A stretch of 64,000 bases of DNA from Mycolicibacterium tokaiense (GTDB lineage: Bacteria > Actinomycetota > Actinomycetes > Mycobacteriales > Mycobacteriaceae). Below the pieces are notes generated by a model. That model was not told where the DNA came from. It saw only the letters and a list, made by a program, of their open reading frames with translations, and ran no database searches. Below are positions 1-64,000 of this stretch, piece by piece (the first letter of the stretch is position 1; every line of letters starts with the position of its first letter). The translations under genes were made by a program, and so were the position numbers. The stretch lies in contig NZ_AP022600.1 of NCBI RefSeq assembly GCF_010725885.1, positions 2,666,001 through 2,730,000 of the forward strand. Reading direction: 5' to 3'.

Positions 1-509
1 GGGGAGCCGTCGAGCAGGCGGTCCAACAGGTCGCGCTGGGGACCGTCGAGCCCGTCGAGCAACTCGGTGATCTCCGCCGAGGTCCGCGTCGGGTCTTCGA
101 GGATGACCTGGCCGGGATACCACGGCAGCCCGGCGGCCGCTTCGGCCGACACCCGCACCAGCGGGTCACCCCAGGCCAGCGCCCGGTCGCGGAGGTCATC
201 GAGGGCCTCGACCACCACGACCTCCGGTGCCCGGTCCCGCACCAGCTCGATCAGCTTGGTGACCGGTACCGGCTCGGTGTCGGCCTGCAGCACCAGCAGG
301 GCGTCGAGCACCGCCAGCCGCAGGAAATCCAGCTCGTCGGTGGCAGCCTTGACCGACTGCCGGGCCTGTGCGCGGGCAGCGAGTGCCGAGATGCTGCCGG
401 GCGCCGGCTGGGCGAGGTCCGGCCGCAGTTCCAGCAGTCGGATGAGCCGCTCGTCCGGCAGTTCGGCCAGCCAGGCGCCGAGCGGAACGCCTGGGGTGTG
501 CTTGGTCAT
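1..509 (-). CDS. Helicase-associated protein, Rv0862c-like (N-terminal part; runs off left edge)
   Basis: About 169 N-terminal residues are present, starting [20 protein letters not shown]; the rest lies beyond the left edge. The sequence is leucine- and charge-rich and alpha-helical, as in the mycobacterial family annotated as a helicase C-terminal-domain-containing protein (Rv0862c), normally encoded beside the XPB-type helicase gene ercc3. The start at 509 is the first ATG of the frame and diverges from the small gene at 566. The role is unproven; the family context suggests DNA repair or helicase partnership. The family call rests mainly on gene order with Rv0863-moaC-mog-moaE-rpfA. Confidence 0.7.
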
Positions 510-565
510 CGTTGACCAGCGTAAAACAGGTTCTTGTGCGCGCCATTCCTTCATCACCTGTCAGA

Positions 566-754
566 ATGGCTTCCGTGGCTGACAAGAAGAAGTACGTCGA
601 CAACGGCTGGCCCGAGGTGGGACCCGACGACCACGCGGTCAGTGAGCTGGTCTCCGACCGCACCGGATCGCTGTCACCGTTCGGTGACCTGGAGTTTCCG
701 CTGCCTCTGTCGGAGATTCCCTACGTCCACCCGGTCACCGTCGTCAACAAGTAG
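566..754 (+). CDS. Small conserved mycobacterial protein, Rv0863-like
   Basis: A 62-residue acidic protein ([20 protein letters not shown] at the N-terminus, ending in a Pro-Tyr-Val-His segment). It has no signal peptide, membrane segment or recognisable domain. It occupies the Rv0863 position and its stop overlaps the GTG of moaC by one base, which suggests co-transcription and translational coupling with the molybdenum cofactor genes. An in-frame ATG at 512 would add 18 residues, but those look like upstream region. Function unknown. Confidence 0.65.
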
Positions 755-1239
755 TGGTACGCGGCAGCGGCTCCACCCCGCTCTCGCACCTCGATGAGCG
801 AGGTGCGGCACACATGGTCGACGTCTCGGACAAAGCGGCCACCAACCGCGTGGCGGTTGCGGCCGGGACCCTGCGCACCACCGCCGAGGTGGTCGGGCTG
901 ATCTCCTCGGGTGGGCTGCCCAAGGGCGACGCCCTGGCGACCGCCCGGGTGGCCGGCATCCTGGCCGCCAAACGCACCAGCGACCTCATCCCGCTGTGCC
1001 ACCACCTGGCGCTCAGCGGCGTGGACATCGAGTTCGCGGTGGGCGCCGAGCAGATCGACATCACCGCCACGGTCAAGACCACCGACCGCACCGGCGTCGA
1101 GATGGAAGCACTGACTGCGGTCAGCGTGGCCGCGTTGACGGTCTACGACATGATCAAGGCGGTCGATCCCGCGGGCAGCATCCACGATGTCCGGGTGCTG
1201 AGCAAGACCGGCGGCCGCACCGGAACCTGGACCCGGTGA
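754..1239 (+). CDS. moaC: Cyclic pyranopterin monophosphate synthase MoaC
   Basis: 161 residues, the usual MoaC length plus a short N-terminal extension. MoaC converts the MoaA product, 3',8-cH2GTP, into cyclic pyranopterin monophosphate, the second step of molybdenum cofactor synthesis, in the cytoplasm. Family motifs are visible: MVDVSDKAATNRVA near residue 21, KRTSDLIPLCHH around residue 73, and EMEALTAVSVAALTVYDMIK. The start is a GTG at 754; a second possible start is the Met of MVDVS at 814. It heads the moaC-mog-moaE block and overlaps mog by four bases (GTGA). Confidence 0.95.
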   Translation: MVRGSGSTPLSHLDERGAAHMVDVSDKAATNRVAVAAGTLRTTAEVVGLISSGGLPKGDALATARVAGILAAKRTSDLIPLCHHLALSGVDIEFAVGAEQIDITATVKTTDRTGVEMEALTAVSVAALTVYDMIKAVDPAGSIHDVRVLSKTGGRTGTWTR

Positions 1240-1715
1240 CGCGCACCGCGGCGGTGGTGATCGCCTCGACGCGGGCGGCCAGTGGGGTCTACGACGACCG
1301 GACCGGCCCCCTGATCTCGGATTGGCTGCTGCAGCAAGGCTTTTCGGTGCCCGGCGTGCAGGTGGTGCCCGACGGTGATCCGGTGGGCGCCGCCCTGCGC
1401 GCTGCGGTGGCTGCGGGTGCCGATCTGGTGATCACCTCCGGCGGCACCGGCATCTCTCCCACTGACGCCACTCCCGCCCAGACGCTGGCGGTGCTGGACT
1501 ACGAGATCCCGGGACTGGCGGACGCCATCCGGCGCTCGGGGCTGCCCAAGGTACCCACCTCGGTGCTCTCCCGCGGCGTCTGCGGCGTGGCGGGCCGGAC
1601 GTTGATCGTGAACCTGCCGGGCTCGCCGGGCGGGGTGCGCGACGGTCTCGGCGTGCTGGCCGACGTGGTGCACCATGCGCTGGATCAGCTTGCGGGGAAG
1701 GACCATTCACGATGA
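1236..1715 (+). CDS. mog: Molybdopterin adenylyltransferase Mog/MoaB family
   Basis: 159 residues from the GTG at 1236, which overlaps the moaC stop as GTGA. The family adenylylates molybdopterin before metal insertion. The MoCF_biosynth fold is shown by the glycine-rich [15 protein letters not shown] segment near residue 65, by [13 protein letters not shown] near the C-terminus, and by the preceding [18 protein letters not shown]. The upstream frame is open into moaC, but that is overlap with the moaC gene. It is likely translated from the same mRNA as moaC and moaE. Confidence 0.92.
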
Positions 1716-2140
1716 CGGTCAAGGTGGTGCGTGCGGCGCTGACCGAGACGCCGATCTCCCTGACCGAACACGAGCAGCTGGTGGCCCACGAGGCCGCGGG
1801 CGCGGTGGTGGGGTTCGCCGGAGTGGTCCGGGACCACGATGGCGGCCGCGGGGTGTTGCGGCTGGAGTACTCGGCACATCCCAGTGCGGGCCAGACCATG
1901 GCCGAGGTGCTCGACGAGATCGCCGGTTCGGCCGCCGGTGTGCGGGCCATCGCAGCCAGCCACCGGGTGGGGCCACTGGCCATCGGCGACGCGGCCCTGG
2001 TGGTGGCGGTGGCCGCCGATCACCGCAAGGCGGCCTTCGACACCTGCGCCCGGTTGGTGGACGTCATCAAGGAGCGCTTGCCGGTCTGGAAGCACCAGTT
2101 CTTCGGCGATGGCACCGATGAATGGGTCAACAGCGCCTGA
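1712..2140 (+). CDS. moaE: Molybdopterin synthase catalytic subunit MoaE
   Basis: 142 residues. MoaE with thiocarboxylated MoaD forms molybdopterin synthase, which puts two sulfurs into cPMP. Visible features are [16 protein letters not shown], the [10 protein letters not shown] segment, a C-terminal region around [15 protein letters not shown] that carries the catalytic lysines, and the final DEWVNSA. The ATG overlaps the mog stop (ATGA). The partner MoaD is encoded on the opposite strand about 1.8 kb away (3894-4154). Confidence 0.94.
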
Positions 2141-2202
2141 CGACCGGTGCGGGCGAGGGACGAGCCCGCTGAGGAGTGGGCCGTTCAACAGCGCCTAGAT
2201 AC

Positions 2203-2267
2203 ACGTCGAGACTGCAGCCAGTGCGGGATTCCGTGAGGAAATCGCGCGCTGGGTGCAGTCTCGACGT
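2203..2267. terminator. Perfect 14-bp inverted repeat between convergent moaE and rpfA
   Basis: ACGTCGAGACTGCA at 2203-2216 is exactly complementary to TGCAGTCTCGACGT at 2254-2267, with a 37-base loop. It sits in the 136-base gap between the convergent stops of moaE and rpfA and has no U-tract. It may work as a bidirectional, tract-less hairpin terminator. It may also be a member of a dispersed palindromic repeat family: I have the impression that the GTCGAGACTGC word recurs in mycobacterial intergenic regions, but could not check. Confidence 0.6.
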
Positions 2268-2276
2268 TGTCGGTAC

Positions 2277-3667
<1,391 letters not shown>

Positions 3668-3795
3668 GAGGGGGATGGGCCTGTCGCTGGGTAGATCTCG
3701 GCTGGCCTGGGAGTGAACGGTAATGCCTTCAAACGTGTGCGTCACCTTTGGGCTGTCCAGGCGTTTTGCGGCTGGGCAAACCTTAAGAAGGCTCT

Positions 3796-3821
3796 AAAAC
3801 GCCACGACAAAAAAGCGTTTT
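3796..3821. repeat. AT-rich perfect 7-bp inverted repeat upstream of rpfA
   Basis: AAAACGC (3796-3802) and GCGTTTT (3815-3821) flank a 12-base A-rich loop. It lies in the rpfA upstream region, between the CRP site and the riboswitch. It could be a regulator site, an rpfA promoter-region element or a weak hairpin downstream of moaD. The rest of 3668-3795 holds no gene; no confident -10/-35 pair was found. Confidence 0.4.
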
Positions 3822-3876
3822 CCCAGGTCCGATGGGCCAGGTATTCCCTTGTAGCCAGCTCGTTATCGGATTGTTA

Positions 3877-3892
3877 TGTGATGTAAATCACG
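3877..3892 (-). promoter_or_regulatory. Consensus CRP (Rv3676-type) operator upstream of rpfA
   Basis: TGTGATGTAAATCACG fits the mycobacterial CRP consensus TGTGA-N6-TCAC(A/G) exactly. It lies right after the moaD stop (minus strand) and about 425 bp upstream of the rpfA start, which leaves room for the long riboswitch leader. In M. tuberculosis rpfA is a known Rv3676 (CRP) target, so this is probably the equivalent site. Confidence 0.8.
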
Positions 3893-3893
3893 C

Positions 3894-4154
3894 TCAGCCG
3901 CCGGCGAACGGGGGTAAGACGTCGACGGTCTGTCCCGATTCGATCACGGTTGCGACATCGCGGATCGCGATGCTGTCACAGAGGTATGAACATCGCTGCA
4001 GCACCCGGTCCAGCTCGCCGGAGCGCAGCCGCAGGATCTCCACCAGCTGGGCCACCGTGGTGCCCGTCGCCACCGTCAGCGTCTCCTGCTCGGTTCCCGC
4101 CGCGGCGCGCGCCGCGGCGAAGTACCGCACCGTCACCTCACCCACCGATGGCAC
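3894..4154 (-). CDS. moaD: Molybdopterin synthase sulfur carrier subunit MoaD
   Basis: 86 residues with the ubiquitin-like beta-grasp pattern and the essential C-terminal Gly-Gly (VDVLPPFAGG), which is thiocarboxylated to carry sulfur for MoaE. The reading starts [20 protein letters not shown]. The ATG at 4154 lies within the end of moaA; GTG codons at 4145 and 4136 are alternative starts close to the moaA stop. It forms an operon with moaA (overlap about 17 bases) and probably yccF. Confidence 0.92.
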   Translation of the reverse strand: MPSVGEVTVRYFAAARAAAGTEQETLTVATGTTVAQLVEILRLRSGELDRVLQRCSYLCDSIAIRDVATVIESGQTVDVLPPFAGG

Positions 4155-5190
4155 TCATCGGCCGGTCCGGCTGCACGAAGCCGGGGTCGTTGATGCCGTG
4201 CCCGGCCGCCTTGCTCCACATGGCCGCCCGCCAGGCGGCCTCGATGGCGTCATCGTCGGCGCCACCACGCAGCAGCGCGCGCAGATCCGTCTCGCTGGTG
4301 GCGAACAGACAGTTGCGGACCTGCCCGTCGGCGGTCAGGCGGCTGCGGTCACACGCCGCGCAGAAGGCCTGTGAGACCGACGCGATGACGCCCACGGTGG
4401 CGGGGCCGCCGTCGACCTGCCACAGTTCGGCCGGCGCGGACCCGCGTGGCCGCGGATCGGGGGCAAGGGTGAAGTGGCCGCGCAGGATCGTCAGGATCTC
4501 GGCTGCGGTCAGTACCTCACCGCGCTTCCACTGATGCCCGGCATCCAGCGGCATCTGCTCGATGATCCGCAGCTGGTAGCCGTGCTCCAGGCAGAACCGC
4601 AGCAGCGGGACCACGTCGTCACGCCCGGTCACCGCATCCAGCACCGCGTTGACCTTGATCGGGCCCAGGCCGGCCGCCTTGGCAGCGGCCAGCCCGGCCA
4701 GCACATCGTCGAGGCGGTCGCGGCGCGTGATGGCGGCGAAGTGTGCGGCGTCGACGCTGTCGAGGGACACGTTGACCCGGTTCAAACCCGCCTTCGCCAG
4801 ACCCGCCGCGCGCCGGTGCAGGCCCAGCCCGTTGGTCGTCATGGCCATCTCGGGTCGCGGGGTCAGCGCGGCCGTCGCCGACACCACCTCTTCGAGCTGT
4901 TTCATCAGCAGCGGCTCACCGCCGGTGAAACGCACGGTGGTGATGCCCAGCCGGGTCACGGCGATCCGCAGCAGCCGGATCAGCTCCTGGGAGGTCAACA
5001 CCTGGGTCTGCGGCATCCAGTCCAGCCCCTCGGCGGGCATGCAATAGGTACAGCGCAGGTTGCAGCGGTCGGTCAACGACACCCGCAGATCGGTGGCGAT
5101 GCGGCCGAAGGTGTCGATCAGCGGGCCGTCGGCCGGGGCGGGGGTGGATACCCGGGACACCGAGGGCAGGCCCAGAGGGGTCACCGTCAC
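4138..5190 (-). CDS. moaA: GTP 3',8-cyclase MoaA (radical SAM)
   Basis: 350 residues from the GTG at 5190, which overlaps the yccF stop as GTGA. The radical-SAM motif CNLRCTYC supplies C43, C47 and C50 for the first 4Fe-4S cluster. FTGGEPLL binds SAM. The C-terminal cluster motif [18 protein letters not shown] is present, as is the terminal Gly-Gly (SAIGG) needed for catalysis. MoaA rearranges GTP into 3',8-cH2GTP, the first committed step of molybdenum cofactor synthesis. The frame stays open to 5445, but that part lies inside yccF. Confidence 0.95.
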
Positions 5191-5591
5191 CGCAGCGCCC
5201 CCACGCCCCCGCGGACGTCGTCGACCGGGACGATCTCTTTGCCGAGCGGCATCAGCGACACCGGGATCAGCTTGAGGTTGGCCAGCGCCAGCGGGATGCC
5301 GATCACCGTGATCGCCATGGCGACCGCGGTGATGATGTGGCCGATGGCCAGCCAGATGCCGGCGACGATGATCCAGATGACGTTGCCGACCACCGCCCCG
5401 GGGCGGGTGCCGGGTTTGTCCACGATGGTCCGCCCGAACGGCCACAGTGCGTAGGACGCAATCCGCAGGGAGGCGAACCCGAACGGAATGGTGATGATCA
5501 GGACAAAACAGATCAACGCGGCCAGCAGGTATCCCAGCGCCAGCCAGAGGCCGCCGAAGATCAGCCAGATCACGTTCAATATCAGGCGCAT
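5187..5591 (-). CDS. YccF-domain inner membrane protein (Rv0870c-like)
   Basis: 134 residues with two similar halves, each with two hydrophobic stretches: roughly 3-35 ([20 protein letters not shown]) and 70-100 ([20 protein letters not shown]). Each half is followed by a Pro-Phe-Gly or Pro-Leu loop. This is the duplicated YccF (DUF307) architecture. It precedes moaA-moaD and is translationally coupled to moaA, as in Rv0870c. Membrane role unknown. Confidence 0.85.
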
Positions 5592-5655
5592 CGCTCCTCC
5601 AAGGGTTCTCCCAGCCTACCGAGTAACACGGATGCTGGACGGGTCGGCCGCCGAG

Positions 5656-5723
5656 TAGGATCTGCTGTCATTGCGTCCTGCACACGCGGGACGCTTCCTT
5701 GTGTAACCAAGACTCGACAGCAG
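5656..5723 (+). promoter_or_regulatory. Promoter and inverted repeats in the cold-shock gene leader
   Basis: A likely -10 hexamer, TAGGAT (5656-5661), precedes a nested pair of inverted repeats. The outer repeat CTGCTGTC (5662-5669)/GACAGCAG (5716-5723) is perfect over 8 bp and its 3' arm touches the ribosome-binding region (CAGGTGAG). The inner hairpin is GCGTCC (5673-5678)/GGACGC (5689-5694). If transcription starts before 5662 the outer stem could mask the RBS. If it starts about 7 bases after TAGGAT, only the inner hairpin is transcribed and the outer pair may be an operator. Confidence 0.45.
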
Positions 5724-5732
5724 GTGAGACCA

Positions 5733-6146
5733 GTGCCGACCGGCAAGGTGAAGTGGTACGACGCCGAAAAGGGCTTCGGCTTCCTCTCCCAGGAGGAAGG
5801 GGAGGACGTCTATGTGCGCTCCTCCGCGCTGCCTGCGGGCGTAGAAGGTCTCAAGGCCGGCCAGAAGGTCGAGTTCGGGGTGGCCGCCGGCCGCCGCGGA
5901 CCGCAGGCGCTCCAGGTCAAGCTGCTGGAGGCACCGCCGAGCCTGTCCCGGACGCGGCGTGAGGCCGCCGGACCTGCCGAGCACAAGCACACTCCCGACG
6001 AGCTGCACGGCATGGTGAACGATCTGATCACCCTGCTGGAAGGCACCGTCCAGCCGGAATTGCGCAAGGGCAAGTACCCCGACCGCAAGGTGGCCCGTCG
6101 GGTCTCCGAAGTGGTCAAGGCCGTGGCGCGCGAACTCGACGCGTAA
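5733..6146 (+). CDS. cspB: Cold shock protein with C-terminal extension (CspB, Rv0871-like)
   Basis: 137 residues from a GTG preceded by CAGGTGAG. Residues 1-65 form a cold-shock domain with the RNA-binding [15 protein letters not shown] and DVYVRSSAL motifs (RNP1/RNP2). The C-terminal 70 residues are the basic helical extension typical of mycobacterial CspB ([15 protein letters not shown], then [14 protein letters not shown]). It probably binds single-stranded RNA as a chaperone. The length matches Rv0871 (135 aa). The leader has notable secondary structure. Confidence 0.93.
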
Positions 6147-6175
6147 ACGCGCGCCCGGTCGGGCAATCTAGGCGC

Positions 6176-7180
6176 ATGGCTTACGTCGCCCAGGGCAGCG
6201 AGTTCAACCGGGACACCGACTACATCACGACGCGGATCACCGCCGACGGCCGTGATGGCTATCCGGTGGAGCCGGACAGGTACCGGCTCATCGTGGCGCG
6301 GGCCTGCCCGTGGGCGAACCGGATGATCATCGTGCGCCGGCTCCTGGGGCTCGAGGACGTGATGTCGATCGGTTTCTGCGGGCCCACGCACGACGAGCGC
6401 AGCTGGACCTTCGATCTGGACCCCGGCGGCGTCGACCCGGTGCTGAAGATCCCGCGGCTGCAGGACGCGTACTTCGCCCGGTTCCCGGACTACCCGAAGG
6501 GCATCACCGTGCCCGCCATCGTGGAGATCGCGACGGGTCAGGTGGTCACCAACGACTTTGCGCAGATGACGCTGGATCTGTCCACCGAGTGGACGCAGTA
6601 CCACCGCGAGGGAGCGCCGCAGTTGTATCCCGAGGAACTGCGCGACGAGATCGACGTGGTGGCCAAGCGGATCTACACCGAGGTGAACAACGGGGTGTAC
6701 CGGTGCGGTTTCGCCGGCTCGCAGGACGCCTACGATGCCGCCTACGACCGACTGTTCAACACGCTGGACTGGCTCTCCGATCGGCTGGAGGCGCAGCGAT
6801 ATCTGGTGGGCGACACCATCACCGAGGCCGACGTCCGGCTGTTCACCACCCTGGCCCGCTTCGACCCGGTGTATCACGGTCACTTCAAGTGCAACCGCAG
6901 CAAGCTCGCCGAGATGCCGGTGCTGTGGGCGTATGCGCGAGACCTGTTCCAGACGCCCGGGTTCGGCGACACATGCGACTTCGTGCAGATCAAGCAGCAC
7001 TACTACATGGTGCACACCGACATCAATCCGACCAAGGTGGTGCCGAAGGGTCCGGAGCTGGCCAACTGGCTCACCCCGCATGGACGGGAATCGTTGGGCG
7101 GCAGGCCGTTCGGCGACGGCACGCCGCCGGGGACCACGCCGCCGGGTGAACAGGTGCCGTTGGGTCACGGGGCCCAGTAG
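6176..7180 (+). CDS. Xi-class glutathione S-transferase / glutathionyl-hydroquinone reductase homologue
   Basis: 334 residues. The N-terminal thioredoxin-like part carries ARACPWANRMIIVRRLLGL (CPWA active site near residue 44), the signature of the xi class (YqjG/ECM4), which reduces thiol-hydroquinone adducts through the cysteine. The C-terminal helical part includes GDTITEADVRLFTTLARFDPVYHGHFKC. Mycobacteria lack glutathione, so mycothiol or another thiol is the probable partner (inference). It starts 29 bp after cspB. Its TAG stop abuts the left end of the IS element, so the last few residues may have been altered by the insertion. Confidence 0.85.
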   Translation: MAYVAQGSEFNRDTDYITTRITADGRDGYPVEPDRYRLIVARACPWANRMIIVRRLLGLEDVMSIGFCGPTHDERSWTFDLDPGGVDPVLKIPRLQDAYFARFPDYPKGITVPAIVEIATGQVVTNDFAQMTLDLSTEWTQYHREGAPQLYPEELRDEIDVVAKRIYTEVNNGVYRCGFAGSQDAYDAAYDRLFNTLDWLSDRLEAQRYLVGDTITEADVRLFTTLARFDPVYHGHFKCNRSKLAEMPVLWAYARDLFQTPGFGDTCDFVQIKQHYYMVHTDINPTKVVPKGPELANWLTPHGRESLGGRPFGDGTPPGTTPPGEQVPLGHGAQ

Positions 7181-7209
7181 CGATTTCGGCGCGCTGGCAA
7201 CCGCTGACC
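7181..7209 (+). repeat. Left terminal inverted repeat of the IS element
   Basis: Reads CGATTTCGGCGCGCTG then GCAACCGCTGACC, directly after the GST stop codon at 7178-7180. It matches the reverse complement of 8699-8727 at 23 of 29 positions. IS3 elements normally end in TG; this end starts CG, while the right end has TG. Confidence 0.85.
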
Positions 7210-7261
7210 CTCTTTGCCAGGCTGGTTGTGAGTCAGTTCGCAACCAGTTCCGGGAGGGGAT

Positions 7262-7690
7262 GTGTCGATCAGTGCAGGTTTCACGCCGACGGAGATTCGC
7301 GAGTTGGTCGTGGAGTATCAGTTGGTGCCGCATGGGCAGAAGGGGCCGTGGCTGGCTGCTTTGGGAGTGTCGAATCGCCAGTTCAGGCGGTGGCAGTCGG
7401 CGGTGTTTGACGGTGACCTCGACCTGATTCCGCGAGAGGGTAGCCCTATGACGGTTCCCCCGGCTCAACGCAGGGCGTTGGCCAAGGCAGAAGACGCCAA
7501 GCAGGCTCGTGATGAGGCCGAACTCGCGCGTCTGCAGGCGCGGGTCCGCGAACTCGAGGCGACCAATGAAGCGTTGGGAAAAGCTATCGGGCTCTTGCAC
7601 GAGAGGAACGCGCACGAGCCCGACGCCACCCCGACCACGATCGATCTCGACGATTCTTCGACCTCGAGAACGGACTCGTCGCCGAGCTGA
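7262..7690 (+). CDS. IS3-family transposase OrfA (helix-turn-helix and leucine zipper)
   Basis: 142 residues from the GTG at 7262, preceded by GGGAGGGG. The N-terminal 60 residues form a transposase_8/HTH region (LAALGVSNRQFRRWQ). Residues about 80-115 form a heptad leucine zipper (ELARLQARVRELEATNEALG) that dimerises the protein. The last 25 residues (DATPTTIDLDDSSTSRT...) overlap the orfB frame and are probably replaced when ribosomes shift to -1 to make the OrfAB transposase. Confidence 0.88.
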   Translation: MSISAGFTPTEIRELVVEYQLVPHGQKGPWLAALGVSNRQFRRWQSAVFDGDLDLIPREGSPMTVPPAQRRALAKAEDAKQARDEAELARLQARVRELEATNEALGKAIGLLHERNAHEPDATPTTIDLDDSSTSRTDSSPS

Positions 7691-7695
7691 CGAGC

Positions 7696-8691
7696 GTGAT
7701 CGGATCCCAGCGGCGGGCGCTGGCGCTGATCGCGCTGTCGCGATCGACGTGGCACTACCGATCGCATCCGCGTTCACCGGTGCCCGATCCGACCCCACAC
7801 AGGGATCGGGCCTACCCCACGCGCATCGGCGCGCTCGACCGAGCGGCGATCGAAGCCGACATCATCGCCGGGTGGGTTGCCGGACTGTCGGTAGACCAGT
7901 CTTTCGCCACGAGGTGGGACGCGGGCGTGCTGCTGGCCTCGCGGCGGTCGTGGTGGCGCATCGCGGCGGCGATCGTCGATCAGAGTGCACGCCCGAGCGC
8001 GCCGACCCGCGCGAAGAACACCGCGCCGCGGGCGGCGCCGGTCTTGAAAGCAACCGGACCGCAACAGATCTGGAGTTGGGACATCACCGATCTGCGCAGC
8101 CCGTGGCGGGGTGTGGCGTTCAAGGCGTACTCGATCATCGATATCTACTCCCGCAAGATCGTCGGATGGCGCGTCGAGGAACGCGAATGCGACGACCTCG
8201 CGGTAGAGATGTTCGAGACCGCATTCGGCGGCCACGGGCTACCCGCAGTCGTGCACGCCGATTCCGGGCCGGCGATGCGGTCAACCGTCCTGGCCGATCT
8301 GCTTGCCGGCGCCGGTGTCGGCCGGACCCACAACCGGCCTCACGTCAGCAACGACAACCCGTACTCGGAGTCGGAATTGCGCACCATGAAGTACCGGCCC
8401 AACTTCCCTGGCGTCTTCGACGACCTCGAAACCGCTCGGGCCTGGGGGGACACCTACGTGCGCTGGTACAACCAGCACCACCGCCACAGCGGCATCGCCC
8501 TGTTCACTCCCGAGCAGGTGCATACCGGCGCATGGTCGCGGCAATGGGATCGCCGCGAGCACGCCCTACAGAACTACTACAACGCCCACCCCGAAAGGTT
8601 CCGGGCACGCCCGCACACCAAGGCACCCAGCCCCGTCGTCGGCATCAACCTCCCCGCCGAGAACGGACCCGACCGACTCCACGCAGCTTGA
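7696..8691 (+). CDS. IS3-family transposase OrfB (DDE integrase catalytic subunit)
   Basis: 331 residues from a GTG. The rve domain shows the catalytic triad: Asp in IWSWDITDLRS (about 119), Asp in VVHADSGPAM (about 182), and Glu in NPYSESELRTMKYRP (about 218, followed by the conserved Lys). The frame is open well upstream of the GTG and reads FFDLENGLVAELTSVIGSQR, which looks like genuine OrfB N-terminus. The active form is therefore probably an OrfAB fusion made by -1 frameshifting around 7640-7690. No canonical slippery heptamer is visible there. Confidence 0.88.
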   Translation: MIGSQRRALALIALSRSTWHYRSHPRSPVPDPTPHRDRAYPTRIGALDRAAIEADIIAGWVAGLSVDQSFATRWDAGVLLASRRSWWRIAAAIVDQSARPSAPTRAKNTAPRAAPVLKATGPQQIWSWDITDLRSPWRGVAFKAYSIIDIYSRKIVGWRVEERECDDLAVEMFETAFGGHGLPAVVHADSGPAMRSTVLADLLAGAGVGRTHNRPHVSNDNPYSESELRTMKYRPNFPGVFDDLETARAWGDTYVRWYNQHHRHSGIALFTPEQVHTGAWSRQWDRREHALQNYYNAHPERFRARPHTKAPSPVVGINLPAENGPDRLHAA

Positions 8692-8698
8692 CAACGCC

Positions 8699-8727
8699 CG
8701 TGACCGGTTATCAGCGCGCCGAAATCA
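8699..8727 (-). repeat. Right terminal inverted repeat of the IS element
   Basis: The reverse complement reads TGATTTCGGCGCGCTG then ATAACCGGTCACG, the partner of 7181-7209. Its outermost TGA (8727-8725, minus strand) is the stop codon of the lipoprotein gene coming from the right. Confidence 0.85.
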
Positions 8728-11052
8728 CTGGGTGACGGGGCCGAGGTTCAGGAAGACGGTCTCTCCGTTGGCGTCGTCGAGGCCGTCGTTGTCGGTGACC
8801 ACATAGAGATTGCCGTTGCCGCCGACGGTCATGCCCTCGACCTTCTCCTGCACCCAGCCCTTGGGAGCCCGCAGGTCGGGCAACAGGTCACGCTGCAGCG
8901 TCTTGGTCAGCATGGGCGGTGCCTGCTCGGCCGAGGTGGAACCGGCCTCGTCGGGCAGTGACACCCGGTAGATCGCCTTGACGGCGGCATCGGGACCGTT
9001 GCGCTTGTCGCGTTCCAGGACCAGAAGTGCGCCGTCGTGCACGGCCACCTCGGACAACCCGATCCAATCACCCTCGGCGTCAGTGCTTTCCAGCGGGTAG
9101 CCGAACCACTCCCACTCACTGCTGGCGGGCGTGTAGCGACCCAGCCTGGCCGTGCCGGGTGGGTCGGACTTCAGCTCGCGCTGCACTGCCACCCAAACGG
9201 CGTCACCGTCGACGGCCACACCCTCGAGGCCCTGTGAACCCAATGCCGCGGCGATGTCTGCGGGCAGTGCGATGCGCTCTTCGATGGCGCCGTCGGCGGA
9301 CACCCGGATCAGCTCGTTGCCCGGGCCTTCCTCTCCTTCAACGGCCAGGTAGAAGCCCCCGTCGGGTCGCGCGGCGACACCTTCGACGTCCACTGTGACG
9401 GCCTCGCCGTTCTCGGTGACGGGTAGCGCGCTGTCGATCAGAGCCGGGCTCTGCGAAACATCGACTCCCAGAACGCGAGTGGGACCGTAGGCATTGTCGG
9501 TGGCGGTGAAGAGCCGGTTCTCGTCGGAGGGGTCGGCGCTCAGAGCGCCCAGCGCGCCCCACGGGATCGGCGCACCGTCCACATCGCCGGAGACGATCGA
9601 CGGGAACGCCACACTGTCGGCGGCGAACGCGTCACCGTAGCCATAGATGCTCACCGACGCGCGCACCTGCGCCTCGGCGTCGTCGGTCTCCGAGGAGATC
9701 ACCAGCAGGTCGCGCCCGGGAATCGGCAGAATGCCCTCCGGACCCGGGGTGGTGGGCAGGATCTGACGGAACACCGGCGCCGTGACGTCGGAAACGTCGT
9801 ACACCGCAACGAAGTTGCTGCGCTCGGATGCCACCAGTGCCACCGGCGTGCCGTCGAGTTCAGTGATCGCCAGGCCTTCGGGCTCGGGACCCTTTGCTTC
9901 GGAACGTCCTTCGATGTGCATGCCGGTGCGCACTGCCAGTTGCGAGAAGGAGTTGCCGGCATCCCAGACCACGTCCCCGGTGGCGGCGTCGAAGACGGTC
10001 CACCCGCGGGTGCCGCCCTTCCAGTCACCCTCGTTGGCAGTGGCCAGGTGGTCGTCACCGATCCAGCCGATGGCGTCGGGTTCGCGCGGCAGGTCGGCGA
10101 TGGAACCGCTCTGGTCGATGGTGCCGTCTTCGGCGGTGTCGATCCCATCCACCGACTGTGTTCCGGCACTGAAGATGTTGATCACCTCGCCGGTGCGGCC
10201 GTCGATGACTGCGACGCCGTTGTTCTCCTGCAGCGTGACCGCGATCTGGCCGCGGGAGTTGATGGTGACGTACTCCGGTTCGAGATCCTCGGGGGTGTCC
10301 AAACCGGCGGAGCGGGCAGCTTCGACATCGAAGTCGACCCGGCGCAGCTGCCACGCGTCCGGCGCGCCGCCCAGATCGAGTATCTGCACGAAGCCCGTCG
10401 GCGGCTGGGGCAGGTCACCCTCCTCGCCGCCCTGCGGGGTGAACTCCTCGTCGCGCTGATTCTCCATGGCGATGGCGGCGAACCCGCCATCGGCAGCCAG
10501 GGCGATCGAATCGGGCTGGCCCTGCAGATCGATGCTGCGCACCCGGCTGCGGTCGCTGATCCGCACGACGTCCAGGCGACCACCGGGGTTCGCGAAATCT
10601 CCTCCGCTGGTGTCGATCACGACGAGAACGAACTCGCCGGCGGCGATCACCGAGGTGGGCTGGTCGTCGGCGTCCCCGAGCTCGGTCAGCGACAAGGTGC
10701 CGAGTCCTTTCGGTGCCGCAGGATCGGTGATGTCGACGAAGCCGATGCGCTTGGCGGGGGCGTCGGTGTAAATGAGGGTGTTGCCGTCCTCGCTGACCGT
10801 CGAGATCTCGGCGACGGTCTCGGTCTCGACGGGCTCGCCCTCCGGCCGGTTCAGGTACACCGGGTAGGTCGCCTGCCGGTGGTAGCGCTGCGCTGCGGGG
10901 ATGTCGAAGTCGATGGGGGAGGTGGCGCGCGGGGTCTCCGGCGCAGCGGTGGGGTCGCCTGCTTCCGGCTCGGGTGACGACGACGAGCACGCCGCGGTCA
11001 GCAGCGTGACGGTGACAACGGCGGCTACTTGTCGCGGCGAGGACACGTTCAT
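8725..11052 (-). CDS. Esterase-like/phytase-family beta-propeller lipoprotein
   Basis: 775 residues. The N-terminal signal ends in a lipobox LLTAAC with Cys22 as the lipidation site, followed by a Ser/Pro/Glu-rich tether. The rest is built of repeated beta strands with VFDAATGDVVWDAGNS, PEGLAI and EGVAARPDGGFYLAVEGEEGPG segments, typical of the esterase-like phytase (PF13449) and WD40-like families. It is expected on the outer face of the membrane; its substrate is unknown (phosphoesterase activity would be inference). The stop codon is supplied by the IS right end, so the native C-terminus may have been trimmed. Confidence 0.8.
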   Translation of the reverse strand: MNVSSPRQVAAVVTVTLLTAACSSSSPEPEAGDPTAAPETPRATSPIDFDIPAAQRYHRQATYPVYLNRPEGEPVETETVAEISTVSEDGNTLIYTDAPAKRIGFVDITDPAAPKGLGTLSLTELGDADDQPTSVIAAGEFVLVVIDTSGGDFANPGGRLDVVRISDRSRVRSIDLQGQPDSIALAADGGFAAIAMENQRDEEFTPQGGEEGDLPQPPTGFVQILDLGGAPDAWQLRRVDFDVEAARSAGLDTPEDLEPEYVTINSRGQIAVTLQENNGVAVIDGRTGEVINIFSAGTQSVDGIDTAEDGTIDQSGSIADLPREPDAIGWIGDDHLATANEGDWKGGTRGWTVFDAATGDVVWDAGNSFSQLAVRTGMHIEGRSEAKGPEPEGLAITELDGTPVALVASERSNFVAVYDVSDVTAPVFRQILPTTPGPEGILPIPGRDLLVISSETDDAEAQVRASVSIYGYGDAFAADSVAFPSIVSGDVDGAPIPWGALGALSADPSDENRLFTATDNAYGPTRVLGVDVSQSPALIDSALPVTENGEAVTVDVEGVAARPDGGFYLAVEGEEGPGNELIRVSADGAIEERIALPADIAAALGSQGLEGVAVDGDAVWVAVQRELKSDPPGTARLGRYTPASSEWEWFGYPLESTDAEGDWIGLSEVAVHDGALLVLERDKRNGPDAAVKAIYRVSLPDEAGSTSAEQAPPMLTKTLQRDLLPDLRAPKGWVQEKVEGMTVGGNGNLYVVTDNDGLDDANGETVFLNLGPVTQ

Positions 11053-11127
11053 GGGGCACGAGCATCCCGGGCCGAGGTGCGCTCAGGGAACGGGTGGGTG
11101 AACGTCAGGGGACCCGGAGGTGACCAG

Positions 11128-13239
11128 CTAGATTGCGGCGGTGTTGATGGCCGCGACGATGTTCTCCTGGGTGAACGGCAGCGTGTGTACCCGTATCCCG
11201 AGGGCGTCGGCCAGGGCGTTGCCGATGGCGGCCGTGACGGGTCCCTGCGTCGCCTCCCCGGCGCCGAGTGACGGCTGATCCGGGCGGTCGATCACGTGCA
11301 CGTCCACCCGGGGCACGTCGGAGAACCGCGCGATCGGATAGGCCTCCCAGTCGGTGCTGGTGATGCCGTTGCGGTCGAAGCGGACCTGCTCGAGCAGCGT
11401 CCAGCTGGTGGCCTGGATGGCGCCGCCCTCGATCTGGTTGCGCACCCCGTCGGCGTTGACCACCCGCCCGACATCCACGGCGATGGTCAACCGACGGACG
11501 CGCAGCCGGTCGGTGGCTTCCACATCGGCCACCACCGCACAGTAGGAGCTGCGATTCTTGTACCGGCAGAACGCGATTCCGCGACCATGCCCGTCGGGCA
11601 CCGGGGTGCCCCAGCCGGCCTGGGCGGCGGCCGTGGTGAGCACATCCCTGGCGCGGGGGTCCGACAGGTTGGCCAGTCGCAGCTCCAGCGGGTCGCGCCC
11701 GGTCTCGCGGGCCAGGTCGTCGAGGACGGATTCCAGGGCGAAGGTGTTGAGCTGGCTGCCCAGTGACCGCAGCGACGAGGTACGGATGGGCATGGTCAGC
11801 AGGCGGTGCACCGTGACATCCACCCGCGCGATGTCGTAGTACGGTTCGGCGTTGCGGGCCGAGCCGTGGCCCCGCGCCGCCGGTGGGTCGACCGACGGGG
11901 GCAGGGCATCGGCGCCGTCGCGGTGGGCGTCGGCCAGCAGGCTGTGGCGCGGTGTGTACCCCGGCCGGGCGGTGTGGCCGTTGGTCCACAGTTGGTAGGA
12001 CAGATCGGTGATGATCCCGGATTCGTCGACGCTGGCCGCCAGATCGCCGACCATGGCGGGACCGTAGGGCTCCCAGGCGAATTCGTCACCGCGGCTCCAC
12101 TGCACCCGGACGTGGCGCCCAGGAACCTGCAGGGCCAGCAGGGCTGCGTCCATGGCCACGTCGTCGGCGGAGTTGTGGCCGTAGCTGCCCGGTCCTTCCA
12201 CGTGCTGCACCACCACGTCGGCGGTGTCCAGCCCCACGGCCGCGGCGATGGCCTGCCCCAGGGTGAAGACACCCTGGCTGTAGCTCCAGATGAACAGACG
12301 GCCACGGTCGAGAACTGCGATGGCGCAGCCGGGGCCGATCGATGCGTGCGCCAGGAACGGCCGGAAAAAGGTGCCGCGCACCGTCACCGGGCCGTTGTGG
12401 CGGGCACCGTCGGCGCGCACCTGACTGGTCTCGGCGGGGGCCGACCGCAGCCACCGGGACAGCTCGTCGCCGTCGGGCAGTTCGATGCCGGGCGACCAGG
12501 TGGCCGCCGCGGACAGAGCCTCGGCGGCGCGGGTGGCCTGCCCCTCGCGGCGGGCCAGGACGGCGAGGAGATCACCGTCGCGCACCACCTTCTCCACCCC
12601 GGGCATCATCGAGACACTCTCGGCAGCAATCACTTCGAGGTGGGCACCCGGTCGGGGCGGACGCACCACCCGGGCGTGCAGCATGCCGTCGAACTCCAGG
12701 TCGTGCAGGAAGCGCGGTCGACCGAACACCTTGTCGGGAAGATCAACTCGCGGCAGGTCCTTGGCGGTGGCCGGCGCGAACTCGACCGGCAGGGACTCGT
12801 CGCCGACCTCGACGTCCAGATCGACGGCAGCGGCGAGCTCTGCGTAGGAGCCGATGCGGGTGCCGTCGGCAGTGACGAAGACGCCGGAGGACAGCCGCAC
12901 TGCGGTGACGTCCAGCCCCGCTGTCTTGGCTGCGGCGCGGCGGAACAGCTCCCGGGCTTCCGCGCAGACCCGGCGGACCGCCGCGCCGGAGAAGGTGATC
13001 GACAGGCTGCCCGCGGTGAGTCCCTCATCCGGCGACGACGCGGTGTTGGTGGCGCCGGCGGTCACCGACTCCGGTGCGACGTCGAGTTCGTGAGCGGCGA
13101 TCTGAGTCAGGGCAGTCGTGATCCCCTGTCCCAGTTCCACTTTGCCGACCCGCAGCGCGACGGTGCCGTCCCCGGCGATGGTCAGCCACGTCGAGATCAG
13201 CCGGTTGGTGACCAGGGAGGCGGGCAGGTCGGTGGTCAT
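11128..13239 (-). CDS. Molybdopterin-binding large subunit, xanthine dehydrogenase/isoquinoline oxidoreductase family
   Basis: 703 residues starting MTTDLPASLVTNRL, overlapping the small-subunit stop (ATGA). Aldehyde-oxidase/xanthine-dehydrogenase features include VGKVELGQGITTALTQIAA near the start, EGPGSYGHNSADDVAMDAAL mid-protein, and the C-terminal SLGAGEATQGPVTAAIGNAL, which carries the catalytic glutamate. The length and the absence of a FAD domain fit the two-subunit IorB-like group, which oxidises N-heterocycles or aldehydes. The electron acceptor and substrate are unknown. The molybdenum cofactor could come from the moa/mog genes 7-12 kb away. Confidence 0.88.
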   Translation of the reverse strand: MTTDLPASLVTNRLISTWLTIAGDGTVALRVGKVELGQGITTALTQIAAHELDVAPESVTAGATNTASSPDEGLTAGSLSITFSGAAVRRVCAEARELFRRAAAKTAGLDVTAVRLSSGVFVTADGTRIGSYAELAAAVDLDVEVGDESLPVEFAPATAKDLPRVDLPDKVFGRPRFLHDLEFDGMLHARVVRPPRPGAHLEVIAAESVSMMPGVEKVVRDGDLLAVLARREGQATRAAEALSAAATWSPGIELPDGDELSRWLRSAPAETSQVRADGARHNGPVTVRGTFFRPFLAHASIGPGCAIAVLDRGRLFIWSYSQGVFTLGQAIAAAVGLDTADVVVQHVEGPGSYGHNSADDVAMDAALLALQVPGRHVRVQWSRGDEFAWEPYGPAMVGDLAASVDESGIITDLSYQLWTNGHTARPGYTPRHSLLADAHRDGADALPPSVDPPAARGHGSARNAEPYYDIARVDVTVHRLLTMPIRTSSLRSLGSQLNTFALESVLDDLARETGRDPLELRLANLSDPRARDVLTTAAAQAGWGTPVPDGHGRGIAFCRYKNRSSYCAVVADVEATDRLRVRRLTIAVDVGRVVNADGVRNQIEGGAIQATSWTLLEQVRFDRNGITSTDWEAYPIARFSDVPRVDVHVIDRPDQPSLGAGEATQGPVTAAIGNALADALGIRVHTLPFTQENIVAAINTAAI

Positions 13240-13724
13240 CGGCCCGCCGCCGAGTTGGCCGCCGCCAGCACCGCGTCGACGAAACGCTGGTGGGTCCCGC
13301 ACCGGCACAGGTTGCGGTCCAGCGCGGCGCAGACCTCCTCGCGGGTGGGGCGGGGGTTGTCGCGCAGCAACGCGACGGCGCTGACGATCATGCCCGCGAC
13401 GCAGTAGCCGCACTGTCCGGCCTGCAGTTCCAGGAATGCTGCCTGGACGGGATGGGGTGCATCCGGGGTGCCGACGCCGGCGAGGGTCTGCACCGGTCCG
13501 TGGACGTAATCGACGGGGGTGTCGCACGCCGGCGTGGGATGGCCGTCGATCAGCACAAAACACGCCCCGCACTGCCCCAGCCCGCACCCGAACTTCGGTG
13601 ACTTGTCGCCGATGTCGTTGCGCAGCACCTCGAGTAGCGAGGTGCCCGCCGGGACGTCGACGTCGTGGTCGCGGCCGTTGACGGTCAGCCGGAACGAGGC
13701 CAGATCGGCATCGGGTGCGCTCAT
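13236..13724 (-). CDS. (2Fe-2S)-binding small subunit of the molybdenum hydroxylase (IorA-like)
   Basis: 162 residues starting MSAPDADLASFRLTVNG. Two 2Fe-2S clusters are readable: the plant-type ferredoxin motif FGCGLGQCGACFVL plus a later Cys (TPACDTPVD), and the C-terminal helical motif QCGYC...NLCRCGTHQRF. It passes electrons from the Mo site of the large subunit. Its gene is first in the operon and overlaps the large-subunit gene by 4 bases. A LacI-type operator lies 34 bp upstream. An in-frame start at 13796 is possible but would overlap the operator. Confidence 0.93.
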   Translation of the reverse strand: MSAPDADLASFRLTVNGRDHDVDVPAGTSLLEVLRNDIGDKSPKFGCGLGQCGACFVLIDGHPTPACDTPVDYVHGPVQTLAGVGTPDAPHPVQAAFLELQAGQCGYCVAGMIVSAVALLRDNPRPTREEVCAALDRNLCRCGTHQRFVDAVLAAANSAAGR

Positions 13725-13757
13725 GGGTGTGTCACTCCCTCGTGAGGCCGGGGCGAA

Positions 13758-13773
13758 CTGCAATCGTTTGCAG
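13758..13773. promoter_or_regulatory. LacI-family-like operator between molybdenum hydroxylase and endonuclease IV genes
   Basis: CTGCAATCGTTTGCAG is an inverted repeat (6-bp arms) whose core TGCAATCGTTTGCA matches the LacI/GalR-family operator pattern TGCAANCGNTTGCA. It lies in the divergent gap, 34 bp upstream of the small-subunit start and 46 bp upstream of the endonuclease IV start. No LacI-type regulator gene is in this window. Confidence 0.6.
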
Positions 13774-13818
13774 CCTACAACACGAATCGCTGTCACCGCC
13801 GCGGATTAGGCTGACCGC

Positions 13819-14589
13819 ATGGCTCTGTTAGGCGCACACGTCGATTCGGCTGACCCTTTGAGCGCGGCCCAGGCCATCGGCGCCGAGGCCGTGCAGTTCT
13901 TCATGGGCGACCCGCAGGGCTGGAAGAAGCCGCCGCCGCACCCGCACGCCGAGGCGCTGCGCGACAGCGACGTCACGATCTACATCCATGCGCCGTATCT
14001 GATCAACGTGGCCAGTACGAACAACAAGATCCGCATCCCCAGCCGCAAGATGTTGCTGCAGCACGCCGAGGCCGCCGCAGGCATCGGCGCCAAGGGCCTG
14101 ATCGTGCACGGCGGCCACGTCACCGCCAAGGATGATCCCGCCGTCGGTATCGAGAACTGGCGCAAGGCGTTCGAGCGGCAGGAGGAGGCCGGCGGATTCC
14201 CCCTGCCCATCCTGATCGAGAACACCGCGGGCGGCGAGAACGCGATGGCCCGCAAGTTCGACCGGCTGGCCATGCTGTGGGACGCGGTGGGCCAGTACGA
14301 GCCCGGGTTTGTACTCGACACCTGCCATGCCTGGGCCGGGGGCGAAGAGCTGGATCACATCGTCGACCGGGTGAAGGCGATCACCGGCCGCATCGACCTG
14401 ATCCACGCCAACAACTCCCGCGACGGGTTCGACTCCGGTGCCGACCGGCACGCCAACTTCGATGCGGGCACGTTCGACTCGCAGGTCATCGCCGACATCT
14501 GCCGCGCCGCGGGCAGTGACGTCATCATCGAGACCCCCGGCGAGGGCATCGCGGCGGACCTGGAGTACCTGCGGACGCGCGCCCGTTAA
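13819..14589 (+). CDS. nfo: Deoxyribonuclease IV (AP endonuclease, Nfo/End)
   Basis: 256 residues. It cuts the backbone 5' to abasic sites in base-excision repair. The TIM-barrel metal ligands of the family are visible in order: HVDSAD, IHAPYLINVAS, LIVHGGH, ILIENTAGG, FVLDTCHAWAGG, IDLIHANNSRDGFDSGADRH and IIETPGEG. It corresponds to M. tuberculosis end (Rv0670), which sits elsewhere in that genome, so this location is a rearrangement relative to it. It converges with the TetR gene, overlapping its stop by a few bases. Confidence 0.95.
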   Translation: MALLGAHVDSADPLSAAQAIGAEAVQFFMGDPQGWKKPPPHPHAEALRDSDVTIYIHAPYLINVASTNNKIRIPSRKMLLQHAEAAAGIGAKGLIVHGGHVTAKDDPAVGIENWRKAFERQEEAGGFPLPILIENTAGGENAMARKFDRLAMLWDAVGQYEPGFVLDTCHAWAGGEELDHIVDRVKAITGRIDLIHANNSRDGFDSGADRHANFDAGTFDSQVIADICRAAGSDVIIETPGEGIAADLEYLRTRAR

Positions 14590-15125
14590 GGGCGAAGCCC
14601 GTCGAATACCACTCGCAGCAGCATCCGAGCCTGCGGACCGCCCGCATCGACGCCGTTGTTACGCACCGAATGTGCCAGCCCGCACATCAACATCAGCACC
14701 GCCGATGCGTCGATCCCCTCCTTGAGTGCACCCGCGGCCCGGGTGTGGTCGAGTACCTGGGCCAGGCGTTCGAGAAGTTCCTGCTGACGGGCTGCGGTCT
14801 GTTCCAGGGCGGGCTGCGGGCGTGAGGTCACGGCCTCGAACACCGGGTCCTGCGCCAGCAGCGTGAAGACTGCGGTGAGCGCGCGCTCCAGATGGTCAGG
14901 GCCGGTGCTGTCCAAGATCTCTGCGAGGTCGTCGAACCGGTCCCAGACCAGTGTTTCCTCCAGTTCCGACGTGGTGGCGAAGTGTCGGTAGACGGTGCCG
15001 ACTCCGACCTCGGCGGCGCGGGCAACGGCATTGAGCGCCAACGGTTCGCCGTTGCCGGCGAGGCTGCGTGCGGCATCGAGGATCCGGGCGTGGTTGCGTG
15101 CCGCGTCGCTCCGCAATGGGGCCAT
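14586..15125 (-). CDS. TetR-family transcriptional regulator
   Basis: 179 residues. The N-terminal HTH occupies about 10-55: RILDAARSLAGNGEPLALNAVARAAEVGVGTVYRHFATTSELEETLVW, split by the usual helices. The C-terminal ligand domain is not identifiable further. It is divergent from the SDR gene at 15205, and an 18-20 bp palindrome lies between them, so it probably represses itself and the SDR. Confidence 0.92.
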   Translation of the reverse strand: MAPLRSDAARNHARILDAARSLAGNGEPLALNAVARAAEVGVGTVYRHFATTSELEETLVWDRFDDLAEILDSTGPDHLERALTAVFTLLAQDPVFEAVTSRPQPALEQTAARQQELLERLAQVLDHTRAAGALKEGIDASAVLMLMCGLAHSVRNNGVDAGGPQARMLLRVVFDGLRP

Positions 15126-15154
15126 TCGACCACTCTAATCGGAATATCGATCCG

Positions 15155-15173
15155 AACGGATTAGTTATCCGTT
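15155..15173. promoter_or_regulatory. Palindromic operator between TetR and SDR genes
   Basis: AACGGAT-TAGTT-ATCCGTT is a perfect 7-bp inverted repeat with a 5-base centre. A second, weaker repeat (TCGGA...TCCGA, 15139-15155) adjoins it on the TetR side. Both lie in the 79-bp divergent gap, positioned to control both promoters. The RBS of the SDR gene (GAAAGGA) follows about 20 bases later. Confidence 0.75.
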
Positions 15174-15204
15174 TAAGCTGACAGTGCCGCCGAAAGGAAT
15201 CATC

Positions 15205-15975
15205 ATGACCGAGAAGTCCCGCCCCGTCGCCGTCGTCACCGGAGCCAGCTCCGGCATCGGCGAGCACTATGCCCGCCGATACGCACGTGAGGGTTTCGAC
15301 CTCGTTCTCGTCGCCCGCTCCGGCCAGGTACTCGAATCGCTGGCTGCCGAGCTGACCGGGCGCCACAATGTCCACGTCGACGTCCACCCTGCCGACCTCA
15401 GCGACAGCACCGACGTGGCAAAGCTCGTGGATCTGTTGACCTTCGGCCTGGCCCGGCTGGACCACCTGGTCAACAACGCCGGCGTCTCTCCGGAGGGCGA
15501 CCTGGCGGACAGCGATGCGGGTGCGTTACAGCAGATGATCGAGGTGAACATCACGGCGCTCACATTGCTGACCCGGGCAGCCGTCATTCGCATGCGGGCA
15601 GCAGGCAGCGGGACCATCATCAACGTCGCCAGCCTGGCCGCGTACCAGGCGATGCCCCACCTGGCGGCGTACGGGGCATCAAAGGCCTATGTGCTGGCGT
15701 TCACCGAGGCGGTGTCGGAGGAGAACCGGCGCCATGGACTGCGGATCCTCGCGGTGTCACCGGGAGATACCGACACCCCGATGAACACGACTCCGACCGA
15801 TCGCAAACGGTCGCCGGCGCAGGTCGTCGACACCACGTGGGCAGCACTGGCCGGTTCGGCACCGTCGGTGGTGGACGGTCGGAGGAATGCCGCGGCGGCC
15901 CTCGTGGCGACCCGGGTGCTGCCCAAGCGCCTCGGTCTGCGGGTGGCCGAGAAGATGATGCGGCACAAGGTCTGA
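15205..15975 (+). CDS. Short-chain dehydrogenase/reductase
   Basis: 256 residues starting MTEKSRPVAVVTGASSGIGE, after RBS GAAAGGA. Classical SDR motifs: cofactor-binding TGASSGIG (about 12-19), NNAG at about 92, the active-site Ser in INVASLAAYQAM, and YGASK with the catalytic Tyr/Lys. The Arg-rich region after the first strand suggests NADP(H) preference (inference). It is probably regulated by the divergent TetR. Substrate unknown. Confidence 0.9.
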   Translation: MTEKSRPVAVVTGASSGIGEHYARRYAREGFDLVLVARSGQVLESLAAELTGRHNVHVDVHPADLSDSTDVAKLVDLLTFGLARLDHLVNNAGVSPEGDLADSDAGALQQMIEVNITALTLLTRAAVIRMRAAGSGTIINVASLAAYQAMPHLAAYGASKAYVLAFTEAVSEENRRHGLRILAVSPGDTDTPMNTTPTDRKRSPAQVVDTTWAALAGSAPSVVDGRRNAAAALVATRVLPKRLGLRVAEKMMRHKV

Positions 15976-15997
15976 GCGCGGGGCGCGCGCCGGGAGG

Positions 15998-16492
15998 TCA
16001 CTCCCAGACGAAGCGGATGGACCACTCGGCGTGCGGGACCTCGCGGATCTCGTCGCTGCCGTCGGTCACCAGCGTCAGCAGCTGCACCGCCAGCCCGGTG
16101 GCGCGGCCGCGCTGCGGATCAACTGTCGGGATGGTTGCCGACAACCGGCTGTCGGGGCGGAATGTGCTGATGGTGGTGTTGTCGGCGTCCTCGTAGACCA
16201 CCACCAGCCGCCACGGCGCCGCGGCGATGGCCTCGGGCACCGCCAGCTGGACGCGGTTGCGTTCGGTGACCCGCAGCTCGCCCTGGCTCTGCGGCGTCGC
16301 GCAGTCGTTGAGGTCCAGCACGTTGCAGTACAGGAACGGCCCCACCCGGGTCAGCTGCCCGCCGGTGAACGCGCTGATCTCCGGCAGTCCGTGGCCGCCT
16401 TCATCGCGCACCAGTGCCCACGCCGCCGTGCCGGCACCCGCCGACGCGAGCACCACAGCCGCGGCGGTGGCCGCCGCGATCGTCCGTTTCAC
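15998..16492 (-). CDS. Exported DUF2771-family protein (Rv0875c-like)
   Basis: 164 residues from the GTG at 16492 (VKRTIAAATAAAVVLASAG), overlapping the MFS stop as GTGA. The signal-like hydrophobic segment covers residues 3-27. The mature part carries a possible disulfide pair (FLYCNVLDLNDCATPQ) and ends in SIRFVWE, a pattern of the mycobacterial Rv0875c family. Function unknown; coupling to the transporter gene suggests an envelope role. Confidence 0.8.
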   Translation of the reverse strand: MKRTIAAATAAAVVLASAGAGTAAWALVRDEGGHGLPEISAFTGGQLTRVGPFLYCNVLDLNDCATPQSQGELRVTERNRVQLAVPEAIAAAPWRLVVVYEDADNTTISTFRPDSRLSATIPTVDPQRGRATGLAVQLLTLVTDGSDEIREVPHAEWSIRFVWE

Positions 16493-18153
16493 TTCCAGGT
16501 CACCACCGTGTGATCCACCGTCTCCTGTTCGACCATCACCGGCCGGTTGCCACCGAAGCCGGGGATCAGCGAGTTGCCGCGGAAACTGACGATGGTCTGG
16601 GCCAGCAGCGGGATCAGCAGGGCAGTGATCGCGGTGAACCCTACCCACAGCTCGGTGTGGACCAGCACCCCGATGGCCCCGCCGAAGACCCAGGCCAGCT
16701 GCAGCACCGATTCCGACCGGCCGAACGCCGAGGCCCGCGATTCTTCGGGCAGATCGTCCTGCAGCGACGCGTCCAGCGACGCCTTGGCGATGGCGCTGGC
16801 GCCGGAGGTGATCAGCGCGGCCACGGCCACCACCGGCAGCGATCCGGCGATGGCGGCGGCCAGCGCGGCTGCGGAGACCGCGATGGTGCACCGGACCACC
16901 AGCACCGAGGGCCGGCCGAGTTTGAGCCGCGCGGCGGTGAAGTTGCCGGCGAAGTTGCCGATGCCGGCCGCGGCGCCGATGAGGCCCAGCATCGCCAGCT
17001 GTTCCAGACCGCTGGCGTCATGCGATTTCGCCACGAACGCCGGATACAGGAACAGGAATCCGACCATGGCCTTGATGGTGCAGTTGCCCCACAGCGAGGT
17101 GATGATGTTGCGGCCCAGAGGTTGCCTCAGCGCGCCGGTGGGGGCCTGGGCCCGCGGGGACGCACCACTGTGGTCGTGATAGCTCAACGTGGCGGGCACC
17201 TCGCCGGCGGTCTGCTCGACCCAGCTGGGGATCTGCATGGCCAGCCAGGCGCCGGCCAGGCTCACGCCCACCACCACGAACAGGGCTCCTGGCGCGCCGA
17301 GCAGCCGGGTGCAGGCGTACTCCACCCCGGCGGCGATCCCGCCTCCGATGATGGTGCCGCCCAGGAGCCCGAACATGGTGAGGCGGGAATTGACCCGCAC
17401 CAGGTCGATGGTGGGTGGCATCACCCGGGGGGTGACGGCGCTGCGTAGTACCGAGAAGGATTTGGAGAGCACCATCATGCCCAAGGCGCAGGGGTACAGC
17501 ACCCAGGAGGGGAAGCTGCCGGTGGCGCTGTCGTAGTTGGCGATCAACAGCAGCGCCAGCGCCGTGCGCGTGCCGAACGACAAGGCCAACGCCACCCGCC
17601 GGCCGTGCTGCAGTCGGTCGAGCGCGGGACCGATCAGGGGGGCGATGACGGCGAACGGGGCGATGGTGATCAGCAGGTACAGCGCCACCTTGCCCTTGCT
17701 CTCGCCGGAAGCGGCGGCGAAGAACAGGGTGTTGGCCAGCGCGACGGCCATGGCGGCGTCGACGGCGAAGTTGGCCACCGTCGGCCAGGTCAGTGCGGTG
17801 AGGCCGGACTTGTCCGCGCCGTCGGCGGTGGCGGCCCGGTGGACCAGCCCGTATACCGCCGAGCCCATCTCGCGGCTGCGCTGGCGCGCGGCCCGGGTGA
17901 CGGTGATGCGGTCGGCCGGATCGGTGCGCCGTTGCGACTGATCGGCCGGCGGCGCTTCAGGAGCTTCCTCACCCAGCGGCGGCAGATAGCGGTTGGCGCT
18001 GGGCGTCGGCGCGGCGCGACGGGCCCGGCGGTAGGCCGGTTCGTCGCTCGGGTAGTTGGCCATCCCGGGATGCTCGTCGGGACCCGGGCGCCGTCGGCCA
18101 TCCGCACCGGGGTCACGCCCCTGGTGCGGTCCGTCATGCCGCCGCTCTGACAC
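16489..18153 (-). CDS. MFS-type transporter, Rv0876c-like
   Basis: Up to 554 residues from the GTG at 18153 (RBS GAGGAA upstream); the ATG at 18063 (MANYPSDEPAYRRARR) is the alternative and gives 524. A hydrophilic, basic/Pro-rich cytoplasmic N-terminus of about 110 residues precedes some 12 hydrophobic segments, with the MFS-like loop PALDRLQHGRR and a second-half GRPSVLVVRC. The architecture matches Rv0876c. Substrate unknown. It is co-transcribed with the DUF2771 gene. Confidence 0.82.
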   Translation of the reverse strand: MSERRHDGPHQGRDPGADGRRRPGPDEHPGMANYPSDEPAYRRARRAAPTPSANRYLPPLGEEAPEAPPADQSQRRTDPADRITVTRAARQRSREMGSAVYGLVHRAATADGADKSGLTALTWPTVANFAVDAAMAVALANTLFFAAASGESKGKVALYLLITIAPFAVIAPLIGPALDRLQHGRRVALALSFGTRTALALLLIANYDSATGSFPSWVLYPCALGMMVLSKSFSVLRSAVTPRVMPPTIDLVRVNSRLTMFGLLGGTIIGGGIAAGVEYACTRLLGAPGALFVVVGVSLAGAWLAMQIPSWVEQTAGEVPATLSYHDHSGASPRAQAPTGALRQPLGRNIITSLWGNCTIKAMVGFLFLYPAFVAKSHDASGLEQLAMLGLIGAAAGIGNFAGNFTAARLKLGRPSVLVVRCTIAVSAAALAAAIAGSLPVVAVAALITSGASAIAKASLDASLQDDLPEESRASAFGRSESVLQLAWVFGGAIGVLVHTELWVGFTAITALLIPLLAQTIVSFRGNSLIPGFGGNRPVMVEQETVDHTVVTWK

Positions 18154-18235
18154 AGGCTCGATTGTTCCTCATGGGTGTCCGTGTCACCGGATGGCTTACC
18201 GGTGTGGCTCCGGTGGGCTGGTTCGGGCACTATGA

Positions 18236-19054
18236 GTGGCGATGGACAGCATGACCGAAGCCACCGAGACCACGGAGACCACCCAGATCCCGGCCGACGA
18301 CCAGCCGGCATCGGGGCCGCTGAGCGCGCTGCTCACCGGCGCCGTCGACCTCGCGCGGGCGGCGGTCCAGGAAGCCGGCGACGGCGCTGTCGGCGAATAC
18401 CTCGGCGTCACGCACGAGGACCCCTCCTCGGCGACCCACCGTTTCCTGGCCGAGCTGCCGGGCTACCGCGGCTGGCAGTGGGCCGTGGTGGTGGCTGCCT
18501 ACCCTGGCGCCGAGCACGCCACGATCAGCGAAGTGGTGCTGGTTCCGGGCCCGACGGCGTTGCTGGCGCCGCAGTGGGTGCCGTGGGACCAGCGGGTGCG
18601 TCCCGGTGATCTGAGCCCGGGTGATCTGCTGGCGCCGCCCGCGGATGACCCGCGGCTGGTGCCCGGGTTCCTGCTCAGCGGTGATCCCGCGATCGACGAG
18701 ACCGCGGCGGAGATCGGGTTGGGCCGGCGCCAGGTGCTCGGTCAGTTCGGTCGAGACGACGCGGCCCAGCGCTGGCATGACGGCGACTTCGGACCGAACT
18801 CGGCGATGGCCCGGTCGACGAAGCGGGTGTGCCGCGACTGCGGCTTCTACCTGCCGTTGGCCGGGGCGCTGGGACCCATGTTCGGGGTGTGTGCCAACGA
18901 ACTGGCGGCCGACGGGCACGTGGTCGACTGGTCCTACGGTTGCGGTGCGCATTCGGACACCCCGGCCCCCGCGGGCGCCGGGTCGCCGCAGTTCGATCCG
19001 TACGACGACGGCCAGATCGACATCGCGCAGAATCCGGCGCCGGCTCAGTCCTGA
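18236..19054 (+). CDS. DUF3027-family protein (Rv0877-like)
   Basis: 272 residues from the GTG at 18236; ATGs at 18242 and 18251 are close alternatives. The conserved core (about 40-230) includes YRGWQWAVVVAAYPG and WVPWDQRVRPGDLSPGDLL. Near the C-terminus a CxxC pair (RVCRDCGFYLPL) and a further Cys (FGVCANE) look like a zinc-binding site. It is divergent from the Rv0876c-like transporter, as in M. tuberculosis. Function unknown. Confidence 0.85.
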   Translation: MAMDSMTEATETTETTQIPADDQPASGPLSALLTGAVDLARAAVQEAGDGAVGEYLGVTHEDPSSATHRFLAELPGYRGWQWAVVVAAYPGAEHATISEVVLVPGPTALLAPQWVPWDQRVRPGDLSPGDLLAPPADDPRLVPGFLLSGDPAIDETAAEIGLGRRQVLGQFGRDDAAQRWHDGDFGPNSAMARSTKRVCRDCGFYLPLAGALGPMFGVCANELAADGHVVDWSYGCGAHSDTPAPAGAGSPQFDPYDDGQIDIAQNPAPAQS

Positions 19055-19082
19055 CCGTCCGCAGCGTTTGCCGGCCGCGAGT

Positions 19083-19358
19083 TCAGCTGCGGTGCTCGCC
19101 GATGTCGAGACCGGTCTGCGCACCCCGCGCGCCGCGCCGCGCCGCGCTGCGCTGCCACAGGAAGATCGATGTGCCCACCACACCGACCGCCAGGCCCGCG
19201 AGGGCGATCGGACGCCATTCGTGCAGGGCAGCGACGGTGAAAGAGGCGATTGTGACCACCGTCCAGGCCAGCGCCCCGACGGCAATCACCCGCCAGGGCT
19301 CCAGGAGTCCCGGGGGCAGAGGCGGCGGCTGCGGAGCGGCCGGCTGATCGGTGGGCAT
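19083..19358 (-). CDS. DUF2530-like small membrane protein (Rv0879c-like)
   Basis: 91 residues, the same length as Rv0879c. A Pro-rich N-terminus (MPTDQPAAPQPPPLPPGLLE) precedes two membrane segments, VIAVGALAWTVVTIASFTV and PIALAGLAVGVVGTSIFL, and a basic C-terminal tail. The start at 19358 was chosen because upstream residues are not protein-like. Function unknown. Confidence 0.8.
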   Translation of the reverse strand: MPTDQPAAPQPPPLPPGLLEPWRVIAVGALAWTVVTIASFTVAALHEWRPIALAGLAVGVVGTSIFLWQRSAARRGARGAQTGLDIGEHRS

Positions 19359-19450
19359 CGCGGTCCAAACTAGTCGACTGCAGCGGTGCGTGACGCGGCT
19401 CGAGGGGCTTTGCCCGACCATTTTGTGCCCCCTGTCGTATCGTTTGCGAT

Positions 19451-19882
19451 GTGAAGGACGTCGATACCCGTCTGGCCAGTGACCTGTCGCTCGCGATCGT
19501 GCGGATGGCCCGCCAGTTGCGGTTCCGTCGCCCGGAGTCGCCGGTGTCGATGTCACAGCTGTCGGCGTTGGCGACCCTGCACAAGGAAGGCGCGATGACG
19601 CCCGGCGCGCTCGCGGTCCGCGAACGGGTGCGTCCGCCCTCGATGACGCGGGTGGTGGCCTCGCTGGCCGAGCTGGGTCTGGTGGCCCGCAATGCCCATC
19701 CGGTGGACGGCAGGCAGGTGCTGGTGTCGGTGTCCGACGCAGGCGTCGACCTGGTGGAATCCGAGCGGCGCGCCAGCCAGGAGTGGTTGCAGCGCAAGCT
19801 CGCCGAACTCGACCATGATCAGCGGGTGACCCTCAAGCGCGCGGCCGACCTGATGTCGGCCATCGTCGAAGAAAGCGCGTGA
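19451..19882 (+). CDS. MarR-family transcriptional regulator (Rv0880-like)
   Basis: 143 residues. The winged helix spans about 35-105: [21 protein letters not shown], then [20 protein letters not shown] and the wing [14 protein letters not shown]. The GTG is preceded by TATCGT (19438-19443) at the 7-base spacing typical of mycobacterial leaderless promoters, so the mRNA may be leaderless. The next gene is a methyltransferase starting 16 bp downstream. Confidence 0.9.
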
Positions 19883-19898
19883 GCGCCCGCACCCAGCG

Positions 19899-20702
19899 AT
19901 GCTGATCGATGTAACCGACCCCGCCGACCCGCGGCTGGACGACTTCCGCGACCTCAACAGCATCGATCGCCGGCCCGATCTGCCCAGCGGCAAGGGACTG
20001 GTGATCGCCGAGGGTGTGCTGGTGGCCCAGCGCATGCTGGCGTCGCGGTTTTCTCCACACGCGTTGCTGGGGACGTCGCGGCGGTTCGACGAACTGGCCG
20101 CCGACCTCGAGGGCGTCGACGTGCCCTGTTACTGCGCGAGTGCGGAGGTGATGGCCGAGGTGGTCGGCTTCCACCTCAACCGGGGGGTGTTGGCCGCCGC
20201 GCGGCGAGCGCCTGAGCTCAGCGTGGAGCAGGTGATCGACGGGGCCCGCACCGTCGCCGTCCTGGAGGGCGTCAACGACCACGAGAACCTGGGCTCGATC
20301 TTCCGCAATGCGGCCGGACTCGGCGTCGACGCGGTGGTGTTCGGCGCGGGGTGCGCCGACCCGCTGTACCGCAGGGCGGTGCGGGTGTCGATGGGCCATG
20401 CCCTGCTGGTGCCTTTTGCCAAGGCGCAGCACTGGCCAGGTGATCTGATGATGTTGCGCGACAACGGATTTCGGCTGCTTTCCATGACGCCGGACGCCGG
20501 GGCGCTGACGCTGTCGGACGCCGTGCCGGAGCTGGCGCAGGACCGGGTGGCGATCCTGGTGGGCGCCGAGGGGCCGGGCCTTCGCGAGTCGACCATGCGG
20601 GCCAGCGATGTGCGGGTGCGCATCCCGATGGCACGCGGCACCGATTCCCTGAACGTCGCCACCGCGGCGGCGCTGGCCTTCTACGAGCGGGCCCGGGTCT
20701 AA
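19899..20702 (+). CDS. SpoU/TrmH-family RNA 2'-O-methyltransferase (Rv0881-like)
   Basis: 267 residues. The SPOUT knot motifs are all present: motif 1 NDHENLGSIFRNAAG (about 126), motif 2 ILVGAEGPGL (about 217), motif 3 IPMARGTDSLNVATAAALA (about 242). These form the SAM site of rRNA/tRNA ribose methylases. The N-terminal part (LIAEGVLVAQRMLAS-like) is the substrate-binding region of 23S rRNA methylases. The RNA target is unknown. Likely an operon with the MarR gene. Confidence 0.92.
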   Translation: MLIDVTDPADPRLDDFRDLNSIDRRPDLPSGKGLVIAEGVLVAQRMLASRFSPHALLGTSRRFDELAADLEGVDVPCYCASAEVMAEVVGFHLNRGVLAAARRAPELSVEQVIDGARTVAVLEGVNDHENLGSIFRNAAGLGVDAVVFGAGCADPLYRRAVRVSMGHALLVPFAKAQHWPGDLMMLRDNGFRLLSMTPDAGALTLSDAVPELAQDRVAILVGAEGPGLRESTMRASDVRVRIPMARGTDSLNVATAAALAFYERARV

Positions 20703-20711
20703 GCTCCCAGC

Positions 20712-20990
20712 GTGACCGACGACTCGACGCCCTGGGGCACCGGACTGACTGTCGCCGCCTTCGTTGCTGCCGTCACCGCTGCCGCGGTGGTGGTGCTGAG
20801 CCTGGGTCTGATCCGGGTGCACGTGCTACTGGCGGTCGGCCTGAACCTGGTGGCGGTCGGTGGCCTGGCCCCCACGGTCTGGGGGTGGCGGCACAAACCG
20901 GTGGTGCGCTGGTTCGCCCTCGGTGCCGGCGTCGGGGTGACGCTGGCGTGGTTGTCGCTGGTGGGTCTGGTGGCGTCCGGGGTCGGCTGA
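20712..20990 (+). CDS. Small membrane protein (Rv0882-like)
   Basis: 92 residues with three hydrophobic segments (about 12-34, 38-58 and 70-90: VRWFALGAGVGVTLAWLSL). It lies 9 bp after the methyltransferase gene and its stop is followed at once by the stop of the convergent sepH. Size and location match Rv0882. No functional motif. Confidence 0.8.
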   Translation: MTDDSTPWGTGLTVAAFVAAVTAAAVVVLSLGLIRVHVLLAVGLNLVAVGGLAPTVWGWRHKPVVRWFALGAGVGVTLAWLSLVGLVASGVG

Positions 20991-21812
20991 TCAGCGATCG
21001 CCGCTGGAGCGCACACCCAGCAGGACGTCTTCCCACGCGGGAATGGTGGGCTTGGCCTTGCGGGCGCGGGCCGGGCGCTGCGCCGGTTCCTCCGGCGCCG
21101 GGGCCTCGGGTTCGGCAGTGGGCTCGGGTTCGGATGCCGCGGGCTGCGCTGCCGGGGGAGCGGGGACGGCGCTGAAGTCGAGCTGTGCCAACGGCGCCAC
21201 CGAGCGCAGCGGCCGCTCGAAGTGGGGGTTCACCAGTTCCTGGGCCGCGTCGTCGACGGCGGTGACGGTGCCGCCGTGCGCGCCGGGGGTGAACCGGAAG
21301 TGCGCCAGGTTGTCCGACCGCCCGGCCTTCCACGCCAGTTGCACTGTCCAGCGGCCGTCCTCGTTGCGCCAGGCGTCCCAGCTGCTGGCTTCGGTGCTCA
21401 GGCCCCGCGCCACAAACGCCGTGGTGACCGTCTCGATCAGGGTCAGCACCGAGGGGCCGTCGGCCAGCACCGGGTGCGCTGCGCCCGCGAGTTCGGCTGC
21501 CCGGGCCCGTTCCAGGAGCACCGGGTGCGCGAAGCGCTCGACGCGGGAGATTTCGACGCCCGCGCTCTTGGCGAGCTGTTCGACCGACGCGCCGGCCCGG
21601 ATCCTGGCCTGGATGTCCTTGGGGCGCAGCACGCTGGTGACTTCGATGTCCATCTGCGTCTGCTCCAGTCGGGCCTTGTCGCCGCGCACGGCCGCGCGCA
21701 GTTTGTCGTTGATGCGCAGCCGGTAGGTGTCCGCCGGACCCCGTGCATCATCGTCTTCGAGCAGGATGTGCCGTCCATCGACATCGAGTCCGACGACCTT
21801 CAGATCTCGCAT
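20991..21812 (-). CDS. sepH: Septation protein SepH (Rv0883c-like)
   Basis: 273 residues starting MRDLKVVGLDVDGRHILLED. The N-terminal DUF3071 domain (about 1-165) contains a helix-turn-helix-like part, PKDIQARIRAGASVEQLAKS. The C-terminal half is a Pro/Glu/Ala-rich linker with a conserved end (TIPAWEDVLLGVRS). SepH proteins promote FtsZ assembly at the division site in actinobacteria. The start at 21812 gives the expected N-terminus; upstream residues are not conserved-looking. Confidence 0.9.
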   Translation of the reverse strand: MRDLKVVGLDVDGRHILLEDDDARGPADTYRLRINDKLRAAVRGDKARLEQTQMDIEVTSVLRPKDIQARIRAGASVEQLAKSAGVEISRVERFAHPVLLERARAAELAGAAHPVLADGPSVLTLIETVTTAFVARGLSTEASSWDAWRNEDGRWTVQLAWKAGRSDNLAHFRFTPGAHGGTVTAVDDAAQELVNPHFERPLRSVAPLAQLDFSAVPAPPAAQPAASEPEPTAEPEAPAPEEPAQRPARARKAKPTIPAWEDVLLGVRSSGDR

Positions 21813-21916
21813 GCCGACCTCCTTGGGGCCACCGCGCCGGGCCCGAGTATCAGGCACCTTACGGCAGTTCGCGGCCCACGCCGGGAGGACACGCGGGTGG
21901 TGTCCGAACCGGAACG

Positions 21917-23044
<1,128 letters not shown>

Positions 23045-23094
23045 CTATGCGGTCCCCGGTCAGCCCTGGTTTGCGGTATTCGCCGTACGGATAC

Positions 23095-23112
23095 AGGTGA
23101 TCCAAGTCACAT
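23095..23112. promoter_or_regulatory. CRP (Rv3676-type) operator in the serC/diiron-oxygenase intergenic region
   Basis: Contains the perfect core GTGA-TCCAAG-TCAC (23097-23110), fitting the CRP consensus. It is 62 bp upstream of serC and about 120 bp upstream of the diiron gene. The same intergenic region in M. tuberculosis (serC-Rv0885) is an established CRP target. Confidence 0.82.
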
Positions 23113-23188
23113 GTGATGCAGATAACCGGGCTGGCACACACTACGAACAAAGTCCTGGTTGAAACCTGGGACCGCGGGTACTGTTGTT

Positions 23189-23203
23189 GTACAGCGAGCG
23201 TAC
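23189..23203. promoter_or_regulatory. Short palindrome just upstream of the diiron-oxygenase gene
   Basis: GTAC-AGCGAGC-GTAC, within TTGTACAGCGAGCGTACGAA, resembles TetR-type operators. It is 28 bp before the start, between the CRP site and the RBS GGAGG. A cognate regulator is not obvious nearby. Confidence 0.35.
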
Positions 23204-23230
23204 GAATGTAAACCTCACGGAGGATTTCGA

Positions 23231-24277
23231 ATGGCTGTCAAGACTGCTCGGACCCGCGTCATCCGCCGGTGGCGCAAGAACATGGACGTCCGCGACGATC
23301 AGCGGTACGTGGATCTGCTCACCACACTGTCCGAGGGGTCGGTGCGGCGCAACTTCAACCCGTACACCGACATCAACTGGGACTCCCCGGAGTTCGCGGT
23401 GGTACCGGACGACGAGCGCTGGATCCTGCCGGGCACCGACCCGCTGGGCAAGCACCCCTGGTACCAGGCCCAACCCCGCGATCGCCAGATCGAGATCGGC
23501 ATGTGGCGTCAGGCCAATGTCGCCAAGGTGGGTCTGCACTTCGAGTCCATCCTGATCCGTGGCCTGATGAACTACGCCTTCTGGCTGCCCAACGGTTCAC
23601 CGGAGTACCGCTACTGCCTGCACGAGTCGGTCGAAGAGTGCAACCACACCATGATGTTCCAGGAGATGGTGAACCGGATCGGCGCCGATGTCCCCGGCAT
23701 GCCGCGCATGCTCAAATGGCTCTCGCAGCTGATCCCGTTGGCCGCCGGCCCATTGCCCGTCATGTTCTTCTTCGGTGTGCTCGCCGGCGAGGAGCCCATC
23801 GACCACACCCAGAAGAACGTGCTGCGCGAAGGCAAGTCGCTGCATCCGATCATGGAGCGGGTGATGGCCATTCACGTGGCCGAGGAGGCGCGGCACATCT
23901 CCTTCGCCCATGAGTACCTGCAGAAGCGGGTTCCGCACATGCGGCCGCGCAAGCGGTTCTGGCTCTCGCTGCACGTGCCGATCATCATGCGCGTGCTCTG
24001 CCAGGCCATCGTGGTGCCGCCCAAGGCGTTCTGGCAGGAGTTCGACATCCCGCGGTCGGTGAAGAAGGACGTCTTCTTCGGCAAGCCGGAATCGCGCCAG
24101 TTCCTGCGCGACATGTTCGGCGATGTCCGGATGCTCTGCGAGGAGACGGGTCTGATGAATCCGGTGGCCCGGCTGATCTGGAAGCTGTGCAAGATCGACG
24201 GCGCTCCGTCGCGCTACCGCAGCGAGCCCCAGCGAGCCCATCTGCCCGCCGAGCGCCCCGAGTCCGTGCCGGCCTGA
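23231..24277 (+). CDS. AurF-like diiron oxygenase (Rv0885-like)
   Basis: 348 residues starting MAVKTARTRVIRR after the strong RBS CACGGAGG. Diiron ligands expected for the AurF/p-aminobenzoate N-oxygenase family are visible: Glu in GLHFESILIRGL, the pair in LHESVEECNHTMMFQEM (ExxxxH), and HVAEEARHISFAHEYL (ExxxH). The family carries out N-oxygenation or hydroxylation with two iron atoms and needs an electron donor, which the next gene (fprB, 4 bp away) may provide. Substrate unknown in mycobacteria. Start chosen by RBS and family length. Confidence 0.88.
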   Translation: MAVKTARTRVIRRWRKNMDVRDDQRYVDLLTTLSEGSVRRNFNPYTDINWDSPEFAVVPDDERWILPGTDPLGKHPWYQAQPRDRQIEIGMWRQANVAKVGLHFESILIRGLMNYAFWLPNGSPEYRYCLHESVEECNHTMMFQEMVNRIGADVPGMPRMLKWLSQLIPLAAGPLPVMFFFGVLAGEEPIDHTQKNVLREGKSLHPIMERVMAIHVAEEARHISFAHEYLQKRVPHMRPRKRFWLSLHVPIIMRVLCQAIVVPPKAFWQEFDIPRSVKKDVFFGKPESRQFLRDMFGDVRMLCEETGLMNPVARLIWKLCKIDGAPSRYRSEPQRAHLPAERPESVPA

Positions 24278-24281
24278 GCCC

Positions 24282-25922
24282 ATGCCGCATGTCGTCACCC
24301 AGTCGTGTTGCAGCGACGGGTCCTGTGTCTACGCGTGCCCGGTCAACTGCATCCATCCGTCGCCGGATGAGCCGGGCTTCGCCACCGCCGAGATGCTCTA
24401 CATCGACCCGGATGCGTGTGTGGACTGCGGCGCCTGTGTCAGCGCGTGCCCGGTCGGGGCCATCGCCCCGGATTCGAAGTTGACGCCGGAGCAGCTGCCC
24501 TTCATCGAACTCAACGCCGCGTTCTACCCGCCCAGGCCGCCGGGGCAGAAGGTGCCGCCCACGTCCAAGCTGGCCCCGGTGCTGCCGGCACCGGAGGTGC
24601 GCACGCGCCGCCAACCCCTGATGGTTGCCATCGTGGGTTCGGGCCCGGCGGCCATGTACGCCGCCGACGAGCTGCTCACCCAGCCGGGTGTGCGGGTCAA
24701 CATGTTCGAGAAGCTGCCCACGCCTTACGGTCTGGTACGGGCGGGTGTGGCCCCGGATCATCAGAGCACCAAGCAGGTCACCGCGCTGTTCGACCGGATC
24801 GCCCGCAAGCGTGGGTTCGCGATGTACCTCAACGTCGAGGTCGGCACCCACGTGACGCACGCGGATCTGATGGCTCGTCACCACGCCGTGCTCTACGCGG
24901 TGGGCGCTCCGAACGACCGCCGCCTGGACATCCCGGGGATGGACCTGCCCGGAACCGCGACGGCCACGGAGTTGGTCGCCTGGATCAACGGCCACCCCGA
25001 CTTCGCTTCGCTGCCAGTGGATCTCAGCACCGAACGGGTGGTGGTGATCGGCAACGGCAACGTCGCGCTCGACGTCGCGCGCATCCTGACCACCGACCCG
25101 GACGAGCTGGCGCGCACCGACATCGCCGACCACGCACTGGCAGTGCTGCGCGATTCCATGGTGCAGGAGGTGGTGATCGCGGCGCGCCGGGGCCCGGCTG
25201 CCTCGGCGTTCACCCTGCCGGAGCTGATCGGATTGACCGCGACCAACCAGGTGGTCCTAGGCGCTTCCGACCGGGAGTGGGTGCAGCGCGATCTAGCCGC
25301 CGACCAGGACCCGCTGACGCGCGCCAAACTGGAGATCCTGGGCAAGCTCGATGACAGTGCCGCCCCGATCACACGGCCGCGGATCCGGTTCGCCTACGGC
25401 TGTACGCCGTCGCGTGTGGTCGGGGAGAACCGTGCTGCCGGTGTCGAATTCGCCGACAGGGGAGTGACGCAAGCCGGGCTGGTGCTGACGTCCATCGGCT
25501 ACCGCGGCAAGCCGATCGACGGGCTGCCGTTCGACGAGGCCGCCTCGGTGGTGCCCAACGAGCAGGGTCGGGTGGCCCCCGGGGTCTATGTCGCAGGCTG
25601 GATCAAGCGGGGCCCCACCGGGTTCATCGGTACCAACAAGTCCTGCGCGATGCAGACCGTCGAGCAATTGGTCGAGGATTACAACCGCGGCGCGCTGAGC
25701 GATCCGGACACCAAGGATGTCGCAGACCTGGTGCGCAGCAGGCAGCCGCGGGTCGTCGACGTGGCCGGCTGGCGGGCCATCGACGCCGCCGAGCGGGCCG
25801 CGGGCCAGCAGTCGGGTCGACCCCGGGTGAAGGTGACGACGGTCGAGGACATGCTGACAGTGGCCGCACGTGCCCCGGAACCGTCTGTGCGGCAACGAAT
25901 TTTGCAGAAGCTGCGCTTGTGA
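24282..25922 (+). CDS. fprB: Ferredoxin--NADP reductase with N-terminal ferredoxin domain, FprB
   Basis: 546 residues. The N-terminal part (1-60) is a 4Fe-4S/3Fe-4S-type ferredoxin with SCCSDGSCVYACPVNCIHP and DACVDCGACVSACPVGAI. The rest is an adrenodoxin-reductase-like flavoprotein with a FAD motif (VGSGPAAMYAADELL), YGLVRAGVAPDHQSTK, an NADPH motif (VIGNGNVALDVARIL) and the ATG-type end GWIKRGPTGFIGTNK. It reduces ferredoxins for P450s or diiron enzymes; its adjacency to the diiron oxygenase gene suggests a pair. It corresponds to Rv0886. Confidence 0.95.
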   Translation: MPHVVTQSCCSDGSCVYACPVNCIHPSPDEPGFATAEMLYIDPDACVDCGACVSACPVGAIAPDSKLTPEQLPFIELNAAFYPPRPPGQKVPPTSKLAPVLPAPEVRTRRQPLMVAIVGSGPAAMYAADELLTQPGVRVNMFEKLPTPYGLVRAGVAPDHQSTKQVTALFDRIARKRGFAMYLNVEVGTHVTHADLMARHHAVLYAVGAPNDRRLDIPGMDLPGTATATELVAWINGHPDFASLPVDLSTERVVVIGNGNVALDVARILTTDPDELARTDIADHALAVLRDSMVQEVVIAARRGPAASAFTLPELIGLTATNQVVLGASDREWVQRDLAADQDPLTRAKLEILGKLDDSAAPITRPRIRFAYGCTPSRVVGENRAAGVEFADRGVTQAGLVLTSIGYRGKPIDGLPFDEAASVVPNEQGRVAPGVYVAGWIKRGPTGFIGTNKSCAMQTVEQLVEDYNRGALSDPDTKDVADLVRSRQPRVVDVAGWRAIDAAERAAGQQSGRPRVKVTTVEDMLTVAARAPEPSVRQRILQKLRL

Positions 25923-25961
25923 CGAAGCGGGGGTGGCCGCCGCCGACCACCCCCGCCTGCC

Positions 25962-26504
25962 TCACAGGGCGATCCAGGCTCCGAAGAGCCAGAACCCCCA
26001 CTGGTTGAACCCTGGGTTCCACACGGGGGTCACGTCGTAACCCCAGTAGTTGATCGCGCCGGCGTTCCAGTAACCGCCCGGCGGCGGTAGGGGGCGATCC
26101 CAGGACGGCCGGGGCGGCGGACCCCAGCCCCACGGCGCCGGACCTTCACCCCACGGTGCTCCGCGGAACCCCCAGTGGCCGGGCTCGGCCGCGGATGGCG
26201 GTGGGGGAGGAGGCGGGCCGAACTCGCCGGGCCCGCCATGCGGACCGGGTCCATCCCAGGGTCCGCCGGGTCCGGGACGTCCGGGTCCACCCGGCCCGGG
26301 AGGCCCCGGATGTCCAGGAGGGCCGCCGGGACCCGGAGGTGCTCCGGGCGGTTGTACACACGCCGGGCCGGGGCAGCCACCTCCGGGGGGCGCGGCATTC
26401 GCCAGCGCGGGGCCGATACCGAGCGCGCCGAGTCCGATGCCGGCGGTCGTGATGGCCACCAGCGCAGCTCGCTTGAGGTTGTCCGTCGTCGTGCGGTGGT
26501 ACAT
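25962..26504 (-). CDS. Secreted proline/glycine-rich protein
   Basis: 180 residues after an excellent RBS (AAAGGAG). A Sec signal at about 8-37 (ALVAITTAGIGLGALGIGP, cleavage near ANAAP) precedes a Pro/Gly-rich low-complexity stretch (PGPPGPGGPGRPG-like, about 40-120) and a short aromatic C-terminus (YWNAGAINYWGYDVTPVW, then WGFWLFGAWIAL). No catalytic motif. This architecture recurs in mycobacterial exported proteins of unknown role. A 17-bp palindrome lies 40 bp upstream. Confidence 0.75.
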   Translation of the reverse strand: MYHRTTTDNLKRAALVAITTAGIGLGALGIGPALANAAPPGGGCPGPACVQPPGAPPGPGGPPGHPGPPGPGGPGRPGPGGPWDGPGPHGGPGEFGPPPPPPPSAAEPGHWGFRGAPWGEGPAPWGWGPPPRPSWDRPLPPPGGYWNAGAINYWGYDVTPVWNPGFNQWGFWLFGAWIAL

Positions 26505-26543
26505 CGTGTCACTCCTTTCGAGCTCCCCGATCCACTCCCGACG

Positions 26544-26560
26544 ATAGATAGCGTATCTAT
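26544..26560. promoter_or_regulatory. 17-bp perfect palindrome upstream of the secreted Pro/Gly-rich gene
   Basis: ATAGATA-GCG-TATCTAT is perfectly symmetric over 7 bp per arm and AT-rich against a GC-rich background. It is 40-56 bp upstream of the gene starting at 26504, in promoter position, so it is probably an operator. The regulator is not identified. Confidence 0.65.
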
Positions 26561-26605
26561 GAGTCTGCCCACGGCTTGCTGAGGCCCTGCTGATGCAGCG
26601 CGCCG

Positions 26606-27820
26606 TCAGCTCCGGTGTCCCCGGGTGCGGCGCAGCTTGCGACCCTGCATCCGGGTGCGGTGTTCGCTGGCGCGGGTCTTCTCGATGGCGCTGGTGTCCC
26701 GCAGCGGCAGCTGTAGGTCGGACTCCGCGGCGATGCCGGCCTGTAGCTGCCGTCCCCGCTCGAGCTCCGCGTCCAGCTCGGCTCCGAACAGCAGGGCGAG
26801 ATTGGTGATCCACAACCACAGCAGGAACACGATCACCCCGGCCAGCGCGCCGAAGGTCTTGTTGTAGCTCCCGAAATTGGCGACGTAGACACCGAATCCC
26901 AGGGACGCCACCACCCAGACCACGATCGCGATCGCCGCCCCGACGCTGAGCCAGCGGAAGCGCGGCTGTTCGACGTTGGGGCTGGCGTGGTACAGCAGGG
27001 CGACACCCAGGATCACCAGCAGCAACAGCACCGGCCAGCGGGCGATGTTCCACACCGACACGGCGGTGTCGCCGGCGCCGAGCAGTCCGCCGACGGCCTC
27101 GGCCACCGGCCCGCTGACAGCGAGCATCAGCACCACCAACGCCACCACGATCAGGCTGGCGAACGTCAGCATCAGCTGCTGCAGGCGCAGCTTCACCGCA
27201 GGTCGGCCCTCGTCCACCTCGTAGATCCGGTTCATCGCCCGTCCGAACGCGCCCACGTAGCCCGACGCCGACCACACCGCCGCCAACAAGCCCACAACCA
27301 GCGCGAAGCCGGCTGACGGGGCCTCGACGAGCTGTTGGATCGGCTGGCGCAGTGTCTCGGCTGCCGCACCCGGGCTGATGTCACCGATCAGGTCCAGCAG
27401 GGTGTCCGATGTGCGCTGTCCCTGTCCGATGACGCCGAGGAGCGAGACCACCACCAGCAGAGCGGGGAACAGGGACAGCACGGCGTAGTACGTCAACGCT
27501 GCCGCCAGATCGGTGCACTGATCCCGGCCGAACTCCCCGACCGTCTGCTTCAGGACGTAGCGCCAGGAAGGGGTGGTCAGGTCGGCGGGGGAGTCGGGCT
27601 TGCGGGGATCGTCGGGTTCCGGGCGCTGCGCGTCCGCTGGTGGCGCCGGCTCCTGCCGAGGTGACGCCGGCTCGGCGGCGGAGCGCGCAGCCGAACGCCG
27701 GCGGGCGGCCAGCACGGCCGAGGCGGCGCCGGCAACAAAGGCCCCCAACAGCGCAGAGGGCCGAGCCTTACGGACCACCGTGGGACGCTGCGACTGATAT
27801 TGACCCGAGCTGATCTGCAC
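26606..27820 (-). CDS. YihY/BrkB-family membrane protein
   Basis: 404 residues from the GTG at 27820. A positively charged, Pro-rich cytoplasmic N-terminus (1-85) precedes a YihY domain (about 90-365) with six hydrophobic segments, including the family signatures DLAAALTYYAVLSLFPALLV, AVWSASGYVGAFGRAMNRIY and VIVFLLWLWITNLALLFGAELDAE. The C-terminus is basic. The family was once called RNase BN; it is an inner-membrane protein of uncertain function. Confidence 0.88.
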   Translation of the reverse strand: MQISSGQYQSQRPTVVRKARPSALLGAFVAGAASAVLAARRRSAARSAAEPASPRQEPAPPADAQRPEPDDPRKPDSPADLTTPSWRYVLKQTVGEFGRDQCTDLAAALTYYAVLSLFPALLVVVSLLGVIGQGQRTSDTLLDLIGDISPGAAAETLRQPIQQLVEAPSAGFALVVGLLAAVWSASGYVGAFGRAMNRIYEVDEGRPAVKLRLQQLMLTFASLIVVALVVLMLAVSGPVAEAVGGLLGAGDTAVSVWNIARWPVLLLLVILGVALLYHASPNVEQPRFRWLSVGAAIAIVVWVVASLGFGVYVANFGSYNKTFGALAGVIVFLLWLWITNLALLFGAELDAELERGRQLQAGIAAESDLQLPLRDTSAIEKTRASEHRTRMQGRKLRRTRGHRS

Positions 27821-27849
27821 GACAGCTCTGATGCCCCGTGCCGGAGCCG

Positions 27850-28653
27850 TTAAACGGAGTCGTGCACGGCTCGCGGCGCTGCGCGGGCAGTCCACCGGCC
27901 GCCGTCGGAGCGCACCTCCACCGGATGGGCGAAGGCCTGCGAGACGGCCGCGCTGGTCAGCGTCGACGCGATCGGACCCTGCGCGACGATCCTGCCCTCG
28001 GCGAGCAACAGCACATGGGTGGTGGCGCTCGGCAGTTCCTCGAGGTGATGGGTCACCGTGATCGAAGCCAGCGCGGGGTGGCCGGCGAAGAGCGCGTCGA
28101 CGGTTTCCAGCAGCTGTTCGCGCGCCGCGAGATCCAGTCCTGTCGACGGCTCGTCCAGCAGCAGCAGTTGCGGCTCGGCGATCAGGGCCCGCGCGATGAG
28201 CGCCCGTCCGCGTTCTCCCTGCGACAAGGTGTTCCAGCGCGCATCGGCGCGGTGGGTGAGCCCCAGGGTGTGCACCAGCGCATCCACCCGTGCCCGATCG
28301 CCGGGATCCGGTGTCCACCGCAGCGGCAGGTCGATCGTGCCGGTGACGCCGGTGAGCACCACCTCACGCACTGTGAGGGGGAAGTCCAGCGGATGCCGGG
28401 GGTTCACGTGGCCGATGGCCGTGCGCAGCTTCGCCAGCTCGACCTTGCCCAGGCGCCCGCCGAGCACCTCGACTGTTCCCGAGGTGGGGAAGGTCTCGGC
28501 CCCGCAGAACCCCAGGATGGTCGTCTTGCCGGCCCCGTTGGGGCCCAGCAGCGCCCAGCGTTCGCCTTCGGCGACGGCAAACGAGATGCCATCCAGGATC
28601 TGCTTGCCGTTGCGCCGGAAGGTCACATCCTTCAGTTCGATGACGTGGTGCAT
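27850..28653 (-). CDS. ABC transporter ATP-binding protein
   Basis: 267 residues. Walker A LLGPNGAGKTTIL (about 36), signature LSQGERGRALIARAL (LSQGE variant), Walker B LLLLDEPSTGLDL, switch His in TVTHHLEELP. It resembles single-gene ABC-ATPases related to iron/molybdate uptake ATPases. No membrane partner is adjacent, so the substrate is unclear; it could act with a distant permease or as a soluble regulator-type ABC protein. Confidence 0.88.
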   Translation of the reverse strand: MHHVIELKDVTFRRNGKQILDGISFAVAEGERWALLGPNGAGKTTILGFCGAETFPTSGTVEVLGGRLGKVELAKLRTAIGHVNPRHPLDFPLTVREVVLTGVTGTIDLPLRWTPDPGDRARVDALVHTLGLTHRADARWNTLSQGERGRALIARALIAEPQLLLLDEPSTGLDLAAREQLLETVDALFAGHPALASITVTHHLEELPSATTHVLLLAEGRIVAQGPIASTLTSAAVSQAFAHPVEVRSDGGRWTARAAPRAVHDSV

Positions 28654-28698
28654 GCCCCCAGCTTGCTAGAGGTAGGACCACACGTCGTCACCGGGTGG

Positions 28699-29148
28699 CT
28701 ACTGCTGCGCCATGCCCGCGGCGAGTTCGGCCATGTCGACCTCGCGGACCGGCTGCGCCAGCGACCACTGATGTCCGAAGGGATCACGCACCACGCCGTA
28801 GCGGTCGCCCCAGAACTGTTCCTCCAGCGGCATCACGACGGTGGCGCCGGCGTCGACGGCGCGCTGGAACCAGGAATCCACGTCATCGACGGTCAGATGC
28901 ATCGTCACCGGGGTGCCGCCCAGCGCGGCCGGGGTGGAGGAGTTGCCGTCACACATCTCCGGGAAGTCGTCGTTGAGCATGACCATGAAGCCGTTGATCT
29001 GGACGGCAGCGTGGGCCAGCTTGCCGCCGGGTCCGGGCAACCGGACCATCTCGCTGGCGCCGAACGCCTTGACATAGAAGTCGATGGCGGCCGCCGCTCC
29101 GTCGACGACGAGGTGCGGGGCAAGGACGGGCTGAACTTCGATGGCCAT
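28699..29148 (-). CDS. VOC/glyoxalase-family protein, PhnB-like (Rv0887c-like)
   Basis: 149 residues after RBS GAAGGAG. VOC fold with AIDFYVKAFGASEMVRLPGPGGKL in the first half and VDDVDSWFQRAVDAGATVVMP then VVRDPFGHQWSLAQPV in the second. This is the PhnB-like branch. Metal and substrate unknown. Matches Rv0887c (152 aa) in size and place. Confidence 0.88.
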   Translation of the reverse strand: MAIEVQPVLAPHLVVDGAAAAIDFYVKAFGASEMVRLPGPGGKLAHAAVQINGFMVMLNDDFPEMCDGNSSTPAALGGTPVTMHLTVDDVDSWFQRAVDAGATVVMPLEEQFWGDRYGVVRDPFGHQWSLAQPVREVDMAELAAGMAQQ

Positions 29149-29199
29149 GGTGGCTCCTTCGGTCGGTGACGTACGCAGATACCGACCGCGCGCAGCGCC

Positions 29200-30327
29200 C
29201 TAAATCATCGCGCCGCGCACCACCGTGTCCCAACCGGTCACCGATTCCGGGCGGCGCGGCTCGGGTCCGACGTAGATCGCCGAGGGCCGCACCAGCTTGC
29301 CGAGGCGCTTCTGCTCCAGGATGTGGGCGCACCAACCGGCGGTCCGGCCGCAGGTGAACATCGCGGGCATCATCGACGGCGGCACCTTGGCGAAGTCAAG
29401 GATGACCGCGGCCCAGAACTCCACGTTGGTCTCGATGGCCCGGTCGGGCCGGCGTTCCCGCAACTCGGTGAGCGCGGCCTGCTCCAGTGCGGCCGCCACC
29501 TCGTAGCGGGGTGCGTCCAGGCGTTTGGCGGTGGCGCGCAGGACGCGGGCCCGGGGATCCTCGGCGCGGTAGACCCGGTGCCCGAAGCCCATCAGCTTCT
29601 CCTTGCGGTCCAGGATCCCGGTGATCACCCCCCGCGGGTCCCCGGTCCGCTCGGCCTCTTCGATCATCGGGATCACGCGGGCCGGCGCGCCGCCGTGCAG
29701 CGGTCCGCTCATGGCAGCGGTGGCTCCGGACAGTGCGGCCGCCACGTCGGCACCGGTGGACGCGATCACCCGGGCGGTGAACGTCGACGCGTTCATCCCG
29801 TGCTCGGCCGCGGTCACCCAGTAGGCGTCGATGGCCTCGACATGCCGCGGGTCCGGATCGCCGTGCCAGCGGGTCATGAATCGTGCCGTGACGGTGGTGC
29901 ATTCGTCGACCACCCGCTGCGGTACCGCCGGTTGATAGATGCCCCGGGCGGACTGCGCCACGTACGACAGCGCCATCGCCGAAGCGCGGGCCAGCTGATC
30001 GCGGGCGGTCTCGTCGTCGATGTCGAGCAGCGGTGCGTACCCCCAGATGGGTGCCAGCATGGCCAACCCGGCCTGCACGTCGACGCGGACGTCCCCGGTG
30101 TGGATGGGCAGCGGGAACGGCTCGGCCGGCGGCAGGCCGCGGCCGAAGGCGCCGTCGACCAGCAGGGCCCAGACATCTCCGAAGGTGACCCGCTCACCCA
30201 CCAGGTCCTCGATGTCGACACCGCGGTACCGCAGGGCACCGCCGTCCTTGTCGGGTTCGGCGATCTCGGTCTCGAACGCCACGACGCCCGCCAAACCGGG
30301 CACAAAATCCTTGGGCACCTCAGCCAT
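29200..30327 (-). CDS. citA: Citrate synthase 2, CitA (Rv0889c-like)
   Basis: 375 residues. It condenses oxaloacetate and acetyl-CoA. Citrate-synthase motifs: [20 protein letters not shown] with the first active-site His, [18 protein letters not shown] with the second His, and [11 protein letters not shown] near the catalytic Asp. The N-terminus ([24 protein letters not shown]) is typical of the CitA paralogue. A second citrate synthase, gltA, is encoded 2.8 kb away. Divergent from pdxH. Confidence 0.93.
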
Positions 30328-30389
30328 GGCGCCGATTGTCGCACCTGCGGTGGCGGGTGTCTCGACCGAGGCGTTGTAGCGTTACCGCC

Positions 30390-31049
30390 GTGGTGCAACC
30401 GGAACGTGAACCCCTGGCGGCCATGCGGGTGGAATACGGGTCTGTGGAAAAGGACGGCAGCCCGGACCTGGACGCCGGCTGGCTGGACATCGGGTGGCTT
30501 GCGTTGCTGCGCAACTGGATTGCCGATGCCCGGAATGCCGGGGTGGCCGAGCCCAATGCGATGGTGCTGGCCACGGTGCGTGACGGGCACCCGGTGAGCC
30601 GCACCGTGCTGTGCAAGGACGTCGACGAAGCCGGCATCACCTTCTACACCAACTACGGCTCCGCCAAAGGTGACGAGCTGGCCGCGACACCGTATGCGGC
30701 GGTGACGTTTCCCTGGTACGCCCTCGGCAGGCAGGTGCACATCCGGGGAGCGGTGACCGTCGTCGACCGCGAGACCACCCAGGCCTACTGGGCCACCCGG
30801 CCGCGCGGCTCCCAGCTGGGCGCCTGGGCGTCCCAGCAGTCGCGGCCGGTCGCCGACCGGGCGGCGCTGCTCGAGCAGCTGGCCGAGGTGACGCAACGCT
30901 TCGCCGGCGAGGCCGAGGTTCCCGCGCCCCCGCACTGGGGCGGCTACCGGATCGCCCCCGAGGTGGTGGAGTTCTGGCAGGGCCGGGAAAACCGGCTGCA
31001 CAACCGGATTCGAGTGTCAGGCGGGCAGATCGAGCGTCTGCAGCCGTGA
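30390..31049 (+). CDS. pdxH: Pyridoxine/pyridoxamine 5'-phosphate oxidase PdxH
   Basis: 219 residues from tandem GTGs at 30390/30393. It makes pyridoxal phosphate with FMN and O2. Features: [40 protein letters not shown] (FMN site), [36 protein letters not shown] and the final [18 protein letters not shown]. The product is the cofactor needed by SerC. The stop overlaps the next gene by GTGA, so they are coupled. Confidence 0.93.
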
Positions 31050-32296
31050 GGCTGTTCGCCGACACGACACCGCTGCGCAATCGCGACTTCCGCAGGCTCT
31101 GGTGGGCGGGCATCCCCACCGTCATCGGCGCCAATCTGACCATCTTCGCCGTCCCCGTCCAGGTCTACGCACTGACCCAGAGTTCGGCCTACGTCGGATT
31201 GGCCGGGTTGTTCGCCCTGGTGCCATTGATCGTCTTCGGGCTGTGGGGCGGTGCGCTGGCCGACGCGATGGACCGGCGCCTGCTGCTGATCATCGCCTCC
31301 AGCGGGCTGGCCTTGTCCTCGGTACTGCTGTGGGCGCAGGCGGCGTTGCAGCTGAACAACGTCTGGGTGGTGCTGGGCCTCTTGGCTTTTCAGCAGGCCT
31401 TCTACGCGGTGAACTCGCCCACCCGGTCGGCGGCCATCCCGCGCATCCTGCCCTCGGACCAGATCGCGGCGGCCACCTCGCTGAACATCACCGTGACGCA
31501 GTTCGGCTCCATCGTCGGGCCCCTGCTGGCCGGGCTGTTGCTGGCGTGGGTGGACCTGTCGACGCTGTACCTGATCGACGCGGTGACCTGCCTGCTGCCG
31601 ATCTGGGCGACGTTCCGGCTGGCTGCCATGCCGCCGACGCACGGCGCCTCGACGTCGCTGGGCTTCGGTGCCGTGCTCGACGGGTTCCGCTATCTGGCCG
31701 GCAACACGGTGGTGCTGATGTCGTTCGTGGTCGACCTGATCGCGATGATCCTCGGCATGCCACGGGCGCTGTTTCCCCAGATGGCGCACGAGAGTTTCGG
31801 TGGCCCCGTCGACGGCGGCACCACGATGGCGCTGCTGGCCGCGGCGATGTCGGTCGGCGCGGTGGCGGGCGGGGTGTTCTCGGGCTGGCTGCCGCGGGTG
31901 CGGCGGCAGGGCCTGGCCGTCGTGGTGGCCATCATCGTGTGGGGTGCGGCGATCGTCGGTTTCGGGGTGGCGGCCGGCGCGGCCGGGGGCCGGGCCGGGG
32001 TGCTGCTGTGGGTGGCAGTGGGATGTCTGACCGTCGGCGGCGCCGCCGACATGGTGTCCTCGGCCCTGCGCAACACCATCTTGTTGCAGGTCGCCTCCGA
32101 CGAGCTGCGCGGGCGACTGCAGGGGGTGTACCTCGTGGTGGTGGCCGGCGGGCCGCGGATCGCGGACGTGCTGCACGGTTCCGCCGCGGCGACCATGGGC
32201 ACCGCCGTCGCCGCTGCCGGCGGGGGAGCGGCGGTGGTGGTGTTCGTGGTGATCGCTGCACTGGCCGTGCCGGCGTTCGTGCGCTACCGGGTGTGA
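31046..32296 (+). CDS. MFS transporter, EntS-like exporter
   Basis: 416 residues, 12 predicted membrane segments. The N-terminus [19 protein letters not shown] and the loop [15 protein letters not shown] are typical of the enterobactin-exporter-like MFS group (EntS/YbdA). [18 protein letters not shown] fits TM1. No substrate evidence. Coupled to pdxH by GTGA overlap. Confidence 0.88.
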
Positions 32297-32326
32297 CCGG
32301 TCCGCGACGTTCAATCCCAGAGATGT

Positions 32327-32343
32327 CAAGTTTGCCAAACTTG
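32327..32343. promoter_or_regulatory. 17-bp perfect palindrome upstream of a TetR gene
   Basis: CAAGTTTG-C-CAAACTTG is symmetric over 8 bp per arm. It lies between the MFS stop (32296) and the TetR start, about 60-75 bp before the latter, as expected for an autoregulatory operator. Confidence 0.78.
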
Positions 32344-32402
32344 CACGCCCTGTCATCGAGCCCACACGAGTCTGCTCCAAGCTCGCGTTGTCAGCGGCTA
32401 GG

Positions 32403-33080
32403 ATGGCAGGCGTGGGTGAGGGTGTGAGCGGCAGAGCTCCAGGTTTGCGGGAGCGCAAGAAACTGCGTACCCGCAGCACCCTCGTGGACAGGGCCGCGGA
32501 GCTGTGTCTGTGCCAGGGTTACGACAACACCACCGTCGAACAGATCGCCGAGGCGGCCGAGGTGTCCCCGCGCACGTTCAGCAGGTACTTCCCCACCAAA
32601 GACGCCGTGATCCTGGCCATCGTGGAAGACGTCGCCCAGTTCGTGGCAACCGAGCTGGCCGCGCAGCCCCAGGGCATCACCGAATACGAGGCGCTGTTGC
32701 GTGCTCACCTGGCCTCGATCTCGTCGCATTTCAGCAGGCATGCGGCGCTGATCCAGATCGTCAATTCCTCGGCGAGCCTCGCGATGGCGACGATCCCGTT
32801 CCGTGCGGACCCGGACCGCTTCCCGACGGTGGTCGAGACCGCACAGCGAATGGGCCTGCCCACCGATCACGACGCCGTTCACCTGGTGATCGACAGCTGG
32901 ACGGCGGTGATGAACACCGCCTGTAATGGCCTGGGCCGCCCCGGTCAGCCGCCCATCGAACTCGACGTGGTGCTGTCGCGGGTGCAGGCGGCCTACGAGT
33001 TGTTCACCCGGACTTGGCAACCTTGGGAAGCCGCTTCGCAATCGATCCAACAACCCCCCGCAGGCGCGCCTCAGGGGTAG
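32403..33080 (+). CDS. TetR-family transcriptional regulator
   Basis: 225 residues from the ATG at 32403. A TTG at 32388 and a GTG at 32412 are alternatives; TAGGAT (32399-32404) lies 7 bases before that GTG, which would fit a leaderless mRNA starting there. The HTH is at about 20-65: RTRSTLVDRAAELCLCQG, then TTVEQIAEAAEVSPRTFSRYFPTKDAV. Its ligand domain is unassigned. The 17-bp palindrome upstream is its likely operator. Targets may include the MFS gene just upstream. Confidence 0.88.
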   Translation: MAGVGEGVSGRAPGLRERKKLRTRSTLVDRAAELCLCQGYDNTTVEQIAEAAEVSPRTFSRYFPTKDAVILAIVEDVAQFVATELAAQPQGITEYEALLRAHLASISSHFSRHAALIQIVNSSASLAMATIPFRADPDRFPTVVETAQRMGLPTDHDAVHLVIDSWTAVMNTACNGLGRPGQPPIELDVVLSRVQAAYELFTRTWQPWEAASQSIQQPPAGAPQG

Positions 33081-33139
33081 CGGCTACCTTTTAGGGGCAG
33101 ACAGCGTAGCCGCTGCCGCCGAGCGCAGAAGGGGATCTT

Positions 33140-34450
33140 GTGGCCGACAGTAATTCCCAGACTTCATCCGAGGACATCGCCACTCTGCGGTACCCCGGTG
33201 GTGAGATCGACCTGGATATCGTGCACGCCACCGACGGTGACGACGGCATCGCCCTGGGTTCGCTGTTGTCCAAGACCGGATACACCACGTTCGACGGTGG
33301 GTTCGTCAACACCGCGTCCACCAAGTCGGCGATCACCTATATCGACGGTGACGCCGGGATCCTGCGCTACCGCGGCATCCCGATCGAGCAGCTGGCCGAG
33401 AAGTCCACCTTCATCGAGGTCAGCTACCTGCTGATCTACGGCGAGCTGCCCACCGCCGAGCAGCTGGAGAACTTCACCACCCAGATCCAGCGGCACACGC
33501 TGCTGCATGAGGATCTGAAGCGCTTCTTCGACGGCTTCCCCCGCAATGCACATCCCATGCCGGTGCTCTCCAGCGCGGTCAATGCGCTGAGCGCCTACTA
33601 CCAGGACTCGCTGGACCCGTTCGACCCCAAGCAGGTGGAGCTGTCCACCATCCGGTTGCTGGCCAAGCTGCCCACCATCGCCGCATATGCCTACAAGAAG
33701 TCCGAGGGTCAGCCGTTCCTCTACCCAGACAACTCGCTGACCCTGGTCGAGAACTTCCTGCGGATGACGTTCGGGTTCCCCGCCGAGCCCTACGAGGTGG
33801 ACCCGGAGATCGTCCGCGCGCTGGACATGCTGTTCATCCTGCACGCCGATCACGAGCAGAACTGCTCGACGTCGACCGTGCGCCTGGTCGGCTCGTCACA
33901 GGCCAACCTGTTCACCTCCATTTCCGGCGGCATCAACGCCCTGTGGGGCCCGCTGCACGGCGGCGCCAACCAGGCGGTGCTCGAGATGCTCAAGAAGATC
34001 GAGGCCGGTGACGACGATGTCCAGACCTTCGTCAAGAAGGTCAAGAACAAAGAAGACGGCGTGAAGCTCATGGGCTTCGGGCACCGCGTGTACAAGAACT
34101 ACGACCCGCGCGCCCGCATCGTGAAAGAGCAGGCCGACAAGATCCTCGGCAAGATCGGGGTCTCGGACCCGCTGCTGGACATCGCCAAGGAACTCGAGGA
34201 GATCGCGCTCACCGACGACTTCTTCGTCGAGCGCAAGCTCTACCCGAACGTCGACTACTACACCGGCGTCATCTACCGGGCCATGGGCTTCCCCACCCGG
34301 ATGTTCACGGTGCTGTTCGCCCTCGGGCGGCTCCCGGGCTGGATCGCGCACTGGCGGGAGATGCACGGCGAGCCCAACAAGATCGGCCGCCCGCGCCAGA
34401 TCTACACCGGCTACACCGAGCGCGACTACCTCGACATGGGCAAGCGCTGA
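33140..34450 (+). CDS. gltA: Citrate synthase GltA (gltA2, Rv0896-like)
   Basis: 436 residues from a GTG with RBS AAGGGGAT. The main TCA-cycle citrate synthase of mycobacteria. Motifs: DHEQNCSTSTVRLVGSSQ, GPLHGGANQAVLEMLKKI with the first active His, [18 protein letters not shown] with the second, and PNVDYYTGVIYRAMGFP with the catalytic Asp region. The N-terminal Gram-negative-type extension (YIDGDAGILRYRGIPIEQLA) is the hexameric type-II form. Followed after 46 bp by an MFS drug-exporter gene. Confidence 0.96.
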   Translation: MADSNSQTSSEDIATLRYPGGEIDLDIVHATDGDDGIALGSLLSKTGYTTFDGGFVNTASTKSAITYIDGDAGILRYRGIPIEQLAEKSTFIEVSYLLIYGELPTAEQLENFTTQIQRHTLLHEDLKRFFDGFPRNAHPMPVLSSAVNALSAYYQDSLDPFDPKQVELSTIRLLAKLPTIAAYAYKKSEGQPFLYPDNSLTLVENFLRMTFGFPAEPYEVDPEIVRALDMLFILHADHEQNCSTSTVRLVGSSQANLFTSISGGINALWGPLHGGANQAVLEMLKKIEAGDDDVQTFVKKVKNKEDGVKLMGFGHRVYKNYDPRARIVKEQADKILGKIGVSDPLLDIAKELEEIALTDDFFVERKLYPNVDYYTGVIYRAMGFPTRMFTVLFALGRLPGWIAHWREMHGEPNKIGRPRQIYTGYTERDYLDMGKR

Positions 34451-34460
34451 CCTGCCTTTC

Positions 34461-34494
34461 TTGCGCTCGTAACAGTTGTAGTTCCACAATTGTT
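34461..34494 (+). promoter_or_regulatory. Promoter with overlapping MarR-type operator for the EmrB-type MFS exporter
   Basis: The operator AACAGTTGT (34471-34479) / ACAATTGTT (34486-34494) has one mismatch in 9 bp per arm and carries TTGT/ACAA half-sites typical of MarR sites. A -35 TTGCGC (34461-34466) and -10 CACAAT (34485-34490), 18 bp apart, place the transcription start near the GTG at 34497, so the mRNA is probably leaderless. The operator covers the spacer and the -10, so binding should block transcription. The encoded MarR is the downstream gene at 35938. Confidence 0.72.
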
Positions 34495-34496
34495 GT

Positions 34497-35951
34497 GTGA
34501 ATAAAACTGTCGGGCAGCTGACGGGGCGCCGCAAGGCGATCATCCTGTTCTCCTGCTGCCTGAGCCTGCTGATCGTGTCGATGGACGCCACCATCGTCAA
34601 CGTGGCCCTGCCGACCATCCGCACCGACCTCGACGCCTCGGCGACGCAGTTGCAGTGGACCCTCGACATCTACACGGTGGTGCTGGCGTCGCTGCTCATG
34701 CTGGCCGGCGCCACTGCCGACAGGTTCGGCCGGCGCAGGGTGTTCCAGATCGGCTTGACGGTGTTCGCGCTCGGCTCGCTGCTGTGCAGCCTGGCGCCCG
34801 GCATCGAGATGCTCATCGCTGCCCGCTTCGTGCAGGCCATCGGCGGGTCGATGCTCAATCCCGTGGCGATGTCCATCATCACCTCGGTGTTCACCGGCAA
34901 GGTGGAACGAGCCCGGGCCATCGGCATGTGGGGCGGCGTGCTCGGCATCGCGATGGCGCTGGGGCCGACGGTCGGTGGGGCGCTGATCGAATACGTGGAC
35001 TGGCGGGCGGTGTTCTGGCTCAATCTGCCGGTCTGTCTGCTGGCGCTGGTCCTCACCGCGATCTTCGTCCCGGAGAGCAAGTCGGCCACCATGCGCGACC
35101 TGGACCCGATCGGTCAGATCCTGGGCGTGGTGTTCCTGTTCGGAATCGTGTTCGTGCTCATCGAGGGCCCTGGCCTGGGGTGGACGGATCCGGTGACGCT
35201 GGTCGCGTCGATGGTCACCGCAGTGGCCTTCGCGGTGTTCCTGCGGTTCGAGTCCCGCCGCCACGATCCCTTCATCGATCTGCGCTTCTTCCGCAGCATC
35301 CCGTTCGCGTCCGCGACGGTGACGGCGATGTGCGCATTCGCCTCCTGGGGTGCCTTCCTGTTCATGATGGCGTTGTATCTGCAGGGCTTCCGGGGCTTCA
35401 GTGCGTTGCAGACAGGTCTGCTGTACTTGCCGATCGCCCTCGGCGCGCTGATCTTCTCCCCGCTGTCCGGCCGGGTGGTGGGACGCTTCGGTCCCCGGCC
35501 GTCGCTGCTGGCGTCCGGGGTCTTGCTGACGACGGCGGCGGTGCTGCTGATGCTGCTCGACGCCGACACCCCCATCTGGGCGGTGCTGGTGATCTTCGCG
35601 GTGTTCGGCATCGGCTTCTCGGTGGTCAACGCCCCGATCACCAACACCGCCGTCAGTGGGATGCCGCTGGACCGCGCGGGCGCGGCCTCGGCGGTGGCAT
35701 CCACCAGCCGGCAGGTCGGCGTGAGTATCGGTGTGGCGCTGTGTGGTTCGGTGGCAGGGGCGGCGCTGGCCTCACCGCACGTGGACTTCGGTGCCGCGGC
35801 GCGTCCGCTGTGGTTCGTGGTGGCCGGCTTCGGCATCACGATCTTCGTGTTGGGGCTGTTCTCCACGTCGGCGCGTGCGCAGCGCTCGGCTGACCGGGTG
35901 GCACCACTGATTGCCGCCAAGCCCGGGGAGAAGGCTCATGCACTCGGCTGA
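34497..35951 (+). CDS. MFS drug exporter, EmrB/QacA (DHA2) family
   Basis: 484 residues, 14 predicted membrane segments. The motif MDATIVNVALPTIRTDL (TM1 motif D1), LAGATADRFGRRRVFQIGL (motif A), and LGIAMALGPTVGGALIEYVDWR (motif C, marking antiporters) are all present. Likely a proton-coupled drug exporter; drug unknown. It starts with a GTG without an RBS, consistent with a leaderless transcript. It overlaps by 14 bases with the MarR gene, its probable repressor. Confidence 0.93.
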   Translation: MNKTVGQLTGRRKAIILFSCCLSLLIVSMDATIVNVALPTIRTDLDASATQLQWTLDIYTVVLASLLMLAGATADRFGRRRVFQIGLTVFALGSLLCSLAPGIEMLIAARFVQAIGGSMLNPVAMSIITSVFTGKVERARAIGMWGGVLGIAMALGPTVGGALIEYVDWRAVFWLNLPVCLLALVLTAIFVPESKSATMRDLDPIGQILGVVFLFGIVFVLIEGPGLGWTDPVTLVASMVTAVAFAVFLRFESRRHDPFIDLRFFRSIPFASATVTAMCAFASWGAFLFMMALYLQGFRGFSALQTGLLYLPIALGALIFSPLSGRVVGRFGPRPSLLASGVLLTTAAVLLMLLDADTPIWAVLVIFAVFGIGFSVVNAPITNTAVSGMPLDRAGAASAVASTSRQVGVSIGVALCGSVAGAALASPHVDFGAAARPLWFVVAGFGITIFVLGLFSTSARAQRSADRVAPLIAAKPGEKAHALG

Positions 35952-36348
35952 CGAGGTGTGGAAGGACCTGGCGCGGTACGTCTTCGACAACCGTGACGTA
36001 TGGAAGCGCGCCGTGGTCGAGGTGTCCGGGCTGCCGTTCTCCCGGGTGCGCATCATCACCCGGTTGGGTCGCTCGCCGCTGACGATGAAGCAGGTGGCCG
36101 AGTTCGCGATCATCGACGCACCGGCGGCCACCGTCGCCGTCAACGATCTGGAGTCGCGCGGTCTGGTGGTGCGCGAGATCGACCCCGCCAACCGGCGCTC
36201 GAAGTTGGTGTCGCTGACCGAGCGGGGCCGTCAGGTGGTGGCCGCCATCGACGCGGTCGACGACCCGGCGCCCCCGGCGGTGCGCCAACTCGACGCCGAG
36301 CAACTGGCCGCGCTGCGCCGCATCGTCGACACGCTCACCGGGTCATAG
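35938..36348 (+). CDS. MarR-family transcriptional regulator
   Basis: 136 residues starting MHSADEVWKDLARYVFDNRD, RBS GGGGAGAAGG. Winged-helix region at about 35-105: LTMKQVAEFAIIDAPAATVAV, NDLESRGLVVREIDPANRRS and LVSLTERGRQVV. Overlap with the exporter gene gives translational coupling and suggests local repression of it via the TTGT/ACAA operator. It ends 14 bases into the convergent oxidoreductase gene. Confidence 0.92.
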   Translation: MHSADEVWKDLARYVFDNRDVWKRAVVEVSGLPFSRVRIITRLGRSPLTMKQVAEFAIIDAPAATVAVNDLESRGLVVREIDPANRRSKLVSLTERGRQVVAAIDAVDDPAPPAVRQLDAEQLAALRRIVDTLTGS

Positions 36349-37876
36349 TCGCCAGCACAGCCATGGCCGCGTTGTGGCCGCCGATGCCCGAAACCGCGCC
36401 ACCGCGGCGAGATCCGGAGCCGCACAACAGGATCCGATCGTGTTCGGTCGCCACCCCCCAATGTTGCGCAGGGCTCTCGAGTAGTTCGTCGTCCTCGGCG
36501 AACGGCCAGCTCAGCCCGCCGTGAAAGATGTTGCCCGCCGTCATGCCCAAGGTGTTCTGCAGATCGAGAGTGGTCTTGGTCTCCAGGCACGGCCGGCCGT
36601 CGGCCGCGGCCAGGATCAGGTTCTGAACGGGTTCGGCCAGAACAGAATTCAACGATGTCAGCACGGCGTCGGTGAGCTGTTGCCGGATCACGGCGGGCTC
36701 GGCACCCGCAGTCAGCGAGTGGGGGGTGTGCAGCCCGAACACCGTCAGCGTCTGGGCGCCCGATGCCTGCAGTCCGGGGGACAAGATCGACGGATCGGAC
36801 AGAGAGTGACAGTAGATCTCACACGGCAGCGGATCAGGAATGGTGCCGGCGGCCGCCTGCCGGTAGGCGGTGTCGAGTTGGCTCCAGGTCTCGTTGATGT
36901 GGAAGGTGCCGCCGAACGCCTGTTCCGGCGTGACCGATCCGTCGCGCGACTGCGGCAACCGCCGCAGCAGCAGGTTGACCTTGACCTGGGCCCCCGGTGC
37001 CGCCGGCGGAGCGGGCTCGCCCATCAGCTCGGCGAGTACCGTCGGGGTGACACCTGCCAGCACGAAACGTGCGCTGTCGGTGACGATCCGGTCTTCCATC
37101 CGGTAGCGCACGCTGCCGTCGGGCTGCACCGACGTGACCTCGGCGCCGGTCACCAGGCGGGCGCCGAACCCGGCGGCGGCGCCGGCCAGCGCGTCGGTCA
37201 CAGCCCCCATTCCGCCGACGGGCACATCCCAGTCCCCGGTGCCGCCGCCGATCAGGTGGTACAGCAGACAGACATTCTGGGTCAACGAGATGTCGTCCAG
37301 CGTGGCGAAGGTGCCGATCAAGGCGTCGGTGGCGATGACGCCGCGGACCAGATCGCTGCCCACCGCGGCGGTGATGGCGTCCGCGGCAGGCGTCTCCACC
37401 AGCGCATCCCAGGCTGCATCGTCGCCCACGCGGGAGCGGGCCTGCGACCGGGTGGGCAGCGGCTCCAACAGAGTGGGCCACAACGGCTCGGTGACCCGGC
37501 GCGCCCGCTCATAGAACTCGGCGAAACCAGCGGCGTCGGCCTCGGCGCCCACGGCCGCGAACGTCGGGTCAGGGCCGATCAGCAGCCCGGTCTCACCCGC
37601 GCTCGCCGGGTCCGGGGTGTACGACGAATACCGCCGCCGGGCCAGGCGCACCGAGATGCCCAGATCGTCGAGGATGCGCGGCGGCAACAGGCTCACCAGA
37701 TAGGAGTAGCGGGACAGCCGCGCGTCCACCCCGGGGAAGGCAGGTGCGGAGACCGCCGCCCCGCCGGTGTGGTCCTGGCGTTCCAGCACGGTGACGCGCA
37801 GCCCCGCCCGCGCCAGGTAGGCCGCCGCGGTCAGGCCGTTGTGCCCGCCGCCGACGATGATGACATCGGTGTCCAT
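36335..37876 (-). CDS. FAD-dependent oxidoreductase, PYROXD2/phytoene-desaturase-like (Rv0897c-like)
   Basis: 513 residues. N-terminal FAD dinucleotide-binding motif VIIVGGGHNGLTAAAYLARAG then VLERQDHTGGAA. The C-terminus carries GGLSWPFAEDDELL and ILLCGSGSRRGGAVSGIGGHNAA, the second FAD-contacting segment. It resembles PYROXD2 and the phytoene-desaturase fold. It lies next to gltA as Rv0897c does in M. tuberculosis. Substrate unknown. Confidence 0.88.
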   Translation of the reverse strand: MDTDVIIVGGGHNGLTAAAYLARAGLRVTVLERQDHTGGAAVSAPAFPGVDARLSRYSYLVSLLPPRILDDLGISVRLARRRYSSYTPDPASAGETGLLIGPDPTFAAVGAEADAAGFAEFYERARRVTEPLWPTLLEPLPTRSQARSRVGDDAAWDALVETPAADAITAAVGSDLVRGVIATDALIGTFATLDDISLTQNVCLLYHLIGGGTGDWDVPVGGMGAVTDALAGAAAGFGARLVTGAEVTSVQPDGSVRYRMEDRIVTDSARFVLAGVTPTVLAELMGEPAPPAAPGAQVKVNLLLRRLPQSRDGSVTPEQAFGGTFHINETWSQLDTAYRQAAAGTIPDPLPCEIYCHSLSDPSILSPGLQASGAQTLTVFGLHTPHSLTAGAEPAVIRQQLTDAVLTSLNSVLAEPVQNLILAAADGRPCLETKTTLDLQNTLGMTAGNIFHGGLSWPFAEDDELLESPAQHWGVATEHDRILLCGSGSRRGGAVSGIGGHNAAMAVLATMTR

Positions 37877-37903
37877 GCCACCAGTCTGCTCGCCACGGCG
37901 GGC

Positions 37904-38392
37904 TCAGGCGTGGGTCCCCGCCGCCGCACAGGCCGACTGTGCGGCCTCGGTGTGCTCGTTGAGTTCGGTGGCCACCGTGTTGAAGCGGTCCACGTCGGCA
38001 CGTAGACCCATCAGCAGCACCAGCTTGGTGGCGCCCAGCGACCAGGCCCGCATGGGAGAGGCGATCTCCGCGGTCAGCCCAGGGGTCCGGGAGGCCGCCA
38101 GCGCGGTGCCCACGGCGTGGCGCAGCCCGGTGCGTCCGGAGGTGTTGCTGGCGTTGAGCTCCGGATCCCCGTGCTGGTCGCCGAGGGCCAGCCCGTTGGC
38201 GAAGCTCTGGTAACTCAGTGACGCCATGTCCAGCGCGGTCGCGAACTGAGTGCAGGCGGCCACCGCGTCGGCGCTGGGCGCCGGTTCGGCCGCGGCCACA
38301 GCAGCGCCGGTCAGGGCGGCGGCCACGCCGATTCCGCACGCGGTCAGCCCGGCGGCGACGTTGATGATGGTGGGCTCCCGTCCGGTGGGCAT
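37904..38392 (-). CDS. Exported hypothetical protein with four cysteines
   Basis: 162 residues from the ATG at 38392 (MPTGREPTIINVAAGLTACG); an upstream start at 38461 is less likely. The signal segment runs to about residue 37 (AALTGAAVAAAEPAP). The mature part is helical, with CTQFATALDMASLSYQSFAN and a C-terminal TEAAQSACAAAG. One cysteine near each end of the mature part could form a disulfide. No family recognised. It is divergent from the mspA operon. Confidence 0.72.
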   Translation of the reverse strand: MPTGREPTIINVAAGLTACGIGVAAALTGAAVAAAEPAPSADAVAACTQFATALDMASLSYQSFANGLALGDQHGDPELNASNTSGRTGLRHAVGTALAASRTPGLTAEIASPMRAWSLGATKLVLLMGLRADVDRFNTVATELNEHTEAAQSACAAAGTHA

Positions 38393-38576
38393 GGCTGCCT
38401 GTGACGATCCGGGGTGCCGGCGTCGGCCGGGTGACGCCGGCGTGAACGCCCGGTGAGTCACCGGAAACGAGTAAGCGACGGCGGTTGTCCGCGCACAATT
38501 CGCCGGCCGTTTGCTGTCCTGACATTTACCACCCCGATGATTTCAGTCGAATCGAGGCTGAAAGGGCGGCATATCC

Positions 38577-39245
38577 ATGCGGATCCCTGCGTGCGTCGCT
38601 GCTGCGGTGACGTTGTCGGCGGTGCTGTGCGCCGCGCCGCCTGCCGGCGCGGAGCCGGCCCCGTTGCCACCCGCGGTGGCAGATGCCGCGCCGCCGCCGA
38701 ACGGGGCGACAGCCGCGGCGGCTCCCGGCGTGCTGTCCACCCCGGACGGGTGGGAACTGACCGTCGCCGGCGCCGACGAGACCCGGGTGGCGGTCGCACC
38801 GCTGACGACGGCGCTGACGTCGCGCGAGTACCTGGTGGGCGGCACCTTCACCGGCACCGTCGCCGGTGCGGGGTCCACCACGTTGAGCGGAGGATCGCTG
38901 GTGGTCGGCTACCGGATCGGCTGCGGCATCATCGGCGGTCCGGTGGAGCTCCTCGGTTCTGTGGGTGCCACACCGACATTCGGCTCCAACGCAGTGATCG
39001 GCGCAGTGCAGTTTCCGGTGAACGGGCAGATCAAGGTCAACCTGAGGCCGGGGACGGTCACCACCGTGCCAGTGGGGCAGAAGGATTACAAAGGTGACGA
39101 GGTGCGGGTCACGGTGACGGGCTTCCGGGTACGGGTTGACGGCTGCGTGGGGCAGTCCTTCATCCAGTCGTATGCCACCTTCAAGAGCTCGAGCACCGAC
39201 ACCGACGACATCGTTACCTACGCCGGTCAGGTCACCGTCGTATGA
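38577..39245 (+). CDS. MspA-family porin-like protein 1
   Basis: 222 residues. Signal peptide 1-25 (MRIPACVAAAVTLSAVLCAA, cut near AGAEP), a Pro/Ala linker to about 55, then an MspA-like domain: DGWELTVAGADETRVAVAPL, TSREYLVGGTFTGTVAG, LVVGYRIGCGIIGGPVELLG. MspA proteins are octameric porins of the mycobacterial outer membrane. Unlike MspA it has two cysteines in the mature part (YRIGCG and DGCVGQ) that could be disulfide-bonded. First gene of a six-gene exported-protein operon; it overlaps gene 2 as ATGA. Confidence 0.85.
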   Translation: MRIPACVAAAVTLSAVLCAAPPAGAEPAPLPPAVADAAPPPNGATAAAAPGVLSTPDGWELTVAGADETRVAVAPLTTALTSREYLVGGTFTGTVAGAGSTTLSGGSLVVGYRIGCGIIGGPVELLGSVGATPTFGSNAVIGAVQFPVNGQIKVNLRPGTVTTVPVGQKDYKGDEVRVTVTGFRVRVDGCVGQSFIQSYATFKSSSTDTDDIVTYAGQVTVV

Positions 39246-39904
39246 GAACCGCACTGGCCGCGGCCGTTCTGCTGTGCCTGGGGCTGTGCACCGCACCAGG
39301 CGCACGGGCCGAGCCGGTCGCCGATGTGGCGCCCGTCGCCGACGTGGTGCCCCCGCCGCCCAACGGTGCTGTCGCCTCCGATCCTCCGGGTTTTGTTGTC
39401 ACGCCGGATGGTTGGGAGCTGACCGTCGGCGCCCAGGACGAGACGCAGGTGGCTGTCGCCCCGCTGACCACCGCGGCGTCGTCGCGCGAATACCTGGTGG
39501 GTGGCACTTTCACCGGCGCCGTGGCGGGCAACGGCACCGCCCCCGTGGAGGGTGGCACTCTCGAGGTCGGTTATCAGATCGGCTGCGGCATCGAGTTGAA
39601 CGTCGTCAAACTCAACGGTTCGGTGGGGTTCCAGCCCTCCGTCGGGCCTACCGGTCTGGGCAACACCAACATTCCGGTGACCGGGCAGATGGAGGTGTTC
39701 CCGCAACCCGGTGAGGTCATCACGTCCACGGTGACCACCAAGAGCTTCGAGGGCGCCGCGCCCAGGGTCACCCTCAAGGACATCCACATCAAGATCGACG
39801 GCTGCATCGGCCAGTCTTTCCTGCGCTCGTACGCGATCCTCACCAGCTCCACCGAAACCGCCGACGACATCGTGGCGTACTACGGCGTTGCCAAGGTGGT
39901 GTGA
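39242..39904 (+). CDS. MspA-family porin-like protein 2 (paralogue of protein 1)
   Basis: 220 residues. Signal peptide 1-22 (MRTALAAAVLLCLGLCTAPG), then the same layout as its neighbour: DGWELTVGAQDETQVAVAPL, SSREYLVGGTFTGAVAG, LEVGYQIGCGIELNVVKL, IKIDGCIGQSFLRSYAIL. The conserved cysteine pair is again present. The two genes arose by tandem duplication (clearly similar over full length) and overlap by 4 bases. The products could form a mixed oligomer. Confidence 0.87.
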   Translation: MRTALAAAVLLCLGLCTAPGARAEPVADVAPVADVVPPPPNGAVASDPPGFVVTPDGWELTVGAQDETQVAVAPLTTAASSREYLVGGTFTGAVAGNGTAPVEGGTLEVGYQIGCGIELNVVKLNGSVGFQPSVGPTGLGNTNIPVTGQMEVFPQPGEVITSTVTTKSFEGAAPRVTLKDIHIKIDGCIGQSFLRSYAILTSSTETADDIVAYYGVAKVV

Positions 39905-39905
39905 G

Positions 39906-40322
39906 GTGCTACTGAAAGTCTGTGCGGGCGTGGTGATCATGCTGGTGTCGTCCCCAGCGGGGACGGCCGCCGCCGAACCGTCGCCGGTGCCGCCCCCGCC
40001 CCCGTCGCCGGCCTCACTCGGCGAGGTGCTGGGCCAGTACGCGGTGCCGTCGGTTCCCGGCGCGGCCACGCCCGTTGTGCCGAATCTGAACCCGTGGAAC
40101 AACCAGTACCTGTTGCCACAGAACGAATCGCCGGCTGCACCCGGGCAGGGTCAGGTGTTCGGCGTGCCGCCGGGGCAGGAGAACGCCAATGTGTCCGGCA
40201 TCGACTATCTGAAGCGGTTGGTGGACACGTACCGGGCCGGTGGTCTCGAGGGTGCCCTGCTGGGGCAGAACCCCGTCGAGGGTGTCGGCAAACCGATTCC
40301 CGTCCCGCCTCCTCAGTCGTAG
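39906..40322 (+). CDS. Secreted proline-rich protein with RpfA-like C-terminal motif
   Basis: 138 residues from the GTG at 39906, one base after the previous stop. Signal 1-24 (LLKVCAGVVIMLVSSPAGTA). PVPPPPPSPAS follows, then a C-terminal stretch ENANVSGIDYLKRLVDTYRA with GGLEGALLGQ. That tail resembles the C-terminus of RpfA in this window ([13 protein letters not shown] then G...LFALAQ). No enzyme motif. Function unknown; part of the mspA operon. Confidence 0.78.
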   Translation: MLLKVCAGVVIMLVSSPAGTAAAEPSPVPPPPPSPASLGEVLGQYAVPSVPGAATPVVPNLNPWNNQYLLPQNESPAAPGQGQVFGVPPGQENANVSGIDYLKRLVDTYRAGGLEGALLGQNPVEGVGKPIPVPPPQS

Positions 40323-40332
40323 GGAAAAACAC

Positions 40333-41190
40333 ATGCGCTCAACATCTTTCGCAGCACCGGTCATGTCCGTCGCGGTGGCAGCCGGCGTGCTGATGCCCGG
40401 CGGTGAAACGCCCGCGGCGCCGCTGCTGACCCCATCGGCATCTCCTGCGTTCCACCGCCCGCAGGTCGCGCTGGCGGCATGGACGTCGCCTGGTACCGGA
40501 CCCGTGCCGCCGACTGTTCTTCTCCAGGAGATGGTCGCGGCCGCGAGCGCGCCGGCGCCCGGGTCGCAGCGCACGGCCGCGGTTGAGCCCATGGCCGACG
40601 AGGTGGTGGCCGACCCGGCGCCGACCCCGTTGACCCCCATCGACGTCATCGACGCCATCGGGGCGGCCGCATACCTGGCGGTGGCGGGGCCGCTGCTGGT
40701 GGTCAGCATCCCGTTCCAGGTGATCACGGGTCAATCCGAGGACATCGTCGTCTCGTTGAACAACCTGATCCAGGCAGCCAACACCATCCTGAAGCTGGTC
40801 GGCCGCTCCATCGCACCCATTCCCGTCCCGTCGGCGCAGGACGTCGCGGAGGCCTCCCCTGTGGTGGAGGTTGCAGCGGAGGACACCGATGACGCGGATG
40901 TTCGCGACGCCGAGGAGCCGGAGACCGAACACAGCGACGAGAGTGTGAGCACCGACGACACCGAGGGCGCCGAGGACATCGAAGAAGTGGACGGGGCCAA
41001 CGAGACCGAGGACAGCGACGAGACCGAGGACACCGACGAGACCGAGGACACCGACGAGACCGAGGACACCGACGAGACCGAGGACTGCGACCAGACCGAG
41101 GACACCGACGAGACCGAGGACACCGAGTCGGCCACCGACGACACCGAAGCACCGGACACCGGCGCCGAGTCCGATACGGTCACCGGGTGA
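40333..41190 (+). CDS. Exported acidic repeat protein
   Basis: 285 residues after AGGGAAAAAC. The N-terminus is signal-like (SFAAPVMSVAVAAGVLM). A hydrophobic, conserved-looking mid part (about 98-160: PLTPIDVIDAIGAAAYLAVA, PLLVVSIPFQVITG, NNLIQAANTILKLVG) precedes a Glu/Asp/Thr-rich C-terminal half with seven DETEDT-like hexapeptides (about 223-264). The tail is very acidic. It may bind cations or reach through the cell envelope (inference). No family recognised. Confidence 0.78.
   Translation: MRSTSFAAPVMSVAVAAGVLMPGGETPAAPLLTPSASPAFHRPQVALAAWTSPGTGPVPPTVLLQEMVAAASAPAPGSQRTAAVEPMADEVVADPAPTPLTPIDVIDAIGAAAYLAVAGPLLVVSIPFQVITGQSEDIVVSLNNLIQAANTILKLVGRSIAPIPVPSAQDVAEASPVVEVAAEDTDDADVRDAEEPETEHSDESVSTDDTEGAEDIEEVDGANETEDSDETEDTDETEDTDETEDTDETEDCDQTEDTDETEDTESATDDTEAPDTGAESDTVTG
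40999..41124 (+). repeat. Seven tandem 18-bp repeats encoding DETEDT
   Basis: The unit GACGAGACCGAGGACACC occurs seven times in direct register, four copies identical and three with one to three changes. It encodes the acidic hexapeptide Asp-Glu-Thr-Glu-Asp-Thr. Copy number is likely to vary between strains. It has no spacers and is not a CRISPR. Confidence 0.95.
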
Positions 41191-41480
41191 CGGTGCGTGT
41201 GGCCATGTGCGCGGCAGCTGGCCTGCTGCTCGCCGCGGCGCCGGCGGCGGCCGAGCCGACGTCCACCGCACCGCTGCCCGAACCCCCCATGGCCGGCACA
41301 CAACTGCCCGTCGACGCCATCGAGACTCTCGGCAGGCAGGGTTATGACGTCGAGATCGAATGGGTCAGCGGATATCCGTCGAACATTCCGCTGAAGTACT
41401 GCCAGGTGACCAATATCGATGTACACGCAGCCCCGCTGGCGTACATCATGATCTCCTGTCCACCGGACACCTCCCAGTAG
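41187..41480 (+). CDS. Small exported two-cysteine protein 1
   Basis: 97 residues, GTG overlapping the previous stop (GTGA). Signal 1-22 (TVRVAMCAAAGLLLAAAPAA). Mature part: Pro-rich start, then AIETLGRQGYDVEIEWVSG, YPSNIPLKYCQVTNIDVH and YIMISCPPD, with two cysteines likely joined. Closely similar to the next gene (both GYDV...PSNIPL...C...APLAY/SPLAY..CPPD), so a tandem duplication. Function unknown. Confidence 0.8.
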   Translation: MTVRVAMCAAAGLLLAAAPAAAEPTSTAPLPEPPMAGTQLPVDAIETLGRQGYDVEIEWVSGYPSNIPLKYCQVTNIDVHAAPLAYIMISCPPDTSQ

Positions 41481-41494
41481 TAGGAGACCCACCG

Positions 41495-41782
41495 ATGATG
41501 TTCAGGATGATCGTGGCCGGCAGCGCTGCGTTCCTGGCGGCCGCGCCCCCTGCTTCGGCGGAGCCGTCGCCCACGCTGCCCCAGCCACCGCCCGCAGGCA
41601 CCGAGTCACCCGGTGACACCCTGCGCAGCCTCACGGCGCTGGGTTATGACGTGAAGGCGCAGTACACCGCGGGCGCACCGTCGAACATCCCGCTGTCGGA
41701 GTGCACGGTCACCGGCATCGACACGCACGCCTCTCCGCTGGCTTACGTGATGATCAACTGTCCGCCCGACGGCTCGCAGTGA
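41495..41782 (+). CDS. Small exported two-cysteine protein 2 (paralogue of the preceding gene)
   Basis: 95 residues with RBS TAGGAG. Signal 1-22 (MMFRMIVAGSAAFLAAAPPA). Mature part: LRSLTALGYDVKAQYTAG, PSNIPLSECTVTGIDTHA and YVMINCPPDGSQ. It shares the cysteine spacing and GYDV/PSNIPL motifs with its neighbour. It ends one base before the stop of the convergent DUF2630 gene (41784). Confidence 0.8.
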   Translation: MMFRMIVAGSAAFLAAAPPASAEPSPTLPQPPPAGTESPGDTLRSLTALGYDVKAQYTAGAPSNIPLSECTVTGIDTHASPLAYVMINCPPDGSQ

Positions 41783-41783
41783 G

Positions 41784-42032
41784 TCAGCTGAGGTAGCCCT
41801 CGACCTGGTCGCCGGGGCGCACCTGCGCGGAAGTGGGATCGCCACCGGTCTCGCGCAGCGCCCGCCGCTGCCGCAGCAGGTCCCAGCACTGGTCCAGCTG
41901 GACCTCGACCGCGCGCAGCCGCTGGTGTTCCTCGGTCTCGTCGATCTCGTGGTGCTGCAGCTTTGCTCGCAGCTCCTTCTCCTCGGCCACCAGCTTGTTC
42001 ACGTCGGAGAGAATGTCCTGATCTGTCGCCAC
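41784..42032 (-). CDS. DUF2630-family protein (Rv0898c-like)
   Basis: 82 residues from the GTG at 42032 (VATDQDILSDVNKLVAEEKE). Fully helical and charged, with two long helices (KELRAKLQHHEIDETEEHQR, AVEVQLDQCWDLLRQRRALR) likely to form a coiled coil. Size and context fit Rv0898c. Function unknown. Confidence 0.88.
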   Translation of the reverse strand: MATDQDILSDVNKLVAEEKELRAKLQHHEIDETEEHQRLRAVEVQLDQCWDLLRQRRALRETGGDPTSAQVRPGDQVEGYLS

Positions 42033-42099
42033 CCGACCAGTCTGCCCGACTGCGGGGGCGGTGCGCCCGCCAACTGCGCCCACCGCGGCGGGCGCGCGC

Positions 42100-42105
42100 T
42101 ACAGT
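42100..42105 (+). promoter_or_regulatory. -10 hexamer for a probable leaderless transcript
   Basis: TACAGT ends 7 bases before the GTG at 42113, the spacing seen when mycobacterial transcription starts at the first base of the codon. No RBS precedes this GTG. No convincing -35. Confidence 0.55.
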
Positions 42106-42112
42106 CGATGGG

Positions 42113-42298
42113 GTGGGGCGACCTAACGTCTATTTGCTGGTTTCGCTGATGCGAAACCAAGGCCGATGTCAATGCGGCTGGCGGGGCAAGCGGCGGTGGT
42201 TGCGAGGATTTGCGTTGGTCGACGTTTTTGAACACGCCCGCGACACCGGACATCTGCCGACGGACATCGAGGTCAACCAGACGCTGCACATGTTCTGA
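42113..42298 (+). CDS. Small conserved basic protein with CxC motif
   Basis: 61 residues from GTG: N-terminus VGRPNVYLLVSLMRNQ, then RCQCGWRGKRRWLRGF and DVFEHARDTGHLPTDIEV. The CQCGW core resembles a small zinc-ribbon half, but only two cysteines are seen. No family recognised. It lies 28 bp before the FKBP gene and probably has its own leaderless promoter. Confidence 0.6.
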   Translation: MGRPNVYLLVSLMRNQGRCQCGWRGKRRWLRGFALVDVFEHARDTGHLPTDIEVNQTLHMF

Positions 42299-42314
42299 GC
42301 ATGTCGGGACACGT

Positions 42315-42320
42315 TAGGGT
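42315..42320 (+). promoter_or_regulatory. -10 hexamer for the FKBP gene, probable leaderless start
   Basis: TAGGGT ends 6 bases before the GTG start codon at 42327, and no RBS lies between, again fitting a leaderless transcript. Confidence 0.5.
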
Positions 42321-42326
42321 GAGCGG

Positions 42327-42689
42327 GTGAGCACAAAACCCGAGATCGAATTCCCCGAAGGCCCCGCCCCGACCGACCTGGTCATCGAGGACATCACGAT
42401 CGGCGACGGCGCCGAAGCCGTCCCCGGCGCCAACGTCGAGGTGCACTACCTGGGCGTCGAATACGACACGGGTGAAGAGTTCGACAGCTCGTGGAACCGC
42501 GGGCAGTCCATCGAGTTCCCGCTGCGCGGTCTCATTCAGGGCTGGCAGGACGGTATCCCGGGAATGAAGGTGGGCGGCCGGCGCAAGCTCACCATCCCGC
42601 CGGAGCAGGCCTACGGTCCGGCCGGCGGCGGTCACCGCTTGTCGGGCAAGACGCTCATCTTCGTGATCGATCTGCTCGGCACCCGCTGA
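42327..42689 (+). CDS. FKBP-type peptidyl-prolyl isomerase
   Basis: 120 residues. A single FKBP domain without signal peptide: VEVHYLGVEYDTGEEFDSSW, IEFPLRGLIQGWQDGIPGM and GGRRKLTIPPEQAYGPAGGG. The hydrophobic pocket residues (Tyr, Phe, Asp, Trp) are at the expected places. Cytoplasmic folding isomerase. It converges tail to tail with the EAL gene, one base between stops. Confidence 0.93.
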   Translation: MSTKPEIEFPEGPAPTDLVIEDITIGDGAEAVPGANVEVHYLGVEYDTGEEFDSSWNRGQSIEFPLRGLIQGWQDGIPGMKVGGRRKLTIPPEQAYGPAGGGHRLSGKTLIFVIDLLGTR

Positions 42690-42690
42690 C

Positions 42691-43914
42691 TCAGCGCATC
42701 CGGTGCAGCAGGCTGCGGGCAGTGGCCGTCACCAGTTCGCGGTCATAGGTGATCACGAAGTCGAAGCGACGGTCCCCGTCGGCGCAGGGCGCCGCACCCC
42801 GCTCGCGTTCCCGCTCGCGCGCGATCAGCGCGGCGGCGGTGTGCGGCCCGAGCGCGACCACCGTCCACTCGAGGCTCAGTGGATCGTCGCTGGTCAGGCT
42901 CACCCCGCGGATGCCGTCGCCGGGTTCCTCGACCATCCCCTGACCGAACACCGCCACCAGCGGTGATGTCCGGGCCAGGTCCCTGTAGCGCCTCAGGGTC
43001 CGCGGGGTCAGGTACTGCAGTCGTTGCAGCGCCGCCAGAACCATCGGAGGATCGGCTGCCCGCTGCGCCTGGGTCTCGATGTGCCGGGAGAACGCGACCA
43101 CGGTGCTCTTGCGGGCGGTCCGCACCCGGTGATGGTCCTCCACCAGACCGAAGGGCGACGCGGACGCCGGTGCGGCCGGGGGTGGGCGCCGTCGCACCGC
43201 GCTCCACGACCCCGCTGAGTCGCCCAGAACCCCCGGCCTGCCGAATCGGTAACCCTGCCCCAGGTCTGCCCCCAGCGCCAGGGCCTGCTCCAGGTGTTCA
43301 TCGCTCTCGATGCCCTCGGCCAGGATCAGTGCCCCGGTGCGTTCGTGATGGGCCAGGATGGCCGAGAGGGTCTGCGCCTGCTGGACATTGGGTTGCGATT
43401 GCACCAGGGCCAGGTCCAGCTTCATCACATCCGGTGAGATGATGTCCAACAGCGCCGACGAATCCGGATGTGCGCCAACGTCATCGAGCGCGATGAGGAA
43501 CCCGTCACGCCGCAGTGCTGCCACCTTCTGCAGCAGCAACCGCGGCTGGGACAACAGCCTGCGCTCGGTGATCTCGAACATCACGGCCAGTCCGTCGCGG
43601 GTTGCCAGGGCGGGCTGGCGTGCCATCGGTGACAGGTAGGGACTCGACGGTTCGCAGTTCACCGAGAGCACCAGATCGTCGGCGATGCCGGCGTGCAGTG
43701 CCGTGTCGATGGACGCGTCGATGCACATCTGGTCGAGGGCGTCGGCGCGGCGGTGGGTTCGCGCGTGGGCGAACACCGTGGCCGGGTTCAGGTGACCGAA
43801 CTGCGGCCACCGCGCCAGCGCTTCATAACCCACCACGGATTCATCGCGCAGGGCGACGATCGGTTGGTAGGCGGGCATCAGTCCCTCGCCGCGTATCGCG
43901 GCGTCGATTGTCAC
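42691..43914 (-). CDS. EAL-DICT protein, probable c-di-GMP phosphodiesterase
   Basis: 407 residues. The EAL domain (about 8-235) has the metal and catalytic set intact: GYEALARW (EAL), LSVNCEPSS (Asn), MFEITERRL (Glu), IALDDVGAHPDSS (Asp-Asp), DVMKLDLAL (Lys) and LAEGIESDEH (Glu). The C-terminal DICT sensory domain (about 255-400) includes TVVAFSRHIETQAQR and DFVITYDRELV. DICT domains are thought to sense light or redox signals. Likely hydrolyses c-di-GMP. Starts with GTG. Confidence 0.9.
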   Translation of the reverse strand: MTIDAAIRGEGLMPAYQPIVALRDESVVGYEALARWPQFGHLNPATVFAHARTHRRADALDQMCIDASIDTALHAGIADDLVLSVNCEPSSPYLSPMARQPALATRDGLAVMFEITERRLLSQPRLLLQKVAALRRDGFLIALDDVGAHPDSSALLDIISPDVMKLDLALVQSQPNVQQAQTLSAILAHHERTGALILAEGIESDEHLEQALALGADLGQGYRFGRPGVLGDSAGSWSAVRRRPPPAAPASASPFGLVEDHHRVRTARKSTVVAFSRHIETQAQRAADPPMVLAALQRLQYLTPRTLRRYRDLARTSPLVAVFGQGMVEEPGDGIRGVSLTSDDPLSLEWTVVALGPHTAAALIARERERERGAAPCADGDRRFDFVITYDRELVTATARSLLHRMR

Positions 43915-43925
43915 AATTGCCGAAC

Positions 43926-45278
43926 TTACCGTGTGGTGGGCTCAGGGCCGGGTAGGCGCAGTATCAGCCGGGCGCCGCCCAGCGAGCTCGTCTCCAATGT
44001 TGCTGTGCCGCGGTGCAATTGAGCCTGCTGGGCGACCAGGGCCAGGCCCAGGCCGGAGCCGGAGTGTGATGCCGTGGAGCCGCGGGAGAATCGTTCGAAG
44101 ACCAGTTCGCGTTCCTCTTCGGGCAATCCGACGCCGTTGTCGTCCACGGCGATCTCCACCCCGGCCCGCGAACTGACCGCGGACAGCCGCACGTGGGTGG
44201 CGCCGCCGTGCTTGACCGCGTTGGCGATCGCGTTGTCCACCGCCAACCGCAGCCCGGCCGGCAGTCCGACGATGATGACGGTGGGTGCGGGCACCAGCGC
44301 CACCTCGAGATCGGGATAGATGCGCATGGCGTCATGCGCTGCCCGGTCCAGCAGTTCGGTGATGTCGACTGCCGCGTGGTCATCGGAGGTGGACAATTCA
44401 CCCTGGGCCAGCCGTTCCAGCGCCCACAGCGTGGCCTCGATACGCGACTGGGTGCGCACCACGTCGTCGAGCACTTCTTTGCGCTGTTCCTCGGGCATGT
44501 CCAGCGTGGCGAGCACCTCGATGTTGGTGCGCATGGCTGTCAGCGGGGTGCGCAGTTCGTGGGAGGAGACCGCCGCGAAGTCGCGCGCCGACGCCAGGGC
44601 TTCCTGGGTACGGGCCCGTTCGGTCCAGACCCGCTGGACCATGCCGCGCATCGCCTCGGCGATTTCCACCGCCTCGGAGGCGCCGCGCACCTCGATCTCC
44701 GGGGCCTCGTCGTCGACGACGTCGATGGTGCGGGTCTGCTGCGCCAGTCGGCGCAGCGGGCGCACCGCGAACGCTGCCAGCAGCCAACCCAGCACCGCGG
44801 CGGCGCCCACTGCGAGCCCGCAGATCATCAGCACCCGCCGGTGCAGGTTGTTGGTGTCGTTGATGGTGGCGTCATAGGTGGCCCCGACAGCCACCGACAT
44901 CGGACCCGTCGGCCCGACGATGTCGACCGTGCGCACCCGGTAGCGCACGCCGTCGATCTCGGTGTCGGCGTAGTCGGTGTCCAGCTGCGGCAGGACGACG
45001 TCGCCGGTGGACTTGACGTCGCCGTCGCGGCGCACGGTGATCACGGCGTCGGCGCCGTTGGGGGAGCGGGGAATCTCGTCGAGCCCGCGCGGCAGGAAGG
45101 GGATCGCGAAACCTGCGGCCTCGTCGAGGCGCCGGTCGAGCCGTTCCTTGCGGTCATTGGTGATACCGACCCACACGATGGCGCCGACGATCGTCACCAC
45201 GATGGCCGCCCCGAGTGCTGTCGCGAACGCCACCCTGGTGCGCAGCGAGGGCGTCCGAGTGAAGATCCGCGACTGCAC
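43926..45278 (-). CDS. prrB: Sensor histidine kinase PrrB
   Basis: 450 residues from the GTG at 45278. TM1 at about 17-38 and TM2 at about 148-170 bracket an extracytoplasmic sensor region. A HAMP region (RPLRRLAQQTRTID) precedes the DHp domain with the phosphorylated His in AAVSSHELRTPL (H240). The ATPase domain follows: N box DNAIANAVKHGG, G1 DDNGVGLPEEERE and G2 GSGLGLALVAQQ. It phosphorylates PrrA; the pair is essential or growth-supporting in mycobacteria. Encoded 8 bp downstream of prrA. Confidence 0.95.
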   Translation of the reverse strand: MQSRIFTRTPSLRTRVAFATALGAAIVVTIVGAIVWVGITNDRKERLDRRLDEAAGFAIPFLPRGLDEIPRSPNGADAVITVRRDGDVKSTGDVVLPQLDTDYADTEIDGVRYRVRTVDIVGPTGPMSVAVGATYDATINDTNNLHRRVLMICGLAVGAAAVLGWLLAAFAVRPLRRLAQQTRTIDVVDDEAPEIEVRGASEAVEIAEAMRGMVQRVWTERARTQEALASARDFAAVSSHELRTPLTAMRTNIEVLATLDMPEEQRKEVLDDVVRTQSRIEATLWALERLAQGELSTSDDHAAVDITELLDRAAHDAMRIYPDLEVALVPAPTVIIVGLPAGLRLAVDNAIANAVKHGGATHVRLSAVSSRAGVEIAVDDNGVGLPEEERELVFERFSRGSTASHSGSGLGLALVAQQAQLHRGTATLETSSLGGARLILRLPGPEPTTR

Positions 45279-45286
45279 GGGCGGGC

Positions 45287-45997
45287 CTACTGCGTCCTGA
45301 GCACGAATCCCACCCCGCGCACGGTGTGCAACAACCGCGGTGCGCCGCCGGCCTCCAGCTTGCGGCGCAGGTATCCGATGAAGACGTCGACGACGTTGGT
45401 GTCGGCGGCGAAGTCGTAACCCCAGACCAGCTCGAGCAGCTGGGCGCGCGACAGCACCGCGGTCTTGTGTTCGGCCAGGACGGCCAGCAGGTCGAACTCC
45501 CGCTTGGTGAGATCGACGTCGACGCCGTTGACCCGGGCCCGGCGGCCCGGGATGTCGACTTCCAGCGGGCCCACCGAGATGGTCTCCGACGAGAACGTGG
45601 CGGTGGCGCCGCGGCGGCGCAGCAGGGCTTTGACCCGGGCCACCAGCTCGGCCAGGACGAACGGCTTGACCAGGTAGTCGTCGGCGCCGGCCTCCAGGCC
45701 GGCCACCCGGTCGTCGACCGAGCTGCGCGCCGAGAGCACACACACCGGTACGTCGTTGTCCATCGCCCGCAGCGCGGTCACCACCGACACCCCGTCCAGG
45801 ACGGGCATGTTGATGTCCAGCACAATCGCGTCGGGGCGGGTCTCGGTGGCGCTGCGCAGGGCCTCGGCGCCGTCGACGGCGGTGGAGACCTCGAATCCGG
45901 ACAGCCGCAGCCCGCGCTCCAGCGACGCCAGCACGTCGGCATCGTCGTCGACCACCAAGACCCGGGGTGAGCCCGCACCACTGTCCATGCCCGACAT
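45287..45997 (-). CDS. prrA: Response regulator PrrA
   Basis: 236 residues, same length as M. tuberculosis PrrA, starting [13 protein letters not shown]; a second Met at 45988 is possible. Receiver domain with DDD acidic pocket and phosphoacceptor Asp61 in [10 protein letters not shown], conserved Lys in YLVKPF. The OmpR-type winged helix ([37 protein letters not shown]) binds DNA. It is divergent from the ABC gene at 46091. Confidence 0.96.
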
Positions 45998-46053
45998 CTT
46001 GCCTGATGGTGTGTGACGTTTCGGTAAGGCGCGGTGACCGGGCCGGGAAGCTT

Positions 46054-46084
46054 TTGACCTGAACGATAGTTGAGGTCCTACGGT
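46054..46084 (+). promoter_or_regulatory. Promoter of ABC transporter gene 46091, probably leaderless
   Basis: TTGACC (46054-46059) and TACGGT (46079-46084), 19 bases apart, with the ATG 6 bases after the -10. The gap to prrA is 93 bp, so promoter activity may interact with that of prrA. Confidence 0.55.
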
Positions 46085-46090
46085 GAATAC

Positions 46091-47965
46091 ATGAGCATCG
46101 AGACCGTCGCCCGGCACTCGCTGTACCGGCAGATCAAGTCAGACCGCGCAGATCTGCGCGCGCTGGCCAACACATCGCTGCTCAGACGCATCTGGGTCTT
46201 CTCGCGCCGGCATCACCGCAAGCTGGCCGTCTTCATCGGTGTCAGCGTCTTCAGCGCGCTGCTGACGGTGGCCACCCCGCTGCTCGCCGGCCGGGTGGTC
46301 GACGAGATCGTCCGCGGCGGCGCCACCGGGGTGGTGGTGATCTTGGCGTTGGTGATCGCCGGGGTGGCCGTCGCCGAGGCGGCCGTGGCCCTGGTGACGC
46401 GGTGGTTGTCCTCACACATCGGCGAGGGCCTGATCCTGGATCTGCGCACCGCGGTGTTCGACCACGTGCAACGCATGCCGGTGGCGTTTTTCACCCGCAC
46501 CCGCACCGGCGCCCTGGTCAGCCGCCTGGGCAACGACGTCCTCGGTGCCCAGCGAGCTTTCTCCGACACTCTGTCCGGGGTGGTCACCAACCTGGTGACG
46601 CTGACCTTGACGCTGGTGGTGATGCTCAGCATCTCCTGGCAGATCACGCTGCTGTCGCTGGTGCTGATGCCGCTGTTCCTGCTGCCGGCCCGGCGCATCG
46701 GGCGCACCATGGCGCGGTTGAGCCGGGAGAGTGCGATCCACAACGCCACCATGAACACCCAGATGACCGAGCGGTTCTCCGCCCCCGGCGCCACGCTGAT
46801 CAAGCTCTTCGGCAACCCGGCCGCCGAGTCCGCGGAGTTCGCTGCGCGAGCAGGACGGGTGCGCGACATCGGTGTCAAAACGGCGATGCTGCAGGCCACC
46901 TTCATGAACTCGCTGACGCTGATGTCGGCGCTGGCACTGGCGCTGGTGTACGGCCTCGGCGGCGTGCTGGCCATCGGCGGGGCGTTGCAGGCCGGGGCCA
47001 TCGTCTCCTTGGCGCTGCTGCTCACCCGGCTCTACGCGCCGCTGACCGCGCTGGCCAACGCGCACATCGAAGTGGCCTCCGCGCTGGTCAGCTTCGAGCG
47101 GGTGTTCGAGGTGCTGGACCTGATCCCGCTGATCCAGGACGCCCCCGACGCCCGGCCGGTGCCCGAGGGCGGGGTGGCCGTGGAGTTCGATCAGGTCCGC
47201 TTCAGCTATCCCTCCGCCGACAAGGTGTCGCTGGCCTCGCTGGAAGAGGTCGCCGTCCTCGATGACCGGGGCGGCGACGAAGTGCTGCACGGCATCTCCT
47301 TCCGCGCCGAGCCCGGGCAGATGATCGCCCTGGTGGGCTCCTCGGGTGCGGGCAAGTCCACCATCGCGTCGCTGCTGGCCCGGCTCTACGACGTGGATTC
47401 CGGGGCAGTGCGTTTGGCCGGTGTCGACGTCCGCGATCTCACCGCCGCATCCCTGCGCGACACCATCGGCCTGGTCACCCAGGACGGCCACCTGTTCCAC
47501 GAGACCATCGGCGCCAACCTGCGGCTGGCCGACCCCGAGGCCACCGACGACGAACTCTGGGCCGCCCTGCGCCGGGCCCGGCTGGCCGACGTCGTGGCTG
47601 ATATGCCCGACGGTCTGGACACCGTGGTCGGCGAACGCGGCTACCGCCTGTCCGGCGGACAGCGGCAACGGCTGACCATCGCCCGTCTGCTGCTCGGACG
47701 CTCGCGGGTGGTGGTGCTCGACGAGGCCACCGCCGCACTGGATTCGTCGTCCGAAGCCGCTGTGCAGCAGGCGCTGGCCGAGGCGCTGGCCGGGCGCACC
47801 TCGCTGGTGATCGCCCACCGGCTCTCCACCGTGCGCGCCGCCGACCAGATCCTGGTGGTCGAGGCCGGCCGCATCGTCGAACGGGGCACCCACGAACGAC
47901 TGCTGGCCCGCCACGGCCGGTACGCGGAGCTGTACGAGACGCAGTTCGGAACCCAGGCCGCCTGA
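46091..47965 (+). CDS. ABC exporter, fused TMD-NBD half-transporter (canonical)
   Basis: 624 residues starting [19 protein letters not shown] with about six segments (55-340) and an NBD: Walker [14 protein letters not shown]-loop [10 protein letters not shown], signature LSGGQRQRL, Walker [13 protein letters not shown] with the catalytic Glu, H-loop LVIAHRLST. All catalytic residues are intact, so it can work as a homodimer. Multidrug or lipid export is typical of the family; substrate unknown. Separated from the next ABC genes by 104 bp. Confidence 0.92.
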
Positions 47966-48069
47966 TGAGGGTTATTGATTAGACAGTCGTGGTTATCTGG
48001 AATGCGGGGGTTGCACCCGACGTTGGTGTCGGCGGTGGGGTTTAGGACTGTTCGGTAGGAGGTGATTCG

Positions 48070-49962
48070 ATGCGCGCGCATGACGGCTTGCGTTCCGCAC
48101 CGGCGATCGCCGCACCGCCGCGGCGCCGGCGCGCATCCTCGGATCTGCTGCGGCTGCTGCCTTACCTGAAGCCCTACCGGGTGCGCTGGACCGTGATGGT
48201 GATCGTCGCGCTGGCCAGCCTCGGGGCCACCATCGCGATCCCGCTGATGACCAAAGCCGTGATCGATGGGCCGGTGCGCAATCAGGACCAGCAGGGCCTG
48301 TGGATCGTGGGCACGGCCGCGTTGGCCATCGGTGTGCTCGAAGCGCTGCTGTGGTTCATCCGGCGGTGGCTGGTGGCCCGCGCCACCATGGGCGTCGAAG
48401 CGGACATCCGCAAGGACCTCTACGCGCGGCTGCAGGTCCTTCCCATGTCCTTCCACACCCGCTGGGAGTCCGGTCAGCTGCTGTCGCGGGTGATGAACGA
48501 CCTGTCGTCGCTGCGCCGGTTCCTCTCTTTCGGCCTGGTGTTCCTGATCCTCAACGCCATCCAGATCGTGGTGGTGACCGGCATCCTGCTGGCCATGTAC
48601 TGGCCGCTGGGTGTGGTGGTGGTGCTGTCCATCGTGCCGATCACCCTGACCGTCATCCACTTCGAGCGCGAATTCACCCGGCTGTCCCGGCTGGCCCAGG
48701 ACCAGGCCGGGCACGTCGCCACCCAGGTCGAGGAATCCGCGCTGGGCGTGCGGGTGGTCAAGTCCTTCGGCCGCGAGCAGTACACCTACGACCGGTTCGA
48801 CGAGCGCGCCTCGGCCCTCTACGACACCCAGCTGGCCAAGGTCGGCGTGTCCTCGAAATTCTGGACGCTGCTGGAGGTCATCCCGAACCTGACCTTGATC
48901 ATCGTGCTCGGCTTCGGCGCGTACGCCGCGGGCACCGGCGCGGTGACCATGGGCACGCTGGTGGCCTTCATCACGATGATGCTGTCGCTGGTCTGGCCCA
49001 TCGCCTCGCTGGGCTTTCTGCTGTCGATGATGCAGGAGTCGTTCACTGCCGCCAACCGCGTCGCCGAGATCTTCGACGCGCCGCGCGAGATCACCGACGG
49101 GCCCGAGGCCACCCCGCCCCGCGGCGGCCGACTCGAGCTGGTGGATGTCGGCTTCCGTTTCCCCGACTCGCAGGAGTGGGCGCTGCGGCACGTGAACCTG
49201 ACGGTGGAACCCGGCCAGACCATGGCGCTGGTGGGTCCCACCGGTTCCGGCAAGTCGGTGCTGGCGGCGCTGCTGTCGCGGCTCTATGACGTGACCGAGG
49301 GCGCGATCCTGATCGACGGCACCGACATCCGGGAACTGAGCCTGCCCGCCCTGCGCGAGGCGGTGGCCACCGCGTTCGAGGATCCGACGCTGTTCTCCAT
49401 GTCGGTGGCCGAGAACCTGCGGCTGGGCCGCTCGGATGCCACCGACGCCGAACTACAGGAGGCCATCGACGTCGCGGCCGCCGGGTTCGTCTACGACCTG
49501 CCTTACAGCCTGGACACCCGCATCGGCGAGCAGGGCATGAGCCTGTCCGGCGGGCAGCGCCAACGGCTTTCGCTGGCGCGCGCCATCCTGGCCGGGCCGC
49601 GCATCCTGGTGCTCGACGACACTCTGTCCGCTCTCGACGTGCACACCGAGGCCGCCGTCACCGAGGCCCTACGCCGCGTGCTGGTGTCGGTCACCGGGAT
49701 CGTGGTGGCCCACCGCGCGTCCACCGTGCTGCTGGCCGATCAGGTGGCTCTGCTGGAGCACGGCACCGTCACCCACGTCGGCACCCATTCGCAGTTGCTC
49801 GAGACCGTTCCCGCCTACCGGTATCTGTTGGCCGCCGACGACTCACTCGATGACCTCGAGATCGAGCGCGCCGAGCTGGAGCACCGCTACTGCGAAGAAC
49901 ACGCCGTCGAGGATGCCTGCGCAGCAAGGGAATTCGCGACCATGGAGGGGGAGCGACGATGA
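48070..49962 (+). CDS. ABC exporter subunit A (degenerate catalytic site)
   Basis: 630 residues, preceded by a perfect RBS (AGGAGGTGAT). Six-segment TMD (about 40-320), then NBD with Walker A LVGPTGSGKSVL, signature LSGGQRQRL, Walker B ILVLDDTLSALD (Asp where the catalytic Glu is expected), Glu instead of Gln in the Q-loop (TAFEDPTLFS), and H-loop IVVAHRAS. This is the pattern of the degenerate partner in heterodimeric exporters. Its stop overlaps the next gene (ATGA). Confidence 0.92.
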   Translation: MRAHDGLRSAPAIAAPPRRRRASSDLLRLLPYLKPYRVRWTVMVIVALASLGATIAIPLMTKAVIDGPVRNQDQQGLWIVGTAALAIGVLEALLWFIRRWLVARATMGVEADIRKDLYARLQVLPMSFHTRWESGQLLSRVMNDLSSLRRFLSFGLVFLILNAIQIVVVTGILLAMYWPLGVVVVLSIVPITLTVIHFEREFTRLSRLAQDQAGHVATQVEESALGVRVVKSFGREQYTYDRFDERASALYDTQLAKVGVSSKFWTLLEVIPNLTLIIVLGFGAYAAGTGAVTMGTLVAFITMMLSLVWPIASLGFLLSMMQESFTAANRVAEIFDAPREITDGPEATPPRGGRLELVDVGFRFPDSQEWALRHVNLTVEPGQTMALVGPTGSGKSVLAALLSRLYDVTEGAILIDGTDIRELSLPALREAVATAFEDPTLFSMSVAENLRLGRSDATDAELQEAIDVAAAGFVYDLPYSLDTRIGEQGMSLSGGQRQRLSLARAILAGPRILVLDDTLSALDVHTEAAVTEALRRVLVSVTGIVVAHRASTVLLADQVALLEHGTVTHVGTHSQLLETVPAYRYLLAADDSLDDLEIERAELEHRYCEEHAVEDACAAREFATMEGERR

Positions 49963-51776
49963 CCGCCACCCAATGGCGCGGACGTTTCGACGACCAGCAG
50001 GACGACGTGGGGATCGATGAGTTCGCCCCGCGGCGCCGGGAGGCGAAGGCCCTGCTGTGGGACCTGCTGCGCCCCTTCAAAACCGCGGTGTACATCCTGG
50101 CCGCGGTGGTCGTGGTCGAGAACGCCGCCCGCCTGACGGTGCCGATTCTCATCCAGCGCGGCATCGACCACGGCATCCCGCCCATCGTCGAGGGCGACTC
50201 GGCGCGTGAGCTCATCCTGGTCGTCGCGACGCTGTGCGCGGTGGTGGTGGTGCAGGCCGTGACCCGGATGTTCTTCCTGCGCCGCTCCGGACGCATCGGG
50301 CAGAGCGTGCTGCTGGAACTGCGCCGGCGGTTGTTCATCCACTTCGGCCGCCTCGATGTCGCCTTCCATGACCGCTACACCTCGGGGCGGGTGGTCAGCC
50401 GCTCCACCAACGACGTCGACGCCATCCAGGAGATGCTGCAGAACGGCTTCGACAGCCTGATCACCGCGGTGCTGACCCTGTTCGGCACCGCCGTGCTGCT
50501 GGTGGTGCTGGACTGGCGGCTCGGGCTGGTGTGCCTGGTCGCGTTCCCCGTGCTGATCATGCTGTCGGCGTGGTTCCGTTCGGAGTCGGCCAAGACCTAC
50601 CGCGAGGTGCGCGAGAGCGCCGCCCTGGTGATCGTGCAGTTCGTCGAGACCATGACCGGCATCAAGGCGGTGCAGGCCTACCGACGCGAGCCGCGTAACC
50701 AGGAGATCTTCGAAGAGGTCGCCGACCGCTACAAGGACGTCAACGAGCGCACCTTCAAATTGCTGGCGATCTTCATGCCGGGGGTGAAGCTGGTGGGCAA
50801 CCTCACCACCGGCGTGGTGCTGCTCTACGGCGGTTACCGGGTGCTGCACGGCGAGATGACCATCGGCACGCTGGCCGCGTTCCTGCTGTACCTGCGGATG
50901 TTCTTCGAGCCCATGCAGGAGATCACCCAGTTCTTCAACACCTTCCAGTCCGCGGCCGCCGCGCTGGAGAAGCTCGCCGGGGTGCTGTCCACAAAGCCGG
51001 CCATCGCCGATCCGGTCATCCCGGCATCGCTCAACGACGTGCGCGGCGAGGTGCGGTTCAACGACGTCACCTTCTCCTACGTGGAGGGCCGCCCGGTGTT
51101 GCCGGGACTGGAGTTGACGGTGCCCGCCGGGCAGACCGTCGCGCTGGTGGGCACCACGGGCGCGGGCAAGACCACCATCGCCAAGCTGATCGCCCGGTTC
51201 TACGACCCCACCTCGGGTTCGGTCACTGTGGACGGCACCGACATTCGTGACCTCGCGCAGAGTGAGCTGCGCACCCACGTCGTGATGGTGACGCAGGAGA
51301 ACTTCATGTTCGACGGCACCATCGCCGACAACATCCGCTTCGGCAAGCCGTCGGCCACCGATGCCGAGGTGCGCGCCGCGGCCGAGGCCGTGGGTGCAGA
51401 CCGGTTCATCAGCGAGCTCCCGGAGGGGTACGCCACCGACGTCGCCAAGCGCGGCGGCCGGCTGTCGGCCGGGCAGCGGCAGCTGGTTGCCTTCGCGCGG
51501 GCGTTCCTGGCCGACCCGGCCGTGCTGATCCTCGACGAGGCCACTTCGTCGCTGGACATCCCGAGCGAACGGATGGTGCAGCAGGCTCTGGAGACGGTGC
51601 TGGCCGACCGCACGGCTCTGGTGATCGCCCACCGGCTCTCGACGGTGGAGGTGGCCGACCGGGTACTGGTGCTCGAGCACGGCCGCATCATCGAAGACGG
51701 GTCCCCGGATGAGCTCATCGCCGGCGACGGCCACTACGCCGGACTGCACCAAGCCTGGGTTCGCTCCCTGGCCTGA
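49959..51776 (+). CDS. ABC exporter subunit B (catalytic Glu intact)
   Basis: 605 residues, ATG overlapping the stop of subunit A. NBD: Walker A LVGTTGAGKTTI, Q-loop VTQENFMFDG, signature LSAGQRQLV (Ala in place of the second Gly), Walker B LILDEATSSLD, H-loop LVIAHRLST. It pairs with subunit A so that the degenerate ATP site is built from A's Walker B (Asp) and B's altered signature, while the active site uses B's Glu with A's intact LSGGQ. Probable heterodimeric multidrug or lipid exporter, similar to Rv1272c/Rv1273c in layout. Confidence 0.93.
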   Translation: MTATQWRGRFDDQQDDVGIDEFAPRRREAKALLWDLLRPFKTAVYILAAVVVVENAARLTVPILIQRGIDHGIPPIVEGDSARELILVVATLCAVVVVQAVTRMFFLRRSGRIGQSVLLELRRRLFIHFGRLDVAFHDRYTSGRVVSRSTNDVDAIQEMLQNGFDSLITAVLTLFGTAVLLVVLDWRLGLVCLVAFPVLIMLSAWFRSESAKTYREVRESAALVIVQFVETMTGIKAVQAYRREPRNQEIFEEVADRYKDVNERTFKLLAIFMPGVKLVGNLTTGVVLLYGGYRVLHGEMTIGTLAAFLLYLRMFFEPMQEITQFFNTFQSAAAALEKLAGVLSTKPAIADPVIPASLNDVRGEVRFNDVTFSYVEGRPVLPGLELTVPAGQTVALVGTTGAGKTTIAKLIARFYDPTSGSVTVDGTDIRDLAQSELRTHVVMVTQENFMFDGTIADNIRFGKPSATDAEVRAAAEAVGADRFISELPEGYATDVAKRGGRLSAGQRQLVAFARAFLADPAVLILDEATSSLDIPSERMVQQALETVLADRTALVIAHRLSTVEVADRVLVLEHGRIIEDGSPDELIAGDGHYAGLHQAWVRSLA

Positions 51777-51818
51777 CGGTGTGTTCTCTCCGGAACAGAA
51801 AATCTATAGTCGCGGGTG

Positions 51819-51847
51819 TAGACATTGTGTCGAAGCTGGGCTAGATT
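51819..51847 (+). promoter_or_regulatory. Strong sigma-A-like promoter for the structured leader
   Basis: TAGACA (51819-51824), one mismatch from TTGACA, and TAGATT (51842-51847) with 17-bp spacing. The start is expected near 51854, which leaves about 277 nt of RNA before the MerR-like start codon. Confidence 0.65.
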
Positions 51848-51853
51848 TTTTCC

Positions 51854-52130
51854 ATACACACAGACGAGGTCAGAGGGCACGGGAGGCGAGCTACCCGTGA
51901 ATCAGACGTAAAGCACTGTCGGGCAGGACGAGTCGCCGACAGTTACGGAAAGAGGAAAGGAGTGAATTGCCGTCGGATCGTCCGACATTTCCGTCGGATC
52001 GATGCCGCATTCAACTGCAGTATCAAAGATGGTAGTAATCTCCTCAGGGCCGGCGGCCCCGGTGAACTCTTGCCGGGCTGCCGGCCCTCTTACGTGTCTG
52101 GGATACAAGTTGTCACATGCGGAAGGTGAT
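51854..52130 (+). ncRNA. Structured RNA or 5' leader with at least four hairpins (upstream of MerR-like gene)
   Basis: The 277 bases contain perfect stems: CACGGG (51878-51883)/CCCGTG (51894-51899); ACTGTCGG (51915-51922)/CCGACAGT (51936-51943); GTCGGA (51972-51977)/TCCGAC (51981-51986); and AGGGCCGGC (52046-52054)/GCCGGCCCT (52080-52088). A purine-rich single-stranded run (GAAAGAGGAAAGGAG, 51949-51963) and a direct repeat CCGTCGGATCG (51970, 51991) lie between. It is less GC-rich than neighbouring genes and not protein-like. Either a small RNA or a regulatory leader. No known RNA family recognised. Confidence 0.6.
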
Positions 52131-52478
52131 GTGATCCAGAAGAACAACGGCTCCACACCCGCAGTGCCGAACGACAAATTCGACGACGAGGACTATCCGG
52201 CCTACAGCATGGGAGCGGCCGCGAAGATCATCGGCGCCACCCCAGCCTTTCTGCGCAGCCTCGACGAAGCCAAACTACTTGTCCCGTACCGCTCCGAGGG
52301 CGGACATCGGCGTTTCTCCCGCTACCAACTCCGCCTGGCCGCCAGGGCCCGTGAACTCGTCGACCAGGGCACCGCGTTGGACGCGGCGTGCCGCATCATC
52401 GTTCTGGAAGATCAACTCGCCGAAGCCCTGGCGCTCAACGCCCGCCTCTCCGGCAGTGCCGGCGACGACACCGCCTGA
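52131..52478 (+). CDS. MerR-like helix-turn-helix protein
   Basis: 115 residues from the GTG at 52131 after GGAAGGTGAT. HTH and wing: YSMGAAAKIIGATPAFLRSL, EAKLLVPYRSEGGHRRFSR. A helical C-terminus follows (LEDQLAEALALNARL). No cysteines, so not a metal sensor of the usual type. The target may be its own leader region or the monooxygenase gene convergent to it. Confidence 0.82.
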   Translation: MIQKNNGSTPAVPNDKFDDEDYPAYSMGAAAKIIGATPAFLRSLDEAKLLVPYRSEGGHRRFSRYQLRLAARARELVDQGTALDAACRIIVLEDQLAEALALNARLSGSAGDDTA

Positions 52479-52487
52479 CACTGCCCA

Positions 52488-53873
52488 TCACCTTCCGGCG
52501 GTAGCCGCCGGCTGTAACAGCTCCTCGAGCTTGGCGTTGGTGCGCAGCAGCTGCGACGAGAGCATGTCGATGATCTTGGCGCGGGCGCGCTCGCTCACCG
52601 AGGCGGTGGTATGGCTGAGCACGTTGAGCCGTGCGGAATCCAGCCAGGCCATCATGTCCGGATCGCCGAACCATCTGAGCTGATTGCTGTTGTACGCCAA
52701 CATCATCCGCAGCCAGTCCAGCGGTTCGTGGGGGGTGGGCACCGGTAGGCAGTAGGAATTCTTCATCGCATCGTCGCCGTAGGTCGCCTCGACGTGCGCG
52801 ATCACCGCGGCGCTGAACACGGGTTGGCAGGTGCGCACCGTCTGCAAGGTGATGGTCTGACCATCGAACACCGTGGCGGTGTCGCGGCTGCCGAGACCGT
52901 CGGAGCTGCAGTTGACGAACAACGCCGAGTGATCCACCGGGATCGACCCCTGCTCCAACACCACCTTGCCCGAGACGATCCGGACCACGCGGCCCAGCCG
53001 CACCACGTTCTCGATGCGCCGCAGCTGCTCCAGTTCGGCGGTCGAGACTATGGCGCAGCGGTACATGGTGGGGGTCACGGACTCGTCGACACGCATCAGA
53101 CAGCCAGCCGCGGCCAACCGGTCGAACAGGTCGGGCACCGAGGCCGCGGCGTCCACCGCGCGCAACTGAGCGGTCACGTCGGCGAGCACCTGCTTGGCGA
53201 ACCGGCGACCCGGTTGGATCGCGGCCCGGTCCAGCAGCCAGGAGTCGCGGGGTTTGATCCAGGTCAACCGCGCCGGGTCGACGCCGTGGTGCAGCAGCCA
53301 CAGACAACTGTCCATGGCGGTTTTCCCCGCGCCGACGATCACATAGTGGTCATGAGCGGGCGTGCGCGGCAACTCATTCGGCGGAATGCAGGAGATTCCG
53401 GTCGTCACCGGATACGGCGGCGGCTGCATCGACGGCACCGTCACCCCGACCTGCGTGGAGTCCACCACCCGGCCCGCGCGCACCTGCCGCAGCCGGCCGC
53501 CCAGCTCGCGGAACTCGCCACCGCCCAGGTACTCACACATCGGGAAGTACGACACCCGGCCACCGGACAGGAACCGTTCCCGCATCACCGCGTCGAAGTA
53601 GGCCAGCACCTGCGCCCCGCCGGCCAGTTCATAAAAACCGGCGTTGAGACCCGCGGTGTCGATGGTGTCCGAGCCGAGCGGTCGCGAGTTCACCCCGTAA
53701 TAGGCCGACGGCTGGTGTAGCCGCACGAAGGGGTACGCGGCGTTCCAGTGCCCGCCGGGCTGGTGGTGGCGGTCCACCATGACCACGCGGGCATCGGTCT
53801 CGGTGATCAGGGTGTCGACGAACGCCATGGCCGTGGCACCCGCCCCGATCACCAGGTAGTCGGTGTCGATCAC
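52488..53873 (-). CDS. Flavin-dependent monooxygenase-like NAD(P)-binding protein
   Basis: 461 residues from the GTG at 53873 (VIDTDYLVIGAGATAMAFVD). Rossmann FAD motif GAGATA near residue 9, a second nucleotide motif VIVGAGKTAMDS near 190, and an intervening HQPGGHWNAAYPFVRLHQP stretch resembling FAD/NADP-binding regions of flavin monooxygenases. The C-terminal third is unassigned. Its start overlaps the stop of the GAF-LuxR gene (TAGTG), so it is translationally coupled to that broken gene. Substrate unknown. Confidence 0.8.
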   Translation of the reverse strand: MIDTDYLVIGAGATAMAFVDTLITETDARVVMVDRHHQPGGHWNAAYPFVRLHQPSAYYGVNSRPLGSDTIDTAGLNAGFYELAGGAQVLAYFDAVMRERFLSGGRVSYFPMCEYLGGGEFRELGGRLRQVRAGRVVDSTQVGVTVPSMQPPPYPVTTGISCIPPNELPRTPAHDHYVIVGAGKTAMDSCLWLLHHGVDPARLTWIKPRDSWLLDRAAIQPGRRFAKQVLADVTAQLRAVDAAASVPDLFDRLAAAGCLMRVDESVTPTMYRCAIVSTAELEQLRRIENVVRLGRVVRIVSGKVVLEQGSIPVDHSALFVNCSSDGLGSRDTATVFDGQTITLQTVRTCQPVFSAAVIAHVEATYGDDAMKNSYCLPVPTPHEPLDWLRMMLAYNSNQLRWFGDPDMMAWLDSARLNVLSHTTASVSERARAKIIDMLSSQLLRTNAKLEELLQPAATAGR

Positions 53874-54681
53874 TACGGCAACAACCCCGTCAGCCGGGCT
53901 TTGGAGACCGCCTCGTGGCGGCTGCCCGCGCCCAGTTTGGCCATCGCACTGCGCAGATAGCTCTTCACCGTCTCGGTTTTGAGCGACAGGCGCAGCGCCG
54001 CTTCGGCATTGGTGCACCCCAGCGCCACCTGCGCCAGTACGTCGAGCTCGCGCCCGGAGAGCGGTGCTCCTGGAACCCCCGACCCCACCAGCTGATCCGC
54101 CAGCGCCCGCAGCTGCTCGGCGGTGGGGGCCTCCGCGGCCGCGGCGAGCCGGCGCAGCTCCGCGTGCACCGTGCGTACCCCTTCGTCTCCGGGGGCGGTC
54201 AACGCGGCCTCGCGCATCCGAATCCGGCGGTCCACCTCGTCGCGGATCGCCAGTTCCCGGCTCAGCCGTCGCGCCGAGGCACCATCGCCTCGGCTGCCCG
54301 GCCGCCGATCGGCGCACTGGCCCGGTGTGCCCCGTACAGCACCGCCCGGGCCTGCCCGTCGACCACCACGGGCACCGCGAGCACGCTGCGGATGCCTTCG
54401 GTGAGCACCGGGGCGTCGTAGTCGTGGGTGATGGAGGCCGCACTGCGGTAGTCCGAGACCGACAGCGGCCGCCCCGCGACCATGCTGGCCCCGCCCAGCC
54501 CGGAGTTCGACCGCACCGCCAGCCCGCGCAGGCCGCCGGTGCGGTTGCCCACGAGTTCGGTGATCAGCAGCGTGTCGCCGTGCACCTCACCGCCGAACAG
54601 CACCGGCACCGCGGTTCGGGCCGCGACGGCGCGCAGTTCGGCGCGCACCGCGTCACTGTCCCGCGGTCGCAGCACGGTCAC
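53873..54681 (-). pseudogene. GAF-LuxR-type regulator split by a frameshift
   Basis: Two frames together give one protein of about 269 residues. From 54681 the first frame reads a GAF-like part (VRAELRAVAARTAVPVLFGG, VLAVPVVVDGQARAVLYGAH) and hits a stop after ...EAMVPRRDG. Near 54278-54282 a one-base loss separates it from the second frame, which resumes SARRLSRELAIRDEVDRRIR and ends in a LuxR HTH (LSGRELDVLAQVALGCTNAE, LKTETVKSYLRSAM). Restoring one G in GTGCCTCGG would give MVASARRLSREL. Sequencing error is possible. Confidence 0.78.
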
Positions 54682-54739
54682 CGGTTCACCCTCTTTCGGG
54701 GGTAGTGCTCGGACAAGTGTGACGTAGATCCTAGTCGGT

Positions 54740-56419
54740 ATGAGCAACACCGATCTCTACCGCGCCGCCCGTGACCAGCTCGTCGAGGTCATCGGCGATT
54801 ACGACACGGCTGTCGAGGCCTTCACCTGGCCCCGGCTGACCGGCCCGTTCAACTGGGCCACCGACTGGTTCGACGTGATCGCGGCGGGCAACCACCGCCC
54901 CGCACTGTGGATCGTCGAGGCCGACGGGTCCGAGCAGAAGGTCAGCTTCGCGCAGATGTCCGAGCGCTCCAACCAGGTGGCGGCGTGGCTCTCAGGGCTG
55001 GGCGTCGGCAAGGGCGACCGGGTGATCCTGATGCTCGGCAACCAGGTCGAGCTCTGGGAGGCGATGCTGGCGATCGCCAAGCTGGGAGCCATCATCATGC
55101 CCACCACGGGGGCGCTCGGGCCGGCGGACCTCGAGGACCGCATCAGCCGCGGCGGCGCCCGCTTCGTCATCGCCAATGCCGCCGACACCGCCAAGTTCGA
55201 GAACGTGCCCGGTGAGTACGTACGTATCGTCATCGGCGCGGCGGACGGCTGGCACAGCTACGCCGACGCCGACGACACCACGCCCGGGACGTTTACCACC
55301 GTCACCGACGTGCACGACCCCATGCTCATCTACTTCACCTCCGGCACCACCAGCCGGCCGAAGCTGGTGGAGCATTCCCAGATCAGTTACGCGGTGGGGC
55401 ATCTGAGCACGATGGCCTGGATCGGCGTGCGACCGGGTGACGTGCACCTGGCGATCAGCTCTCCGGGTTGGGCCAAACACGCGTGGAGTTGCTTCTTCGC
55501 GCCGTGGATCGCCGAGGCCACGATCTTCGTCTACAACTACGCCCGCTTCGACGCCGCCGCGCTGCTGGAACAGCTGGACCGGGCCCAGGTCAACACGTTC
55601 TGCGCGCCGCCCACGGTGTGGCGCATGCTGATCCAGGCCGATCTCGGTGCCAAGCCGCAGGGGCTGCGCGAGATCCTCGGCGCGGGTGAGCCGCTGAACC
55701 CCGACGTCATCGCCCAGGTGGAGAAGGCCTGGGGGCTGACCATCCGCGACGGGTTCGGGCAGACCGAGACCACCCTGCAGGTGGGCAACACGCCCGGAGC
55801 CGCGGTGAAGCCGGGATCGATGGGACGGCCGATGCCGGGAGTGCCGGTGGTCCTGGTGGATCCGGTCAGCGGGGAGCTCGCCGACGAGGGCGAGATCTGT
55901 CTGGACCTGAGCCAGGCCCCGCTGAATTTGATGACCGGCTACCTCGGCGATCCCCAGCGCAATGCCGCGGTGATGGCCGACGGGTACTACCACACCGGCG
56001 ACGTGGCCAGCCGCGACGCGGACGGCTACATCACCTACATCGGCCGCACTGACGACGTGTTCAAGTCCTCGGACTACAAGGTGTCGCCGTTCGAGCTGGA
56101 GAGCGTGCTGATCGAGCACCCGGCGGTGGTGGAAGCCGCGGTGGTGCCGCAGCCCGACGACACCCGGCTGGCGGTTCCCAAGGCGTACGTCTCGCTGGCC
56201 GCCGGGTGGCACGAAGGTGAGGAGACGGCCAAGGCGATTCTCGAGCATGCCCGCGACCACCTGGCGCCGTATCTGAAGGTGCGCCGGGTGGAGTTCTTCG
56301 AGTTGCCCAAGACCATCTCCGGCAAGATCCGGCGGGTGGAGTTGCGCCGCCGTGAAGAAGACGCCCACCGGGCCGGAACCCCCATCGACTCCGAATACCG
56401 CTACGAGGATCTGCTGTGA
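54740..56419 (+). CDS. AMP-dependent acyl-CoA synthetase, medium-chain ACSM-like
   Basis: 559 residues. A3 P-loop [17 protein letters not shown]5 region [14 protein letters not shown]8 region [20 protein letters not shown], and A10 lysine in [17 protein letters not shown], all placed as in ANL enzymes. It activates a carboxylic acid with ATP and CoA; the substrate is probably medium-chain or aromatic (inference). Directly followed (GTGA overlap) by a second synthetase, so the two form an operon. Confidence 0.92.
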
Positions 56420-58053
56420 ATTCCTACGACTCGCTGTCCTACGACAAAGGCCCCACCGACACCCCGATCCTGGAAACCACCATCGGGCAGAACTTCGAGG
56501 ACACCGCGGCCGCCCATCCCGATGTGCTGGCACTGGTGGATGTGGCGGCCGGAAAGCGCTGGACCTACGCCGAACTCGACGCCGAGGTGGACATCGTGGC
56601 CCGCGGCCTGATGGCTCTCGGGGTGGGCCGCGGCGATCGCGTCGGCATCTGGTCACCCAACCGCGCCGAGTGGGTGATGGTGCAGTACGCGACCGCGAAG
56701 ATCGGCGCCGTGCTGGTCAACATCAACCCGGCCTACCGCACCCACGAATTGTCCTATGTGCTGGCGCAATCCGGGGTCAACACCCTGATCGCCGCGACCG
56801 ACTTCAAGACCTCGGACTACGTCGCCATGGTCGGCGAGGTCGACCACGATCTGCGTGACGTCATCTTCCTGGGCACCGAGGACTGGGACCGCCTGCGCGC
56901 CGGCACCGTCTCCGACGACGCCTACGCGTCGCGGAAGTCGGCGCTGCGCAACACCGACCCCATCAACATCCAGTACACCTCGGGCACAACGGGTTTCCCG
57001 AAGGGTGCCACCCTGTCGCACCGCAACATCCTCAACAACGGCCACTTCGTCACCGAGCTCATCGCCCTGCAGGCGGGGGAGAAGCTGTGCATCCCGGTGC
57101 CCTTCTACCACTGTTTCGGGATGGTGATGGGCAATCTGGGTGCCACCAGTCACGGTGCCACCATCGTCATCCCGGGGCCGGGGTTCGATCCCGCCGCCAC
57201 TCTCGACGCCGTCGAATCCGAGCGCTGTGCCGGCGTTTACGGAGTCCCCACCATGTTCATCGCCATGCTGGCCGACCCGGCATTTGCCCAGCGGGACCTG
57301 AGTTCACTGCGCACCGGCATCATGGCCGGCTCGGTGTGCCCGGTCGAGGTGATGAAGCGGGTGGTCGCCGACATGCACATGTCCGAGGTGGCGATCGCGT
57401 ACGGCATGACCGAGACCTCCCCGGTGTCGTGCCAGACCCTGATCACCGACGACCTGGAACGCCGTACCGCGTCCATCGGCCGCGCCCACCCACATGTCGA
57501 GATCAAGATCGTCGATCCCGACACCGGTGAGATGGTCCGCCGCGGCGAGGCCGGTGAGTTCTGCACACGGGGCTATTCGGTGATGCTGGGGTACTGGGAC
57601 GAGCCCGAGAAGACCTCGCAGGCCATTGATTCCGAGGGCTGGATGCACACCGGCGATCTCGCCGTCATGCGCGAGGACGGGTACTGCGATGTGGTGGGCC
57701 GGATCAAGGACATGATCATCCGCGGCGGCGAGAACGTCTACCCGCGTGAGATCGAGGAGTTCCTCTACACCCATCCCGACATCGAGGACGCGCAGGTGAT
57801 CGGGGTGCCCGATGACCGCTACGGTGAGGAGATCTGCGCCTGGATCCGGATGCGCGCCGGCCGGGACCCGCTCGATGCCGGTGGCCTGAGGGAGTTCGCG
57901 TTGGACAAGTTGGCGCACTTCAAGATCCCGCGGTACGTCCACATCGTCGACGAGTTCCCCATGACGGTCACCGGCAAGGTGCGCAAGGTGCAGATGCGGG
58001 AGATAACAACCACGCTGATCGCAACCGGCGACGCCAAGGTGTCCCGCCCCTAG
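56416..58053 (+). CDS. AMP-dependent acyl-CoA synthetase, FadD35/ACSF2-like
   Basis: 545 residues, GTG overlapping the previous stop. Motifs: [20 protein letters not shown] (A3), [15 protein letters not shown] (A5), [20 protein letters not shown] (A8), [20 protein letters not shown] and A10 in [13 protein letters not shown]. Close in layout to the ACSF2/FadD35 branch of fatty-acyl-CoA synthetases. Cytoplasmic activation of a fatty or short-branched acid (inference). Confidence 0.92.
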
Positions 58054-58108
58054 GCCGGAGTTCGCCGGTCAGCCAGCGCAGACGGCCCGCAAGTGTCAGA
58101 GTTGGGCG

Positions 58109-58528
58109 ATGTCCGTGGCCCCTGTGTGCGCCGTGACCGGCAGGCGTCTGTGCGCGCTGCTGGCGGTGTGCTCCGCCGGGCTGCACCTACTGATGCTCGG
58201 GCACACCGGGTCGATCGCCGCGGCCGTGGTGCTGCTGGTGATGCTCGGGGTGTGCCTGTTCTGCGCGGGTGAGTTGTGGCGGGCCGGGTCGGTGCGCGCG
58301 TGGACCCTGGTGGCGCTGATGAACCTGGGGATGCTGGCGCTGCACCTGTCCGGGGTGGGGCACCAGCACGGCGTCGCGGTGACGCAGGCCGCCGCGAACC
58401 CGTCGGCGCTGATGCGTGCCGTGGCCGCCATCGCGGTGGTGGAGGTGGGCGCAGCCACCGCGGTGCTGCTGTACCGCACCCGCGGTCGGGCCGCGCAGTT
58501 GAGCGCCGGGCGGGGCGAAGTGCTCTGA
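58109..58528 (+). CDS. Small integral membrane protein of unknown function
   Basis: 139 residues, three or four hydrophobic segments (about 12-32, 36-58, 63-82, 99-120). A His-rich loop (HLSGVGHQHGVAV) and an earlier HLLMLGHTG could bind metal. No known family recognised. It stands alone between the acyl-CoA synthetase operon and the GntR gene. Confidence 0.68.
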   Translation: MSVAPVCAVTGRRLCALLAVCSAGLHLLMLGHTGSIAAAVVLLVMLGVCLFCAGELWRAGSVRAWTLVALMNLGMLALHLSGVGHQHGVAVTQAAANPSALMRAVAAIAVVEVGAATAVLLYRTRGRAAQLSAGRGEVL

Positions 58529-58544
58529 GCGAGCGGGTTATCGC

Positions 58545-58555
58545 ATAGAGTATCC
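58545..58555. promoter_or_regulatory. Candidate GntR operator overlapping the -10 of the GntR gene
   Basis: ATAGAGTATCC overlaps TAGAGT, a possible -10. The same word with one change (ATACAGTATCA) recurs at 60430-60440 upstream of the LLM oxidoreductase gene, which suggests one regulator for both promoters. Confidence 0.45.
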
Positions 58556-58578
58556 AATGTTTGAGAAAGGGGGCCGCG

Positions 58579-59283
58579 GTGCCGACACGCGCCAAACAGG
58601 CACACGAGCCCAGGGCGGGGTTCGTCCGGCCCAAAACCGCCCAGCAGGCGGTCGTGGAGTTGCTGCGCAACGACATCACCTCGGGACGGTTGGCACCGGG
58701 CACGCCCATCGTCCAGGAGGCACTCGCCGAACAGCTCGGCATGTCGCGCATCCCGATCCGGGAGGCGCTGAAGAGCCTCGAAGCCGAGGAGTACGTCACC
58801 TACGAGCCACACAGCGGCTACCGCGTGGTGAAGCTGGGCCTGCAGGAGCTCACCGAGGTCTTCCGGCTGCGAACCCTGTTGGAGGAGGAGCTGATCCGTG
58901 ACTCCATGCGCATCCCGGTGGCCCCGGAGATCATCGCGGAGATGCGGATGCTGATGGACGAGATGGACCGTGCCGGCGCCGACGGCGACCTGGTGGCCGT
59001 GGGCGTGGCCAACCGACGGTTCCACTACCTGACGTTCGAGCAGAGTGAGCTGTCGCGGACCAAACGCATCGTCAACCAGCTGTGGAACATGGCCGACCCG
59101 TACCGGCCGCTGTACGCCGACCTGATGGACCTGGACAAGGTGAACTGCGAGCATGTCCTGATCACCGATGCCATGGTCGAGGGCGACGTGGACAAGGCCG
59201 TCGCCCTCAACAGTCAGCATCGTTCGCACTCGATCGAGCACCTGAAGACCGTGCTGGGGGCCGGTCAGGGGATCGGCTTGTGA
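58579..59283 (+). CDS. GntR-family regulator, FadR (FCD) subfamily
   Basis: 234 residues from the GTG at 58579 after AAAGGGGG; a TTG at 58561 is an alternative. N-terminal wHTH: AVVELLRNDITSGRLAPGTP, VQEALAEQLGMSRIPIREAL, SLEAEEYVTYEPHSGYRVV. The C-terminal FCD domain contains likely metal ligands (NRRFHYLTFEQS, NSQHRSHSIEHLK). It controls nearby catabolic genes in other systems; the downstream RidA gene overlaps it by GTGA. Confidence 0.92.
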   Translation: MPTRAKQAHEPRAGFVRPKTAQQAVVELLRNDITSGRLAPGTPIVQEALAEQLGMSRIPIREALKSLEAEEYVTYEPHSGYRVVKLGLQELTEVFRLRTLLEEELIRDSMRIPVAPEIIAEMRMLMDEMDRAGADGDLVAVGVANRRFHYLTFEQSELSRTKRIVNQLWNMADPYRPLYADLMDLDKVNCEHVLITDAMVEGDVDKAVALNSQHRSHSIEHLKTVLGAGQGIGL

Positions 59284-59744
59284 CCTCGCCGTCCGAGCGG
59301 CTCGCCCGCCTCGGCCTGAGCATCCCGCCGCCGCCCGCGCCCAAGGGCAACTACTTCCCGACCCGTCAGCACGGGGGTCAGCTGTGGGTCTCCGGCGCCA
59401 CCGCGCGCACCGCGGCCGGGCCCGGTCTGCGTGGAGTCGTGGGCGCCGAGGTCTCGCCCGCCGAGGCCAAGGAGCAGGCACGCATCGCGGCGCTGAACCT
59501 GCTCGGCGCCGTCGAGGCCGCCGTCGGGCTGGCGGGGGTCACCGCGGTGCTGCACCTGCGGGGGTATGTCCGCGCGGTGGCCGACTTCGACGCCCAGCCC
59601 GGTGTCATCGACGGCGCTTCGGAGCTGCTGCTGGCAGTGTTCGGTGCCGAGATCGGGGCGCACGCCCGCACCGCCATCGGGGTGGCCTCGCTGCCCGGGC
59701 AGGCGTGCGTGGAGCTCGAACTCGTTGTTGCGGTCGCGGGCTGA
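59280..59744 (+). CDS. RidA/YjgF-family protein
   Basis: 154 residues, GTG overlapping the GntR stop. Family features: KGNYFPTRQHGGQLWVSG, EAKEQARIAALNLLGAVE and IGVASLPGQACVELELVV. The family deaminates reactive imines/enamines, and RutC-like members act in uracil catabolism. The arginine of the imine-site motif RxxxxVxxLP-type is not clear (the loop reads TAIGVASLPGQA), so catalytic type is uncertain. Confidence 0.88.
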   Translation: MTSPSERLARLGLSIPPPPAPKGNYFPTRQHGGQLWVSGATARTAAGPGLRGVVGAEVSPAEAKEQARIAALNLLGAVEAAVGLAGVTAVLHLRGYVRAVADFDAQPGVIDGASELLLAVFGAEIGAHARTAIGVASLPGQACVELELVVAVAG

Positions 59745-59752
59745 CCGACGCG

Positions 59753-60349
59753 TCAGCGCGCGTAGACCGCGCGTCCCACCGCCAGGCCCAGCGCGATGCC
59801 GGCAAGGGCGGTGGCCGCCACCTGGACCAGAACGTCCCGGTGCACAGCGGCAGCGCCGGTGCGCGACGTGGGCAACCCGACGGTGCGGTCGGCGGCAGGC
59901 GCGTCGCCGGTACTGATCATGGTGTTGAGCCGGCTCACGAACTGCTTGATGATCCGCCCGCTGACCTGGCTGATGACCCCGCTGCCGAATTGGGCGATGC
60001 GGCCGCCGAGGTCCAGGTCGGTGGTCACCACCACTGCGGTGCGGCCGGCGTCGTCGCGGGCAGTGATGGAGATGGTGGCCTCGGCCGAGCCCTGCCCGGT
60101 GCGGTCTCGGGCTGCGCCGCGCACCACCATGGTGTGGGCGGCGTCGTCCTGGTTCACCAGCACGGCCGAGCCCTGCAGCGTCAGACCCACCGGGCCCACC
60201 TTCACGGCCACGTGGCCGTCGTAGTTGCTGCCGTCCACCGCATCGATCTCCGCACCCGGGATGCACGACGCCATCCGGGGGATGTCGGTGAGTGCCGACC
60301 AGGCGTCCGCCAGCGGGGCGTCAACGGTGAACTCGTTGGTCAACTGCAT
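59753..60349 (-). CDS. CoxG/SRPBCC-family protein with C-terminal membrane anchor
   Basis: 198 residues. The N-terminal 145 residues are a CO-dehydrogenase-subunit-G-like SRPBCC domain (MQLTNEFTVDAPLADAWSAL, then ASCIPGAEIDA and LGGRIAQFGSGVISQVSGRI). The C-terminus has one hydrophobic helix (VAATALAGIALGLAVGRAVY) ending in Arg, likely a membrane anchor. CoxG proteins help anchor or mature molybdenum hydroxylases. No such hydroxylase is adjacent; the molybdenum hydroxylase at 11-13.7 kb is far away. Divergent from the LLM gene. Confidence 0.87.
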   Translation of the reverse strand: MQLTNEFTVDAPLADAWSALTDIPRMASCIPGAEIDAVDGSNYDGHVAVKVGPVGLTLQGSAVLVNQDDAAHTMVVRGAARDRTGQGSAEATISITARDDAGRTAVVVTTDLDLGGRIAQFGSGVISQVSGRIIKQFVSRLNTMISTGDAPAADRTVGLPTSRTGAAAVHRDVLVQVAATALAGIALGLAVGRAVYAR

Positions 60350-60429
60350 GACTGCCTCCTGGATGACCTGTGTATTTCAGCGGGGCGAACGGAATCTTGC
60401 GGTTACGCTGCGCGGTGATTGGATCCGAT

Positions 60430-60440
60430 ATACAGTATCA
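60430..60440. promoter_or_regulatory. Candidate GntR operator in the CoxG/LLM divergent region
   Basis: ATACAGTATCA shares nine of eleven bases with the site at 58545-58555 and overlaps a possible -10 (TACAGT) for the gene at 60503. The wider sequence GATATACAGTATC contains GATA/TATC arms. Confidence 0.45.
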
Positions 60441-60502
60441 GCCATTGAGTGGCTGATCAGCGTGAATCGAGCGCGGTCCTCGACAGGGAAAGGCAGTAGC
60501 TG

Positions 60503-61495
60503 GTGCTGAGTAAAGGAGTCGGACTCTTCCCCACGGAGCCGGTGGGGGCGATGCGCGACTACGTCCACCTCTGTGAGTCCCTGGGCTACGACAACGTGTG
60601 GATCGGGGACTCGCAGAACATCTGGCGCGAATCCTCGACGGTGATGGGCGCGGCCGCCGTGGGCACCAACCGGGTGGTCTTCGGTACCGGCGTTACCAAC
60701 GCCGTCACCCGGCACATGTCCCTGCTGGCCTCATCCTGGGCTACGCTGTCCGAATTCACCGGTGGCCGTGTGGCTTTGGGAATCGGGACGGGTGATTCCT
60801 CGCTGCGCACCATGGGACTCAAACCCCAGAAGCTGGCGGAGCTGGAGGAGTCGGTGCGCCAGTTGCGCACATTGTTCCGCGGCGAGAAGGCCGTCGAGCC
60901 CCACAGCGGGGCCGAATACCACCTGAACTACCTCACCGAGCCGATGAACATCCCGATCTACATCGCGGCTTCGGCGCCGAAGATCCTGCAGATGTCGGGC
61001 CGCATCGCCGACGGGGTGATCGTGCTGGTGGGCACCGCGCCGCACTTCATCGAGGCGGCGCTGGCCACCATCGAGAAGGGCGCCAAGGAGAGCGGACGCA
61101 CCCTCGACGACCTGCACATCGTGCTGTGGACGCCGACGGCCATCGGCCCGGACCGCACCGAGGCCCGCGACCTGGTGCGCGCCCACGTCTCCCGAGTGGC
61201 GATCCGGCCGCTGCCTGCCAAGGTGGACCCGGCGCTGGAGGCCGCGATCGACCGCATCCGCGAGTCCTACGACTACTACCACCACATGGACACCGAGGCC
61301 TCGCACGCCGATCTGGTGCCCGACGAGCTGGTCGACCTGTTCGCCCTGGCGGGAACACCCGATGAATGTGCCCAGCGGTTGAAGGAGATCGAGGCACTCG
61401 GCGTAGACCAGGTGTCGATCGTGCCGTTCGTGCGTCCCGGCCAGAGCAAGGAAACCACCATCCGCACCTTCGCCGATATCGTCGCAGGTCTGTAA
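60503..61495 (+). CDS. LLM-class flavin (FMN/F420)-dependent oxidoreductase
   Basis: 330 residues from the GTG at 60503. Bacterial luciferase-like fold: LCESLGYDNVWIGDSQN, VVFGTGVTNAVTRH, LSEFTGGRVALGIGTGDSS, MNIPIYIAASAPKILQMSG. The GIGTGDSS and AASAPK segments are typical of the F420-dependent subgroup, the cofactor mycobacteria favour, but FMN cannot be ruled out. Probably oxidises or reduces the imported substrate. Likely first gene of the transport operon. Confidence 0.88.
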   Translation: MLSKGVGLFPTEPVGAMRDYVHLCESLGYDNVWIGDSQNIWRESSTVMGAAAVGTNRVVFGTGVTNAVTRHMSLLASSWATLSEFTGGRVALGIGTGDSSLRTMGLKPQKLAELEESVRQLRTLFRGEKAVEPHSGAEYHLNYLTEPMNIPIYIAASAPKILQMSGRIADGVIVLVGTAPHFIEAALATIEKGAKESGRTLDDLHIVLWTPTAIGPDRTEARDLVRAHVSRVAIRPLPAKVDPALEAAIDRIRESYDYYHHMDTEASHADLVPDELVDLFALAGTPDECAQRLKEIEALGVDQVSIVPFVRPGQSKETTIRTFADIVAGL

Positions 61496-61497
61496 CG

Positions 61498-61782
61498 ATG
61501 TCTGTCAGCGCCGCGTTTCCGTCGCCCGGCAGCGGAGCCCCCGGGGCGCCGCCGCCGCTGAAACGCCCGCTGACCCCAGCCGACGGGGTGCCCGCAACGA
61601 CGCGGGAGCAGGCCGAGCCGAGTGCCGCACCCCAGCCGGTCACTACCCACAGTGCCGGTGCACCAACACATCTGACGGCCGCGGCGGCAATGACCGGTGT
61701 CGCGATCGGATTGGAACTCGCGCGGTTGATCGGTCGCCGGCGACCGCACCACCGCACCAACGGTCCACGTCGGGCCGGATAG
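61498..61782 (+). CDS. Small hypothetical protein, Pro/Ala-rich with one hydrophobic helix
   Basis: 94 residues starting MSVSAAFPSPGSGAPGAP, two bases after the LLM stop. The N-terminal 55 residues are Pro/Ala/Thr-rich, followed by LTAAAAMTGVAIGLELARLI (one possible membrane helix) and a basic tail (GRRRPHHRTNGPRR). No known family. Likely translated within the transport operon; could anchor a complex at the membrane. Confidence 0.6.
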   Translation: MSVSAAFPSPGSGAPGAPPPLKRPLTPADGVPATTREQAEPSAAPQPVTTHSAGAPTHLTAAAAMTGVAIGLELARLIGRRRPHHRTNGPRRAG

Positions 61783-61815
61783 TTGAACACAAGAATTCAC
61801 CCTGGAGGTTCTGAA

Positions 61816-62814
61816 ATGTCGTTCGTCAAGAAATGCGCTGTGGCAGGTCTGGCCGCGGTACTCACCATCGGTACCGCCGCGTGCGCCGATGAATCCGCCG
61901 GTCCGGAGACCGCCGCCGAAGGTGGCAGCACCGACAAGACCCTGAGCATCTCGGCCACGGGCGTCGACAGCCTGCCGTTCATGGCGATCCTGCAGGTGGG
62001 CATCGACAAGGGCTGGTTCCAGGAGAAGGGGCTGGAGGTCGACCTGTTCTCCGGCGGCGGTGGTGGCAACACCCTGCGTGTCGTCACCAGCGGCGACGCC
62101 GACCTGGCCATCGCAGGCAACACCTCGGTGCTGCTGGCCGCGCAACAGCCCAGCTCCAACCTCACGGTGATCGCGCCGTGGTTCCAGCTCAACGACTTCT
62201 CCTGGATCGCCCCGCCGGGACGCACGCTGGACAACAACGCGGTGCTGGGCTTCAGCTCCGCGGGCTCGTCCACCGAGCTGCTGGTCAAGGGACTCGAGAA
62301 GGAACTCGGTGTGCGCGCCCAGGCGGTCGGCGGCATGGGGGACAACTGGACCGCGGCCAAGGCCGACCAGATCACCGCCGGCTGGGCCATGCAGCCCTTC
62401 ATCGCGGCCAAGGAGGCCGAGGAGAACGCCGAGGTGCTGGTCAACTCCCGCGACATCCTGGGTGACCTGCCCGCCGACCTGGTGGCGGTCAACAACGACT
62501 ACGCCGAGGCCAACCCGGACAACCTGAAGGCGTTCTTCGAGGTGGCCGACCGCCTCAACGAATGGGTGGTCGCCGAGCCGGACGCTGCGGCCGCCGAGAT
62601 CGCCCCGCTGGTGGGCGTCAGCGAAGACGTCATGAAGGCTTCCCTGGCCGCCACTCCGGACCTGGCCAAGGGGTACTCGCTGACCGTCGACAAGGACGGG
62701 CTGGAGAACCTCTCGACCCTGATGGTCGAAGCGGGACAGATCTCCGAGCCCGTGGACTGGGCCACCGTGCTGGATCAGCAGTACCTGCCCGAGGACGCCC
62801 GCGCCACCCTCTGA
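61816..62814 (+). CDS. ABC transporter substrate-binding lipoprotein (SsuA/TauA/NMT1 type)
   Basis: 332 residues after RBS GGAGGT. Lipobox TIGTAAC with Cys23 as the lipidation site. Mature domain: TGVDSLPFMAILQVGIDKGW, LEVDLFSGGGGGNTLRVVTS, DADLAIAGNTSVLLAAQQ. It captures an organic substrate (sulfonates, taurine, pyrimidine precursors or related compounds are handled by this family). The genes for ATPase and permease follow. Confidence 0.92.
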   Translation: MSFVKKCAVAGLAAVLTIGTAACADESAGPETAAEGGSTDKTLSISATGVDSLPFMAILQVGIDKGWFQEKGLEVDLFSGGGGGNTLRVVTSGDADLAIAGNTSVLLAAQQPSSNLTVIAPWFQLNDFSWIAPPGRTLDNNAVLGFSSAGSSTELLVKGLEKELGVRAQAVGGMGDNWTAAKADQITAGWAMQPFIAAKEAEENAEVLVNSRDILGDLPADLVAVNNDYAEANPDNLKAFFEVADRLNEWVVAEPDAAAAEIAPLVGVSEDVMKASLAATPDLAKGYSLTVDKDGLENLSTLMVEAGQISEPVDWATVLDQQYLPEDARATL

Positions 62815-62852
62815 CCCCAGCCTGACCACCTCGCCGACGATCGGAGAAAAGC

Positions 62853-63653
62853 ATGCAGCCGCAAGGCATTCAGATGGACAACGTGTCAGTTGTCTTCGAG
62901 ACCGCGGCAGCCACCGTCACCGCGGTCAAGAACGTCACCCAACAGGTGCCGCACGCCAGTTTCGTCTCGATCGTCGGCCCCAGCGGCTGCGGTAAGTCGA
63001 CGCTGCTCGCGGTGATCGCCGGCCTGCAGAAGGCGTCATCGGGGTCGGTCAGTGTGGCGGGCAAGCCGGTCACCGGGCCGGACCCCAAGATCGGCGTGGT
63101 GTTCCAGGAGGATTCGACGCTGCCGTGGCGCACCGTCGAGGAGAACGTCCGCTTCGCCATGCAGATGATCGGCGTCGACAAGTCCGAACAACGCAAGCGG
63201 GCCAAGGATGCCGTCGACCTGGTGGGGCTGGCCGGCTTCGAGAAGTCCTACCCCTCGCAGCTCTCCGGCGGCATGCGTCAGCGAGTGGCCCTGGCCCGGA
63301 CCCTGGCGGTGCAGCCGGAGGTGGTGCTGATGGACGAGCCGTTCGCCGCACTGGACCAGCAGACCCGGCTGTTCCTCGGCGCGGAGGTGCGTCAGATCTG
63401 GGCGCGCACCAACCAGACCATCGTCTTCGTCACCCACGACATCTCCGAGGCGATCCTGCTCTCGCAGCAGGTCTGGGTGATGTCCTACCGGCCGGGCACC
63501 ATCATCGACGTGGTCGACATCGACCTGCCGGAGAATCGCGACGCCTCGGTAGTGTCCACGCCGCAGTTCAACGAACTGCACAACCGCATCTGGAGCTCGC
63601 TGCAGGCGGAGTCCATGCGCGGGTTCAAGCAGCAGGAGACCGCCGCGACATGA
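62853..63653 (+). CDS. ABC transporter ATP-binding protein (SsuB/TauB type)
   Basis: 266 residues. Walker A IVGPSGCGKSTLL, Q-loop GVVFQEDSTLPWRTVEENV, signature LSGGMRQRVALARTL, Walker B VVLMDEPFAALD, H-loop FVTHDISEAIL. The PWRTVEENV Q-loop is typical of nitrate/sulfonate/taurine ATPases. It energises the SBP-permease pair of this operon. Confidence 0.95.
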   Translation: MQPQGIQMDNVSVVFETAAATVTAVKNVTQQVPHASFVSIVGPSGCGKSTLLAVIAGLQKASSGSVSVAGKPVTGPDPKIGVVFQEDSTLPWRTVEENVRFAMQMIGVDKSEQRKRAKDAVDLVGLAGFEKSYPSQLSGGMRQRVALARTLAVQPEVVLMDEPFAALDQQTRLFLGAEVRQIWARTNQTIVFVTHDISEAILLSQQVWVMSYRPGTIIDVVDIDLPENRDASVVSTPQFNELHNRIWSSLQAESMRGFKQQETAAT

Positions 63654-64000
63654 CCTCCTCGTACGTCGCCGCCGACGACCTCCCGGCCGAGACACTGCCC
63701 GCGGCGCCCCAGCCCACCCCGGCGCCGCCCAAACGGGGGATCAGCAAGGGTGCGCTGAGCGCCCTGTCCACGATCGGGCTGATCGCGGCGTTCATCGCGA
63801 TCTGCGAGATCGGCGTCCGTGCCGGTCTGTGGAACGAGAGTGTGCTGCCCGCTCCGTCGACCATCTTCGCCGAGTTGGCCACCCAGATGGCGTTGCCCCA
63901 GTTCTGGGACGACGCCGCCCGAACCGGTGTCGAGGTCGCGGTATCGCTGGTGTTCGGCGCCCTGCTCGGGCTGCTGGCAGGCCTGACGTTCTGGAAGCTG
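63650..64000 (+). CDS. ABC transporter permease (SsuC/TauC type; runs off right edge)
   Basis: The N-terminal 117 residues are present, overlapping the ATPase stop by ATGA. A Pro-rich cytoplasmic N-terminus precedes a first membrane segment (ALSALSTIGLIAAFIAICEI), then GLWNESVLPAPSTIF and SLVFGALLGLLAGLTFWKL. The ordering is as in SsuC/TauC-type permeases, which have six segments. The rest lies outside the window. Confidence 0.9.
   Translation, partial: MTSSYVAADDLPAETLPAAPQPTPAPPKRGISKGALSALSTIGLIAAFIAICEIGVRAGLWNESVLPAPSTIFAELATQMALPQFWDDAARTGVEVAVSLVFGALLGLLAGLTFWKL

Follow-up and report, generated by a model that had tools for sequence, protein, structure and literature searches.

Paired MspA-family porin genes with a recurrent exported companion and a predicted stem ion pair of opposite polarity in Mycolicibacterium tokaiense and its genus

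Tandem pairs of genes for MspA-type proteins (PF09203) are already published for Nocardia, Rhodococcus and Mycobacterium abscessus, as seen in excerpts of two sources (PMC9233653, PMC10243398). In Nocardia farcinica, the PF09203 pair NfpA and NfpB, two MspA-type porins that are only distantly related to MspA and are both required, forms a hetero-oligomeric cell wall channel, and the excerpted text of that source reports no companion genes (PMC9233653). PorARr and PorBRr of Rhodococcus ruber are likewise encoded by two successive PF09203 genes, presumed to form one operon; each protein forms pores alone, and the same excerpts mention neither companions nor a charge reversal (PMC9233653). M. abscessus also has tandem Msp-type mycobacterial porins, MAB_1080 and MAB_1081, which were detected with an anti-MspA antibody according to the excerpted account (PMC10243398). 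Our comparison with these three systems is based on their descriptions. The premise of a first-pass annotation of the locus studied here, that classical mspA loci are single genes, does not always hold, given the published tandem pairs. We take MAB_1080 and MAB_1081 to be close to classical MspA. In the titles and abstracts of the open-access literature, we found no account of the gene module that we describe below (PF27150-A-B-g3), of PASTA-like partners, or of a reversed ion pair.

The locus lies in a 64,000-nucleotide stretch (hereafter, the window) of the M. tokaiense genome, which is a single contig of 6.33 Mb. Six plus-strand genes are packed into positions 38577 to 41782, just as the first-pass annotation described them: porin A (38577..39245), porin B (39242..39904), the GTG-initiated g3 for a Pro-rich predicted exported protein (39906..40322), g4 (40333..41190), g5 (41187..41480), and g6 (41495..41782). 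A and B overlap by 4 bases, as do g4 and g5, and gaps of 1, 10, and 14 bases separate B from g3, g3 from g4, and g5 from g6, respectively. The N terminus of each of the six predicted proteins includes a hydrophobic segment (the highest Kyte-Doolittle mean over 19 residues is 1.35 to 1.98), in line with the export signals proposed for them. Only A and B have a Pfam match above the cut-off, in both cases to PF09203. Scans for sigma-70 promoters and for terminators gave nothing clearly above shuffled sequences. Divergent from the operon, on the minus strand, is a gene for a PF27150-family predicted exported protein (37904..38461), whose true start may lie inside the open reading frame; this upstream gene was absent from the first-pass annotation.

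The PF09203 scores of A and B are 136.8 and 152.2 bits (cut-off 22.9), and the two proteins are 54% identical to each other, which confirms that they are paralogous members of the MspA family. Neither reaches the 280-bit cut-off of the NCBIfam MspA equivalog NF053716 (they score 17.2 and 29.5 bits), and judged by these scores they are MspA-like proteins, not MspA orthologues. The predicted model of porin B has the MspA fold with rim and stem, the same fold as MspA of M. smegmatis (PDB 1uun, 2v9u), to which identity is 27%. A and B differ from that protein in a shorter stem tip and in a cysteine pair that is invariant in both. Seven genes of this genome exceed the PF09203 cut-off, and tblastn searches of larger stretches around the five others detected no companion genes besides a single weak Pro-rich match (38 bits) on the other strand. 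More broadly, the porin B profile detected MspA-like proteins in 19 of the 31 genera of the family (301 family genomes).

In a tree of 108 MspA-family sequences, the 41 A proteins form one clade (bootstrap 97, SH-aLRT 90), and one or two changes are needed for the 41 B proteins. A third clade comprises 17 further members, from 16 short loci with one MspA match plus the third gene of locus L123. The 41 loci were drawn from those where two porin genes are present. Two pairs among them are duplicates (L044/L063 and L077/L129), leaving 39 distinct loci; L048 was omitted on account of its split second gene, as were certain other pairs that had been fetched. A precedes B in all 41 loci, and within a locus the two are 41 to 64% identical. 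By this tree, A and B go back to an old duplication, and the copies have stayed unmerged since.

Four genes make up the conserved core: the divergent PF27150 gene, porin A, porin B, and g3. When alignments of g3, porin B, and the upstream PF27150 protein were used to survey 198 genomes of the genus, the A-B-g3 order recurred across it, which makes the arrangement more than a coincidence. The acidic g4 and the small proteins differ from lineage to lineage. Exactly two porin genes, kept together in the manner of NfpA/NfpB, lie in 43 of 45 unique PF27150-to-g3 intervals, defined as fetched loci with both genes on one contig in the right orientation. L048 contains three pieces, its second gene being split, and L065, from Mycobacterium sp. 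DL99, has no porins, although PF27150, g3, and two small-protein genes are all present there. None of the 45 intervals is reduced to one porin.

We found g3 in 79 of the 198 genomes, at 93 places. For at least 81 of these, an MspA-like gene is listed no more than 3.5 kb upstream in the same orientation, and at least 83 have the porin pair when two places read later (L109) are counted. The remaining ten consist of five at contig ends (L110 and L111 among them) and five without the pair (L108 and L112-L115); two of these five genomes, G105 and G032, have a porin and PF27150 elsewhere (L164 and L163). Among 31 named loci found via g3 alone, both porins precede g3 in 25, five are cut by a contig end, and the one left is the porin-less L065. 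The PF27150 protein is present in 78 of the 198 genomes, at 82 places, and at least 73 of these, among the matches listed, are divergent from and within 3 kb of an MspA-like gene. Among the nine places left, two adjoin a porin once the locus is read (L109 in G166 and L162 in G044), two are cut by contig ends (L167 in G140 and L163 in G032), and those in G139 and G127 are on the same strand as the porin. PF27150 was precomputed on 120 homologues among the matches listed, including the window's own protein. Five genomes first scored as having PF27150 without g3 have a diverged g3 (31 to 38% identity) behind the pair. The flanks of the module vary between lineages.

Beyond the genus, the distribution of g3 is narrow. 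It occurs in 11 of the 301 family genomes, which rules out a universal mycolata protein. Ten of these belong to the genus of the window, and the other match is marginal (G342, E 8.8e-4, in the Pro-rich part only). No Pfam match was found in 11 g3 members. The protein is recognized by its alignment, its linkage to the porin pair, and the motif LxQxxxPxxPG, with a repeat spacing of 28 to 29 residues.

The other genes of the operon are less constant. The predicted exported protein g4 contains a conserved hydrophobic segment, with its best stretch from residue 108, and is indeed an acidic repeat protein: Asp and Glu make up 51% of its last 100 residues, and the gene contains an 18-base tandem repeat of 7.1 copies (41000..41126, plus strand). 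Among the loci fetched, tblastn confined g4 to the window's close relatives. The small predicted exported proteins g5 and g6 are 54 to 55% identical and have two cysteines each in the mature part, as first described, and the cysteine pair is invariant among the small proteins. Such proteins are found in 71 of the 198 genomes, present in some modules, absent from many, and often encoded elsewhere. Ten of 20 loci fetched around small-protein matches have no porin pair, and specific porin plugs are ruled out on this basis. A six-gene unit is likewise ruled out by the coming and going of g4 and the small proteins. Of the multi-part assembly proposed in the first-pass annotation, what finds support is that the porin pair keeps its order and that g3 is mostly present with it; a complex of all six products is not supported.

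The predicted model of g6 has a helix-strand-strand-strand arrangement (pLDDT 72), which would be expected for its paralogue g5 as well. This modelled arrangement resembles that of the PASTA domains of PknB, PonA2, and PBP2x. PASTA domains are the best structural matches of g6, with PASTA-bearing chains making up 18 of the 19 matches listed, but the Foldseek E value is only 0.41. We take PF03793 to be the accession of the PASTA domain family. None of 62 small-protein members matched a PASTA profile, even with E values as high as 1 admitted, and the small-protein profile gave only weak, unrelated matches among solved structures (E 0.11 and 0.24). Pfam matches of the small proteins to HTH_39 and PepSY_2 (best E 0.0021 and 0.0045) were taken as chance. 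The predicted fold of the small proteins is PASTA-like, and they differ from PASTA domains in standing alone and in their invariant cysteine pair. Of the roles suggested earlier, such a fold would fit an anchor better than a plug.

A late check defined the limits of the module. No g3 place lies near 31 of the 150 MspA places listed, and 17 regions were fetched from these 31. Thirteen of the 17 contain A beside B or a cut pair. At least ten A-B pairs have no g3 nearby (L168-L172 and L176-L180; also L118), and such pairs also occur without PF27150; L172 does have PF27150, in the same orientation. L181 repeats the module of L158, and contig ends truncate L182, L183, and L184. A B-type gene stands alone at three loci (L173, L174, and L175), in genomes that have the module too, and no lone A-type gene was found in the 17 regions. 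The idea that the porins never part therefore holds for the 45 intervals and not generally. The lone genes suggest that B may work without a neighboring A, and the pairs without g3 suggest that g3 is not needed by every pair.

A and B differ systematically in the stem. When columns of the alignment were screened for charges that are opposite between A and B in 12 or more of the 41 loci, just two qualified; in the window they hold E124 and K153 in A and K123 and E151 in B. Polarity is fully reversed in 39 of the 41 loci (21 E-K/R-E, 16 E-K/K-E, and 2 D-R/R-E); the two exceptions are sister branches in which A lacks both charges and B lacks the basic one. All 13 further pairs (L124, L168-L172, and L176-L182), which were fetched later or earlier left out and played no part in finding the pattern, are reversed as well, including A-B pairs without g3. 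Among the lone B-type genes, those at L173 and L175 show the polarity of B, and that at L174 has no charges there. At the same columns, Thr or Ser predominates in the 17 third-clade members, and Asn and Asp are found in three other porins of the M. tokaiense genome, its classical MspA genes (N-D, compared to E-K or K-E in A and B). This Asp is presumably equivalent to MspA D118, a residue known from nanopore work to face the lumen.

The model of porin B suggests how the two charges are related. Its stem strands (104-128, 131-134, 140-143, and 146-156) are symmetric about residue 137, such that cross-strand partners sum to 274; since 123 + 151 = 274, K123 is predicted to face E151 across the hairpin, on its polar side. 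In 300 label-swap shuffles, the best result was 29 of 41 loci, compared to the 39 observed. Because A is one clade, this is a weak control that shows only that charge goes with the A/B label. Stronger arguments come from the exact pairing across the strands and from the later pairs, reversed in 13 of 13 cases. If, by analogy, the barrel shear is taken to be about two residues per subunit, each subunit's last strand would meet the first strand of its neighbor near the ion pair. Like neighbors would then give alternating charges all round, and an A-B boundary would place K by K or E by E. With this assumed shear, A-B boundaries would be repulsive and like-like boundaries attractive, which favors two separate rings.

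We propose, at a confidence somewhat short of even, that the locus encodes a two-subunit MspA-family outer-membrane channel with a dedicated exported companion. A and B, with the rim and stem of the MspA fold, would act as a pair, and a single mixed A/B ring seems slightly likelier to us than two separate rings, although we hold it, too, just below an even chance. Each subunit would have one lumen-side ion pair across its hairpin strands, with opposite polarity in A and B, and this polarity would set both the charge pattern of the lumen and how the subunits meet. The extended Pro-rich g3 would be the usual periplasmic or cell-wall partner, a tether or an assembly factor, and the PF27150 protein encoded on the opposite strand may join it in this role. 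In the window's lineage, the module may have gained the small PASTA-like proteins and the acidic protein, which would probably face the cell wall.

A substantial possibility, which we rate at a little over a third, is that A and B are separate homo-oligomeric porins made together, with the reversed ion pair serving as an insulation code: charges within the hairpin would attract in both proteins, and across boundaries only like subunits would attract, so that A joins A and B joins B in two rings that differ in ion or solute preference. The ring geometry described above argues for this reading, although the shear is an assumption, as do the three loci with B-type genes alone and the reversal itself, which is complete in 39 of 41 loci and in all 13 later ones and extends to pairs that lack g3. 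The published precedents point both ways, since in the excerpts of one source PorA and PorB of R. ruber, when mixed, act as two kinds of pore and N. farcinica NfpA/NfpB is reported to need both subunits (PMC9233653). Independent porins would also require less than what is observed, namely that none of 45 intervals has a single porin. The late checks lowered our estimate for the mixed ring from an even chance to slightly below one, and raised that for separate rings by a small step.

We consider it unlikely that A and B are ordinary general-diffusion porins, encoded by tandem duplicates, with the other exported genes merely co-transcribed and functionally unrelated. In its favor are the tandem MspA paralogues of M. 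abscessus, described in the excerpted source (PMC10243398), the variability of g4 and the small proteins, and the existence of A-B pairs without g3; however, g3 and PF27150 stay with the pair despite differing other neighbors, and A and B have kept fixed differences with no convergence. We give still less credence, and very little overall, to A and B being binding proteins of MspA fold, for a ligand or for the cell wall, and not pores. Their hairpins are short (43 residues in A and 42 in B between aligned marks, compared to 61 in this genome's classical MspA), and in the window's A and B no acidic residue lies between the two charged columns, but the stem is present in the model, with polar and hydrophobic residues alternating.

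Little is understood of how proteins enter the mycobacterial outer membrane and are kept there. As a recurrent exported companion of a porin pair, g3 is a direct candidate for a factor that places or holds proteins there. In Corynebacterium, two outer-membrane proteins are linked to the cell wall, as described in the excerpted part of one study (PMC12632848). The reversed ion pair offers a way to test which neighbors paralogous ring subunits select and may also be useful for the design of MspA nanopores. We speculate, with a confidence nearer a third than a half, that this genus-wide ion pair is an assembly code for neighboring subunits and that g3 and the PF27150 protein are an apparatus for porin assembly and cell-wall attachment. 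The mirror-image predicted pore charges of A and B hint at a rule for pore assembly.

In L119, a locus fetched from a related genome (G055, 5900-13300), a single PF27150 gene, encoding an exported protein, is followed by two complete units in tandem, each consisting of the two MspA-family porin genes, A and B, and the Pro-rich exported-protein gene g3, indicating that A, B and g3 are duplicated together, as one block. In L162 (G044, 3500-8000), one PF27150 gene is flanked on both sides by A-B pairs on the same strand, and one of the two pairs is followed by an FKBP gene as well as a g3 that has diverged.

Besides the full module of PF27150, A, B and g3, genomes G091, G050, G189, G168 and G146 carry a second A-B pair that lacks both g3 and PF27150 (L118, L177, L178, L179 and L180, respectively); these companion-less pairs are closely alike. 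B-type porin genes stand alone in L173 and L174, both from G148, and in L175 (G156). Neither charge of the stem pair, an ion pair across the stem hairpin that has opposite polarity in the window's A (E124/K153) and B (K123/E151), is retained in the lone gene of L174. The second porin gene of L048 (G139, 8709-9404) is split across two frames, reflecting either a frameshift or a sequencing error.

Upstream of the module in the window (35911-37876) are an ORF read by eye as a MarR-type regulator and an FAD oxidoreductase gene that resembles carotenoid enzymes and keeps its position beside the module in several close relatives. Downstream of the window's own FKBP gene (42691-45743) are ORFs whose products, read by eye, resemble a protein with an EAL domain and a sensor kinase.

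A paralogue of g3 also occurs without porins in L112, L113, L114 and L115, directly behind a gene whose short product has a single membrane-like stretch; in three of these four loci, a gene for a small exported protein that contains cysteine lies nearby. These porin-less loci represent a second setting for g3, and may hint at a partner of the g3 protein.
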